Source: Bacteriovorax sp. (lineage in GTDB: Bacteria > Bdellovibrionota > Bacteriovoracia > Bacteriovoracales > Bacteriovoracaceae). From it: 44,995 nucleotides of DNA. Positions 1 through 44,995 of this stretch are shown here, one piece after another. The notes beneath the pieces were generated by a model. It worked only from the letters and a program-made list of their open reading frames with translations, was not told where the DNA came from and did no database searches. The stretch lies in contig JACMPM010000022.1 of the NCBI GenBank assembly GCA_014377485.1, positions 1 to 44,995 on the forward strand. The letters run 5' to 3'. The translations under genes were made by a program, and so were the position numbers. Within the stretch, counting starts at the first letter, position 1. Each line of letters begins with the position of its first letter.

Positions 1-11
1 AAGGAGTTTAA

Positions 12-1274
12 ATGAAATTATTTTCCAAACTTAGTACTGCCGCACTGATAATATTGACTACAACTGCTGCTTTTAGTTCAGACCATGATGACGGTTTAAC
101 TACACTTAAACCACTTAATAGAAACCTTACAGATCTTTATGTTTTTCGAGAAGATAATCAAACAGGAATTTCGGCCGACGGAAAAAACCTTATTTTTGTG
201 ATGAACAGTAATCCAAGATCACCAGCTGGATTACAAAGATACTTCAGTACGTCTGCCAAATATCAATTTCATGTTTCAGAAATAAAAAATGTGGATAAAA
301 ATAAAGCACCTACTGGATCTGAAGATCATATAATTGATTTTACGTTTGGAGCTGCCAACGACAAAGGTGAGCAAGCAATCTCTATGACTATGACGGATCA
401 CGGGATCAAAAAAACACTAATTAGTAAGAATGCACAAATGTCTTTTAAAACTACAAATATTACGGATTCAATGGCCGATAAATTTAATCTCAATACAGGT
501 ACGGTCGGAGGTCAAGAAGTAACTTTCTTTGCAGGTCTTCGCGAAGATCCTTTCTTTTTTGACGTTGACCAGTTTTTTAAAGTACGCCAAGGCGCACTTG
601 GAACAGGACCTAAAGTTGGATTTAGATCTCCAGAAACGGCAGTCGATTTTACTATTGGTTATAATGTAAATACTATTGTTCTTAAAATTCCAATTTCTGC
701 CCTAACTTCTAACCAAGACACTTCGGTTTTTGATGTATGGGAAATTGTTTATTCAAATAATGAAAAAGTTCAAGTTGAAAGACTTGCTCGCCCTGCAATT
801 AATGAAGGCCTTGTTGTGAAAAATGAATTTCTAAACGCATTCAACATGATTCCTCCTTCAGCAGATTTAAGCCCTGCTGCTGCGCCTGTATTAGCTGAAG
901 CTGCAAAACTAATTGCTGCCTTTGATGCTCTTGATGGAAAAATGGATCATACAGTAGCAAGTGTTGTTGCTGCATTTATTCCTGACGTTATGAGAATCGA
1001 TACGAGAGTTTCAATTCCTGCAGGAAAAACTGCATATAATGCTGACGTAAGTGGTTCTCGTGGAATGCTTACTGGTGGAAGAAAATTAGAAGACGATGTA
1101 ATGGATATTACTTTAAGTTATCTTGTTGCAGGAGACGCAACAGGCTCTTCTGTTAAAGACAATGTTTCATATGCAGGGACACCTGGAAATCCAAATCAGG
1201 GGCATAAGTTTTTATTCGGCCAAGCAACAAGATTGGGTACAGCTCAATTTCCATTCCTAGCTCGTCCAAATTAA
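12..1274 (+). CDS. DUF4331 family secreted protein
   Basis: The protein has 420 residues. It begins with a Sec signal peptide (about residues 1-22) and then the DUF4331 hallmark: a charged HDDG segment followed by NLTDLYVFRED at about residues 40-50. The family is widespread, secreted and without an assigned reaction. Length and composition fit a full-length member. The start is set by AAGGAG six bases upstream. The TAA is one base before the next ATG, so it is the first gene of a three-gene operon with a TPR protein and a HupE/UreJ-type membrane protein. Any promoter lies left of the window. The family call rests on the N-terminal pattern; the function is unknown. Confidence 0.85.
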   Translation: MKLFSKLSTAALIILTTTAAFSSDHDDGLTTLKPLNRNLTDLYVFREDNQTGISADGKNLIFVMNSNPRSPAGLQRYFSTSAKYQFHVSEIKNVDKNKAPTGSEDHIIDFTFGAANDKGEQAISMTMTDHGIKKTLISKNAQMSFKTTNITDSMADKFNLNTGTVGGQEVTFFAGLREDPFFFDVDQFFKVRQGALGTGPKVGFRSPETAVDFTIGYNVNTIVLKIPISALTSNQDTSVFDVWEIVYSNNEKVQVERLARPAINEGLVVKNEFLNAFNMIPPSADLSPAAAPVLAEAAKLIAAFDALDGKMDHTVASVVAAFIPDVMRIDTRVSIPAGKTAYNADVSGSRGMLTGGRKLEDDVMDITLSYLVAGDATGSSVKDNVSYAGTPGNPNQGHKFLFGQATRLGTAQFPFLARPN

Positions 1275-1275
1275 C

Positions 1276-2544
1276 ATGTTTAAAATAAAATATTTAATCA
1301 TATTAATGACAGTCCCGGCATTCGTGCTGGGTCTGTCTTTTTATAAATCAAAAATACATTCTGATCTTTATACTTATCATTATCCGCTGAATTTGAAACT
1401 CGAAGAAAAAAATTCAAATGAATTTGAAGTCACAAAAGATTTTTATGAAAAAAGAATAAAGAGAGATCCAACCAGTTATAGTGACCAAGCTATTTTTGCG
1501 CAAATTTATCTTACTGAAGCAAAACTTACAGGCAGAACTGATTATTTTGATCAGGCAGAAAAACTGGCAATTATCTCCCATAAAGAAATGAAATTAGGAA
1601 ATACGGCCGCACTCAAAGTACTTGCAGATGTTGCTCAGGCCCAGCACCAATTCAAAAAAGCAATTGATCTGGCAACACTCATGTTTAAAGAAAAGCCAAA
1701 ACATCCGGATGCAATAATAATCATGTTCAATTCTTATTTAGCTTTAGGGGAAATTATTAAAGCTAATGAGTACGCTGATAAACTTGTGCAACTCATTCCG
1801 TCCGAAAATACCTTTACTTTAAGAGGGATAGTTTTATCGGCCCAAGGAAAGTTTGATGAATCTAAAAAAGATTTTGATCACGCTTTCACACTTGAAGAAG
1901 ACGACATCACTCAGGCAGTGTGGACCAGAGCAATTTTCGCAAGAACACTTATTGAAAATGAGAAGTATGATTTGGCAAATTTTATTTTAAAAGAAAGTTT
2001 AGCTATTAATCCTAATGCAGCATTAAATTTATTTTTGATGGGAGAACTCGATTTAAAATTAAATAAACCAAAAGAAGCTGCCAAGTATTTCAAACAATCT
2101 TTTTCACAATCTAAACAGCTCATTTACCTTTACGGAGAAGCCCGCGCCTATAAGCAAATGGGAAAATTAAAACTTGCTCAACAGATGTCGTCGCAAATTG
2201 AAAAAATTTTAAGAGATAATCTAAAAAAAGATATTGCCACGGCTCATTTAAATGAACTCATTCGGATTCTACTAGATAGAGGATCGTACAATGACATTAA
2301 TGAAGCTTTGGATTTAGCAAAAAAAGAATCTCTCTCCAGAGAAAATGTTGAAACTTTACTGCTTTTAGCTAAAGCTTATGAACAATCTGGAAACTTGATT
2401 GAAGCTCAAAAAATCATTAACAAGATGCTTTCTAAAAAGATGAAAACTAAGGAGATGGAAATAATTTCAAATAGAATTGTAGAGGAATTAAAAAATCCGC
2501 ATATAATTGTAAGGACAACTTATTCTCAGAGTCCATCAAAATGA
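1276..2544 (+). CDS. TPR-repeat protein, membrane-anchored or secreted
   Basis: This 422-residue protein has an N-terminal hydrophobic segment (about residues 5-22) that could be a signal peptide or anchor. The rest is helical with repeated A/G/Y-containing 34-residue units typical of tetratricopeptide repeats, for example around residues 110-145, 180-215 and 245-280. TPR proteins act as scaffolds, so no enzymatic role is suggested. It starts one base after the DUF4331 stop and its own stop overlaps the next ATG (ATGA), so the three genes should be co-translated. It may help assemble or export the DUF4331 partner; that role is inference. Confidence 0.8.
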   Translation: MFKIKYLIILMTVPAFVLGLSFYKSKIHSDLYTYHYPLNLKLEEKNSNEFEVTKDFYEKRIKRDPTSYSDQAIFAQIYLTEAKLTGRTDYFDQAEKLAIISHKEMKLGNTAALKVLADVAQAQHQFKKAIDLATLMFKEKPKHPDAIIIMFNSYLALGEIIKANEYADKLVQLIPSENTFTLRGIVLSAQGKFDESKKDFDHAFTLEEDDITQAVWTRAIFARTLIENEKYDLANFILKESLAINPNAALNLFLMGELDLKLNKPKEAAKYFKQSFSQSKQLIYLYGEARAYKQMGKLKLAQQMSSQIEKILRDNLKKDIATAHLNELIRILLDRGSYNDINEALDLAKKESLSRENVETLLLLAKAYEQSGNLIEAQKIINKMLSKKMKTKEMEIISNRIVEELKNPHIIVRTTYSQSPSK

Positions 2545-3587
2545 AAATATTATCTTTTGCTTTTCTTCTTTTATTTCCAGCGCTTCTCACCGCTCATCCT
2601 CTTAATCTGGGGTACTTAGAAATTAAAATCAATTCGAGAGAAAAAGAGATCACCACAGTAGTTGAAATAAATCCTAAAATATTAAAATCTGACGACTCGT
2701 TTAATGAGATCTTAGGAAACACCTATTGGATTTCAAAACAAAAACCTTGTACATGGACCAAACATAATATTGAAAAAATATCTAATGATCAAATCAGGAT
2801 TATAGCACTTTCTCATTGTGAAGAAGGCATATTAGGATCAGTAGAACTTAATCTGGAATTCTTGAAAAATACCACAAACGACTTCCAATTCATCGGAAGA
2901 ATTAATAATGAAGAAGATGAATCCGCTTTTAACATTGATCATAAAAATCGAATTATTAAAGTTTCTGCATCAGAAAATAAAAAATTCTTTAATTTTGCTT
3001 TTATGGGTATTAAACATATTGGAGCAACCCCCAGCGAATGGATCACTGAAAAAGGAATTCACCTTCCTGATGGAATAGATCATATTCTTTTTGTAATTTT
3101 GCTTGTAATAGCAGGAGGAAACTTTAAAGAAATACTTAAAACTGTTACAGGTTTTACAGCAGGTCATTCAATAACACTGGCCTTAGCAACCCTGGGTATA
3201 ATACATGCTTCTCCTCAATTAATTGAGCCTTTAATAGCCTTAACAATAGTTTATGTCGCATTGGAAATTGTATTTTTAAGAGCGAGTAAACATCGTTGGC
3301 GTGTATCTTTATTTTTTGGTTTGATACATGGGTTTGGTTTTGCGGCCGCTTTAGAAGGGTTGAAACTTTCGATGTCTCAAATGTTAAAAGCACTTGCAGG
3401 ATTTAATCTTGGAGTTGAAATAGGACAATTAATTATTGTCTTATTTACCCTACCCTTATTACTCGTCTTGAAAAATAAAGTATCCTCAAAAACTTATATT
3501 ACTCAAGCAGCTAGTTTAGCAGTCGCCATCGTTGGTGGATATTGGTTTTACCAAAGATCATTACCTTTTATAAAAACATACCTTTAA
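2541..3587 (+). CDS. HupE/UreJ-type integral membrane protein
   Basis: The protein has 348 residues. A signal peptide (1-18) precedes a roughly 140-residue extracytoplasmic domain. A C-terminal block of about six membrane segments (residues about 170-345) follows. The membrane part carries HupE/UreJ_2 motifs: GIDHILFV, a TAGHSITL segment, HGFGFA, and NLGVEIGQ. Classical HupE/UreJ proteins are linked to nickel uptake, but this longer subfamily is mostly uncharacterised. The ATG overlaps the upstream TPR stop by four bases. Co-occurrence with DUF4331 and TPR genes suggests one membrane-plus-secreted system. The family call is fairly secure, while the substrate is unknown. Confidence 0.82.
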   Translation: MKILSFAFLLLFPALLTAHPLNLGYLEIKINSREKEITTVVEINPKILKSDDSFNEILGNTYWISKQKPCTWTKHNIEKISNDQIRIIALSHCEEGILGSVELNLEFLKNTTNDFQFIGRINNEEDESAFNIDHKNRIIKVSASENKKFFNFAFMGIKHIGATPSEWITEKGIHLPDGIDHILFVILLVIAGGNFKEILKTVTGFTAGHSITLALATLGIIHASPQLIEPLIALTIVYVALEIVFLRASKHRWRVSLFFGLIHGFGFAAALEGLKLSMSQMLKALAGFNLGVEIGQLIIVLFTLPLLLVLKNKVSSKTYITQAASLAVAIVGGYWFYQRSLPFIKTYL

Positions 3588-3814
3588 TTTGAATAAGAAA
3601 TAAATTAAAAAACTCAAATGCTTAATTAAAAGTGTTTTACACAAGATTTTTTATAAAAAAGGCTGCAGTATTTTTAAATAAATCGAATGATAATAATAAT
3701 ATTTTGTTATGCTACTTTTTAAAATTTTTTTACTTGTTTTATTTTCCTATAATTATTTTCCATGAGTTTTTTCATATTTAAAATGCTACAAATAGAAGAA
3801 TAAGGAAGAGGTTA

Positions 3815-3883
3815 ATGACTTCATCGCTTTATTTTTCGAAAACCAATGCAACTAGCGCTACAATTAACAGGAGACAATTATGA
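3815..3883 (+). other. Possible 22-codon leader ORF before the DUF4142 gene
   Basis: This short ORF starts with ATG at 3815 behind a strong purine-rich site (AAGGAAGAGG). It ends in a TGA that overlaps the ATG of the DUF4142 gene. The arrangement is that of a translationally coupled leader, but no regulatory composition is obvious. The rest of the 3588-3879 gap is very AT-rich and has a TATAAT at 3748-3753 with only a poor -35. The ORF could be chance. Confidence 0.25.
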
Positions 3884-4947
3884 AAAAATCTCGATTGGAA
3901 AAATTAATGATATGTTTTCTTCTTATCGGTGCATTTCTAAACATCGTACAGGCACAAGATAAACCTGACTCTTCTACCGTCAATAAAATCGTTGAGAATT
4001 GGCCGGCAAGGCCAAGACTTGCAGTACAAGAAATGATGGCAAAATATGGAGCACCACTTGAAGCAACTAGTGAAACAATGGTTTGGCATAATGCAGGTTT
4101 ATATAAAAGAATTATGGTGACTAAAATGGAAGTTCCACATGATTTTCCTAAACCACATATGGATTTCTTAGAACACACGGTTTCTTATAATGTACCTACA
4201 GATAAAGTCAGTGACCTAGTCGCCTTTGATGCCAGCATGACGATTAATAAAACAGCTGGAGAAATGTCAGCTCGTTGTGATTTAGAAGGCCACAATATTC
4301 TAACTCTTAATCTAGCTAATGACATTATCAAGGGTAAAAAGAGTGTTGAACAAGCACGCAAAGCTTTTGGGGAATTTGTGGTGGCAGACGTTGAAGGAAA
4401 GCATCCTTCGTATGTCTACAAGCTTCAGTTTGAACCTCAAAAAAATGCAGCATTTGCGGATAAGCCAATTATTCCTGGCTCGCCTGTTAGAGCATCTGAT
4501 AATATGAAGGCGACAGGAAGTGATGCCGAAGCGCTAGCCTTTGTGATCGCGATTGATGACAATGAGGTCCTTGCAGCAACTGCCGCTGAGAATGAAAAGC
4601 TAAGTTCGAAAGCGATGGATTACGCAAAAATGATACATCTAGAACACGGGAAAAATCTTGCTGATACTGCAATGCTTGGACAGAAAATCAAAGTGACGCC
4701 AATTGATACGAAAGCAGTTGATGATTTGCGAGTTAAAGGGGCACAGGAATTGTCTGAGCTTATTCCTCTGAAAGACAAAGATTTTGAAAACGCTTATATC
4801 AAAGCGACGGTAAAAAATCACACAGAGGCATTGTCAATGATTGATCAACTTTTAAAAACTGTAGACAATGAAGAACTTAAAAAACATCTCACAGCAACTC
4901 GTGAGCATGTGGCCATGCATTTGGATAAAGCTAAAACATTACGCTAG
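3880..4947 (+). CDS. Secreted DUF4142-domain protein
   Basis: The protein has 355 residues with a signal peptide (about 1-25, ending near VQAQ). An N-terminal domain of about 180 residues is not recognised. A C-terminal helical domain (about 220-350) matches DUF4142, a ferritin-like bundle: it has LAATAAENEKLSSKAMDYAK, a HGKNLAD segment, and a VKNHTEALSMID helix. DUF4142 proteins are periplasmic and often stress-linked; some bind metal, but this is not shown here. AGGAG sits eight bases before the ATG. A stable hairpin follows the stop. The fusion of an unknown N-terminal domain to DUF4142 is the notable point. Confidence 0.75.
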   Translation: MKKSRLEKLMICFLLIGAFLNIVQAQDKPDSSTVNKIVENWPARPRLAVQEMMAKYGAPLEATSETMVWHNAGLYKRIMVTKMEVPHDFPKPHMDFLEHTVSYNVPTDKVSDLVAFDASMTINKTAGEMSARCDLEGHNILTLNLANDIIKGKKSVEQARKAFGEFVVADVEGKHPSYVYKLQFEPQKNAAFADKPIIPGSPVRASDNMKATGSDAEALAFVIAIDDNEVLAATAAENEKLSSKAMDYAKMIHLEHGKNLADTAMLGQKIKVTPIDTKAVDDLRVKGAQELSELIPLKDKDFENAYIKATVKNHTEALSMIDQLLKTVDNEELKKHLTATREHVAMHLDKAKTLR

Positions 4948-4953
4948 AATCGG

Positions 4954-4976
4954 AGCCCCACAATATTTGTGGGGCT
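4954..4976 (+). terminator. Hairpin after the DUF4142 gene
   Basis: There is a 10-bp perfect stem (AGCCCCACAA / TTGTGGGGCT) with a 3-base loop, seven bases after the stop. The following T-run is short (GTTT), so termination strength is uncertain. Confidence 0.7.
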
Positions 4977-4980
4977 GTTT

Positions 4981-5590
4981 GCTCCAGAACATTAATCACG
5001 GAATTTGCAGAAGTATTTCCATAATTAGACAAACTTGGCTCTCCTGGATGAGAAATTTAATAACTAACTTCATCTCTCGTTACTTTATTTTTTCTTAAGA
5101 AATCATCAATATTCTTCCCTACGTGTTCTTTAACTAAGGCCGGTATATCGGTTGAAAGATTAATTTGAAATCCATCTTTAATAATATCCCATCCCATTAG
5201 GCGCTCGGTATTCGGATAGAACTTACTTCCCGAGCTAATATTTCAAAACTGGCGACGCGGTTATCGGGTGATCTTTACCGACGAATAAGACTACGCCTGA
5301 ACCATCACCAAAAAGCGAAGTACCAATAATATTTGCAATTAGGATCACAGCATTTGAAGAATGTCCTTCAAGAAGATCATTAACGCGATTTATTCCTGCG
5401 ACTCCAGCTAATCAACCAAGCCCGAAGAGAGGAAGTCTTTTTGTATCAGGGGATAAGGGAAAATGATTTATGATTAATGCTTCAAGACTAGGTACTGCCA
5501 ATCCGGTTGTCGTCGGCAAAAACATAAATGCAAAAAAACTACAAATCACATAAAAATGAGCTATACCAAAAAAATCATTATCACTTTCGA
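4981..5590 (-). pseudogene. Decayed type III polyketide synthase (chalcone-synthase-like)
   Basis: Minus-strand translation gives consecutive pieces of a type III PKS. They are PTTTGLAVPSLEA, then SPDTKRLPLFGLG followed by a stop, then LAGVAGINRVNDLLEGH, SLFGDGSGVVLF, KFYPNTERLMGWDI, DIPALVKEH, ISHPG and finally YGNTSANSV. The stop TGA at 5412-5414 sits exactly where the family has its catalytic Cys (GxGCxAG). Further damage includes a frameshift near 5234-5237, a stop at 5057-5059, and two internal deletions: after NAVILI, and between the HPGG and YGN motifs. The N-terminal third is also missing. No functional product is possible. This pseudogene fills the 725-base gap between the DUF4142 and DUF748 genes. 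Confidence 0.9.
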
Positions 5591-5672
5591 TGTGAGTAAT
5601 AACAATTTCATATTGTTTTTAATTAACGGCTAAGAGCATCCTTGTCATGAAGTGCTTGAATGAGGATCAAAA

Positions 5673-7235
5673 ATGAAAAAAAAACTCGGCATACCTCTGG
5701 CGATTATTTTTTTGCTTTTTACAGCATCATATTTTTTGGATGAACCCTTGCGTGCCAATATGGAAAAGAAAATTAACCACAATCTGAAAGGGTATTCGGT
5801 TCATCTTCAAAAGTTACATCTCCAGTTGATAGGCTTTTCTATGATACTTAAAGGATTAAGCGTGATTCAGCAAGCCTACCCGAATTCTCCCGTTGTTTAT
5901 TTTCCAATTATTAAAGCCTCCATTCACTGGAGAGAGATATTCGCTGGAAAAATCGTCGCCGAAATATTACTTGATGAACCTAAAATCAATATAAATTTAC
6001 AGCAACTTCATAGTGAGATGGAAAACAAAGTCGCACTCAAAGAACAGGGATGGCAATTAGCTATAGAGAATATTTATCCGCTAAAAATAAATACATTGGT
6101 AATCAACAATGCGATGATTACATATGCCGACCAAGATTCATCTCCCCCTCTTATCCTAAACCATTTGTATCTCAAGGCCACCAACATCCGCAATATTCAC
6201 ACACTCGAGCGTGTCTATCCTTCCTCGTTTCACCTTGAGACGGAAATTTTCGGTATAGGAAAAGGCATGATTAATGGCAAAGCAAATTTTCTTTCTGAGC
6301 CTTATCCAAGCTTTAAGGCCAGTTTTAAATTGGAAAAAATTTCAATCGATTTTTTTGCATCGATTATTTCACGGGAAAATTTTTCACTTCATGGAGGAGA
6401 GCTTTTGACAACTGGAGATCTCGAGTATGCACCTACGGTGAAAATTGCACACATAGAGGACTTGATGATACGGGGAATGGAAATAGATTATGTACACAAG
6501 GATAGTACCGCTCAGGCCGAAAAAATACGCGCTTCCAGTGTAAAGAAAAGTGCTAAGAACCTAAGTAATAAACCTGGGATATTGATAAGCGCCGATCTGA
6601 TAAGTTTGAAGGAATGCACGATCGGCATAGTGAATAAGACGGCAAACAAACCATATCGTGTATTTCTTAGCCATGTCGATTTTCTCTTGAAGAATTTTTC
6701 CAACCATTTTTCGCATGGACCTGCTCAGTCACACTTGAAAGCAAAATTTATGGGAAATGGTAACATAGTCGCTTCCGGAAATTTTCGACCGGAAAAAGCA
6801 GGGCCAGATCTTGATCTCTATGTCAAAATTGAGGACACGGCGTTGACATCCATGAACAACTTGCTGCGTGCCTACGGGAATTTCGATGTATCGGCCGGAG
6901 TCTTTTCACTCGTCTCAGAATTACACCTTAAAAATAATAATATTTCCGGTTATATCAAACCATTCTTCAAAAATATTAAAGTCTATGACTCTCGCAAGGA
7001 TAAAGATCGGGGGATACTTCATAAAGTCTACGAGAAGATGATAGGCGCAGTGGCTAAACTACTTAAAAATAGACCCACTCAAAAAGTAGCCACTAAAATA
7101 AATATCACTGGCCCAGTTGGAAAACCAGAAACCAGCACCTGGCAGATTATCGTTGAACTTATCAAAAATGCATTTTTTAAAACTATATTTCCAAGCTTCG
7201 AACAGGAAGCCAGCGGAGTAAGTAATAAAAAGTAA
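5673..7235 (+). CDS. DUF748 / AsmA-like envelope protein
   Basis: The protein has 520 residues. One N-terminal membrane anchor (residues 5-22) is followed by long beta-rich repeats typical of DUF748/AsmA-like proteins: short alternating strands, and phrases such as LKGLSV and IINNAMITYADQD. Members sit in the inner membrane and reach into the periplasm; relatives are implicated in lipid transport or envelope integrity. GAGGA lies seven bases before the ATG. It is probably transcribed with the flavoprotein gene 21 bases downstream. The DUF748 assignment comes from overall pattern, and a more general AsmA-like label would also fit. Confidence 0.7.
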   Translation: MKKKLGIPLAIIFLLFTASYFLDEPLRANMEKKINHNLKGYSVHLQKLHLQLIGFSMILKGLSVIQQAYPNSPVVYFPIIKASIHWREIFAGKIVAEILLDEPKININLQQLHSEMENKVALKEQGWQLAIENIYPLKINTLVINNAMITYADQDSSPPLILNHLYLKATNIRNIHTLERVYPSSFHLETEIFGIGKGMINGKANFLSEPYPSFKASFKLEKISIDFFASIISRENFSLHGGELLTTGDLEYAPTVKIAHIEDLMIRGMEIDYVHKDSTAQAEKIRASSVKKSAKNLSNKPGILISADLISLKECTIGIVNKTANKPYRVFLSHVDFLLKNFSNHFSHGPAQSHLKAKFMGNGNIVASGNFRPEKAGPDLDLYVKIEDTALTSMNNLLRAYGNFDVSAGVFSLVSELHLKNNNISGYIKPFFKNIKVYDSRKDKDRGILHKVYEKMIGAVAKLLKNRPTQKVATKINITGPVGKPETSTWQIIVELIKNAFFKTIFPSFEQEASGVSNKK

Positions 7236-7256
7236 ACTTTAATAGGATCGTGCAAT

Positions 7257-8969
7257 ATGAATATTACATCTACTTTAAAATTTTATTCTGGCATAAACTC
7301 CATCAAACAGAAGAATAAAATGCCTAACAAAGTTGTCATTTTTGGAGCAGGGATAGCTGGATTAAGTACTGCCCATGAATTAGTCCGTTTAGGCTATATT
7401 GTTTCAGTGTATGAAGCGACCGATCGGCCAGGAGGATTCTTTAGAAGTTCAAGGACTAATAAAGAAAATATGCCTACTGAGTATTCGTGGCACGGGTTGG
7501 GGCCTTGGTACCATAATGCTTTTGATCTAATGAAACAAATCCCTTTTAGTGAAAAAGGAAGCATCTATGATTTAGCTCTTTCACGTTCCGTTGATTTTGG
7601 CATTTTTCCAAACGACGACAAGGCTCAATTCTATGATAAAAAACTTTTGAGTGTTCATAAAATGTTTAGGATGAACAAGTTAGAATTAATTAAATGGTCG
7701 TATTTAATGCTTAAAACTTGGACTTCCAACAATAGAAGTAAAATAAAATATGCAAAAATCAATGCGGCACAAGCTTGGAGACCTTTACTTAAAGATAAGG
7801 CCTATAAAACTTGGCGTTCTTGTTTTGGTCCGTGGGTTGGATCAGATTGGTCTAGAGTTTCCTTACATACTGTCGGTGATTTTTTTAGAAAACAACTAAC
7901 AACAAAACCAGCTCATCAACATCTTGCAGATCTTGATGGACCAGCGTGGAAGCAAGGTGCAGGAGATGGCTGGCTGCTATTTAAAGGTCCTAGTAGTGAA
8001 TACTGGTTTAACCCTTGGGTGAAGTATCTTAAAGAAAAAGGCGTTATATTCTTTTGGGAAAAAAATTTAACAAAATTAGAGTATGATGGAACAAAAATTA
8101 TCTCCGCTTTTTGTGGCGATGAGAAAATTCAGGGTGACATTTATATTCTAGCGATCAATCCCTTTATAATGGCCAATATTTTAAGTGAAACCCCGGCACT
8201 TGAAAAACAAGAAGAATTAAAATTATTTAAACCTCTTATTCAAGATGGACCTCATACTCAAGTGTCGTTTAGAGTGGCATTTTCCGAAGAGATAAAATTT
8301 CCTCGAAAGCGAGTTGCAGTTGTATTAAGTGATTCCGAATTTAATTTAACCCTTTTTGCCGAAGAACAAGTTTGGGACGAAAAAGTTGATTTAGGAAGAA
8401 ATATCAAATCAATCTGGACTGGCACATCTTGTATTAGCAGCATTCCAGGCAAGATTTATCATAAGCCCGTAAACAATTGCACGAAAGAAGAATTTATCGA
8501 AGAAGTTAAAACTCAAATTCTTAATTGCGGAGCACTTAATGAATTAATTAAAGAAGCTAATAATGGAAGAGGCTTAAAAGAATTTTCAATTATTAAAATT
8601 GAAGTTTGGCATGAGTGGGTTTTCTCGAGCGAAGGAATTAAATCCTTTCAACCGAAATGGGTTACAACGACTAATACCCAGGCCTATCTCCCCTCCCAGA
8701 AAACGCCGGTTTTAAATCTATTTTTGGCAGGTGCTCACACTAAGACACAAGCTCAAGTATGGAGCATTGAAGGTGCAGTGGAAAGTGGCAGAAGGGCCGC
8801 GAAAGCGATAGATCGACGGGTTAAAGTAATAGATCAATATCGCCCCATGTGGATAAAAAGTTTATCAATAATTGATGACATTTTATATTCGTTTAGAGCA
8901 CCCCAAATTATTGATTCTCTATTTTTATCATTAATTTTATTTTCACTTTGGCGATTTTGGTCAGGATAA
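7257..8969 (+). CDS. FAD-dependent amine-oxidase / phytoene-desaturase-like protein
   Basis: The 570-residue protein has a dinucleotide-binding fold starting near residue 26: VVIFGAGIAGLSTAHEL with the GxGxxG pattern, then a YEA acid and DRPGG. This is the signature of the flavin amine oxidase/desaturase superfamily. The C-terminal FAD-contact region is LNLFLAGAHTKTQAQVWSIE (about 483-502). The last 20 residues form a possible membrane tail. AGGA precedes the first ATG at 7257 at good spacing. A second ATG at 7321, just before the fold, is an alternative start. Substrate cannot be told from sequence; carotenoid-like or sterol-like lipids are typical for the superfamily. Confidence 0.75.
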   Translation: MNITSTLKFYSGINSIKQKNKMPNKVVIFGAGIAGLSTAHELVRLGYIVSVYEATDRPGGFFRSSRTNKENMPTEYSWHGLGPWYHNAFDLMKQIPFSEKGSIYDLALSRSVDFGIFPNDDKAQFYDKKLLSVHKMFRMNKLELIKWSYLMLKTWTSNNRSKIKYAKINAAQAWRPLLKDKAYKTWRSCFGPWVGSDWSRVSLHTVGDFFRKQLTTKPAHQHLADLDGPAWKQGAGDGWLLFKGPSSEYWFNPWVKYLKEKGVIFFWEKNLTKLEYDGTKIISAFCGDEKIQGDIYILAINPFIMANILSETPALEKQEELKLFKPLIQDGPHTQVSFRVAFSEEIKFPRKRVAVVLSDSEFNLTLFAEEQVWDEKVDLGRNIKSIWTGTSCISSIPGKIYHKPVNNCTKEEFIEEVKTQILNCGALNELIKEANNGRGLKEFSIIKIEVWHEWVFSSEGIKSFQPKWVTTTNTQAYLPSQKTPVLNLFLAGAHTKTQAQVWSIEGAVESGRRAAKAIDRRVKVIDQYRPMWIKSLSIIDDILYSFRAPQIIDSLFLSLILFSLWRFWSG

Positions 8970-9120
8970 TTACTAATCCTAGATAATGAACAATAAATAG
9001 AGCATTTTTGATCAGTCAAAATATCAATCATTAGAAAGTTATATACTCACAACCTTAGCAACAGTTAGATCCTTAAGTTAGCTGAAAACTATAATAGTTT
9101 TCTTTATCCATGGAGTTCAT

Positions 9121-9279
9121 ATGACAAATCAAAATTCAGAAAAAGGCAACTCACAAAATCAGTCAGGAAGTGATCAATCTAAAACTAGTCGACCTAGACA
9201 AGGACAATCCCAACCAAATAAAAGTAATCAGGGGCAATCAAGCTCAGGATCTGAAATGGATAAAAATAAGAAAAAATAA
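9121..9279 (+). CDS. Small Gln/Ser/Asn/Gly-rich hydrophilic protein (52 aa)
   Basis: The predicted protein is 52 residues, highly polar, has no cysteine and no hydrophobic segment, and ends in a lysine run. GGAG is five bases before the ATG, and a strong hairpin terminator follows 40 bases after the stop, which supports a real transcript. The composition suggests an intrinsically disordered protein of the kind seen among small stress-related proteins. That function is a guess. Confidence 0.5.
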   Translation: MTNQNSEKGNSQNQSGSDQSKTSRPRQGQSQPNKSNQGQSSSGSEMDKNKKK

Positions 9280-9318
9280 GTACAAATAAAATCGGATTAA
9301 ATAAGTATATTTAAATAA

Positions 9319-9342
9319 CTGGAGGGCGTAAATGCCCTCCAG
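9319..9342. terminator. Bidirectional terminator
   Basis: There is a 9-bp perfect stem (CTGGAGGGC / GCCCTCCAG) with a 6-base loop between the 52-aa gene and the convergent dehydrogenase. CTTTT follows on the plus side and an AT-rich tract lies on the other side, so it could serve both strands. Confidence 0.85.
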
Positions 9343-9358
9343 CTTTTAAAGAAATTTC

Positions 9359-10516
9359 TTACGGTGTTAAGACTACTTTCACACAATTGTCTTCATGATT
9401 ATTAAATATTTTATAAGCGTGCGACACATCCTTTAACGGTAGTCGATGAGAGATTATATCGTTGGTTTTTATTCTTCCGGCGACAACATGATCCATAAGC
9501 AAATCAATATAATTATGCACTGGAGCTTGGCCTGCTCTAATCGTTATTCCTTTATCAAACCATTGCCCTAACGGAAAATTATCATAAGTTGTTCCATACA
9601 CACCCATGATGGATACATGCCCACCTCTTCTGACGGCAGTCATGCAATCAGCAACAACTTTCATTGTCCCTCTTTGCATATGAATGACAGCAGAAACTTT
9701 ATCGATGAATCTTCTATCGGCCTCTAGTCCTACCGCATCTATGCACACGTCGGCCCCGCGTCCATTGGTCATTTCAATAATTTTGTCTGGGGCATCTCCT
9801 TCCGAATTATTTATAACTTCTGAACAACAAACTTCATGTGCTTTATCTAAGCGATATTGAAGAACGTCTACACCTATAACTCTGGCAGCTCCTTTAAGCC
9901 ACGCAGCTTTTTGTGCCATCAATCCAACAGGGCCGCAGCCAAAAACGACAACTGTTTCACCACCTTTAACATTTGCCCAATCAACACCTGACCAGCCAGT
10001 CGGTAAAATATCAGTGAGAAATAAAACTTGTTCATCGGTTAATCCATCGGGAACTTTTCTTGGGCCATAATCTGCATAAGGAACTCTTACGTATTCGGCC
10101 TGCCCTCCATCGTATCCTCCATAAAGATCAGTGTAACCAAACATTCCTCCACCTTTTTCGCTCATTAATTTACCGCGAGGTCCATAGTGTTCCGGATTAG
10201 AATTCTCACATGCTCCCGGTGTTTGATGTTCACAGAAAAAGCATCCTCCACAAGCAATTGGAAAAGGAACGACAACACGATCCCCTTTTTTTAAATTTTT
10301 AACTTCCGAACCAACTTCTTCAACGATGCCCATAAATTCGTGACCTAAAACCTGGTTGCGTAATTGTGGAAAAAGTCCGTTGATAATGTGAAGATCTGAG
10401 CCACATATGGCCGTAGCCGTCACTCTTATGATTGCGTCTCTAGGATGTTTAATAATTGGATCAGGAACAGTTTCATAACGAATATCGTGTGGTTTGTGAA
10501 ATACAGCTGCCTTCAT
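9359..10516 (-). CDS. Zinc-dependent alcohol dehydrogenase (formaldehyde-dehydrogenase-like)
   Basis: The protein has 385 residues from the ATG at 10516, which has a near-perfect AAGGAGG upstream; the longer frame to 10558 is unlikely. MDR-family signatures are complete. The catalytic zinc region shows Cys38 in ICGSDLH and His59-Glu60 in GHEFMG. Structural zinc cysteines are at 89, 92, 95 and 103 in a CGGCFFCEHQTPGAC stretch. The NAD-binding GCGPVGLMAQ motif follows. The long insertion and overall length resemble the glutathione-independent formaldehyde dehydrogenase subgroup, which oxidises small aldehydes or alcohols with NAD. It is transcribed alone. The exact substrate is not determinable. 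Confidence 0.88.
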   Translation of the reverse strand: MKAAVFHKPHDIRYETVPDPIIKHPRDAIIRVTATAICGSDLHIINGLFPQLRNQVLGHEFMGIVEEVGSEVKNLKKGDRVVVPFPIACGGCFFCEHQTPGACENSNPEHYGPRGKLMSEKGGGMFGYTDLYGGYDGGQAEYVRVPYADYGPRKVPDGLTDEQVLFLTDILPTGWSGVDWANVKGGETVVVFGCGPVGLMAQKAAWLKGAARVIGVDVLQYRLDKAHEVCCSEVINNSEGDAPDKIIEMTNGRGADVCIDAVGLEADRRFIDKVSAVIHMQRGTMKVVADCMTAVRRGGHVSIMGVYGTTYDNFPLGQWFDKGITIRAGQAPVHNYIDLLMDHVVAGRIKTNDIISHRLPLKDVSHAYKIFNNHEDNCVKVVLTP

Positions 10517-10787
10517 ACTGCCTCCTTTTTGTTTTACTAAAATAATTTTAACTTCCATGTGAATGTTAAAATAATATAAAATTCACATTGAAGTTATAAT
10601 GAAAGACCATAGGATATTTCAAGAGATGACATTCAATGGCATGAGCTGGTATTAATTTTAATAGTTACTTAAGTTATAGATGCTATGAATTATCAATAAA
10701 AGCCTACCAAAAAGCCTGTGAAAAGTTTTTCATCTGCAACAAGAGATAAACTTATGTTTTTGGATGTATATAATACAGCAATTTAGT

Positions 10788-11669
10788 CTAACGAAGCGAA
10801 CGTATCAGCTCATTAATAATTGGATTCGGAAATTTTTTCTGTCGAGTAATCGCATAAAACCTTTGTTTTATGTTTTTGAACTCATGGAGCACGACCAAGC
10901 TACCGTTCTCAATATCATTGGTAACTCCAAGTCGAGGAATGACAACTAGACCTTTTCCAGAAAGAGCTAAAATTCGCAGTAGTGCAATATCGTCAAGCTC
11001 GCCTGTTGTTTTAAGTTTTATTTTGTTTGACTCGATATAATGGTCAAAATCCGAACGACTCTCCAGGCTTGAGGTTGGGAGAAAGATACGGTTATTTTCC
11101 AGAATGAATTCTATCTTTTCGTTTTTTTTAAATTTTATTGATTTGGAGGAAACTATACATAATGGACTATGGGTAAGGAGATGGGTGTAAAGTTCAGATG
11201 ATTCTTCTTCTGTTGCGGAGAATGTAGAAAGCACAATATCTAAAGCATGATCACGTAAGAGTTTTATCAAGCGTTTTGAGTCACCGACAGTTATAGAAAA
11301 CTGAACGTCATCTCTTTCTAAAATTGGTGTTAAAAATTTCGCTTGTAAGTTTCTTGATAGGCTGCCAATCGCGCCAATGCGAATTTGTTGTTTTTTTGTG
11401 CTTGGCCTATGTTTCATGTAATCCATGAGCTCGGTGCCTGTCGTAAATATGGCCTCTGCAAACTCAAGAGCAGTGCCCCCCGCCTCAGTAAGTTCAAAAC
11501 TACGTGTTGTACGAGTGATCAGTTTCTGACCAAAAGCTTCTTCAAGTCTACTCACCTGCTCACTGACTGCCGATTGAGAAAGTCTTAGTTTTTGACCTGC
11601 TTTGGTGAAACCACCTTCTTTGCAAACTGTCCAAAAATAAAAAAGATGATGATAGTTAAGTGTTTCCAT
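10788..11669 (-). CDS. LysR-family transcriptional regulator (NhaR-like)
   Basis: The protein has 293 residues. An N-terminal winged HTH (about 5-62) contains GGFTKAGQKLRLSQSAVSEQ, the LysR recognition-helix pattern. An effector-binding domain follows (about 90-290). The N-terminus LNYHHLFYFW resembles NhaR-type members. It is divergent from dabB, with only 84 bases between the two starts and a 10-bp inverted repeat between them. By the usual LysR rule it should control the DAB operon and itself. The effector is unknown; CO2/bicarbonate status or ion/pH stress are candidates. Confidence 0.9.
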   Translation of the reverse strand: METLNYHHLFYFWTVCKEGGFTKAGQKLRLSQSAVSEQVSRLEEAFGQKLITRTTRSFELTEAGGTALEFAEAIFTTGTELMDYMKHRPSTKKQQIRIGAIGSLSRNLQAKFLTPILERDDVQFSITVGDSKRLIKLLRDHALDIVLSTFSATEEESSELYTHLLTHSPLCIVSSKSIKFKKNEKIEFILENNRIFLPTSSLESRSDFDHYIESNKIKLKTTGELDDIALLRILALSGKGLVVIPRLGVTNDIENGSLVVLHEFKNIKQRFYAITRQKKFPNPIINELIRSLR

Positions 11670-11686
11670 GAATACTTATTTATCGT

Positions 11687-11722
11687 AAAAACAGATTAAT
11701 GGCAAAGAATTTATCTGTTTTT
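11687..11722. promoter_or_regulatory. Inverted-repeat operator between lysR and dabB
   Basis: There is a perfect 10-bp inverted repeat (AAAAACAGAT, 16 bases, ATCTGTTTTT) in the divergent promoter region. It lies 17 bases upstream of the regulator start and 31 bases before the dabB ATG. Position and symmetry fit a LysR-family binding site or a dual operator. No clear -10/-35 pair was assigned. Confidence 0.6.
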
Positions 11723-11753
11723 GTTTTTCACTAAAATAATTCATAATGCATTT

Positions 11754-13274
11754 ATGAAAAAATATTCTAAAAATAATTCAAGTATTTCTTTTGTTCATAA
11801 TGGTTTATGGATCTTTTTTGCCATCGCTTTGGCCTTAGCAGGATGGGGGCTTTTTCGAGGAGATGCAATAATCAATTTATTTTCTATTGAACTAGCAGGA
11901 GTAAGATCTGCCTTTGCATTCAAGATTGATACCATCTCATCATTAATGATTTTAATGATTACGCTACTAGGGGCTATCATTAGTAAATACTCCCTCAGAT
12001 ACCTCAACGGTGAAAAACGACAAGTCTATTTTTACAAATATCTTTTCCTTACCATAACTTCAGTTTCTATTCTGGTTCTATCTAATAACCTCATTATGTT
12101 TTTTGCCATGTGGCTTTTATCCAGCTTCGGTCTTCATAAACTCCTCCTTTATTCTCCAGATAGAAAGCAAGCCGTTGCCGCTGCATGGAAGAAGTTTTTC
12201 GTGAGTCGTTTGGGAGATATTGCTTTGTTATTTGCTATTGTTATTACCTATCAAACATTTGGAACTTTTGATTTTTCCAAATTGTTTATCGCAGCCAATG
12301 GCATTTCATATAATTCACAAGAGGCTTACAATCTTTCAGTAATCGGGATCCTCTTTGTTTTAGGAGCAATGAGTAAATCAGCACAGTTTCCATTTCATTT
12401 CTGGCTTCCAGAAACCATGGAAACCCCAGCTCCTGTTTCGGCACTCATGCACGCAGGGATCATCAATGCTGGAGGATTTCTAATAATCAGACTGAGCCCA
12501 ATGCTAAAGCATGCAGAGACTGCGCATTTAGTTCTGACTTTTTTTGGCTCAATTACAGCAGTTTTCGGTGCACTCGTGATGATCACTCAGAACGATATTA
12601 AAAAAAAATTGGCATACTCTACTATAAGTCAAATGGGAGTTATGATGGTGTCTTGTGGGCTTGGTGCCTATTCATTAGCTTTATTTCACATCATTGCACA
12701 TAGCTTCTATAAATCTCATGCATTTTTAAGCACTGGTTTTCTTGTGGAGGAGTCAAAGAAAGCTAAATTTAATGATTCTAAACAATCAATTGCTTTTCTC
12801 ATTTTTGGGGTATTGGTCGGATATCTATTGATCACGCTAGGTTCGGTTTACTTTGAAAAACAGTATCTAGCTTATTTTGCATATGCTGCAATATTACTGC
12901 TTGGCTTTGTACAAAGCTTTAATTTTGGGCAACAGTCATTTGAGAAAACCGGCATAAAGTTTTTTGTGATTCTTTTTTGTATTTTAATTTTTAGTTTAAG
13001 TATTTTTTTCATTTCTGAATCATTTTTACATGAAAAGCTCGCAGTGCTTACGCCAATGACTTGGGGAGAGAATGGCAGTTTTTCGCTCCAACTGGTTGCT
13101 TGTTATATTTCATATACTATTTTTGTAATCGGTTTAGGGGTAAGTGTGCTTTTAATCGGACCTAAAAATGCTTTCACAAATAAGCTGTATCTCTATTTTT
13201 GGAATGGTGGCTACTTTGCTCAACGAACTAGTTCTTTTTTTAACCAATCGACTGCAAAAGAAGGAGCAAGTTAA
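11754..13274 (+). CDS. dabB: DabB: membrane subunit of the DAB inorganic-carbon uptake complex (NuoL-like)
   Basis: The protein has 506 residues from the ATG at 11754; a TTG start at 11721 in the same frame is less likely, and no good ribosome site is seen. It is a multi-pass protein of the proton-translocating antiporter family. It carries the NuoL motif FWLPETMETPAPVSALMHAG, with the Glu and His used in proton transfer, and the KKKLAYSTISQMG segment. Because a DUF2309 (DabA) gene overlaps its stop by one base, this is DabB rather than a complex I subunit. Known DabAB pairs couple a cation gradient to one-way hydration of CO2 to bicarbonate. It lies downstream of a divergent LysR gene. Confidence 0.9.
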   Translation: MKKYSKNNSSISFVHNGLWIFFAIALALAGWGLFRGDAIINLFSIELAGVRSAFAFKIDTISSLMILMITLLGAIISKYSLRYLNGEKRQVYFYKYLFLTITSVSILVLSNNLIMFFAMWLLSSFGLHKLLLYSPDRKQAVAAAWKKFFVSRLGDIALLFAIVITYQTFGTFDFSKLFIAANGISYNSQEAYNLSVIGILFVLGAMSKSAQFPFHFWLPETMETPAPVSALMHAGIINAGGFLIIRLSPMLKHAETAHLVLTFFGSITAVFGALVMITQNDIKKKLAYSTISQMGVMMVSCGLGAYSLALFHIIAHSFYKSHAFLSTGFLVEESKKAKFNDSKQSIAFLIFGVLVGYLLITLGSVYFEKQYLAYFAYAAILLLGFVQSFNFGQQSFEKTGIKFFVILFCILIFSLSIFFISESFLHEKLAVLTPMTWGENGSFSLQLVACYISYTIFVIGLGVSVLLIGPKNAFTNKLYLYFWNGGYFAQRTSSFFNQSTAKEGAS

Positions 13275-15694
13275 TGCAAACAGAGAGATTTAAAATAATT
13301 GAAAAGAGTCTACATATTTCCGCTCCCTCTTGGCCTCTTCAAAACACTGTCGCAGTTAATCCTTTTTGGTTTTTAAGGCACAAGCCATTTCATCAAGTAA
13401 TGGCGGAATTGGCTTCAACATTAAACACAACCCTTTATATGCCTTTGTCTTATTATAAAGACGCTCTTAATTCTGGGGCGATGAATAGAGAAGCTCTCCA
13501 AGAATCGATTAATATTAACACTAAGATTTTTCCTAAGACATTTCTTTCTATTGAAGATTTTATGAGCGCGGCAGAAACTATAACTAAGCCATATTTTATT
13601 AACAAAACGCTAAGCCAACTTTATTCACAAAAAAAAGATATTCATACTCAAGTAATGATAGATTTTGGGAAGTATGCTTCCGCCTATCTCGATGAAAAGC
13701 AGGCCATTTCTGTTTTTCCATGGAATTCAGTTTCATTTTGGGAGGGGTGGCCTCAAGCGCAAAAGATTGACCGAAGTATGGAGTACTATGGGTTTAAAAA
13801 TTTCAAAAAATCTCTAGATTGCTTAAATGGTATCAGTGCCGAAGATGGAATTTATTTGATGCTCGAGAAACTTGGTATTCTTGGAGAAGAGGCTAAAACG
13901 ACTTACATGCAAAGTTTGCTCGCTAGTGTCTTAGGCTGGTCAAGTCAATTTAAGTATGTTGAGTGGCAAAAGCAGCTCGGGTATGTCGTTTCAAGTAAAG
14001 CTTCTTCGGTTGATCTTCTTGCTGTAAGAATGGCATACGATTACGGAGTATGTACGTGTCTAGACGATAAACAATTTGAACTTAAAGTTTTATGGGCTAA
14101 AAACTTAAATGAATCGCCAACTGTAAAAGACGACTCAAATTATTTACAAATTTTACATTTTGCACTAGAACTCAGTTACCAAAAAAATCTAGTTCAACAA
14201 TTCAATCAAAATCCCTCGCATGCGGAAATTCCACCAAAAGCACAAATTTTATTTTGTATCGATGTACGATCAGAAATGATTAGGAGAAATATTGAAGAAA
14301 CAAACTCTGCTATAAAGACGATTGGATTTGCTGGATTTTTTGGAATTCCATTTGACTATAAGTCAAACTCAGAAAGTATTCCAAGTCACAGGCTTCCCGT
14401 GCTTCTTAATCCTGCATTTATGGTTGAGGAGGCTCCCAAGAATAGTCATGATGTAGGAGACTTTTCTTTAGCTCTTAAGCAGGTGGCGGGTTATTTCCGA
14501 AATTTACGAAAAAATCCTCTCTCTTCATTTCTCTATGTTGAATTGTTTGGGGCACTATACATCGAAAAGTCGATGAGACGTAGTTTTTTAAATGTAGCCA
14601 AAAAAATCAAAGGGAGGCGAATACCTCATCGGTTTTCCCCTCGTGGTTTGGGCCCTAGTCAGTCCAAGGTCACCAATAGCGACGGAACGAGCTTTACAAT
14701 TAACCAAAAAATTGAGCGTGCTGAAGCCGTGCTTAGGCACATGGGCCTATGTGAATCATTTGCAAAGTTGGTACTCATAATTGGTCACGGGAGTGTTACT
14801 ACAAACAATGCTTTTGGCTCTTCATTAGATTGTGGCGCATGCGGAGGCCACGCAGGAGACATTAACGCTCGTTTTTTAGCTGATCTTTTAAATGATTCTG
14901 TCATAAGAAAAGGTTTAGAGACAAAGGGTATTTCGATCCCATCATCTACTCAATTCATTGCAGGGGTGCATGAAACGGTAAGCGATCAGATTTATATAAT
15001 AGAATCAGACAAGGTTTCACCGCAATTACGTGAGGAGTTGAGCTCACTCATGCAAGACTTAAATATAGCATCTGTGAAAACACGCAATGAGCGCTTTTCA
15101 TCCAAACCTTATGGCATTGATCCAAACGCCGAAGTTCGTTCCAAAAATTGGTCAGAGGTACGGCCTGAGTGGGGCCTTGCTGGCAATGCTTGCTTCATCG
15201 TTGCACCTAGATCACGAACTCTAGGTAAAAATTTAAATAGCCGCTCCTTTTTACACGATTACGATTGGAAGTTGGATGAAGAGCAAGGCTATAAAACGCT
15301 TGAACTCATTATGACGGCTCCTATGATTGTAACTAACTGGATTAATCTTCAGTACTTTGCTTCGACAGTGGCACCAGCGGTTTTTGGATCAGGCAATAAA
15401 GTTCTTCATAACCTTGTCAATGAAACGGGAGTTTATGAAGGTAACGGAGGGGACTTAAGAGTGGGGCTTCCATTTCAGTCTGTTCATGACGGTAATAAAT
15501 TTGTGCACGAACCGCTAAGGCTCAGTGTCTTCATCGAAGCACCCCGAGATCAAATTGAATTAATCATTGCTAATCATGAAGTGGTGAGACAGTTAGTAGA
15601 TCATGAATGGCTACATCTCATTCATATCGAGCCGGAGCAGGTAAACCTAACAAGCCAAAGACGTACACACGGCGGTGTGTATGTTCCTATATGA
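13274..15694 (+). CDS. dabA: DabA: DUF2309 zinc-dependent CO2-hydrating subunit
   Basis: The protein has 806 residues, normal for DUF2309/DabA. The beta-carbonic-anhydrase-like zinc site is visible: Cys328 and Asp330 in CIDVRSE, His505 in IIGHGS, and Cys520 in DCGACGGHAG. Spacing closely matches the Cys/Asp/His/Cys set known from the Halothiobacillus protein. With DabB it forms a peripheral/membrane complex that traps inorganic carbon as bicarbonate in the cytoplasm. Its ATG overlaps the dabB stop (TAATG), and its stop overlaps the next ATG, so expression is coupled through the operon. No carbon-fixation gene is present nearby, so an anaplerotic or biosynthetic supply of bicarbonate is more likely than autotrophy. 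Confidence 0.95.
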   Translation: MQTERFKIIEKSLHISAPSWPLQNTVAVNPFWFLRHKPFHQVMAELASTLNTTLYMPLSYYKDALNSGAMNREALQESININTKIFPKTFLSIEDFMSAAETITKPYFINKTLSQLYSQKKDIHTQVMIDFGKYASAYLDEKQAISVFPWNSVSFWEGWPQAQKIDRSMEYYGFKNFKKSLDCLNGISAEDGIYLMLEKLGILGEEAKTTYMQSLLASVLGWSSQFKYVEWQKQLGYVVSSKASSVDLLAVRMAYDYGVCTCLDDKQFELKVLWAKNLNESPTVKDDSNYLQILHFALELSYQKNLVQQFNQNPSHAEIPPKAQILFCIDVRSEMIRRNIEETNSAIKTIGFAGFFGIPFDYKSNSESIPSHRLPVLLNPAFMVEEAPKNSHDVGDFSLALKQVAGYFRNLRKNPLSSFLYVELFGALYIEKSMRRSFLNVAKKIKGRRIPHRFSPRGLGPSQSKVTNSDGTSFTINQKIERAEAVLRHMGLCESFAKLVLIIGHGSVTTNNAFGSSLDCGACGGHAGDINARFLADLLNDSVIRKGLETKGISIPSSTQFIAGVHETVSDQIYIIESDKVSPQLREELSSLMQDLNIASVKTRNERFSSKPYGIDPNAEVRSKNWSEVRPEWGLAGNACFIVAPRSRTLGKNLNSRSFLHDYDWKLDEEQGYKTLELIMTAPMIVTNWINLQYFASTVAPAVFGSGNKVLHNLVNETGVYEGNGGDLRVGLPFQSVHDGNKFVHEPLRLSVFIEAPRDQIELIIANHEVVRQLVDHEWLHLIHIEPEQVNLTSQRRTHGGVYVPI

Positions 15695-16542
15695 TTAAAA
15701 ATATGACTCTTCATTCTTATCATGGAAAGACTATTTATTTGGGAACGAAACACAAAAAAGATCGTGCTCTAAAGGAACAACTTTTAAGCCTTGGCTTAAA
15801 TTGTGAAGTGGTCGAAATTGATACTGATTCATTAGGAACTTTTTCTGGAGAAGTCATGCGTATTGGATCTGTCCAAGAAACATTAAGAATGAAAATAAAA
15901 TTAGTGATGGATAAAATACCTTCGGCTAATTTATTTTTAGCAAGTGAAGGAAGTTTTGGACCTCATCCAATTATCTTTTTTGCAAATTGTAATCAAGAAA
16001 CTCTAATGTTTTATGATAAGGCTTTAGATCTTGAGATTTTATCATCAGATATAACTTTAGAAACTAACCTTAATGAAAAAAACATTAAAAGAAATGAGTG
16101 TTATCTAAAATTTTTAAATGATGTTAAATTTCCTAGTCATGGTCTAATTTTGCAATCTGGCAGTCTGGTAGTAAAGGGCATAGATAATATGGATTATTTG
16201 AAATCTACAATTGAGAATATTTTCAAAGACGCAAATGTAGAGTCTGTTAAAATTTTCACTGACATGCGAGCTAATTTTAATCCCACTCGCATGAAGTTTA
16301 TTGGTTCAGTTGGACAGAATTTAATTAATAAAATTCTTACTTTATGTCCTGGTTGTAACTCACCGGGTTTCGGAATTGTAAAATGCTTACCTGGACTCCC
16401 TTGTCGAGAATGTGGATTTGCAACTAATGGGATTCTCTTTAATGTCTTCCAATGTCCAAAGTGCGGTTTACAAGAAAAACAAAAAAGAACCGATCAAGTT
16501 TTTTACAGTGATCCGGCAGAATGCGATATGTGTAATCCATGA
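15691..16542 (+). CDS. DUF6671-like protein with C-terminal cysteine-rich zinc ribbons
   Basis: The protein has 283 residues from the ATG at 15691, which overlaps the dabA stop (ATGA). The open frame extends further upstream but only inside dabA. The N-terminal half has an alpha/beta look, with a SEGSFGPHP motif near residue 90. The C-terminal 70 residues hold CPGC, CRECG, CPKCG and CDMC pairs, which suggest one or two structural zinc ribbons. This matches the pattern I associate with DUF6671, whose function is unknown. It sits between dabA and sua5 with overlaps at both ends, so it is probably part of the same bicarbonate-linked unit. The family name is moderately sure. Confidence 0.65.
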   Translation: MIKNMTLHSYHGKTIYLGTKHKKDRALKEQLLSLGLNCEVVEIDTDSLGTFSGEVMRIGSVQETLRMKIKLVMDKIPSANLFLASEGSFGPHPIIFFANCNQETLMFYDKALDLEILSSDITLETNLNEKNIKRNECYLKFLNDVKFPSHGLILQSGSLVVKGIDNMDYLKSTIENIFKDANVESVKIFTDMRANFNPTRMKFIGSVGQNLINKILTLCPGCNSPGFGIVKCLPGLPCRECGFATNGILFNVFQCPKCGLQEKQKRTDQVFYSDPAECDMCNP

Positions 16543-17474
16543 GTATAAATATGTTGAAAAAAGCAATAGAATTACTTAAAAATGATGACGTGGTTGGAAT
16601 GCCTACTGAAACAGTTTACGGAATAGCTGGATCTATTTATTCTGAAATTGCGCTGCAGAAAATATTTAAAATAAAGGAGAGACCTTTTTTTGATCCACTC
16701 ATTATCCATGTTTCAAACATTGAAGAGGCAAAAACTCTTGTTAAGAATTGGCCAAAATCAGCGGATATTTTAACCGATAAATTTTGGCCAGGCCCTCTAA
16801 CTCTAGTGCTTGAAAAATCTAACAAGGTTAATGATCTTATTACTTCAGGTCTTCCGACTGTAGCAATAAGAATGCCTAATCACCCAATAGCATTAAATCT
16901 AATAAAAAAATTTGGCAGTCCACTTGCTGCTCCAAGTGCCAATAAATTTAAAAAAACCAGTCCAACGACATTTCAACATGTAAAAGATGAATTTCTTGAT
17001 AATGTTTATGTTTTAGATGGAGGAAGTTGCAGTGTGGGCCTAGAGTCAACTATTTTATTTCTTCATGAAAATGAAAATGTTTTAGAAGTTGAAGTTTTAC
17101 GAAAAGGATTTATACAATATTCAGAAATAGAAAAAATTCTCGTCGAAAATGGTTTTAAATTAAAAAAAGCAAAACTTGGAAATTCAATTCTTGTTCCTGG
17201 GAATATGAAAAATCATTATATGCCTAAGAAGCCTCTTGTTATTTTAAAAGAAGGAAAAGCACTAAAAGATATAAAAATTAATTTTAATACTTATGTTGAA
17301 ATGACTTTATCAAATTCACCAGAGATAGCGGCAAGGCAATTGTACTCTCAATTAAGAATTTCAAGTCAGGGCAAAGAGCACATTATTATTTTTAAAGAAA
17401 TGAATTGGCACGCAGGTGAATTATGGGAAGCTATCCTAGATAGATTGCTAAAAGCTGCATCCGAAGTTTGTTAA
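16539..17474 (+). CDS. tsaC: L-threonylcarbamoyladenylate synthase (Sua5/YrdC/TsaC)
   Basis: The protein has 311 residues: an N-terminal YrdC domain (about 5-190) plus a C-terminal Sua5 domain (about 220-311). Motifs are MPTETVYGIAGSI, KIKERPFFDPL, FWPGPLTLVL and APSANKF, followed by the Sua5-specific linker VPGNMKNHYMPKKPL. The enzyme combines threonine, ATP and bicarbonate to make TC-AMP for the t6A37 modification of tRNA. It overlaps the DUF6671 stop by four bases and is last in the dab operon. Placing a bicarbonate-consuming enzyme behind a bicarbonate pump is suggestive. Confidence 0.93.
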   Translation: MSINMLKKAIELLKNDDVVGMPTETVYGIAGSIYSEIALQKIFKIKERPFFDPLIIHVSNIEEAKTLVKNWPKSADILTDKFWPGPLTLVLEKSNKVNDLITSGLPTVAIRMPNHPIALNLIKKFGSPLAAPSANKFKKTSPTTFQHVKDEFLDNVYVLDGGSCSVGLESTILFLHENENVLEVEVLRKGFIQYSEIEKILVENGFKLKKAKLGNSILVPGNMKNHYMPKKPLVILKEGKALKDIKINFNTYVEMTLSNSPEIAARQLYSQLRISSQGKEHIIIFKEMNWHAGELWEAILDRLLKAASEVC

Positions 17475-17652
17475 AACTAAAATAATTGGTATGACTCTCG
17501 TTTGAACGCTGCTGCCATTGCGAGTCTTTAGCTAGCTAAGATCTCATCACTATTTACAGTAAAGATACGATTAAGGTACCACCGTCTTTTTTTGTCTTCT
17601 AAGGTTTAATAAAAATTCCACAGAAACATGTTCAGATCTAGACGTACAAGCT

Positions 17653-17681
17653 TTGTCTATCTTTTGAATCTTCAAGATAAT
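17653..17681 (+). promoter_or_regulatory. Candidate sigma-70 promoter of the PYP operon
   Basis: TTGTCT (-35), a 17-base spacer and GATAAT (-10) sit about 50 bases before the first small ORF of the operon. This is a close but imperfect match to consensus. The rest of the 17475-17732 gap contains an imperfect dyad near 17495-17526 and nothing else I recognise. Confidence 0.45.
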
Positions 17682-17732
17682 TTAAATCTAGTCGATAATT
17701 AGACACATACTTCCTACATAAATGGAGTTCTC

Positions 17733-17870
17733 ATGGAAATCGAAAGCATTCGGATCAAATTAATAAGTATAGCCTCCCTTTTGAGCAACGAAGGTTCTCA
17801 AGAAGATGCACTGGAAGAATTAGTTAAACTAGTTGAAGAGCTTGAGACTACAAATGACTGCAAGCTTTAG
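17733..17870 (+). CDS. Small acidic helical protein (45 aa), first gene of the PYP operon
   Basis: This 45-residue frame starts with ATG behind GGAG (five bases apart) and overlaps the start of the next gene by 17 bases. Its second half is a leucine/glutamate heptad-like helix (residues 24-40), so it may be a coiled-coil mini-protein. No family is recognised. The Shine-Dalgarno site, position after a promoter and overlap with the next gene support translation. Confidence 0.55.
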   Translation: MEIESIRIKLISIASLLSNEGSQEDALEELVKLVEELETTNDCKL

Positions 17871-18336
17871 TCCTTTGAAGGCAAAAGAAGTTCTCTTAAA
17901 TCTTAATCTTCTTTTAGGTAAAACGAATATTAAAAAAGAACAGCTTCGTCTTCGCCTAATTAAGGTCTGGTACGAGATGTGGTTTGCTAATCCCCAAAAT
18001 GATGAACTATATCAAACCTGGTCATCCGAATGGAGCTCACTTCTGACCTCTGGTCCATACTCATTCCCAGTTCCAGAAACAATCACTAAAATAGCTAAAA
18101 AACCTCTTACTTCCAAACCTATGCTACTTATCGATGGAGAAGCTCATAAATTGCTAGATGTAGTGATTACTCCAATACAAAAAAAATTTTCTCACAATGG
18201 AACCGTCGTACAGAAAGGTCAGATCTATACTTCTTTTCCAAAAACACTAAATAATGAAGAAATTCTTTTGGTCGTCACGGTTAAAGACAGGGCAGATATT
18301 TTAATAACCTCTTCTAAAGTAAAAGTTAAAAGGTAA
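17854..18336 (+). CDS. Uncharacterised protein of the PYP/CheA operon (160 aa)
   Basis: The protein has 160 residues from the ATG at 17854; an in-frame TTG at 17833 would add seven. No signal peptide or membrane segment is seen. The N-terminal half is helical and Trp-rich (WYEMW, WSSEWSS). The C-terminal 70 residues look like a small beta domain. I do not recognise it. It ends four bases before the CheA-like gene, so it is a candidate adaptor for that kinase; this rests only on gene order. Confidence 0.7.
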   Translation: MTASFSPLKAKEVLLNLNLLLGKTNIKKEQLRLRLIKVWYEMWFANPQNDELYQTWSSEWSSLLTSGPYSFPVPETITKIAKKPLTSKPMLLIDGEAHKLLDVVITPIQKKFSHNGTVVQKGQIYTSFPKTLNNEEILLVVTVKDRADILITSSKVKVKR

Positions 18337-18340
18337 CAAA

Positions 18341-20395
18341 ATGAAAGCTGAACTTGCTCAGGCTAGAGAAATAATGGGATCTGATTTTGATGAGCTTTTC
18401 GTCGACGTGATGGCCGATTTAAACAGCTTGGTTGAAAATGTTGAAGTTTGTCTTTCTCAGAGCTCAGAATGGAACGTTAAAAACCTGGAAATAATTCTAG
18501 CTAAACTCCATAGTCTCAAAGGCCTTACGGCCCAGTTCGGACTTGTGACAGTTTCAAAATGTGTCCATAAAGTGGAAGACACTTTTGCTGTCTTTAAGAA
18601 AAAAAATATTTTACCGGATAACGATCTCATCGCTCCTTTAATCAAATTTAATGACGCTTTAAGATTATATATTCAATCTCTCGAATCCGATGATGATTCT
18701 TCCTCGCTTTATCTGGATTTTGTAACGGAACTCGCTTCTCTCAAGTCTGTTCCTTCAACCAACTCTCAAGCTCCAGCGACCGGCAATAACCAAGAAGTCA
18801 CAAATGCTAAGGATTTAAAAAACTATATACTAAATCAGGAGCAATTTGAGCTCATTTTTGAGAATCTCCAGCTTCTTTTAGAGAAGATCAGATCTGAAAA
18901 AGGGAATGAAAATTTAACAAAAAATATTGAGTCATCACTTTTTGCCATTTCTAGCGCCCGCTTTCTTAAAATCACTCCAATAGTGAAAAGAATTGAAGTC
19001 ATGGTGGGAGATATTAGTAAGAAAGTCGGCAAGGATATTCATTTTCAGATCGATGGTGCTCAGACTTTGATTGATCGTATGATTTACACGACTCTTGGTG
19101 AGATCCTGATTCACATTTTAAAAAATAGTATTGATCACGGTATTGAGAGCTCTGAAGACAGAGTGAAATCCGGAAAAACAGAATATGGAAATATCCATGT
19201 AACTTTTGAAAGCCTTGACGACAAAACACGCATAATCATCTCTGACGATGGTAAAGGAATTGATCCAAATATTATCGCTCGTAAAGCATTAGAGAAAAAT
19301 GTCATCACTGAGCAACAGATGCACCAGATGACGAATTATGAAAAACAATTCCTCATTTTTGAAGCGAGCTTTTCGACTAAGGACGAGGTTTCTGAGATCT
19401 CTGGTCGCGGTGTTGGAATGGATGCAGTCATCAAAGAAGTTAAAAAAAACGGGGGAACGATTTTCCTGGATTCGGTACCTAATAAAGGAACAAAATTTAT
19501 TATCGATTATCCTTGTGCTTTCCAGATGAGAAATACTCTTATTTGGCGACAGGGCCTTGATCAGTATTGCATTCCTACTACTTCTGTAGAGCAGATTCTT
19601 TTAGATAAAGATTTGTTTGAAGAGGGTTTAGGTGTCATAAAAATTCTTAAGTCAGGACAAGAGTATCCTCTTCTGGACCTCAAGCTATCAACTCAACTTA
19701 GTAAAAATTTTCAAGTGGTCATTTGCCAGATCGCGGGAATGGAGTTTTCACTAAAAGTTGATGAAGTCATTAAAGTCGATGAGCTCTTCTTGCGTCCGAT
19801 CACTTATCAAAATCAAGAGAAGAACATCATTACAGCTTTAGGAGAACTAGGAGACTCCTCAGCTGTCTATTATATCAATGTAACAGAACTAGAAACCAAT
19901 CTAAATCAATATATGAATTCAGAAGAAACTATAACCTTGGAGGTTAACATGCCCAATATTGTCGATTTGAACTCCCTCTGTACTGGTGATCTCTCTAAAG
20001 AAAAAATCATTGCGCACTTGAATGATGAAGCATTCATCAATCACTTAAAAGGAATAATGGAGCCTGTTAAGGACAATCAAAAAGTCATGAAGGAAATCAT
20101 TGACTATATATCAGCGCATTTAGACTCCATGGAAACAACTTTGGAAGAAGTCGAAGATATCGAAGAGATTAACTACGGTATTACAATTAAATACGCTTAT
20201 TTAAAATCAGAATGGATCATGCTCAACATCAGGATTCAGTATCTCTCTATGGCAGATAAACCCATTGAAGAATCCTTGCCGTACAAAGCGGCAGCATGCT
20301 CAGCGATGGTTGAACATTTCGAGAAAATCATTTCCAAAGACGCTTATTCTAAAATAACTAAAGTCCTTGCTGAACCGTTTTCTAAAATAGCCTAA
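18341..20395 (+). CDS. CheA-like histidine kinase (Hpt, kinase and CheW-like domains)
   Basis: The protein has 684 residues. An Hpt (P1) domain at about 10-135 has the phospho-acceptor His57 in LHSLKGLTAQFG. A CheA-type kinase core (about 160-395) carries the N box HILKNSIDHGIES (Asn262), the G1 box SDDGKGID and the G2 box SGRGVGMDAV. A CheW-like P5 domain follows (about 396-525), then a 160-residue acidic helical tail I do not recognise. There is no receiver domain. CheA proteins are soluble and take signals from partner receptors. The next gene, 17 bases on, encodes a PYP photoreceptor, so light may be the input; that is inference. Confidence 0.92.
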   Translation: MKAELAQAREIMGSDFDELFVDVMADLNSLVENVEVCLSQSSEWNVKNLEIILAKLHSLKGLTAQFGLVTVSKCVHKVEDTFAVFKKKNILPDNDLIAPLIKFNDALRLYIQSLESDDDSSSLYLDFVTELASLKSVPSTNSQAPATGNNQEVTNAKDLKNYILNQEQFELIFENLQLLLEKIRSEKGNENLTKNIESSLFAISSARFLKITPIVKRIEVMVGDISKKVGKDIHFQIDGAQTLIDRMIYTTLGEILIHILKNSIDHGIESSEDRVKSGKTEYGNIHVTFESLDDKTRIIISDDGKGIDPNIIARKALEKNVITEQQMHQMTNYEKQFLIFEASFSTKDEVSEISGRGVGMDAVIKEVKKNGGTIFLDSVPNKGTKFIIDYPCAFQMRNTLIWRQGLDQYCIPTTSVEQILLDKDLFEEGLGVIKILKSGQEYPLLDLKLSTQLSKNFQVVICQIAGMEFSLKVDEVIKVDELFLRPITYQNQEKNIITALGELGDSSAVYYINVTELETNLNQYMNSEETITLEVNMPNIVDLNSLCTGDLSKEKIIAHLNDEAFINHLKGIMEPVKDNQKVMKEIIDYISAHLDSMETTLEEVEDIEEINYGITIKYAYLKSEWIMLNIRIQYLSMADKPIEESLPYKAAACSAMVEHFEKIISKDAYSKITKVLAEPFSKIA

Positions 20396-20412
20396 AACAA
20401 AGGAGCACATTT

Positions 20413-21045
20413 ATGTTTGCAAAAAAATTAAGTGATGAATCAGTGGTTGAATCTTTAGAAGCGAGCGTCGCTAAACCGACACTCGTGCCTACAGAAGCAA
20501 CAGAAAATCACGAAGTAACAGCACAGCTAGAATCTCTCTATGCCGATATTGAATATTTAACAAAAGTTTTTCCGGATCATAACATCCGATCTCTGACTGA
20601 CTACGCCCGCTCACTTGAGACTCAAGGTCACGAGCAGAAGCAAAAGGCCATCGCTAGTGGAGATGTTCAGGACCACGGCTTAATCCCAGGATTTGTTTTC
20701 GCTCAACTGAGTACTCTTAATCAGGAACTGGCGGATTCAACCAGCACGGTCGGAATTGTTGAAGTTGATGATTCAGGAATTATCAAAACCTACAATCAAT
20801 ATGAGGCAGATCTGGCAGGGGTTGAAAAGAAAGGTGTCTTTGGTAGAAATTTCTTTACTGAAGTTGCCCCTTGTACAAATAATCGTCTTTTCCTTGGTGC
20901 CTTTAAAGAAGGGGTGCAAACCAATAGTATCGATAAGAAGTTTAACTACACTTTCACCTATAAAATGAAACCTACACCAGTTGTAATTCAGATTTATAGA
21001 GACACTGCTTCGAAGCGGAATTTTATTTTCGTACAAAAAAGATGA
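20413..21045 (+). CDS. pyp: Photoactive yellow protein (PYP) with N-terminal extension
   Basis: The protein has 210 residues; the last 98 form a PYP-type PAS domain. It aligns without gaps, over residues 127-185, to the well-known Halorhodospira PYP (offset 85). The chromophore cysteine is Cys154 in VAPCT (Cys69 there). Tyr127 equals Tyr42 and Glu131 equals Glu46, the two phenolate hydrogen-bonders. FF147-148, Tyr183 and Met185 are also kept. Thr50 and Arg52 are replaced by Ala135 and Val137. The 110-residue N-terminal part is helical and unlike the usual short cap, so it may dock a partner. PYP binds p-coumarate as a thioester and senses blue light. AAAGGAG lies nine bases before the ATG. 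Confidence 0.96.
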   Translation: MFAKKLSDESVVESLEASVAKPTLVPTEATENHEVTAQLESLYADIEYLTKVFPDHNIRSLTDYARSLETQGHEQKQKAIASGDVQDHGLIPGFVFAQLSTLNQELADSTSTVGIVEVDDSGIIKTYNQYEADLAGVEKKGVFGRNFFTEVAPCTNNRLFLGAFKEGVQTNSIDKKFNYTFTYKMKPTPVVIQIYRDTASKRNFIFVQKR

Positions 21046-21557
21046 TTGTTGAGAAACTTGAGATTCAGGATTCAATTTCCCTCAGATCGCTTGTAAAAGC
21101 GAACTGGGGGAAGTCCTCCAATTTTCTGACCGGTATAAACTATACTGGAAACAGCGGTGATCTCTGGACTTCGTTAGCTTTGAAAAAAGAAGTAACTCAA
21201 AGAGACTTTTGCTTGCCTCGGGTGAAAGTAAGAGTAAATGAAGATCTCTTCAATCTTATTCCTTCTTGGGTGAAAAATTTGTGCCTATACGAAGATATTA
21301 CGTTCGAAGGAGCTATCAACGAGCAACCAGTGAAAGATCTCTTAGACTTCATTTTTATTGGTGATACGATTACGAAACAAGAATTTTATTTCATTTTTTC
21401 GAATGCTTGTCTCAGAAACTCCAGCATCTTTTTTTATGAGAAGAAACATCCTCTCTGTCACTTTTCAGTTAAAAGATTTTTTCTTAAATCTGGGGAACTC
21501 TTAGTCGTGCCTAGAAAAGATTTCAACCTATGGCTTGATAAGCTACATGAGGCTTAA
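21042..21557 (+). CDS. Uncharacterised protein between pyp and the ammonia-lyase (171 aa)
   Basis: The protein has 171 residues, with no signal peptide or clear membrane segment. It is a mixed alpha/beta sequence with scattered cysteines and aromatic residues and no motif I recognise. Its ATG overlaps the pyp stop by four bases and its stop is two bases before the lyase start, so it is translated with the photoreceptor. It could act in chromophore attachment, in signalling or as an accessory fold. Nothing in the sequence decides between these. Confidence 0.75.
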   Translation: MIVEKLEIQDSISLRSLVKANWGKSSNFLTGINYTGNSGDLWTSLALKKEVTQRDFCLPRVKVRVNEDLFNLIPSWVKNLCLYEDITFEGAINEQPVKDLLDFIFIGDTITKQEFYFIFSNACLRNSSIFFYEKKHPLCHFSVKRFFLKSGELLVVPRKDFNLWLDKLHEA

Positions 21558-21559
21558 GT

Positions 21560-23059
21560 ATGAAAGATCTGATTGCCCTCAAAGACATACAATTAAATTA
21601 CGAGCTATTTTCTAAATTTTTAACAGAAGATCTAGAGATCTCTTTGGATGAAATAACAAGAGCTCGTCTGAATCAAAACCACTCTTATCTTTTGAAGCAT
21701 GTTCAATCCGATAGAAAAATATATGGAATAAATACTGGTTTTGGAAAAAACGTTTCAAGTACAGTGAGTGGTGACTTGGCCGGTCTTCAAAAAAATCTTG
21801 CTCTCTATCTGGACTGCGCACAGGGCGAATGGCTTCCTGAAAGAACTTCTCGCCTAATCTTCCTTGTTAGGATTAAGCAAGCATCCTTTTCAGGTAGTGC
21901 AATACGATCTGAAAGTTTAAGCTATCTCATAGACCTCTTTAATGCCGGTATTTCTCCTATAGTTCCTACACTAGGGAGTTTGGGAGCCAGTGGAGATCTT
22001 GTTACGATGGCCCCTATGGCAAGGCTCCTTTTTGATGAAGAAGTTTCATGTTGGCACGGCGGCGCCGTGGTTAGCCTGGCAAATGCTTTGAAGGAAACAA
22101 AAATAAAAATTCCGGGAGCTGACGGACGGGATTGTCTTGCCTTGATGAATGGTCTAGCCGCAGCGGCAACATTAGCAATGACAGAAATCTTGAAGATCAA
22201 TCATCTTCTCAATATCTCCCTGAACTCTATGGGGCTGTGTAAACTGGCACTCGGTGCTAACCAGGAAAGCGAGAGTGAAATTTTAAACTCAGAACCAGTG
22301 AGAAATTTTAGCGGCCAAAAATTGATTGCTGATTCACTCAGAAGACTCTATGTAGGCGCAGGATCAGGTCGAAAAGCTCATCTGCAAGATGCCTATGCCC
22401 TGAGATGCATACCTCAATTCATGGGGCCTGTGATAGAAACATCGCGCTTATCCTCGCAGTGGATTCTCCAGGAGCTTTCAAGCATGAGTGATAATCCTTA
22501 CATCGCTATCGATGATGTTATAAACGGCGGAAACTTTTACGGCGGCTATCTCGCCCAAGCTTCTGATCTAATGGCAACAAACATGGCAAAAGTGGCAGAG
22601 CTTCTGGATCGCCAGACTTTTCATCTCGTAGGTGGACAATACAATTTGCCAGAAAACCTCATACAACAGAACCCGGAGGCTTCATTTCATGGACTCAAAG
22701 GGGTACATCAGTTGAGTAATTCTCTACTCATGAAAATACAGCCACAGGCCACGTCTTACTCGTTGGCCACAAGATCATCTGAAATGCATAACCAGGACGT
22801 GGTAAGTAATTGCATGAACGGTTGGCTAAGGGTCATGCAACTTCGGAGCGACTTTGAGACACTTCTTAGCTGTCATTTAGTCTTGACTGCTCAAGCAAAA
22901 GATCTCGCCCAAGTTTCTGTTTCTGCATTGTCAGAATTGGTGGCATCTGTCAGGGAGAATGTACCCTTCATCAACAAAGATCAGAGCCTGAGGGAGCCTC
23001 TCAAGAAATTGAAAGATAGTCTCTATCAAATTAAATCGGAAGGACCTTTTAGCTTATGA
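21560..23059 (+). CDS. tal: Aromatic amino-acid ammonia-lyase, probably tyrosine ammonia-lyase
   Basis: The protein has 499 residues, normal for bacterial HAL/PAL/TAL enzymes. Ala143-Ser144-Gly145 in LGASGDLVTMAPMARL cyclises to the MIO cofactor. YGINTGFGKNVSST carries the catalytic Tyr, QDAYALRCIPQ and HNQDVVSN are also present. The usual GNFHG loop reads GNFYGG here. The substrate-selectivity pair that is His-Leu in known TALs aligns to Tyr83-Leu84. Tyrosine deamination would give p-coumarate, the PYP chromophore precursor; the neighbouring PYP and ligase genes argue strongly for that over histidine. Its last bases overlap the ligase start. Confidence 0.9.
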   Translation: MKDLIALKDIQLNYELFSKFLTEDLEISLDEITRARLNQNHSYLLKHVQSDRKIYGINTGFGKNVSSTVSGDLAGLQKNLALYLDCAQGEWLPERTSRLIFLVRIKQASFSGSAIRSESLSYLIDLFNAGISPIVPTLGSLGASGDLVTMAPMARLLFDEEVSCWHGGAVVSLANALKETKIKIPGADGRDCLALMNGLAAAATLAMTEILKINHLLNISLNSMGLCKLALGANQESESEILNSEPVRNFSGQKLIADSLRRLYVGAGSGRKAHLQDAYALRCIPQFMGPVIETSRLSSQWILQELSSMSDNPYIAIDDVINGGNFYGGYLAQASDLMATNMAKVAELLDRQTFHLVGGQYNLPENLIQQNPEASFHGLKGVHQLSNSLLMKIQPQATSYSLATRSSEMHNQDVVSNCMNGWLRVMQLRSDFETLLSCHLVLTAQAKDLAQVSVSALSELVASVRENVPFINKDQSLREPLKKLKDSLYQIKSEGPFSL

Positions 23060-24204
23060 AAATCTTAGTTTCTTTTTGTATGAGTAAAAGTTCTCTACTG
23101 GATAATCTAACGCTTGCCTGGAAAGGAAATTTTTCCATTGCTTTATTTAATCCAGCGCTAAAGTCACACGAAAAATTTTATACCACTTGGAATCCTGCAA
23201 ATCATAAAAATGATTTTTGGTTTCTTGATTGGGAAGATTCACCTTTAAGTAAATTGCCGATGCAAGAAGTGGTTGTGCTCTGTACCTCGGGCACAACCGG
23301 TTACATGAGAGAAGTGGTATTAACGAAAGAAGCCTGCCGTTTTAATGTCCAGACAATTAAGCAACATCTCTCGTTAGATGAGAGTTTTAATATCCTCGGA
23401 CTTCCACCTTTATTTCATTCCTTTGGATTAAATATTTGTTTTTTCCAGGCGCTAGAAAATAAAAATAACTATCTTGTGTTTGATAAATTCTCATCCGCTG
23501 CTCTCGAGGTTACCTTGAAAGAACAAAATAGAGTTCTACTTCCTTTGGTGCCTCAAATGATTGATGTCCTAAGTTTTGAACCTCTACGTGACCTTGAAGG
23601 TGTCTCCATTGTCGGCGGAGACATCGTGACTGCCGAACATATTAAAAAGCTCAAGCATCTTTTCCCTAAGATGAAGCATACCATCGGCTACGGTATGACA
23701 GAAGCTGGGCCTGTTATCACTCATACAGATTTTTTAGATCAACCTCAGAGCGGTCTCATCGGTTTGCCACTCCCAGGAGTGAAAACAGCAGTCATAGACG
23801 GAGTACTTCATTTTTCATCACCGGGACAAGCAAAGTATCTACGGGACGCACGAAATGAATGGGAACTGGTTGAAAAGAAATTCCTTTCAACGGGAGATAT
23901 GGTAAAGGAGCGGAATAACCAATTATATTTTCAGTCCAGATTAAAGGATGTGCTGAAACGTAAGTCGGAAACTCTTTTTCCAAGAGAAATAGAGCTTTTG
24001 ATTAAAGAGAATTTAGGTTTTAAAGTTGATCTCCGACTTAGCATGAAGGATTCACAGCTAGTACTGAACGTAGAAGGTCACCTGAGCGTTAGAGAATGGT
24101 TCATTTTACGGAAGAGGTGTTCAGAACTTCCTTCTATTTTCTGCCCGGATTTAATTGAGTCCGTTACCTTTAAGCGCAATGCTCTAGGGAAGATCGCATC
24201 GTAA
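23056..24204 (+). CDS. pcl: Short p-coumarate:CoA ligase-like adenylate-forming enzyme
   Basis: The protein has 382 residues, lacking much of the N-terminal subdomain of 500-residue ANL enzymes. Core motifs are present: CTSGTTGYMREV (P-loop, with its usual Lys replaced), YGMTEAGP, STGDMV, RLKDVLKRKSETLFPREIE, and a final KRNALGKIAS with the A10 lysine. It should activate p-coumarate through an adenylate, as CoA thioester or by direct transfer, for loading onto PYP Cys154. It overlaps the lyase by four bases and is last in the operon. No terminator is evident just after it. Confidence 0.88.
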   Translation: MKILVSFCMSKSSLLDNLTLAWKGNFSIALFNPALKSHEKFYTTWNPANHKNDFWFLDWEDSPLSKLPMQEVVVLCTSGTTGYMREVVLTKEACRFNVQTIKQHLSLDESFNILGLPPLFHSFGLNICFFQALENKNNYLVFDKFSSAALEVTLKEQNRVLLPLVPQMIDVLSFEPLRDLEGVSIVGGDIVTAEHIKKLKHLFPKMKHTIGYGMTEAGPVITHTDFLDQPQSGLIGLPLPGVKTAVIDGVLHFSSPGQAKYLRDARNEWELVEKKFLSTGDMVKERNNQLYFQSRLKDVLKRKSETLFPREIELLIKENLGFKVDLRLSMKDSQLVLNVEGHLSVREWFILRKRCSELPSIFCPDLIESVTFKRNALGKIAS

Positions 24205-24489
24205 AAAATCATCGGTGGTATTTTTGAAAATGAACTATAACAATGGATCCTGACGATGGCGGCAATCTAATTTTGAATCTTCTTCAGATACAAGATAAGG
24301 CATAGTAGTTTTTATCTTATCCCCTACTTTTTTTAGAATAATTTTTGAAATCAGATCCACCAACAAGCGAAGTTGGAGGCGTAACACATGCAGGCTTGGG
24401 CTGGCGATGTCCACTTTTTTAATTATTACAATCGCTCCAATACCAGCTTTTTTAGGCTTGCCCCAATCAGAATCATTACTAATGACTAA

Positions 24490-24708
24490 TTAAGGAACAT
24501 CAACATTTATAACAGATTCATCGTTAATACTTATTGATTCATCATTCGTATTTTTAATAACGTTAATTTTTTGATCTAAAGATAAATAGTAATGGGTTTC
24601 AATCTCATTGTCATTTTTGATTGGTTCATAACTTGGAAGGCCAGGAAAGGTCCCTCGTTTTAATCTTCCTGTCAGCTCTAAAACCGTTGGTTCGTAATCA
24701 ACTAGCAT
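24490..24708 (-). pseudogene. Possible DUF4431-like remnant
   Basis: The 72-residue frame contains YEPTVLELTGRLKRGTFPG and an ETHYYLSLDQ segment, which resemble the start and middle of DUF4431 secreted proteins. It lacks any signal peptide (an in-frame stop lies four codons upstream of the Met) and ends with a run not typical of the family. It is probably a fragment. No ribosome site is evident. Confidence 0.35.
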
Positions 24709-24850
24709 GTTTGCAGCATTTTATTATCAAACGAAACTTCGTAATGATTCTCTTTAAGCTTTCCTTTCCGAGAATCAGAATTTGAAAGCGTGTTAAGTCT
24801 TCGAAAGTTTAAAACTGGAAAAAATAACTGATATCTGATAATTTAGTCGG

Positions 24851-24881
24851 AATAGGTCGGAATGAAAAATTCCGGCCTATT
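24851..24881 (+). terminator. Hairpin terminator before the left island end
   Basis: A 12-bp stem (AATAGGTCGGAA / TTCCGGCCTATT, one G-T pair) is followed by a T-rich run (TTTTTGCTCTTT). It sits 35 bases before the stranded mutM start codon, so it could end transcription that comes from the PYP operon side. Confidence 0.7.
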
Positions 24882-24892
24882 TTTTGCTCTTT

Positions 24893-24937
24893 AATTTTAA
24901 CAAGATATAAACCCATGCCCGAACTACCCGAGAAGTA
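24893..24937 (+). repeat. Left end of the element: stranded mutM 5' end (attL-like)
   Basis: It contains ATG (24915-24917) and codons for PELPE, the universal MutM N-terminus, then AAG and a stop. The 11-base core GAACTACCCGA (24921-24931) is identical to the core at 31527-31537. Upstream bases (AATTTTAACAAG) also match the right copy imperfectly. Confidence 0.75.
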
Positions 24938-25050
24938 GTTACGAGCTAAGAGAAGTTTTTTAATATTAATTACATAGCAACGATTACGAGCCTTTCACGT
25001 CTATTCTGTTTTCATTCTACTTCATTCTATTTCACGATTCTTCACCATTC

Positions 25051-25073
25051 AGGATGGCATGGGTGGCATGAGA
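25051..25073 (+). repeat. Left copy of a short repeat near the element ends
   Basis: AGGATGGCAT, GGGTGGCATGAGA; it matches 31449-31472 with about two differences. Each copy holds a near-tandem GGATGGCAT motif. It may be a recombinase arm site or the true crossover site. Confidence 0.5.
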
Positions 25074-25108
25074 TGGCTCAAATTTTACACTATAAAAAAC
25101 GGAGACCA

Positions 25109-25858
25109 ATGATTAAAAAAGTCGCTCTATATTGCCGCGTCTCGACCGGAAATCAGTCCTCAGGATTAGAAGCACAGGTTCGAGCACTAAGAGATTACTG
25201 TACTAGAAATAATATTACCGATTATGTTATTTATGAAGATGAGAATCAATCAGGGGTAAAGCAATCCCGCCCGGCCCTCGATCGCATGATGAAAGATGTC
25301 CGCGATGGCTTTGTCGGCAAAGTTATCGTTTACAGCTTTAGCCGATATGCAAGAAGTGTTACTCACCTACTCCGCGCTTTAGAAGAATTCAAAAAATCAG
25401 AAGTTGGATTCGTTACAATCACAGAAAGCATCGATACAAATACTCCTCTAGGTTCAGCCGTGTTCACGATCTTAGGAGCCGTCGCCCAACTTGAGCGAGA
25501 TTTAATTGCCGAAAGAGTGCGCAATGGGCTCGCAAATGCGAAAGCCAAGGGAATTCATATTGGGCGAATTAAAATGCGAGATAGCGACCTTATAAGAAAA
25601 TTACTATCTAGTAAAATGACTTATCGAGAGATTGCTAGGATTGCAAATTGTTCTACTGGTGCGGTTAGTGCCGAAGTAAGAGCTATAAAAGCAGAGGCAC
25701 TGGCTAAAGAAAAAAATAAAATACTACAAGAAACACTCATGCCAAAGTTAGACCTTGAGCATCCGTCCAGTAAAAATGTTGCAGTTGCAGGAAATCATTA
25801 TCAAGGACAAGATTTCGATTTTAACAATCAAGATAATCCTATTGAGCTTGAGAGCTAA
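25109..25858 (+). CDS. Serine recombinase (resolvase/invertase family)
   Basis: The protein has 249 residues from the ATG at 25109, which has GGAG just upstream; the longer frame to 25073 lacks a site. The catalytic N-terminal domain has the nucleophile Ser12 in YCRVSTGNQ, the YSFSRYARS arginines and LGAVAQLERDLIAERV. A GIHIGR linker leads to a C-terminal helix-turn-helix (SKMTYREIARIANCSTGAVS). A 50-residue polar tail follows. Such small resolvases cut and rejoin short DNA sites. As first gene at the left end it may serve element resolution or inversion. A 10-bp hairpin follows the stop. Confidence 0.92.
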   Translation: MIKKVALYCRVSTGNQSSGLEAQVRALRDYCTRNNITDYVIYEDENQSGVKQSRPALDRMMKDVRDGFVGKVIVYSFSRYARSVTHLLRALEEFKKSEVGFVTITESIDTNTPLGSAVFTILGAVAQLERDLIAERVRNGLANAKAKGIHIGRIKMRDSDLIRKLLSSKMTYREIARIANCSTGAVSAEVRAIKAEALAKEKNKILQETLMPKLDLEHPSSKNVAVAGNHYQGQDFDFNNQDNPIELES

Positions 25859-25864
25859 ATGAAC

Positions 25865-25896
25865 AATCGGCCATTGTTTTTTAGCGATGGCCGATT
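25865..25896 (+). terminator. Hairpin after the serine recombinase
   Basis: Perfect 10-bp stem AATCGGCCAT / ATGGCCGATT with a 12-base T-rich loop, starting six bases after the stop; only TCTT follows. Confidence 0.65.
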
Positions 25897-26031
25897 TCTT
25901 AAGTCTTCGCGTTTTAATTTACAATTCGTTTATCAAGCTAGCAATAAAGCAATTTTTATCAGTCTATAATTTTAATGAAACTTATGTTTAAATTTACAGA
26001 GGAATAACTTGGAAGAACTAAGTAGAGACAC

Positions 26032-26982
26032 ATGACAACCTTAATAGCCGACGAGATAAGTCTGTTACCTAGTATCAATCAGTCTTATAAAACACTTTTT
26101 AATAGTTGTCTGAATAAATTTTTACCTTTTACTTTTGAAAGATTTCTACGCGTTTGCGATAGAAGAAGCGGTCAATTAATATTTTTCATATTTTATTATA
26201 AAGAACGTCAAAGACTGAGCAAGATAATAGTTAGAGCGTTCGAAAATAAACAGATTAATATTGATCCATTCCATGATTTTTCATATTTTCAAAGACGTTA
26301 TGCCAATTGTATAAGGGCCACTAACAAATTTAAAATGTTGCTCTTTCATCATTCTTTTTTACTCGATAAATATTCTGAAAATAGTAATATTAAAAAATTA
26401 AAATCAGGCATAACTATTTGGTCCAATAAAATTGAGAATAATTTAATACAAATTAATCTTCAATTACCAGAAAAAACGCATCAGGAAGGAGAACTCCTTT
26501 TAGTTTGTTCCTACAATTTAATAACTATTTTTTCTATGACTTTTACTATTTGTACTGGTCATCACTTAAGCGTGCCTTATGAAACAGTACTATATGTAGG
26601 AGGTGTGCAAGGTGAAAAAAATAGCAAAGATAAAATCCGAAATTTTGCCAAGCATAATAATGAAATTTCTCCGGTGGCCCTGCTGGTGCTTGCGACTCAA
26701 GCATTAAGGGTCGTATTCAAACTAGATATAATTGTCGGCATTTCTCTGAAGCATCATATTGTTTATGATAAAATTCAAGGCGTAGAAAACAACATTAAGA
26801 GTTATGATCATCTTTGGGAATCCTGTGGAGGTACTATAATTGACAATAAATTTTTTATACTTCCAATAAGTACAAAAGAATTGCCTATAACTTGCAAAAA
26901 TAGGACGCGCGCAAGACGCAGACGCCACAGAAAGTATGAGATAAAAAATGAAATGCTCACTACTCTTCAAGCTCTATTCTGA
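26032..26982 (+). CDS. DUF535 (VirK/YbjX-like) protein
   Basis: The protein has 316 residues with no signal peptide. The last 60 residues show the DUF535 ending: YDHLWESCGG, then a FFILP strand, then a basic RTRARRRRHRKYE helix. The middle has GVQGEKN and the conserved LVLATQALRVVF helix. VirK/YbjX relatives are linked to virulence and resistance to membrane-active peptides, but their biochemical activity is unknown. It stands alone in the element, between the recombinase terminator and a structured repeat. The family call is good for the C-terminus and weaker for the N-terminal third. Confidence 0.78.
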   Translation: MTTLIADEISLLPSINQSYKTLFNSCLNKFLPFTFERFLRVCDRRSGQLIFFIFYYKERQRLSKIIVRAFENKQINIDPFHDFSYFQRRYANCIRATNKFKMLLFHHSFLLDKYSENSNIKKLKSGITIWSNKIENNLIQINLQLPEKTHQEGELLLVCSYNLITIFSMTFTICTGHHLSVPYETVLYVGGVQGEKNSKDKIRNFAKHNNEISPVALLVLATQALRVVFKLDIIVGISLKHHIVYDKIQGVENNIKSYDHLWESCGGTIIDNKFFILPISTKELPITCKNRTRARRRRHRKYEIKNEMLTTLQALF

Positions 26983-27025
26983 TTGTAGAAAATGCCATTA
27001 CTTGCAAAAAAAGTGCTTCAATAAC

Positions 27026-27167
27026 TAATGGTTCCGGAAGGCCCTTGATTCACCATTCCTTTGTCATTCGGTTCATGGACTTGGCTCAACCGCTTGAAAA
27101 TTGAAAAGAAGGGCCCTTGGGAGCTAATGCGAAGACTTCGTATAAATATGCTCTGCCGGAACCATTT
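27026..27167. repeat. Structured 140-bp element, copy 1 (possible ncRNA or folded DNA site)
   Basis: Nested stems are P1 AATGGTTCCGG / CCGGAACCATT at the ends (11 bp), P2 GCCCTT / AAGGGC and P3 CGGTT / AACCG. The P3 loop has GGACTTG (27077-27083). The second copy at 29013-29152 has the same layout with different paired bases. It lies in the 274-base gap between convergent genes. Confidence 0.65.
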
Positions 27168-27256
27168 ATTTATAAATCAATACTTATGTCAATATTAACT
27201 CAATTTAATGTTTTGATTTGGAATAGACTTCTTTTTTTGTAAGACATTCAATTATT

Positions 27257-28594
27257 TTAAAGCATCGCTCGATTTTCACAATCGAGGAATTTTTGAAAGC
27301 GCTCTTTATCTTTAATATTGGCACTATTCATAAAATTTTGAATAGTCTTTCCTTCTTGCAGTAGTCGTAAATTAAATTCGTAATCGGCCAGCTTTTCATT
27401 TTGAGCACTGATTAATTTATTCCAGAGAGCTTCCACGTTTTTATAATTTTCTTTGGGATAAAACTCATATTTTTTGACAAAAATCGCGCGCTCACGCGCA
27501 TTTGTACTCAAAAGATCAGCAAGATTTTTTTGATTGCGAAGAAAGTAATTCTTAGCGCTCTTACTTTGTTTGCTGTAAGGAGCAGGAAGAAGATCGGGAT
27601 TGTTATTCATTAAATTTTGATAAAGAGCTGAGAAGGTTTTTAGAAAATTATCATAGGGAGCTGCACTTTTTATTGTACACATGCCAGAGAGCATACTATC
27701 AGTTTGCATTTTGATTTGGCTATCGGTATTAGCAAGAAAAGTATCCAAGGCCTTATCATTTTTCCAATTAATTCCTGAAATTGTCTCAAAAATATCCTGA
27801 GAATTGAGAAGAGATTTCTGCTTCATTTCCTTAAGTTTTAAATCGGCAAAAGAAAGTGAAGTGGTAAGTCCAGCCTGACGCTTTTGATTGCCAAGATCTC
27901 CTTTTTTTGCGCTGTAGTGAAACTCGCTCATGCTCGGAAATCGAGATAGATTCTTTTTCATGTCATTGGCAAATGATAGTCCAACAACTCCGTAGGCTCC
28001 AACGCTCTCACCACTCTTACTTGTGCTTAGCTCATGCATATTCCATGACATTCGTTCTCTGGAAGTAGAAGATCCACCACAAATATCAAAATGAGTTTCA
28101 AGATCATTGGCGATAATTGCTTCAGACATATTCGGCCAACAATTATTCGTTTGAAAAGTGATATGTGCCCCTTTAGGCAAATCTTCTTTCAAAGCACCCA
28201 TTAATTTTCCGTAAGTGCTGTATTCACCAAGTCCAGTTATAATATAAGAATCATTAATATTTTTTGCATTCGCTGAAGTTCCATGATCGGCAAAAGCAAA
28301 ATGATAATTAGTTCCAGGTTTATCATAGGGAGATCTCTTTAGAGTCTTTAATTTTTCAAAAAAACTTTTTTCCGAATCATTAGAAAAACTCAAAATTTCG
28401 CAGCCTGTCTTTTTTGCCTGAGATGTAATTAGAGAGGCTACATCGATGGAGATATCAGTCGCCTGACCTGGAAGCAATGATATCCAGCTTTTTGATCCGC
28501 CAAAAATAACAACGACACAATTTTCGGCCATTAGATTTGTTGAATGAAAAAGTATTAATAAAGAAAAGATTAATTGAATGACTATCTTCATCAT
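27257..28594 (-). CDS. Secreted caspase/legumain-like (clan CD) protease candidate
   Basis: The protein has 445 residues from the ATG at 28594, which overlaps the upstream stop (TAATG); the frame continues to a TTG. A signal peptide (about 1-23) leads to a short strand VVVIFGG. FAFADHGTS with His104-Gly105, and a hydrophobic strand ending in TNNC with Cys152, match the His-Gly and Cys positions of clan CD peptidases such as legumain, gingipain and caspase. The C-terminal 240 residues are helical and unrecognised. A cysteine-protease activity in the periplasm or outside the cell is an inference; the dyad is suggestive only. It is co-transcribed with the small secreted protein upstream. Confidence 0.6.
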   Translation of the reverse strand: MMKIVIQLIFSLLILFHSTNLMAENCVVVIFGGSKSWISLLPGQATDISIDVASLITSQAKKTGCEILSFSNDSEKSFFEKLKTLKRSPYDKPGTNYHFAFADHGTSANAKNINDSYIITGLGEYSTYGKLMGALKEDLPKGAHITFQTNNCWPNMSEAIIANDLETHFDICGGSSTSRERMSWNMHELSTSKSGESVGAYGVVGLSFANDMKKNLSRFPSMSEFHYSAKKGDLGNQKRQAGLTTSLSFADLKLKEMKQKSLLNSQDIFETISGINWKNDKALDTFLANTDSQIKMQTDSMLSGMCTIKSAAPYDNFLKTFSALYQNLMNNNPDLLPAPYSKQSKSAKNYFLRNQKNLADLLSTNARERAIFVKKYEFYPKENYKNVEALWNKLISAQNEKLADYEFNLRLLQEGKTIQNFMNSANIKDKERFQKFLDCENRAML

Positions 28595-28956
28595 TATTGG
28601 CAACTCTCTTCTGGATACGGGCCATCACTACTAGCAGTTATGGGCGCTGTACTGTCCCAAGGTTTTAACATTTTTAAATTTTTCAAACTAACTGCTTCGC
28701 AGTTTAGCTGACAGTCTTTTAAAACTTTAAAACAAAGGCGGTACTTAATTTGATGATTGAGCCCTTGAGGATTATTGAGGAATATAATCACTTCTTCATT
28801 GGCATTTCCTTCATTTATTTTAAAGAGAAAATGATTACCAATATGAAACCATCTTCCCTCTACGGCATAAATTTTTCCTCCCCTAAAAGATGAAAAGGGA
28901 GCTGCCCAAAGAGACATAGAGAGAAGCAAAATGAATGAAAAACGAGCAATCTTCAT
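28594..28956 (-). CDS. Small secreted protein, partner of the protease candidate
   Basis: The protein has 120 residues from the ATG at 28956, chosen because a signal peptide (about 1-18, ending at LWA) follows directly; a longer frame starts at 29004. The mature part is about 100 residues with three cysteines close together (CFKVLKDCQLNC) and one at the end, probably disulfide-bonded. It is not recognised. Its stop overlaps the protease start, so it may be an inhibitor, chaperone or substrate of that protein. Confidence 0.65.
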   Translation of the reverse strand: MKIARFSFILLLSMSLWAAPFSSFRGGKIYAVEGRWFHIGNHFLFKINEGNANEEVIIFLNNPQGLNHQIKYRLCFKVLKDCQLNCEAVSLKNLKMLKPWDSTAPITASSDGPYPEESCQ

Positions 28957-29012
28957 AAAAGAATTATAACTTAATTTTGCTATTTGAATCAAATTTAACG
29001 TCATATTGAAAT

Positions 29013-29152
29013 TAATGGTTTTAAGGAGGTATCCTTATATGAACTCTTTGCCTTCGATAACAAAAATGCCCTCATTAGGTTTTCAGGGACTTGACCTAAT
29101 CGTGGATCGAACCGCGAAGGCCAAGTGATCACAAGACCTTTCAGAACCATTA
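29013..29152. repeat. Structured 140-bp element, copy 2 (possible ncRNA or folded DNA site)
   Basis: P1 is TAATGGTT / AACCATTA, P2 GCCTTCG / CGAAGGC, P3 ATTAGGT / ACCTAAT. GGACTTG is again at the P3 loop (29087-29093). It has the same orientation and nearly the same length as copy 1. It sits between the divergent starts of the secreted partner and the 188-aa protein. Confidence 0.65.
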
Positions 29153-29230
29153 GTCATAGTCACAAGTTTTGATGACAGTCAGACTTGTCATTTGTTACAA
29201 TTAATTAAATTTAAATCAAAAGGATAATCG

Positions 29231-29797
29231 ATGAAGTTTGTAATCGTTGCGTTTTTGAATATTTTAACATCAATGAACGTATTCGCGGCTAAAGATACTT
29301 TTTCAAAAAGTGAGATAGTTTACCCTCTCGGCAAACAAGAAATTGTTAAATTTCTTAATCTCTTAAAAGATCCCATAAATCAAAAAGTTACGAATCTTCA
29401 AAATGCGCCAGTTACATTTCAAGAAATTCCGCAAGAAGGCAGTGCCGTATTTTCTATAGGGCCTGAGTCATATTTACTTTATTTGAATGACCTAAATAAT
29501 GACGGGAATAAAGAATATCTTTTAACGTATTTACATTCTGGTTCTGGAGATTATAGCGGAATAGAAGGTGCATATACTATTAATAATGGCAAAGTAACTT
29601 CTTTAAACTTGGATAAGATTATTGTTAAAAATCTTTTTCCAAATGGCGATATGTCTAGGTTTCATTCTTATCTGGCTAAACCTTTTGTCGTTCGAGTTGA
29701 CAGAAAAATTTATTTAAGGTTTCAAGATCAACCTTCAGCTAAAAATATCTTCACCTATTTCTGGCATGAATCAGAATTTAAAAAAATAGATTTATAA
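29231..29797 (+). CDS. Secreted protein with a calcium-loop-like motif
   Basis: The protein has 188 residues with a signal peptide (about 1-19). LNDLNNDGNKEYLL near residues 93-106 matches the DxNxDG calcium-binding loop seen in EF-hand, dockerin and FG-GAP-like repeats. The remainder is beta-rich. No family is assigned. AAAGGA lies eight bases before the ATG, and a strong terminator follows 50 bases after the stop, so it is a single-gene transcript. Confidence 0.7.
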   Translation: MKFVIVAFLNILTSMNVFAAKDTFSKSEIVYPLGKQEIVKFLNLLKDPINQKVTNLQNAPVTFQEIPQEGSAVFSIGPESYLLYLNDLNNDGNKEYLLTYLHSGSGDYSGIEGAYTINNGKVTSLNLDKIIVKNLFPNGDMSRFHSYLAKPFVVRVDRKIYLRFQDQPSAKNIFTYFWHESEFKKIDL

Positions 29798-29847
29798 CAC
29801 TAGCTTCATAATCAAAATTCGATTCGAATGGCGAAGACTAAAATATC

Positions 29848-29866
29848 ATCCCCGCTTGACGGGGAT
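29848..29866 (+). terminator. Rho-independent terminator
   Basis: A 7-bp stem ATCCCCG / CGGGGAT with a 5-base loop is followed by TTTTTATTTTC. Confidence 0.9.
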
Positions 29867-29897
29867 TTTTTATTTTCATGTCGAAACTCTTTGTCTT

Positions 29898-30467
29898 TTA
29901 ATTTCTCAAAACCCGGTCTTCAATCTTGGCTCTGGCAATATAAAGCCCAACTGAAATAATCCAAATAATGACATTGTTAGGGTTAAGAAAAATGAACCCA
30001 AATTCAGAAATAACATAACCAGAGTACATGGGGTGACGGATATAATGGTAAAGCCCAGTACGAACAACGCCTCTATTAGCCGGAGAAACGCCAAACGCCA
30101 CACCCAAATCAAAAAGCGATAGTGTTGAGATGGTAAAACCAATAATGGCCAGTAAAGAGCTAACTAAACTCGCTTGTGGCAACGAATGGTAAGAATTAAG
30201 ATAAATAAGTGGACACGCACTAGAAACATAAGCAAGTAGCTCGCCCGGTCTCGAATCAGTTTTTCCCTTACTCGGCTTTCTTGAAATCAAAAACCAAGAT
30301 GCTGCTAAATCCCGTACAACAAGCAACGCAAAAAAAATGAGTCCAGATGTGTACCATCTATGTCCCGCAATCAGAGCAAAGATAAACATAACACCAGAAC
30401 CGATCCATCCAGAATAATCGGCCCTGTAATGATTAATTGAGCCAATGAGTTTAGATTCCCGGACCAT
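29898..30467 (-). CDS. Isoprenylcysteine carboxyl methyltransferase-family membrane protein
   Basis: The protein has 189 residues from the ATG at 30467, with AAAGG upstream; a GTG at 30503 is also in frame. There are four to five membrane segments. The C-terminal part has GLYHYIRHPMYSGYVISEFG, the hallmark of the ICMT/PEMT methyltransferases that use S-adenosylmethionine at the membrane. Bacterial members methylate small lipids or polyketides; the substrate here is unknown. It overlaps the small secreted peptide gene and follows the truncated hydrolase. Confidence 0.85.
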   Translation of the reverse strand: MVRESKLIGSINHYRADYSGWIGSGVMFIFALIAGHRWYTSGLIFFALLVVRDLAASWFLISRKPSKGKTDSRPGELLAYVSSACPLIYLNSYHSLPQASLVSSLLAIIGFTISTLSLFDLGVAFGVSPANRGVVRTGLYHYIRHPMYSGYVISEFGFIFLNPNNVIIWIISVGLYIARAKIEDRVLRN

Positions 30468-30588
30468 CAGTACCTTTAGAAGTAGAGGAATCTGAACTCT
30501 CACCCGTTTTTACTTTTGCCAATGCAATAGTTTGGACTAAAGCACCGAGTGCTAAAACAACTACCAAAATTTTAAAAATACGTTTCAT
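30451..30588 (-). CDS. Small secreted or membrane peptide (45 aa)
   Basis: The frame begins with ATG behind TAAGGA at good spacing. Residues 1-24 form a signal peptide or membrane helix (lysine/arginine start, then VVVLALGALV), followed by a short Ser/Thr/Gly-rich tail. Its end overlaps the methyltransferase start by 17 bases. It is not recognised; coupling to the methyltransferase is likely. Confidence 0.55.
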   Translation of the reverse strand: MKRIFKILVVVLALGALVQTIALAKVKTGESSDSSTSKGTDGPGI

Positions 30589-30597
30589 CTATTTTCC

Positions 30598-31170
30598 TTA
30601 AGTTTTTTGTCGCATAAAATCCTCGATCAATCCGGCGACAGATTCAGGCTGATCGAAGGTCACAAAGTGACTAGCATAATTAACACTTATAAAATTAAAT
30701 CCACCTGCAATTGCATCTTCTTTTAAAATTGCTTCAGGTAGCATTCCATCTCGTTTTCCAGAAACGAACAATTTCTTTGTTTCGTCTTTTTTCAAAAGAG
30801 GAAGTAGGGACTCTTTTTGAATAGCATCTGATCGGTTTGCTAAGAAAAAATGAGCAGAGACTTTATCATTCAAAAGCAAATCTTTTCCTTCTGGATTGAT
30901 AAAATAAAGTTCGCCATATTCTGAAAACCATTTAGCAAGCGACTTATCATCTTGCAATTTTTCCCATTCAATCTCAGCCTCAGAAAGAGCATGTGATTTT
31001 TTTGCAGTATAATTTTTCGAAGCAGCTAAAAGCGACTTTTCCGAAAAAGGAGTAGCAATGCAAATAACTCCATCAAGTTTTATTTTTAATGAAAGATCAG
31101 CGGCAAAAAAACCACCATAAGAATGTCCAAGGACAAACTTAGGGCCATCAATCGCTAAAATCTCTTTCGC
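30598..31170 (-). pseudogene. Alpha/beta hydrolase, 5'-truncated
   Basis: The surviving 190 residues include the nucleophile elbow FVLGHSYGG, an acidic loop near SGKRDGMLPE and the catalytic His in NYASHFVTFDQPE. The first 60-80 residues of the fold, including the oxyanion HG motif, are absent because the frame runs at about 31165 into antisense tyrosine-recombinase sequence. An ATG at 31227 keeps the frame open but encodes recombinase antisense. It is probably nonfunctional. It lies 9 bases from the small peptide gene. Confidence 0.65.
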
Positions 31171-31443
31171 GTTCCTTATACTGGAACACATATTCTTCGT
31201 CATGGGATGGCAAAGCTGGCAAGGCAAGTTGGTGGAGGTCTAGATGCGGTCATGGCAATGACTGGACACAAAGATATTAAGCTCGCCGATCACTATTCAA
31301 AATGCAACGAAGATGACCAAAGAATGTTCTCAGAAAAAATTATGGATCACATTAGAAATGTTTTCAGGGAAAGTGATCAAGGCCATGCCACCTTTAGCAA
31401 CGTTGTTTCACTAAAAGAATTTAAAAATTCGGTGAATAATTGA
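31165..31443 (+). pseudogene. Tyrosine recombinase (integrase), C-terminal stub
   Basis: About 92 codons remain. HILRHG holds the catalytic His-x-x-Arg, MTGHKDIKL holds the second His, and DHYSK the nucleophilic Tyr. The N-terminal DNA-binding part and the first catalytic Arg are missing. The upstream boundary meets the truncated hydrolase. Its stop is 80 bases from the right core in mutM, the usual place for an integrase gene. Confidence 0.8.
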
Positions 31444-31448
31444 TTTTA

Positions 31449-31472
31449 AGGATGGCATTGGATGGCATGAGA
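31449..31472 (+). repeat. Right copy of the short repeat near the element ends
   Basis: AGGATGGCATTGGATGGC then ATGAGA; partner of 25051-25073. Confidence 0.5.
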
Positions 31473-31498
31473 GCATTTTTTGTTGTATCATGTGAATC

Positions 31499-31541
31499 AA
31501 TTTAACAAGTTAGGTGTCCCATCCCAGAACTACCCGAAGTC
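31499..31541 (+). repeat. Right end of the element (attR-like) at the mutM start
   Basis: AATTTAACAAG and then the core GAACTACCCGA (31527-31537) repeat the left end imperfectly. In the position of the mutM ATG the sequence reads ATC (31521-31523). Confidence 0.75.
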
Positions 31542-32339
31542 GAAACAATTAAATCTCAACTCTCCAACTTTCTCCCTCTCGAGATAAGCAGCATCACGTT
31601 CTCTGACAAAACCACCCGCCTCATAAAACAAAAAGATTTCACACCTTCATCAGGCGAAACTATCACCAACTTTTCCCGCAAAGGAAAATTTCTCATTATA
31701 AAATTTGCTAACCCAGATCACTTCATTATCTCTCACCTCGGCATGTCCGGTTCATGGAGAATAAGCGATTCCAAACTTGATCTTGTTGCCGGCAAACACG
31801 CACATATCGTAATCGTGACTGATAAAAAAGTTTTAAGTTATGTAGACCCACGCCGTTTCGGCCATATTTATTTTTTGAGTAAAAAAAACTTCGACCAAAA
31901 AATTAATTCCTATCCAATGGATATTAGCGAGCCTGGTTTCGATGCTAACCACATCAAAGCTATATTTGAGAATCAACCCAATAAAGTTTTAAAAACATTC
32001 CTCCTCGATCAAAAAAAATTCTCAGGAGTTGGAAATTATATCGCAAGCGAAATCTGTGCCAGAGCAAAACTTCTTCCCACCAGAATCGTAAACACTCTCT
32101 CCAAAAAAGACTGCTCAAATATCAAAGCAGCAATTGACCTCATTATTTTTGGCGCAGTTAAAACTCAAGGAACAACTTTTGGTGGTGGCTATCGAGATGC
32201 CTTCGGGGAAAAAGGTGAAGGTGTTCAACACCTGGTCGTCTTCCATCAAAAAATCTGTCAGATGTGTAAAAAAACGAATGTTGTTAAAACTGTTCTTGGC
32301 GGGAGAGGTACATATCATTGTCCCCTCTGCCAAAAATAA
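31521..32339 (+). CDS. mutM: Formamidopyrimidine-DNA glycosylase, start codon lost
   Basis: The frame encodes a full MutM: PELPEVET at the N-terminus (Pro is the catalytic nucleophile, Glu next), HLGMSGSW, a YVDPRRFGH loop, SGVGNYIASE, and a C-terminal zinc finger with CQMC and CPLC. Translation from 31521 would give the normal 272 residues. The codon before PELPE is ATC, and no ATG, GTG or TTG precedes it in frame back to a stop six codons upstream. The next Met at 31743 would remove the active site. Either ATC is used or the gene is silent. The enzyme removes oxidised purines from DNA. Confidence 0.88.
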   Translation: MPELPEVETIKSQLSNFLPLEISSITFSDKTTRLIKQKDFTPSSGETITNFSRKGKFLIIKFANPDHFIISHLGMSGSWRISDSKLDLVAGKHAHIVIVTDKKVLSYVDPRRFGHIYFLSKKNFDQKINSYPMDISEPGFDANHIKAIFENQPNKVLKTFLLDQKKFSGVGNYIASEICARAKLLPTRIVNTLSKKDCSNIKAAIDLIIFGAVKTQGTTFGGGYRDAFGEKGEGVQHLVVFHQKICQMCKKTNVVKTVLGGRGTYHCPLCQK

Positions 32340-32343
32340 ATAA

Positions 32344-33420
32344 TTAAAATCTCAATTTTTCCCAATAACTTTTTGGATCATCTCCACTAGTCGCGTCTAG
32401 CCTGTCCATAAGATCGCTTTGGGCCTCGGGAGATAGTTTTGTTTCTTCGATCACACGTATCGCATCATCTGCTCGTCCCTGAAACCCTAATGCTTTTACG
32501 AGGTAAAAGTAACCCGTTGGCGAATTAGGAAATTGCTCGATAAAACTATCGGCATTTTCTATAACTGAATCGTAATCATTTTTTGCTATTAATCTTAAAA
32601 ATGGAATCTCGACAACATCCTCATTGAGATAGACTGGCTCCAAAGCTCCGTTGTTAATATTATTTTGAAGACTTTCTAAATTCAAAGCAGAGACCACTTC
32701 TCTATTGATCAATTGTTGATTTTGATTTTGAAGCGCTTCATACTCAGGAGAGCTTCTATCTACGGCAGAACTCTGCGTAGAGATTTCGTCCCTTAGAATT
32801 GAAATATCATCGAGTGTATTTTCAAGTGCCATTAATTGATTATTAGTCGAGGCGATCAATGCAGCTTCTCTTCTCGCAGTATTGTCATTGGCAACTTCAA
32901 ATCCGGCCATATTGTCTAAAACCTTATTAATTTCGTAGTCGTCAATGCTTTGATCGAATTTACTTTCTTTAACGAGCAATGAAATTAATTTCGCCTTATA
33001 GGCCGAATAACTAGCAGGCTCTCTGGAAATAATTTCGTCAGCTATCTCAATATTTTTATCAACTGTCGCCAGGTCAAGACTTTTAAGATTTTGCATATTT
33101 TTAGTTAAGCTTTTTGAAAGCTGCTCGGTGCTTTGTTCTATAATTGGAATTTCATTAACTAATTTTGCGACGGGAATTAAGGTTGGAGCAGGCGTAGGTG
33201 TGAGAGTTTTCTTATTTATTGTCTCTATTGATTGTTGAGTCAGCCGGCTCCATGGAAGAGGAGTTTTTTTAGTTTTATTGAGTGTGATAATTTTAATTCT
33301 TAGCGCACTGTTCTCTTTTTTTTGAGTGGAGTAATACTTTAAACCAAAACCTGATACGACTAAAATAAATAGAATAATTATGTAGAGAATATTTCGGTTA
33401 TACACATGCTCTTTTGTCAC
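32344..33420 (-). CDS. Membrane-anchored periplasmic protein with a C-terminal TPR-like region
   Basis: The protein has 358 residues. A single membrane segment (about 10-30) is followed by a Thr/Pro-rich linker (around residue 75) and a long helical region rich in Asn/Gln/Ser. The C-terminal 80 residues look like two TPR units (DYDSVIENADSFIEQFPNSP and GRADDAIRVIEE). It is probably periplasmic. Five bases separate its stop from the mutM stop. It is not recognised beyond this. Confidence 0.72.
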   Translation of the reverse strand: MTKEHVYNRNILYIIILFILVVSGFGLKYYSTQKKENSALRIKIITLNKTKKTPLPWSRLTQQSIETINKKTLTPTPAPTLIPVAKLVNEIPIIEQSTEQLSKSLTKNMQNLKSLDLATVDKNIEIADEIISREPASYSAYKAKLISLLVKESKFDQSIDDYEINKVLDNMAGFEVANDNTARREAALIASTNNQLMALENTLDDISILRDEISTQSSAVDRSSPEYEALQNQNQQLINREVVSALNLESLQNNINNGALEPVYLNEDVVEIPFLRLIAKNDYDSVIENADSFIEQFPNSPTGYFYLVKALGFQGRADDAIRVIEETKLSPEAQSDLMDRLDATSGDDPKSYWEKLRF

Positions 33421-33532
33421 TAGTCCTTCCTCGCAAAGAGGTTGTTTTAAGACATGTATAGAATATCAAATGTATTTTTGATTGGCTAAAATCCAGCGAC
33501 GAGCTCCATGTTCATAGATAAAAGCTATATCA

Positions 33533-34876
33533 CTAAAAGAAAACACCTATTGATGAATATAAAATATCGTCAGCTCGGTAATAACTCCAATAAGAAGTGT
33601 CTTGTGGTGCCTTCAAGACTTCTAGTCCCAAAGATACATGAACCTGATTTCTGAAGTTATAAGTGATTTCACTTTTTACAATATTATCAAATCGAGCGAA
33701 GTCGTATTTTAAGTCAAAGGCAAATTTAAATGAATCGTTAAAGATGAAAGTTACCCCCCCACCTAAGGCGCGTTTCCATTTTACCGTATCACTAAAGAAG
33801 TCATCGCTAGCGCGGACATTCTTACTTAGGAGATGAATATAGTTTAGAGAAAGCAGATATGATTTACGATCGAGATTGGCGCTCATATGAGCGTAAGCTT
33901 CTTTTTCATAACGAGGATTGATAGTGAAGAAATCAGAAGTAAAAGTTTTTCTCGATTCAGAACTATAAAGAGGAATATCTTTTCCTAGACGTGCATTGGG
34001 ATCAACATAACTTAATCCTCCACGAGTGTGTAAATCACCAAACGCCTGGAAGACTTGAAGTCCGTAGTAGGCATGGTGATTAACGGTTGGATCGGCCTCA
34101 ACTACAACTTTATTTAAAACAATATTGTCATAGTAGGCGCTCGCATTGGCTCGAAGTTTATTTTCAGGTTTATAAATGGCAAAAGCAGAAATACCGCCCT
34201 TTTCATTCCACTTATAACGAATATTTCCTCCGAGAGATTTTTGGAGAACAATATTTGAAACTTTATAATCAGAAATTTTATAATAAATCGGAACTTCAGT
34301 TCCATTGATCACGGTTTTTTTTGGTGGCAACCTTACCCAGTCACTTTTACTTTTAACTTCACCATTTTTTATATCAATTGATGGATTGATCTGTGGAATG
34401 AAGAGATAAGAAAGTAAGACATCAAATTCAAACGGTCCAATTTCTTTAGAAAAAATAGCTCCAGTTACCCCTTCTTCTTCAGTGCTCAATAAAGTGAAGC
34501 CCTGGAGGGCATTCAGATATCCTAAGCTCCAGTACTTTTCATTTTGATTCCAATCAAGAATTTTTCGTCCGACGTCTACTTGATAAGAGTATCCCTTGTA
34601 GTGAAGGTAGCCTTCTTGAAGAGAGTAATTAAGGGCATTATTGTCTTGAAAATAGAGACGGAGATCGCCTGTTGCAAAGAAGTCAATCTCACGTTTTGGA
34701 TCAATGGGTGCGGTCTCGTAACTAAAATTTAATAGATCCCCAGAGTTACTGCGGTAGAGAGGCTTGTTCAAACGATAGTACTTCTCATACGTAACAAAAC
34801 CCTCATGAGCTCTTAACGGGTTCATGACAATTGCTAAAAACAAGAAGATGTGTAAAAAATACCTGTTAAAAAACAC
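33533..34876 (-). CDS. Outer-membrane beta-barrel protein
   Basis: The protein has 447 residues from a GTG at 34876, chosen for the upstream CGGAGAAACC and because a clean signal peptide follows (ending at LRA, then HEGF); an upstream ATG at 34924 would spoil this. The mature protein is beta-rich with alternating Tyr/Phe/Asn and ends in Phe, the usual barrel-insertion signal. It is likely an outer-membrane porin or transport protein, with no specific family recognised. Confidence 0.7.
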   Translation of the reverse strand: MFFNRYFLHIFLFLAIVMNPLRAHEGFVTYEKYYRLNKPLYRSNSGDLLNFSYETAPIDPKREIDFFATGDLRLYFQDNNALNYSLQEGYLHYKGYSYQVDVGRKILDWNQNEKYWSLGYLNALQGFTLLSTEEEGVTGAIFSKEIGPFEFDVLLSYLFIPQINPSIDIKNGEVKSKSDWVRLPPKKTVINGTEVPIYYKISDYKVSNIVLQKSLGGNIRYKWNEKGGISAFAIYKPENKLRANASAYYDNIVLNKVVVEADPTVNHHAYYGLQVFQAFGDLHTRGGLSYVDPNARLGKDIPLYSSESRKTFTSDFFTINPRYEKEAYAHMSANLDRKSYLLSLNYIHLLSKNVRASDDFFSDTVKWKRALGGGVTFIFNDSFKFAFDLKYDFARFDNIVKSEITYNFRNQVHVSLGLEVLKAPQDTSYWSYYRADDILYSSIGVFF

Positions 34877-34992
34877 GGTTTCTCCGGATAGGTTTTCATA
34901 GGGAAAAATGAACTTATAGCACAAGGTAATTGATAGTAGTTAAATATGAAAGATGCACCCTGTAAAATAGAAAGGTCTTCGAAAATTGGGCT

Positions 34993-35020
34993 TTGACATT
35001 ATTTGGTCTACCCTTATAAC
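34993..35020 (+). promoter_or_regulatory. Sigma-70 promoter of the lipoprotein gene
   Basis: Perfect TTGACA (34993-34998), 16-base spacer, and TATAAC (35015-35020), ten bases before the ATG at 35030. The leader would be very short or absent, or this may be an upstream-biased site. Confidence 0.6.
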
Positions 35021-35029
35021 CTTATATAT

Positions 35030-37276
35030 ATGAAAAAGTTTCAACACTTACTAAATAGTTTAGTCTTAATTATAGCTGTGTCCCTCGCTGGCTGTGGTTA
35101 TGTTTCAGACAAACCACCTGCCAATCTTGATGTGTTTAGGGCAGATGCTCTTCAGAGCTGCAAGATTGATATCAACAAATTAGGCGAAATTTTTAAAGCA
35201 GATCAAAAAGAGCAGATCAGATGCTTGCAAGAAAACTTTATTCAATTCACTAAATATGTTCGTTCTAGAGATTCAGGTTCTGTTTCGGAAGGAGAATTAA
35301 ATGCTTTCATTAGAAAATTCTTTCAAGGACAAAGTGATTCAATCGTAAAGGGACTAAGTTTAATATTCCAACTTAATATGCTTCTTCTAAAAGATGAAGC
35401 CGACCGTATTTCGAGAACCAATATTTCACCTCTCTTTGATCTTCTCGTTAAAGTCAATCAAGAGGCCATCATCATCACTCAAGTCCTGCAACAAATGAAT
35501 GATGAAAAAAACCAAGGTCATTTCTGGGAATTAAGAGCTCAATTTACAGCATCTGTAACACGTTTTTCAGAATTCACGGTAAGGATCATTGAAAAGTCTC
35601 CAGGCCTTCAACAAAAATTAAATATCAAAAAGTTCTTAATCGAAGCCAGTCAGAAACTGGGAAATAAAGAAATTAATCCAGATACTATCGATTCTTTAAT
35701 CTTTTTAAAGAGAGTATTAGCGGCCGGTGATAAAGAAGAGATCACTACTGCTGAACTCAGTGATATAATCGCAAAACTTCCAAAAATTTTAACGCTAAGT
35801 TTTGACTTATACTTTGTTAAAAACACCAATTTTGCCAGTGATGCCGATCATGCTCGTTTTTACCTGACGAATGTCCGTGATATCTACAGTATTATTCAGT
35901 TTAATCAAGATGATTTTGACCTTTTCTCTGTTGATCAGATCCTGCGCCTGGCTCAGGACTTCATGAAAGACTCTGATATTAAAAAATTCAAACCAAGTAT
36001 CATCGCTGTTAAAAGCCGAATGATTGGTGGAAATAAAGATTCATTTTCTTTGCGTGATTTAAAAAATATCCTGGATATGGGACATGATCTTATTGAAAAA
36101 ACTTATTTCAATACTGTGACTTATAATATTTATCACGGTGCTTTGGAAAAGAATGTGCAAATCTTTTCGCTTCAGCGATTGGACTTACCAAACCAATACG
36201 ATCTATTCAGTGCAAGACGAATTGATGAACTCCATAATGACTTTCAAGATGTCGCTGTTAATATTCGATATTACAGATCGAAGAATGAAGGTGTTCCTTA
36301 TTATGGAAACGAATACGTAAGAAATAAATCTGGCTTCCTGGAAGCTTCAATCATAAAATGGGCTAGCACAAAATTACTGAAAGGATACGGACATAAAAAT
36401 GCTCAAGGCCTGCAACAAGTCTCTATAGACGAATTTCAAGCATTTTTGACTGATATGAGACCAATTCTTGAAGAATTTAAACTATGGTCACCAAATCCAA
36501 AAACATTTGCGACAAATGCTGTATTACTGGCCGATCTTTTCCAAAATAAATCAAATGGCGATTTAGAAGTTAACGTCACTGAAGCTGCAGAATATATCCA
36601 GATGATTCTCACGGCAGTAGAGATGACTGATAAATTTAAAGAAGACCTGACAGCTGTTTGTGATGGTGGACTTAATAAAGAAGATCCTATTTTTGAAACA
36701 GCTTGTTTCAACGAACATTTTTTTGAAACAATGTTGAGTAGGTATAAAAAATTCTTCCCTCGTTTAGTTGATTATGTTGATCCCAAAAATACTCAAAAAA
36801 CAGAAGTCGATGGATTTCTTTTGGGTGTTGAAGGATTTGCCCGCGACATTTCTGATCCAAAAGTTCCTGTGAATAAACGCGATAATGTTTTGATCATTGG
36901 TGCACTGTTAAATATTGAATCAACCTTTATTCGTTTTGATACCAATAAAGATAATATTATTGACTATAAAGAATTGGTTGAAGCCTTTCAGGTTTATAAA
37001 GCGGCCATTATTTCGATGGCAAAATTAAAACCAGGCGAAGAAGGTTACGCACAATCGATTTTCTTGTACATGATTTCTAAAATGGAAATTCCACCAGCAG
37101 GATCTTGGCTAGATAACGTAAAGTTTGGAGCTTTTCATGCTTGTCTGCAATGGAATGTATGCCGATTATCTGTTATGGATAAGATCGAAGCCAAGAGATT
37201 AAATGTCGGTAAGCTACTTTATTATATGGTGAACCAGAACTCTATAGCTCCAAATAAAGATAAAAAGCCGCGATAA
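35030..37276 (+). CDS. Large lipoprotein with an EF-hand-like loop
   Basis: The protein has 748 residues from the ATG at 35030. A lipoprotein signal ends in SLAGC, so it is acylated at that Cys. The body is helical and unrecognised. Near residue 640 a DTNKDNIIDYKE segment fits a calcium-binding EF-hand loop. A similar helix pattern elsewhere (GGNKDSFSLRDLKNI, KSNGDLEVNVTEA) suggests several degenerate EF-hand-like units. It probably faces the periplasm or cell surface. Its last 35 bases overlap the convergent Nudix gene. Confidence 0.75.
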   Translation: MKKFQHLLNSLVLIIAVSLAGCGYVSDKPPANLDVFRADALQSCKIDINKLGEIFKADQKEQIRCLQENFIQFTKYVRSRDSGSVSEGELNAFIRKFFQGQSDSIVKGLSLIFQLNMLLLKDEADRISRTNISPLFDLLVKVNQEAIIITQVLQQMNDEKNQGHFWELRAQFTASVTRFSEFTVRIIEKSPGLQQKLNIKKFLIEASQKLGNKEINPDTIDSLIFLKRVLAAGDKEEITTAELSDIIAKLPKILTLSFDLYFVKNTNFASDADHARFYLTNVRDIYSIIQFNQDDFDLFSVDQILRLAQDFMKDSDIKKFKPSIIAVKSRMIGGNKDSFSLRDLKNILDMGHDLIEKTYFNTVTYNIYHGALEKNVQIFSLQRLDLPNQYDLFSARRIDELHNDFQDVAVNIRYYRSKNEGVPYYGNEYVRNKSGFLEASIIKWASTKLLKGYGHKNAQGLQQVSIDEFQAFLTDMRPILEEFKLWSPNPKTFATNAVLLADLFQNKSNGDLEVNVTEAAEYIQMILTAVEMTDKFKEDLTAVCDGGLNKEDPIFETACFNEHFFETMLSRYKKFFPRLVDYVDPKNTQKTEVDGFLLGVEGFARDISDPKVPVNKRDNVLIIGALLNIESTFIRFDTNKDNIIDYKELVEAFQVYKAAIISMAKLKPGEEGYAQSIFLYMISKMEIPPAGSWLDNVKFGAFHACLQWNVCRLSVMDKIEAKRLNVGKLLYYMVNQNSIAPNKDKKPR

Positions 37277-37772
37277 CCAGCGAGTGAGTAATTTCACCTC
37301 TTCTAATTAAAAAATTTATTGCATTTTTATCTTCAAGAAAAACATCGATCTCTTCAAAGGGATCGAGGTTTTGATCGTGAGTCTTTTCTGCATCTATCGC
37401 CAAAAAAGTTTCACAATGATTTGTCATGAAGGCCGGATTGACTTCGATCTTGCCAAGACTTGTCCAATTTTTAGACGTATAGCCTGTCTCTTCTTGCAGC
37501 TCTCTTTGGGCTGCTATTAGCATGTCTTCTTGATGATTGACTGCTCCGCCTGGAATTTCAGTGGTGATGCTGTCGGAGCCGTGGCGGTATTGTTTTATCA
37601 AAACAATTTTGTCATCTGGAGTGATGGCGATAATATTGACCCAATTCATGCATGAAACAATATCAAAATCTCCAACTTTTTTTGTCGTTGGTGATTGTCG
37701 TGTCGCTTTGAAGTAACGAAATACATGGGCCCTTAAGACTTCAATTTTTTCTAATGTCGGCCACGTTTCCAT
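37242..37772 (-). CDS. Nudix hydrolase (ADP-ribose pyrophosphatase-like)
   Basis: The 176-residue protein has a complete Nudix box: GGAVNHQEDMLIAAQREL and then QEETGY, the GX5EX7REUXEEXGU pattern that binds the divalent metal. IVLIKQYRHGSDSI before it is typical of the NudF/ADP-ribose pyrophosphatase branch. It would cleave nucleoside diphosphate derivatives. It is last in a minus-strand group with yajQ and a single-pass protein. The 3' end overlaps the end of the convergent lipoprotein gene. Confidence 0.9.
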   Translation of the reverse strand: METWPTLEKIEVLRAHVFRYFKATRQSPTTKKVGDFDIVSCMNWVNIIAITPDDKIVLIKQYRHGSDSITTEIPGGAVNHQEDMLIAAQRELQEETGYTSKNWTSLGKIEVNPAFMTNHCETFLAIDAEKTHDQNLDPFEEIDVFLEDKNAINFLIRRGEITHSLVIAAFYLYLEL

Positions 37773-37797
37773 ATAGGCAATCTCTATGATTTTCAGG

Positions 37798-38385
37798 TTA
37801 AAATTCTATTTGAATCGATTCTTTGTTACTTCTTCTCATCTCTTCATTGAACTGGTCTTTAACGGCAGTGTATTTTTTAAATTTATCAGGGCCGATAAGT
37901 TTTAATAAATCTTTTAAATAGCGCTGATTGATTTGTTTTTCTCTAATACTTTGATCATCAGTTATATTATATGAGAATTTATCTCCGTATTTTTGGCGGA
38001 GATAATCGTGATATTCTTTATAAGCCTGCATTTTTTCACGATCGTTGCGATTTCTCATTTCTAAATACTGAGCGTATTTATCTGCACCGATAATTTCCTT
38101 TGCCTTATAGAGCCATGCTGAATCGAGTTTATCAAAGGCTTCAAACTGCTCGTCCTTCGTCTCTCGTATTCTATAATTCTTTTTTTCTTCTGGAGCTTTT
38201 GGAGTTGGCGATGAAGCTGGTGTATTTATTTTTAAACTGGGTGGAAGTTTTGAATCAAAGGTAATGACTTTTGAATCACTATCGGTCTCCACAACTTTTT
38301 CGGTCGGAACATGGAGTGCACGATAAATAAACCATCCGACACTCATAAAAATAACGACAATTATTGGTAGAACTTTTTTCTTCAT
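37798..38385 (-). CDS. Single-pass membrane protein of unknown function
   Basis: The protein has 195 residues with one N-terminal anchor (about 4-23), a Ser/Pro/Thr linker (about 58-68) and a charged helical periplasmic domain rich in Lys, Asp, Glu and Tyr (YAQYLEMRNRNDREKMQAYK). It is not recognised. It is 12 bases downstream of yajQ and 25 bases upstream of the Nudix gene. Confidence 0.7.
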   Translation of the reverse strand: MKKKVLPIIVVIFMSVGWFIYRALHVPTEKVVETDSDSKVITFDSKLPPSLKINTPASSPTPKAPEEKKNYRIRETKDEQFEAFDKLDSAWLYKAKEIIGADKYAQYLEMRNRNDREKMQAYKEYHDYLRQKYGDKFSYNITDDQSIREKQINQRYLKDLLKLIGPDKFKKYTAVKDQFNEEMRRSNKESIQIEF

Positions 38386-38397
38386 AGAGAGTTCTCG

Positions 38398-38889
38398 TTA
38401 GTCGCGTTTCATATTTTCAATTTGCAGTTCAATATCCACTTCTTTATGAGCGCGTAGTGTGGCGAAAGCAACTTGTAGATCATCAATTTTTTTACCCGTA
38501 AGGCGAATCTTATCGTCCAAAATTGACGATGAGACTTTAAGTCCTGACTCTTTAATAATTTTATTAATAGTGCGGGCCTTTTCTTTATCTATGCCGTTTT
38601 TGATATTGATGATCTGCTTCATCATTTGGTTTCCCGAAGGCTCTACTTTTTGAGGGTCGATGCAACGCTGTCCAATATTTCGTTTGACTAATTGTCCGCG
38701 CAGAATCTCTAAAGCAGCTTTCATCTTATAATCGTTATCTGCTCTTAGCTCAATGGCAGTTTCTTTTAATTCAAAGCTGGTATCAGAGCCTTTAAAGTCA
38801 TAACGGGAATTAACTTCTTTTTGGGCCATTTGAAGAGCATTTTTCATTTCCATCATGTCGGTTTTTGAGACTAGATCAAAAGATGGCAT
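38398..38889 (-). CDS. yajQ: YajQ-family nucleotide-binding protein
   Basis: The protein has 163 residues, normal for YajQ. It starts MPSFDLVSKTDMMEMKNAL, contains SRYDFKGS and VEPSGNQMMKQ, and ends with RAHKEVDIELQIENMKRD, all family signatures. YajQ proteins have two ferredoxin-like folds; some bind cyclic di-GMP and act with transcription factors. AAGGA precedes the ATG. It is the first gene of a three-gene minus-strand set. Confidence 0.95.
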   Translation of the reverse strand: MPSFDLVSKTDMMEMKNALQMAQKEVNSRYDFKGSDTSFELKETAIELRADNDYKMKAALEILRGQLVKRNIGQRCIDPQKVEPSGNQMMKQIINIKNGIDKEKARTINKIIKESGLKVSSSILDDKIRLTGKKIDDLQVAFATLRAHKEVDIELQIENMKRD

Positions 38890-38953
38890 AAGCTATTCCT
38901 TTTTACTTAATTTTTATCGAACTTGATGGTACAAAGTCTTAAGTAAAAATACA

Positions 38954-39523
38954 ATGAATGATAAATTTGACGAACCAAACATATACGTAAAGGCTCAATT
39001 TCCTGGTGAAATCATCATGATTAATCATGACAGCGAGATCGCACCGGCCCTAGAGCTATTGCGCTTAGACCCACTAATTGGCTTTGACACTGAGACTAAA
39101 CCATCATTTAAGAAGGGTGAAGTTTATATTGTCTCATTGCTACAACTCGCAACTCCAGACCATGCCCTTTTGTTTCGACTACACAGTTTAACTGACTTTT
39201 CTTTACTCAAAGAATTCTTTGAAGATGAGAATGTTAAAAAAATTGGTGTCGCCATTAGAGACGATATCCGTGCCTTGCAAAAAACTTTTCCTTTTGAAGC
39301 AAAAGGTTTTGTAGAACTCGCAGATATGGCGAAGACTTATAAATTAAATAATTTTGGACTCAAAGGAATGACGGAAGAGGTTTTAAATCTAACTCTTTCT
39401 AAAAGGGCGAAGCTCTCAAATTGGGAATCCAAAGACCTAAAGAACGACCAAAAACTCTACGCTGCGACCGATGCTTGGATCGGCCGCGAAATCTATATTG
39501 CCTTAAACGAATATAAAAAATAA
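38954..39523 (+). CDS. DEDD 3'-5' exonuclease (RNase D-like)
   Basis: The protein has 189 residues, only the catalytic domain. FDTETKPSF supplies the first Asp/Glu pair (Exo I), AIRDDIRALQ the Exo II Asp, and YAATDAWIG the Exo III Tyr-x3-Asp of DEDDy enzymes. It lacks the HRDC domain of true RNase D. It would act on RNA or DNA 3' ends in the cytoplasm. It is convergent with the cytochrome gene, two bases apart. Confidence 0.92.
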   Translation: MNDKFDEPNIYVKAQFPGEIIMINHDSEIAPALELLRLDPLIGFDTETKPSFKKGEVYIVSLLQLATPDHALLFRLHSLTDFSLLKEFFEDENVKKIGVAIRDDIRALQKTFPFEAKGFVELADMAKTYKLNNFGLKGMTEEVLNLTLSKRAKLSNWESKDLKNDQKLYAATDAWIGREIYIALNEYKK

Positions 39524-39525
39524 TT

Positions 39526-41214
39526 CTATAGCGTCTTTAAAAAGTTAATCAAATTGAGTTTATCATCCGGAGTTAACAGCTCTTCTCCTTGATCCCCAAT
39601 GAAAGCTTTTGAATGCCCTAAATTACTTAGACCACCCTTACCTGCAACGAAAGTCGCCTCAATATCTTGCAACCATGCTTTAGGAATTTTATCCCCGACC
39701 GGATAACCCACGCACTCTTTATCGTAATCAGTTTCACGATTGACTGCAGGTCCTTGAACAAAAGTTTTAGGGCGATTCTCTGGCCTTGTTAATAGGGCAC
39801 AGAGGTTCGGTATAGAGTTGTTGTGCAAATAAGGATAGCGAGACCAAATTCCTACCAGCGGCGGTGGTACATACCCTGCTTGAGGTACCACAGTAGTCTT
39901 CATCCACTTTGAAATAGAAAGTCCGTTTAATGAATCAGAAAAAGCTTTTATCGCTTCAAAACGTTGTGAATCAGTGTCTACATCTTTGGTGGGAGTTCTT
40001 TCAAAATAGACAATTTTGGTTGTGCCCAATACATCTACATCGTTTAAGTCGCTGGCATTTTGCCCGCTCCATGCTTTTTGGTATTCTCCATGACATTTTT
40101 GACAACGATTACTAAAAACCAACTGACCTTTTTTTGCGCGCTCTAAATTAATAGTTGAGGCCGGGAAAAAATCTGTCCAGCGAGGAGCTTCTGTTGCAAA
40201 AGCTGCAACTGTTAATTCATCGATAGTTTTTTGATTAGTCTTCATCCAATTTTCTAATTCATGAAGGTCCGCCCCTCTTCCAATTTCATTCCAAAGAATA
40301 TTAGTAAGAATTGGATTCCCTGCCACAATAGAAGCGTCGGCAAGCCAGTGAGTTTTGTATTTTAAATTCCACCATGGAAGTGGTTTTGAATCAGAAACAA
40401 AAGAATCCAAATCATTTTGGCGGGGAAAACTCTCAAATATTTTTGATTTGGTAGCATAGTCATCGTCATTTCTGCGGGCCAGAGAAAGTGCGACTTGAGG
40501 AAGTGAAGTATCAAGCCCCAACACTTCTGGAACTGATGCTCCTACTGACACTAAATTTTTCTTAGTCCGATCAAACATCAAAACTTCGCCAGCAGTTGCG
40601 TTGGTTCCGGCCTTGAAAATAGAATTTGGAATATATGGAACAACTCCGCGGGCCATATGAAAAAATTTATTGGCGTGAGGACGTTTGTTAGTTAATCCCA
40701 TGACAGTCGTTCCAAAAAGACTGGCCGAGTGGCAAGCAAAACAACTAAAGGTTAATCCTAATCCATTGGCAGTCTTCACTAATCCAGCTCCAACATAGAA
40801 CTGATCTTTTTTTCCGTTCGGATAAGGCATTTTATAAATACCGGTAGCGTCTGGAGAATTGATTTGACTTAACCCTATCCATTCATAAAGCTCGGTCTCA
40901 TTTTTAAATCCAGTGTAGTTTTTCCCCATCTGAAGAATAAGTTTCTTCAATGGGTTGTTTGAATCTGTATTAAAAAAATTAAGCAGAGGTTGGTATGGAA
41001 TCAAAAGGCCGGTAACAGTCACCGGATAATTCATGGCGTGTTTATAACCCTCAGTCTTCATCTTCTCTAGCGTCTCTGCATCCAGATTATAGATGTTGGC
41101 GCGGTTGGTACCTGCAGGTATGACCGCATTCTCAGACCAGTCGGCATTGTAGGGTGAGGATTGAGCTTGAGCATTTATTGAGAGAAAACTAAAAAGGATG
41201 GCTGCTAAAAACAT
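39526..41214 (-). CDS. Secreted di-haem cytochrome c (RoxA/peroxidase-like)
   Basis: The protein has 562 residues with a signal peptide (1-18). Two haem-binding CxxCH motifs are seen, Cys158-His162 (CFACH) and a second in NRCQKCHGEY. YPYLHNNSIPNL near the C-terminus resembles the distal segment found in di-haem peroxidase and rubber-oxygenase (RoxA) relatives. It is a periplasmic redox protein, and the substrate is uncertain. GGAGG lies five bases before the ATG. It stands alone in its transcript. Confidence 0.85.
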   Translation of the reverse strand: MFLAAILFSFLSINAQAQSSPYNADWSENAVIPAGTNRANIYNLDAETLEKMKTEGYKHAMNYPVTVTGLLIPYQPLLNFFNTDSNNPLKKLILQMGKNYTGFKNETELYEWIGLSQINSPDATGIYKMPYPNGKKDQFYVGAGLVKTANGLGLTFSCFACHSASLFGTTVMGLTNKRPHANKFFHMARGVVPYIPNSIFKAGTNATAGEVLMFDRTKKNLVSVGASVPEVLGLDTSLPQVALSLARRNDDDYATKSKIFESFPRQNDLDSFVSDSKPLPWWNLKYKTHWLADASIVAGNPILTNILWNEIGRGADLHELENWMKTNQKTIDELTVAAFATEAPRWTDFFPASTINLERAKKGQLVFSNRCQKCHGEYQKAWSGQNASDLNDVDVLGTTKIVYFERTPTKDVDTDSQRFEAIKAFSDSLNGLSISKWMKTTVVPQAGYVPPPLVGIWSRYPYLHNNSIPNLCALLTRPENRPKTFVQGPAVNRETDYDKECVGYPVGDKIPKAWLQDIEATFVAGKGGLSNLGHSKAFIGDQGEELLTPDDKLNLINFLKTL

Positions 41215-41390
41215 GAAACCTCCAAAAAGAAATCAGTTGATTAAATCTTTTTTAAGGGGATTCTTCAACCCTAAGTTGAAAGTTGTAAGACAATGGTGGA
41301 AAGAATACACTCTAGCATGCGCATTGCGGTGTTTTATTTATGAACTTAAAATTATCTTTTAATTAAAAAGTTTTATAGACTAAAGCTTAA

Positions 41391-42422
41391 ATGAAATTAC
41401 CAATACTCTCCATTGTATTCTACTTACTTTTTCTAGAAAGTGCTTATGCAAACTTCCACACTGTTGGCTGGGTGAACACCTTTGTTCCAGGTGGAGGAAG
41501 ATTAGTAATGGGACAATACCTTGAAGCAGGTAAAGAAGCTGCGATTGAAATCGGAACCTTTGGCATTGGTTATAATATGTCTCCCTATAACTCACTCACC
41601 CTGGATGGCACGCCAATCGATTATCCATCGGTTGGTACATACACCTTCACTTCTAAGCGAAGACAATCTTACTGCTCTAAATATGATCCTGTGAAAAAAA
41701 GATGTCTGGCGTATCGAAACCGGACAATAACAACTACCAACTCCACAACTGATTACAGTGAAAAAGACGCTAGTAAATCCATGAACGCCGCTTTTCTTCA
41801 AGAGTTCGGATTAAAATATCACATCATGAATGCCTTCTTCTCATACCGAGATCAATACAATATTGAAGGTGGAGATCCTGGACAAGGGATTGATCAAAGA
41901 AGCGCAAAAGAAATGTTCAAAGATCCTTTTCGCTGGGAAGTCCTCTCGAGTGCCTGGGTCTATGTTCCCATTGCACTCACTAGTGCTTTCGTCTTTTTTG
42001 ATTATCGCTCTCAACTCAACCAGGTTCAACAGGAAATTACTCCATTAAACTCCAGGTCTAGGGCCTACTTGGCATTTAACCAGATGGTTATGTATCCAGT
42101 CGGTAGTGCTGCTCCAGAAGAGGCATTTTATCGCGGTTTCGTCCAAAATGAATTTTACTATTTGGTTCGCTCTCCTTATTTTTCTGTCCCCATGAGCTCT
42201 CTAGTTTTTGCTCTCTCTCACAGTCAAGATGGATGGCCAAGTGCTTTTATTTCTGGATTGTATCAAGGGATGATCGCCTATAAAAATGATGGTGACCTCT
42301 CATATGGAAATGCAATTCATTTTTGGGGAGTAGTTGTTCTAGGAGTGGAAGCTTATCTACTTACACTCAATTCTCAAGTTAAAGCACCTCCAGCTTCACT
42401 ACATTTTAATTTCACTTATTAA
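41391..42422 (+). CDS. CPBP-type intramembrane protease homologue with long N-terminal part
   Basis: The protein has 343 residues. A signal-like segment (1-20) and a 165-residue N-terminal region with the repeated-glycine phrase FVPGGGRL precede a C-terminal membrane block. That block contains AAPEEAFYRGF (the EExxxR motif), VFALSHSQDG (second motif His) and NAIHFW (third motif His), matching the CPBP/ABI glutamic protease family. Such enzymes cut within membranes. The N-terminal part is not usual for the family. No strong ribosome site is seen. Confidence 0.8.
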   Translation: MKLPILSIVFYLLFLESAYANFHTVGWVNTFVPGGGRLVMGQYLEAGKEAAIEIGTFGIGYNMSPYNSLTLDGTPIDYPSVGTYTFTSKRRQSYCSKYDPVKKRCLAYRNRTITTTNSTTDYSEKDASKSMNAAFLQEFGLKYHIMNAFFSYRDQYNIEGGDPGQGIDQRSAKEMFKDPFRWEVLSSAWVYVPIALTSAFVFFDYRSQLNQVQQEITPLNSRSRAYLAFNQMVMYPVGSAAPEEAFYRGFVQNEFYYLVRSPYFSVPMSSLVFALSHSQDGWPSAFISGLYQGMIAYKNDGDLSYGNAIHFWGVVVLGVEAYLLTLNSQVKAPPASLHFNFTY

Positions 42423-42496
42423 TCAATCAGCTTGTATTTTTGTTAAAGTTTTGAATTTTCATTGCTTCAAGCGAAACCTTTTGAGATCATATAAAA

Positions 42497-43663
42497 ATGA
42501 TAAGACAGTACTTATTTTTTGGTTTTTTTTTATTTTTGGCCACAGATTCTTTTGCGGCCCTTCGATATCGGACTGGAACGGAAATATTGTCACAAGATTC
42601 AGAGGCCATAGATCTTCAGTTTCAATCTTTTAGCAAAAAATCATCTTTTGATGAAACAGGAGCTGAATTAGTTTCAACGAATGCCAACAGTTTTACAGTT
42701 AACGATTGGATGTTAAAATATACAAAGGGATTTTATTCTGATGTAGAAGCTTCCTTTTTTGGGAACTTCAGAAGTGTAAGCCCTGAACCTCAATCCTCAA
42801 TTTCCAGTCATTCGGGATTAGAATCTATAGGGCTTGAAGGGAAATATTTATTTTTAATTAACAAAAACTTTAAAAATGCTCTTGGATTACGTCTCCGAAA
42901 AGCGACCTTCTCAAATTCTCAATACACTCCTTCAACGGCTCCTCCTACCGATAAAGTAGTTTTAGGAGATGATGGTCTCGAATATGGACTAGATTATTTA
43001 GTCACATATTATGATTATCATTTAAAGTATGATTTTAAATTGGGGTATAATAAACCCTCCTCGTATTTAAGTTCAGAAATGCTCTACAACGCTGCTGTCA
43101 TCTATTATCTTACAAAGATTTCTTTTATTACTGGAATTGAAGGAATCTATTCTTTAAAAAATGATACCTACACCGAGTCGCCCTCATTGAAACCAATTAT
43201 TAGCGGAGGCAATAGCCGTCTTTTTAATTCAATCAATAGACAGAAAACTTCTTTGTTTGCTGGAGCCCAATATTCATTCGGAAATTTTATTGTGGCCCTA
43301 AGAGGTGAAACTATTTTTAAGGCCAGATCTTCAGATACTGGAAATACAATTTCTTTTAATATTCGCTGGGAAAATAACCAAATTTCTACAAACACGGAAA
43401 CAAGAAGACAAAACTACTTTGCAGAAGGATTTGTTAAAAAAATTTCAACAAAAGGATCTTTGTTAAAAATAAATATAGGCTCTGAAAAACAATTATCCAA
43501 AGGAGATCATGTCGACATATTTAATGCAAATGATTATGCTAAAAGTTACCCGATTGCCACGGGAACTATATTTGAAGTTGATTCCGAAGAAGCGACCGTA
43601 AGGATAAACCAAAAATTTGATAATTCACCTGTTCAGATTTCAAGCCTCGTTAAAGTCTACTAA
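42497..43663 (+). CDS. Probable outer-membrane barrel protein with C-terminal SH3-like segment
   Basis: The protein has 388 residues with a signal peptide (about 1-20). The middle 250 residues are beta-rich with alternating aromatic and polar positions, as in barrels. The last 55 residues (GDHVDIFNANDYAKSYPIA and the following strands) form a separate small beta domain reminiscent of the FlgT C-terminal domain. It is unrecognised overall. It follows the CPBP gene by 75 bases. Confidence 0.65.
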   Translation: MIRQYLFFGFFLFLATDSFAALRYRTGTEILSQDSEAIDLQFQSFSKKSSFDETGAELVSTNANSFTVNDWMLKYTKGFYSDVEASFFGNFRSVSPEPQSSISSHSGLESIGLEGKYLFLINKNFKNALGLRLRKATFSNSQYTPSTAPPTDKVVLGDDGLEYGLDYLVTYYDYHLKYDFKLGYNKPSSYLSSEMLYNAAVIYYLTKISFITGIEGIYSLKNDTYTESPSLKPIISGGNSRLFNSINRQKTSLFAGAQYSFGNFIVALRGETIFKARSSDTGNTISFNIRWENNQISTNTETRRQNYFAEGFVKKISTKGSLLKINIGSEKQLSKGDHVDIFNANDYAKSYPIATGTIFEVDSEEATVRINQKFDNSPVQISSLVKVY

Positions 43664-43926
43664 GGCCATTATTTTTCTAAATTCAGGCAAAAATGTCCCC
43701 TCTGCACTCTCAATACAACTGAATTTCTAAGCAAATTTATAATTTTTCCGATACTTGTGAGTTGAAGGAAAATCTTGAGACCATTTTGTGTGGCACTAAT
43801 TGAAAATGGAATTTGCCTTGTATAGATAAGCGTTTAATTAGACAAACCCTTTTAGAATAAGAGAATTAAAGAGCATTATAAAATGGCGAGCACAATAGAA
43901 TAAATCATTTATGAGACAAAAAATTA

Positions 43927-44995
43927 ATGAAAGTCACCTTTTATAATTTACTAGAATTCATAAAAAAATTTGAGTTTTTTTTAAAAGACAAAATTTTATT
44001 TGGTCTATTCGTTGTCTTGTTTATGGCTGGATGTAACCCCGAAAAAATAAGCCCTCCCTTAATTGGCGGCATCGTTCCAACTTCCGGCAGTATCTTTGGT
44101 GGTAATCTCGTGACAATTTCCGGGAGTGGTTTCGCATCTGGAGCGCTTGTAACAATTGGGACTACAAGCTGCAATGTTGTTAACATTAATTCATCCCAAA
44201 TTACTTGTACGTCAACCGCCAACGCCCCAGGAAGTTACGACATAAGTGTAATTAATCGAAACAGACAAAGTGCCAAATTAGCCATAGCTTATACCTATAG
44301 GATTCCACCTATCGTAACTAGTGTTTCGCCATCTTCTGGTTTTGCAACCGGCAGCACTGCAGTGACAATTTCGGGCTCAGGATTTAATGCGGGAGCAACG
44401 GCGAGCTTTGGAGGCACATCTTGTAGTTCCCTAACTGTTTTGAATCCCACAACCATTACTTGTACAACTGCTGCTCACGCCGCTGGTTTTATTAACATTG
44501 TCATCACCAATACAGACGCTCAAGTTGGAACAGGGATTTCTGCCTATAAATATGTCTCAGCACCTACAGTGACAAGTGTAGCGGCCAATGCTGGAGCACT
44601 TGCTGGTGGATCGGTCGTGACTATTTCTGGATCAGGTTTTCTCGCTGGAGCAATGGCGAGCTTTGGAGGCTCACTTTGTACTGCCTTAACTGTTGTAAAC
44701 CCAACAACCATTACTTGTACAACGGCTGCTCACGCCGCTGGTTTGATAAACGTTGTCGTCACTAACACCGACACACAATTCGGAACTGGTCTCTCAACTT
44801 TTACTTATCAAGCCGCTCCAACGGTGACTAGCGTAGCGCCAACTTCTGGTTTCGCTATTGGTAGCACTGCCGTAACAATTACCGGCTCAGGATTTATTGC
44901 TGGAGCAACGGCCAGCTTTGGGGGCTCACTTTGTACTGTCTTAACTGTTGTAAACCCAACAACTATTACTTGTACAACAGCTGCTCACGCCGCTG
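43927..44995 (+). CDS. Lipoprotein with tandem IPT/TIG repeats (runs off the window)
   Basis: The frame is open from ATG 43927 to the window end, 356 codons so far. A long lysine-rich lead and hydrophobic stretch end in LFMAGC, a lipobox with Cys36. Then come IPT/TIG-type immunoglobulin-like repeats: each has a VTSVSPSSG-like start, GSTAVTISGSGF, ASFGG, and a TITCTTAAHAAG end. The repeat unit is 85 residues and at least three copies are almost identical. Such proteins are surface adhesins or receptors. The 263 bases before it are AT-rich with no clear promoter identified. The protein is incomplete at the 3' end. Confidence 0.85.
   Translation, partial: MKVTFYNLLEFIKKFEFFLKDKILFGLFVVLFMAGCNPEKISPPLIGGIVPTSGSIFGGNLVTISGSGFASGALVTIGTTSCNVVNINSSQITCTSTANAPGSYDISVINRNRQSAKLAIAYTYRIPPIVTSVSPSSGFATGSTAVTISGSGFNAGATASFGGTSCSSLTVLNPTTITCTTAAHAAGFINIVITNTDAQVGTGISAYKYVSAPTVTSVAANAGALAGGSVVTISGSGFLAGAMASFGGSLCTALTVVNPTTITCTTAAHAAGLINVVVTNTDTQFGTGLSTFTYQAAPTVTSVAPTSGFAIGSTAVTITGSGFIAGATASFGGSLCTVLTVVNPTTITCTTAAHAA
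44066..44995 (+). repeat. 255-bp tandem coding repeats
   Basis: The phrase TTACTTGTAC recurs with starts exactly 255 bases apart (TGTAC at 44206, 44461, 44716 and 44971). Units two to four are nearly identical in DNA, while unit one is diverged. Confidence 0.85.

Follow-up and report, generated by a model that had tools for sequence, protein, structure and literature searches.

How photoactive yellow protein (PYP), which ranks among the most thoroughly studied photoreceptors, passes its signal on is named as a gap in the main text of a survey of PYP operons (PMC12826048). Operons that combine PYP with a tyrosine ammonia-lyase (TAL) and a p-coumarate:CoA ligase (pCL), kinases encoded upstream of pyp, MCP-PYP fusions and the presence of PYP in Bdellovibrionota are already known from the main texts of this and a second survey (PMC12826048, PMC9664959). 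A contig of 44,995 nucleotides from Bacteriovorax sp. (JACMPM010000022.1 of assembly GCA_014377485.1), referred to here as the window, raises the question anew. In this window a single operon encodes the sensor, the pigment genes and a candidate direct kinase partner bearing a PYP-specific domain, which lends itself to tests in vitro. This arrangement points to a new route for light into a phosphorelay. Judging from the sequences, light probably enters a receptor-free, chemosensory-type phosphorelay through PYP.

The operon consists of seven tightly packed genes on the plus strand (Table 1), with intergenic distances, in gene order, of -17, +4, +17, -4, +2 and -4 bp. The start of orf2 is probably best placed at the ATG at 17854, inside the end of orf1. 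The initial annotation of this DNA had described a complete PYP operon fused to a CheA-like kinase. All seven consecutive genes are indeed present at 17733-24204 with strong HMM matches, and the gene content bears out that the PYP operon is complete and includes a kinase of the CheA type. The PYP-kinase fusion is rejected, since pyp and cheA are two separate open reading frames.

Table 1. Genes and protein domains of the PYP operon, in coordinates of the window.
Feature	Position	Strand	Description and evidence
orf1	17733..17870	+	Small helical protein of 45 aa, encoded at the start of the core
orf2	17854..18336	+	160 aa, candidate adaptor; precedes the kinase gene in 5/5 type-A loci
CheA-type histidine kinase	18341..20395	+	684 aa: P1/Hpt, P3, P4, P5, X; Pfam, NCBIfam, PDB
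Hpt (P1), residues 20-115, predicted phospho-acceptor His57	18398..18685	+	PF01627 7.8e-6
P4 ATPase, residues 251-391	19091..19513	+	PF02518 3.3e-15; N262, DDGxGI, GRGVGMD conserved
P5 CheW-like, divergent, residues 406-517	19556..19891	+	PF01584 21.3 / 24.3 bits (cut-off 23.5)
X domain, helical, residues about 553-680	19997..20380	+	Profile comparison; predicted helices
Photoactive yellow protein, 210 aa, Cys154	20413..21045	+	TIGR02373 1.1e-28; PDB PYPs
PYP N-terminal extension, residues 1-93	20413..20691	+	Block QL..LY...EY.T..FP....RSLTD
orf5	21042..21557	+	171 aa; 4-bp overlap with pyp; conserved in 5/5 type-A loci
Aromatic amino acid ammonia-lyase, presumed TAL	21560..23059	+	499 aa; PF00221 3.9e-96; alignments
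Compact adenylate-forming ligase, presumed p-coumarate:CoA ligase	23056..24204	+	382 aa; PF00501 2.8e-22; motifs

The PYP itself appears well equipped for binding a chromophore. Its best PDB matches are all PYPs, and its score against the PYP family model (99.8 bits) lies under the equivalog cut-off of 143. Cys154, Tyr127 and Glu131 align with C69, Y42 and E46 of Halorhodospira halophila PYP, which confirms the chromophore cysteine and the two phenolate hydrogen-bonders noted earlier. In the same numbering, position 50 is an alanine, and the main text of a survey of known PYPs gives an absorption at 435-465 nm for Ala50 proteins. The PYP domain is preceded by an extension of about 93 residues with a block whose specified residues are invariant in all five long PYPs and which was not found in short PYPs.

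The chromophore-synthesis genes follow in the same operon. The MIO-forming Ala-Ser-Gly triad of the lyase, predicted in the initial annotation, is found by alignment at A143-S144-G145. In known TALs the selectivity residues are His-Leu. This pair is not matched by the lyase, which has Tyr83-Leu84 aligned with the Ser-His of the histidine ammonia-lyase (HAL) 7tqr; a Tyr-Leu pair is common to all eight PYP-linked lyases compared. Tyrosine is the presumed substrate from the operon context. The Pfam match of the ligase covers residues 67-249 and its translation shows the motifs TSGTTG, YGMTEAG, TGD and a C-terminal GKI; no NCBIfam equivalog was reached, and p-coumarate is its presumed substrate from the operon context. 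The operon is likely self-sufficient for its chromophore. The initial annotation had inferred a self-sufficient receptor, and this stands for the presence of the synthesis genes, with TAL function presumed for a lyase that carries Tyr-Leu.

The kinase combines an Hpt domain (above the Pfam cut-off), a HATPase domain and a CheW-like P5 whose match (2.2e-4) is borderline, lying below the cut-off in the protein search and above it in the genome search. Its best PDB sequence and fold matches are CheA P3-P4-P5 structures, with P4 and P5 covered; no P2 domain was seen. All five members of the kinase family share, without change, the phospho-acceptor motif H57-x-x-K60-G61 and the N, G1 and G2 motifs for ATP binding, so the kinase should be active, in keeping with its first description as CheA-like. 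Compared with canonical chemotaxis CheA (Thermotoga maritima, PDB 1b3q and 3ja6), the order of P1, P3, P4 and P5 and the motifs are alike, whereas P2 and a linked MCP or CheW are missing, P5 is divergent and there is an extra C-terminal domain, named X. This domain is predicted to be helical (the structure model of the kinase is of modest quality, pLDDT 65) and has no convincing Pfam match. Its PDB matches were discounted because they resemble coiled-coil chance alignments. X was not seen in the ordinary CheAs of the phylum, as sampled in 369 Bdellovibrionota genomes.

The same genomes indicate how the operon is built. PYP occurs in 14 of the 369, and five of these have the long form; the same five alone carry the kinase family at E < 1e-100. 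The gene order orf1-orf2-cheA-pyp-orf5 is kept in all five of these type-A loci (the window, L042, L043, L044 and L045), and the PYP domains of these loci group in a single clade (100/100). Lyase and ligase come next in the window, L043 and L044. In L042 and L045 their place is taken by a single-domain CheY and CheX, accompanied in L042 by an HD-domain (HD-GYP-like) protein, and in L043 CheY and a CheX protein are located further downstream. As biosynthesis and output genes are attached variably, the stable core consists of the five signalling genes. Over the 3853 bp that run from the start codon of orf1 to the stop codon of orf5, the DNA is 73% identical to that of L042, which belongs to a member of another family. 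Together with the five-gene core in five genomes, this shows that the arrangement is no chance event. The host had been thought to look like a predatory-type bacterium, which agrees with its place in a phylum of predatory bacteria; a closely related operon (L041) is found in an Oligoflexia bacterium that NCBI assigns to Bdellovibrionota.

The three small genes belong to this core as well. The orf1 product is 77.5% identical over 40 aa to its L042 counterpart, and small ORFs resembling it lie directly upstream of orf2 in L043, L044 and L045. The orf2 product gave no convincing Pfam match and no PDB match. For orf5, which follows pyp in all type-A loci including those without a lyase, there was no convincing Pfam match, the PDB matches were at chance level and the structure model is of low confidence (pLDDT 46).

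Where the signal leaves the kinase is suggested by its relatives. CheY and the CheX phosphatase are encoded downstream of the core in three of the five type-A loci (L042, L043 and L045). No linked response regulator gene is present in the window: a tblastn search with the CheY and CheX of L042 gave no match there, decayed copies included. The host genome (147 contigs, 3.95 Mb) has about 53 receiver-domain matches and one CheX, and the CheY partner is presumably encoded away from the operon. The initial annotation had the kinase feeding a chemotaxis-type phosphorelay; the linked CheY and CheX of three relatives argue for this, and in the window, with no CheY adjoining the operon, the kinase would feed such a partner at a distance.

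A different output would follow if PYP tuned an ordinary chemotaxis array, with the kinase joining MCP-CheW through P5 and phototaxis resulting from a standard CheY. The host does have MCPs and, elsewhere in its genome, a canonical CheA-CheW-CheR-CheB cluster (named from sequences and CheW matches); P5 is still recognisable, and the kinase domain of Ppr binds CheW in R. centenaria, as described in the main text of PMC2993699. However, P5 is divergent, the ordinary CheAs of the phylum do not have X, and three type-A loci bring their own CheY and CheX. In addition, none of the type-A loci contains a gene for MCP, CheW, CheR or CheB, on which ground an ordinary chemotaxis operon was rejected. Recruitment into a standard array is therefore unlikely.

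The history of the locus bears on whether it is in use at all. The homology to L042 starts at the orf1 ATG and stops just past the orf5 stop. Another genome of the genus, G012, has an 86% identical LysR-dabB-dabA-DUF6671-sua5 block, corresponding to 10789-17482 of the window. After this block G012 has no operon and instead an inverted segment matching 24800-25034 of the window, which indicates that between these points the operon was probably acquired in the present genome or else lost from G012. The operon could be a recently acquired and possibly non-functional passenger without an output partner. Its absence from the genus mates searched, its closest match in another family, the G012 flanking block without a type-A operon, the serine recombinase gene directly downstream and the lack of a nearby CheY would fit such an origin. 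On the other hand, all seven frames are open with intact catalytic residues, and the GC content of 39% is closer to that of the host than the 48% of the L042 core (53% over the L042 locus examined), which suggests that the operon did not arrive just now. A passenger is accordingly a quite improbable explanation. The other flank of the same block in G012 holds a short-PYP operon.

Apart from the five type-A genomes, six PYP genomes have such a short-PYP operon, and G125 is added to them by its contig end. These operons encode a small coiled-coil protein, a lyase, a ligase and a protein of about 480 aa; the coiled-coil gene was seen in every such operon where PYP itself is assembled, and in G071 the assembly splits PYP and the 480-aa gene between two contigs, both of which end close to the operon. 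By profile comparison, the 480-aa protein begins with an X domain (E 2.5e-12), after which come a decayed P4, in which the GRGVGMD box is missing, and P5 (CheW domain, E 1.4e-10); no Hpt was found in it. X therefore occurs in two architectures, at the C-terminus of the CheA-type kinase and at the N-terminus of the 480-aa protein. The products of orf2 and orf5 are unrelated to the membrane protein, the coiled-coil protein or the decayed CheA of the short-PYP operons. The PYP extension weakly matches the coiled-coil protein found with short PYPs (hhalign probability 61%), no more than a hint that the two are the same module. The initial annotation had not picked up the most informative parts of the system: the X domain specific to PYP operons, the conserved extension of PYP and this sister operon with its decayed kinase.

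X was searched for within Bdellovibrionota, and the search of other phyla covered close kinase relatives; plasmid relatives were ordinary CheA and ordinary PYP only. The domain is present in 12 of the 369 genomes. Eleven of these carry PYP; G125, the remaining one, has its X gene on a contig that stops where PYP would be expected. It is absent from three genomes with distant PYPs. The association of X with PYP gives a Fisher p of 1.2e-17, uncorrected for shared ancestry, which a further Fisher value of 1.8e-11 ignores likewise. That X is found almost exclusively alongside PYP, across two architectures and several families, is the strongest evidence for X as the most likely site of PYP action. 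That PYP and the kinase share no more than a transcript, with the kinase sensing otherwise through orf2, orf5 or X, for which the lack of convincing Pfam matches in all three leaves room, and PYP acting on another target, is highly improbable given this co-occurrence and the pyp-cheA adjacency kept in all five type-A loci.

The chances are about even that soluble PYP stands in for the chemoreceptor array and acts through a dedicated domain, X, to control the CheA-type kinase, and that in a sister class X heads a permuted, catalytically decayed CheA without Hpt while PYP has a separate coiled-coil protein as its partner. For the broader reading of PYP as the light input, the intact PYP pocket, the intact kinase motifs, the conserved five-gene core and the linked CheY/CheX in three relatives count in favor; the lack of a CheY or CheX gene close to the operon in the window and the X-less distant PYPs of three genomes count against.

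As a light input, PYP would work as follows. The lyase would make p-coumarate and the ligase would activate it for attachment to Cys154 of PYP. Blue light (about 440-460 nm) would drive the PYP photocycle, and the light-changed PYP would act on the kinase complex via its conserved N-terminal extension, most likely on X next to P5, with the orf2 and orf5 products perhaps serving as adaptors between the two. The changed PYP would alter how the P4 ATPase phosphorylates His57 of P1, and the phosphate would move onward to a CheY consisting of a single domain; where CheX is present, it would switch the signal off. We infer the PYP-kinase contact, the sign of light control, the lyase substrate and the output. 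If true, this would define a route from PYP to a kinase, yield a soluble CheA that light can switch, of use in optogenetics, and show a chemosensory kinase at work in the absence of chemoreceptors, in a phylum known for predators.

Several known systems share parts of this design. The initial annotation knew of no described PYP-CheA operon of this form; this holds for the main texts of the two surveys (PMC12826048, PMC9664959), which contain no CheA-type kinase in a pyp operon, and neither the X domain nor the decayed-CheA operon type is described in these or in the main text of PMC2993699. The pyp-pCL-TAL operon of H. halophila, as given in the main text of PMC12826048, likewise unites PYP, ligase and lyase, but it has three genes in another order, no kinase and a single-domain PYP of about 125 aa. 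In the main text of PMC2993699, Ppr of Rhodocista/Rhodospirillum centenum also ties PYP light input to chemotaxis proteins (CheW, CheAY); it is a PYP-phytochrome-histidine kinase fusion that binds CheW, in contrast to the separate PYP with its own CheA-type kinase described here. PYP has also been proposed as a chemotaxis-type input in Leptospira, where it adjoins a chemoreceptor without a sensory domain, and in MCP-PYP fusions (main texts of PMC9664959, PMC12826048). There the input is at the receptor level, whereas here no receptor gene is present and the kinase carries the PYP-linked domain. Closest in layout are the operons with a kinase gene directly upstream of pyp, as here, of which the main text of PMC12826048 counts eight with HisKA and nine with HATPase_c; this text names no Hpt/CheW-type (CheA) kinase, X, orf2/orf5 or linked CheY/CheX, and some of its HATPase_c operons could be of the type seen here.

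The ~480-aa protein encoded in the short-PYP operons, in which PYP lacks the N-terminal extension, was found by profile comparisons to combine X, the helical C-terminal domain of the type-A kinase, with a decayed P4 ATPase domain and a CheW domain, which supports its assignment as a permuted CheA without the Hpt domain. These operons follow a gene for a ~400-aa protein that appears to carry a signal peptide and a transmembrane segment (L046, L048 and L050), and a Pfam scan of one such protein gave no match. The genomes G021, G146 and G145, all from one genus, encode distant PYPs that retain the Cys, Tyr and Glu residues, and the X domain was not found in any of the three. CheA-like matches are unusually numerous in G021.

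The selectivity site of the ammonia-lyase is Tyr-Leu in all eight PYP-linked enzymes compared (window, L043, L044 and L046-L050), whereas HAL carries Ser-His; judging from these sequences, the pair is possibly a signature of PYP-associated lyases.

The type-A operon has, in two genomes, an upstream neighbour that is oriented divergently from it and codes for a MerR/B12-binding regulator. The B12 motif of both regulators contains Trp-His...Glu-His and a further His, which resemble the CarH photoreceptor, and because of this resemblance, the type-A operon itself may be induced by light at these two loci.

The PYP operons of the window and of G012, a genome of the same genus, both adjoin a LysR-dabB-dabA-DUF6671-sua5 block that is 86% identical between them (window 10789-17482; L092 12224-18923), but the two operons differ in type and are found at opposite ends of the block, most of which is present a second time in G012 (L093). 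A ~240-bp segment at window 24800-25034, containing a 15-bp terminator-like hairpin, adjoins sua5 in G012, where it is inverted. Elsewhere in the window, a RoxA-like cytochrome c domain protein is encoded (39526-41214, - strand).

Coordinates of features in the window and at the compared loci
Feature	Locus	Position	Strand	Remark
Serine recombinase gene	window	25073-25858		after ~240-bp segment
Lyase Tyr83-Leu84 codons	window	21806-21811		
~400-aa protein	L046	6698-7894		
~400-aa protein	L048	8243-9550	-	
~400-aa protein	L050	6562-7824	-	
MerR/B12-binding regulator gene	L044	5353-6219	-	divergent from type-A operon
MerR/B12-binding regulator gene	L045	5457-6368	-	divergent from type-A operon
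~480-aa putative permuted CheA	L046	8724-10169		
~480-aa putative permuted CheA	L047	5241-6695		
~480-aa putative permuted CheA	L048	3215-4660	-	
~480-aa putative permuted CheA	L049	2940-4397		
~480-aa putative permuted CheA	L050	8009-9469		
Distant PYP	L052	about 7880-8194		
Distant PYP	L053	about 7725-8045	-	
Distant PYP	L054	about 1415-1714	-
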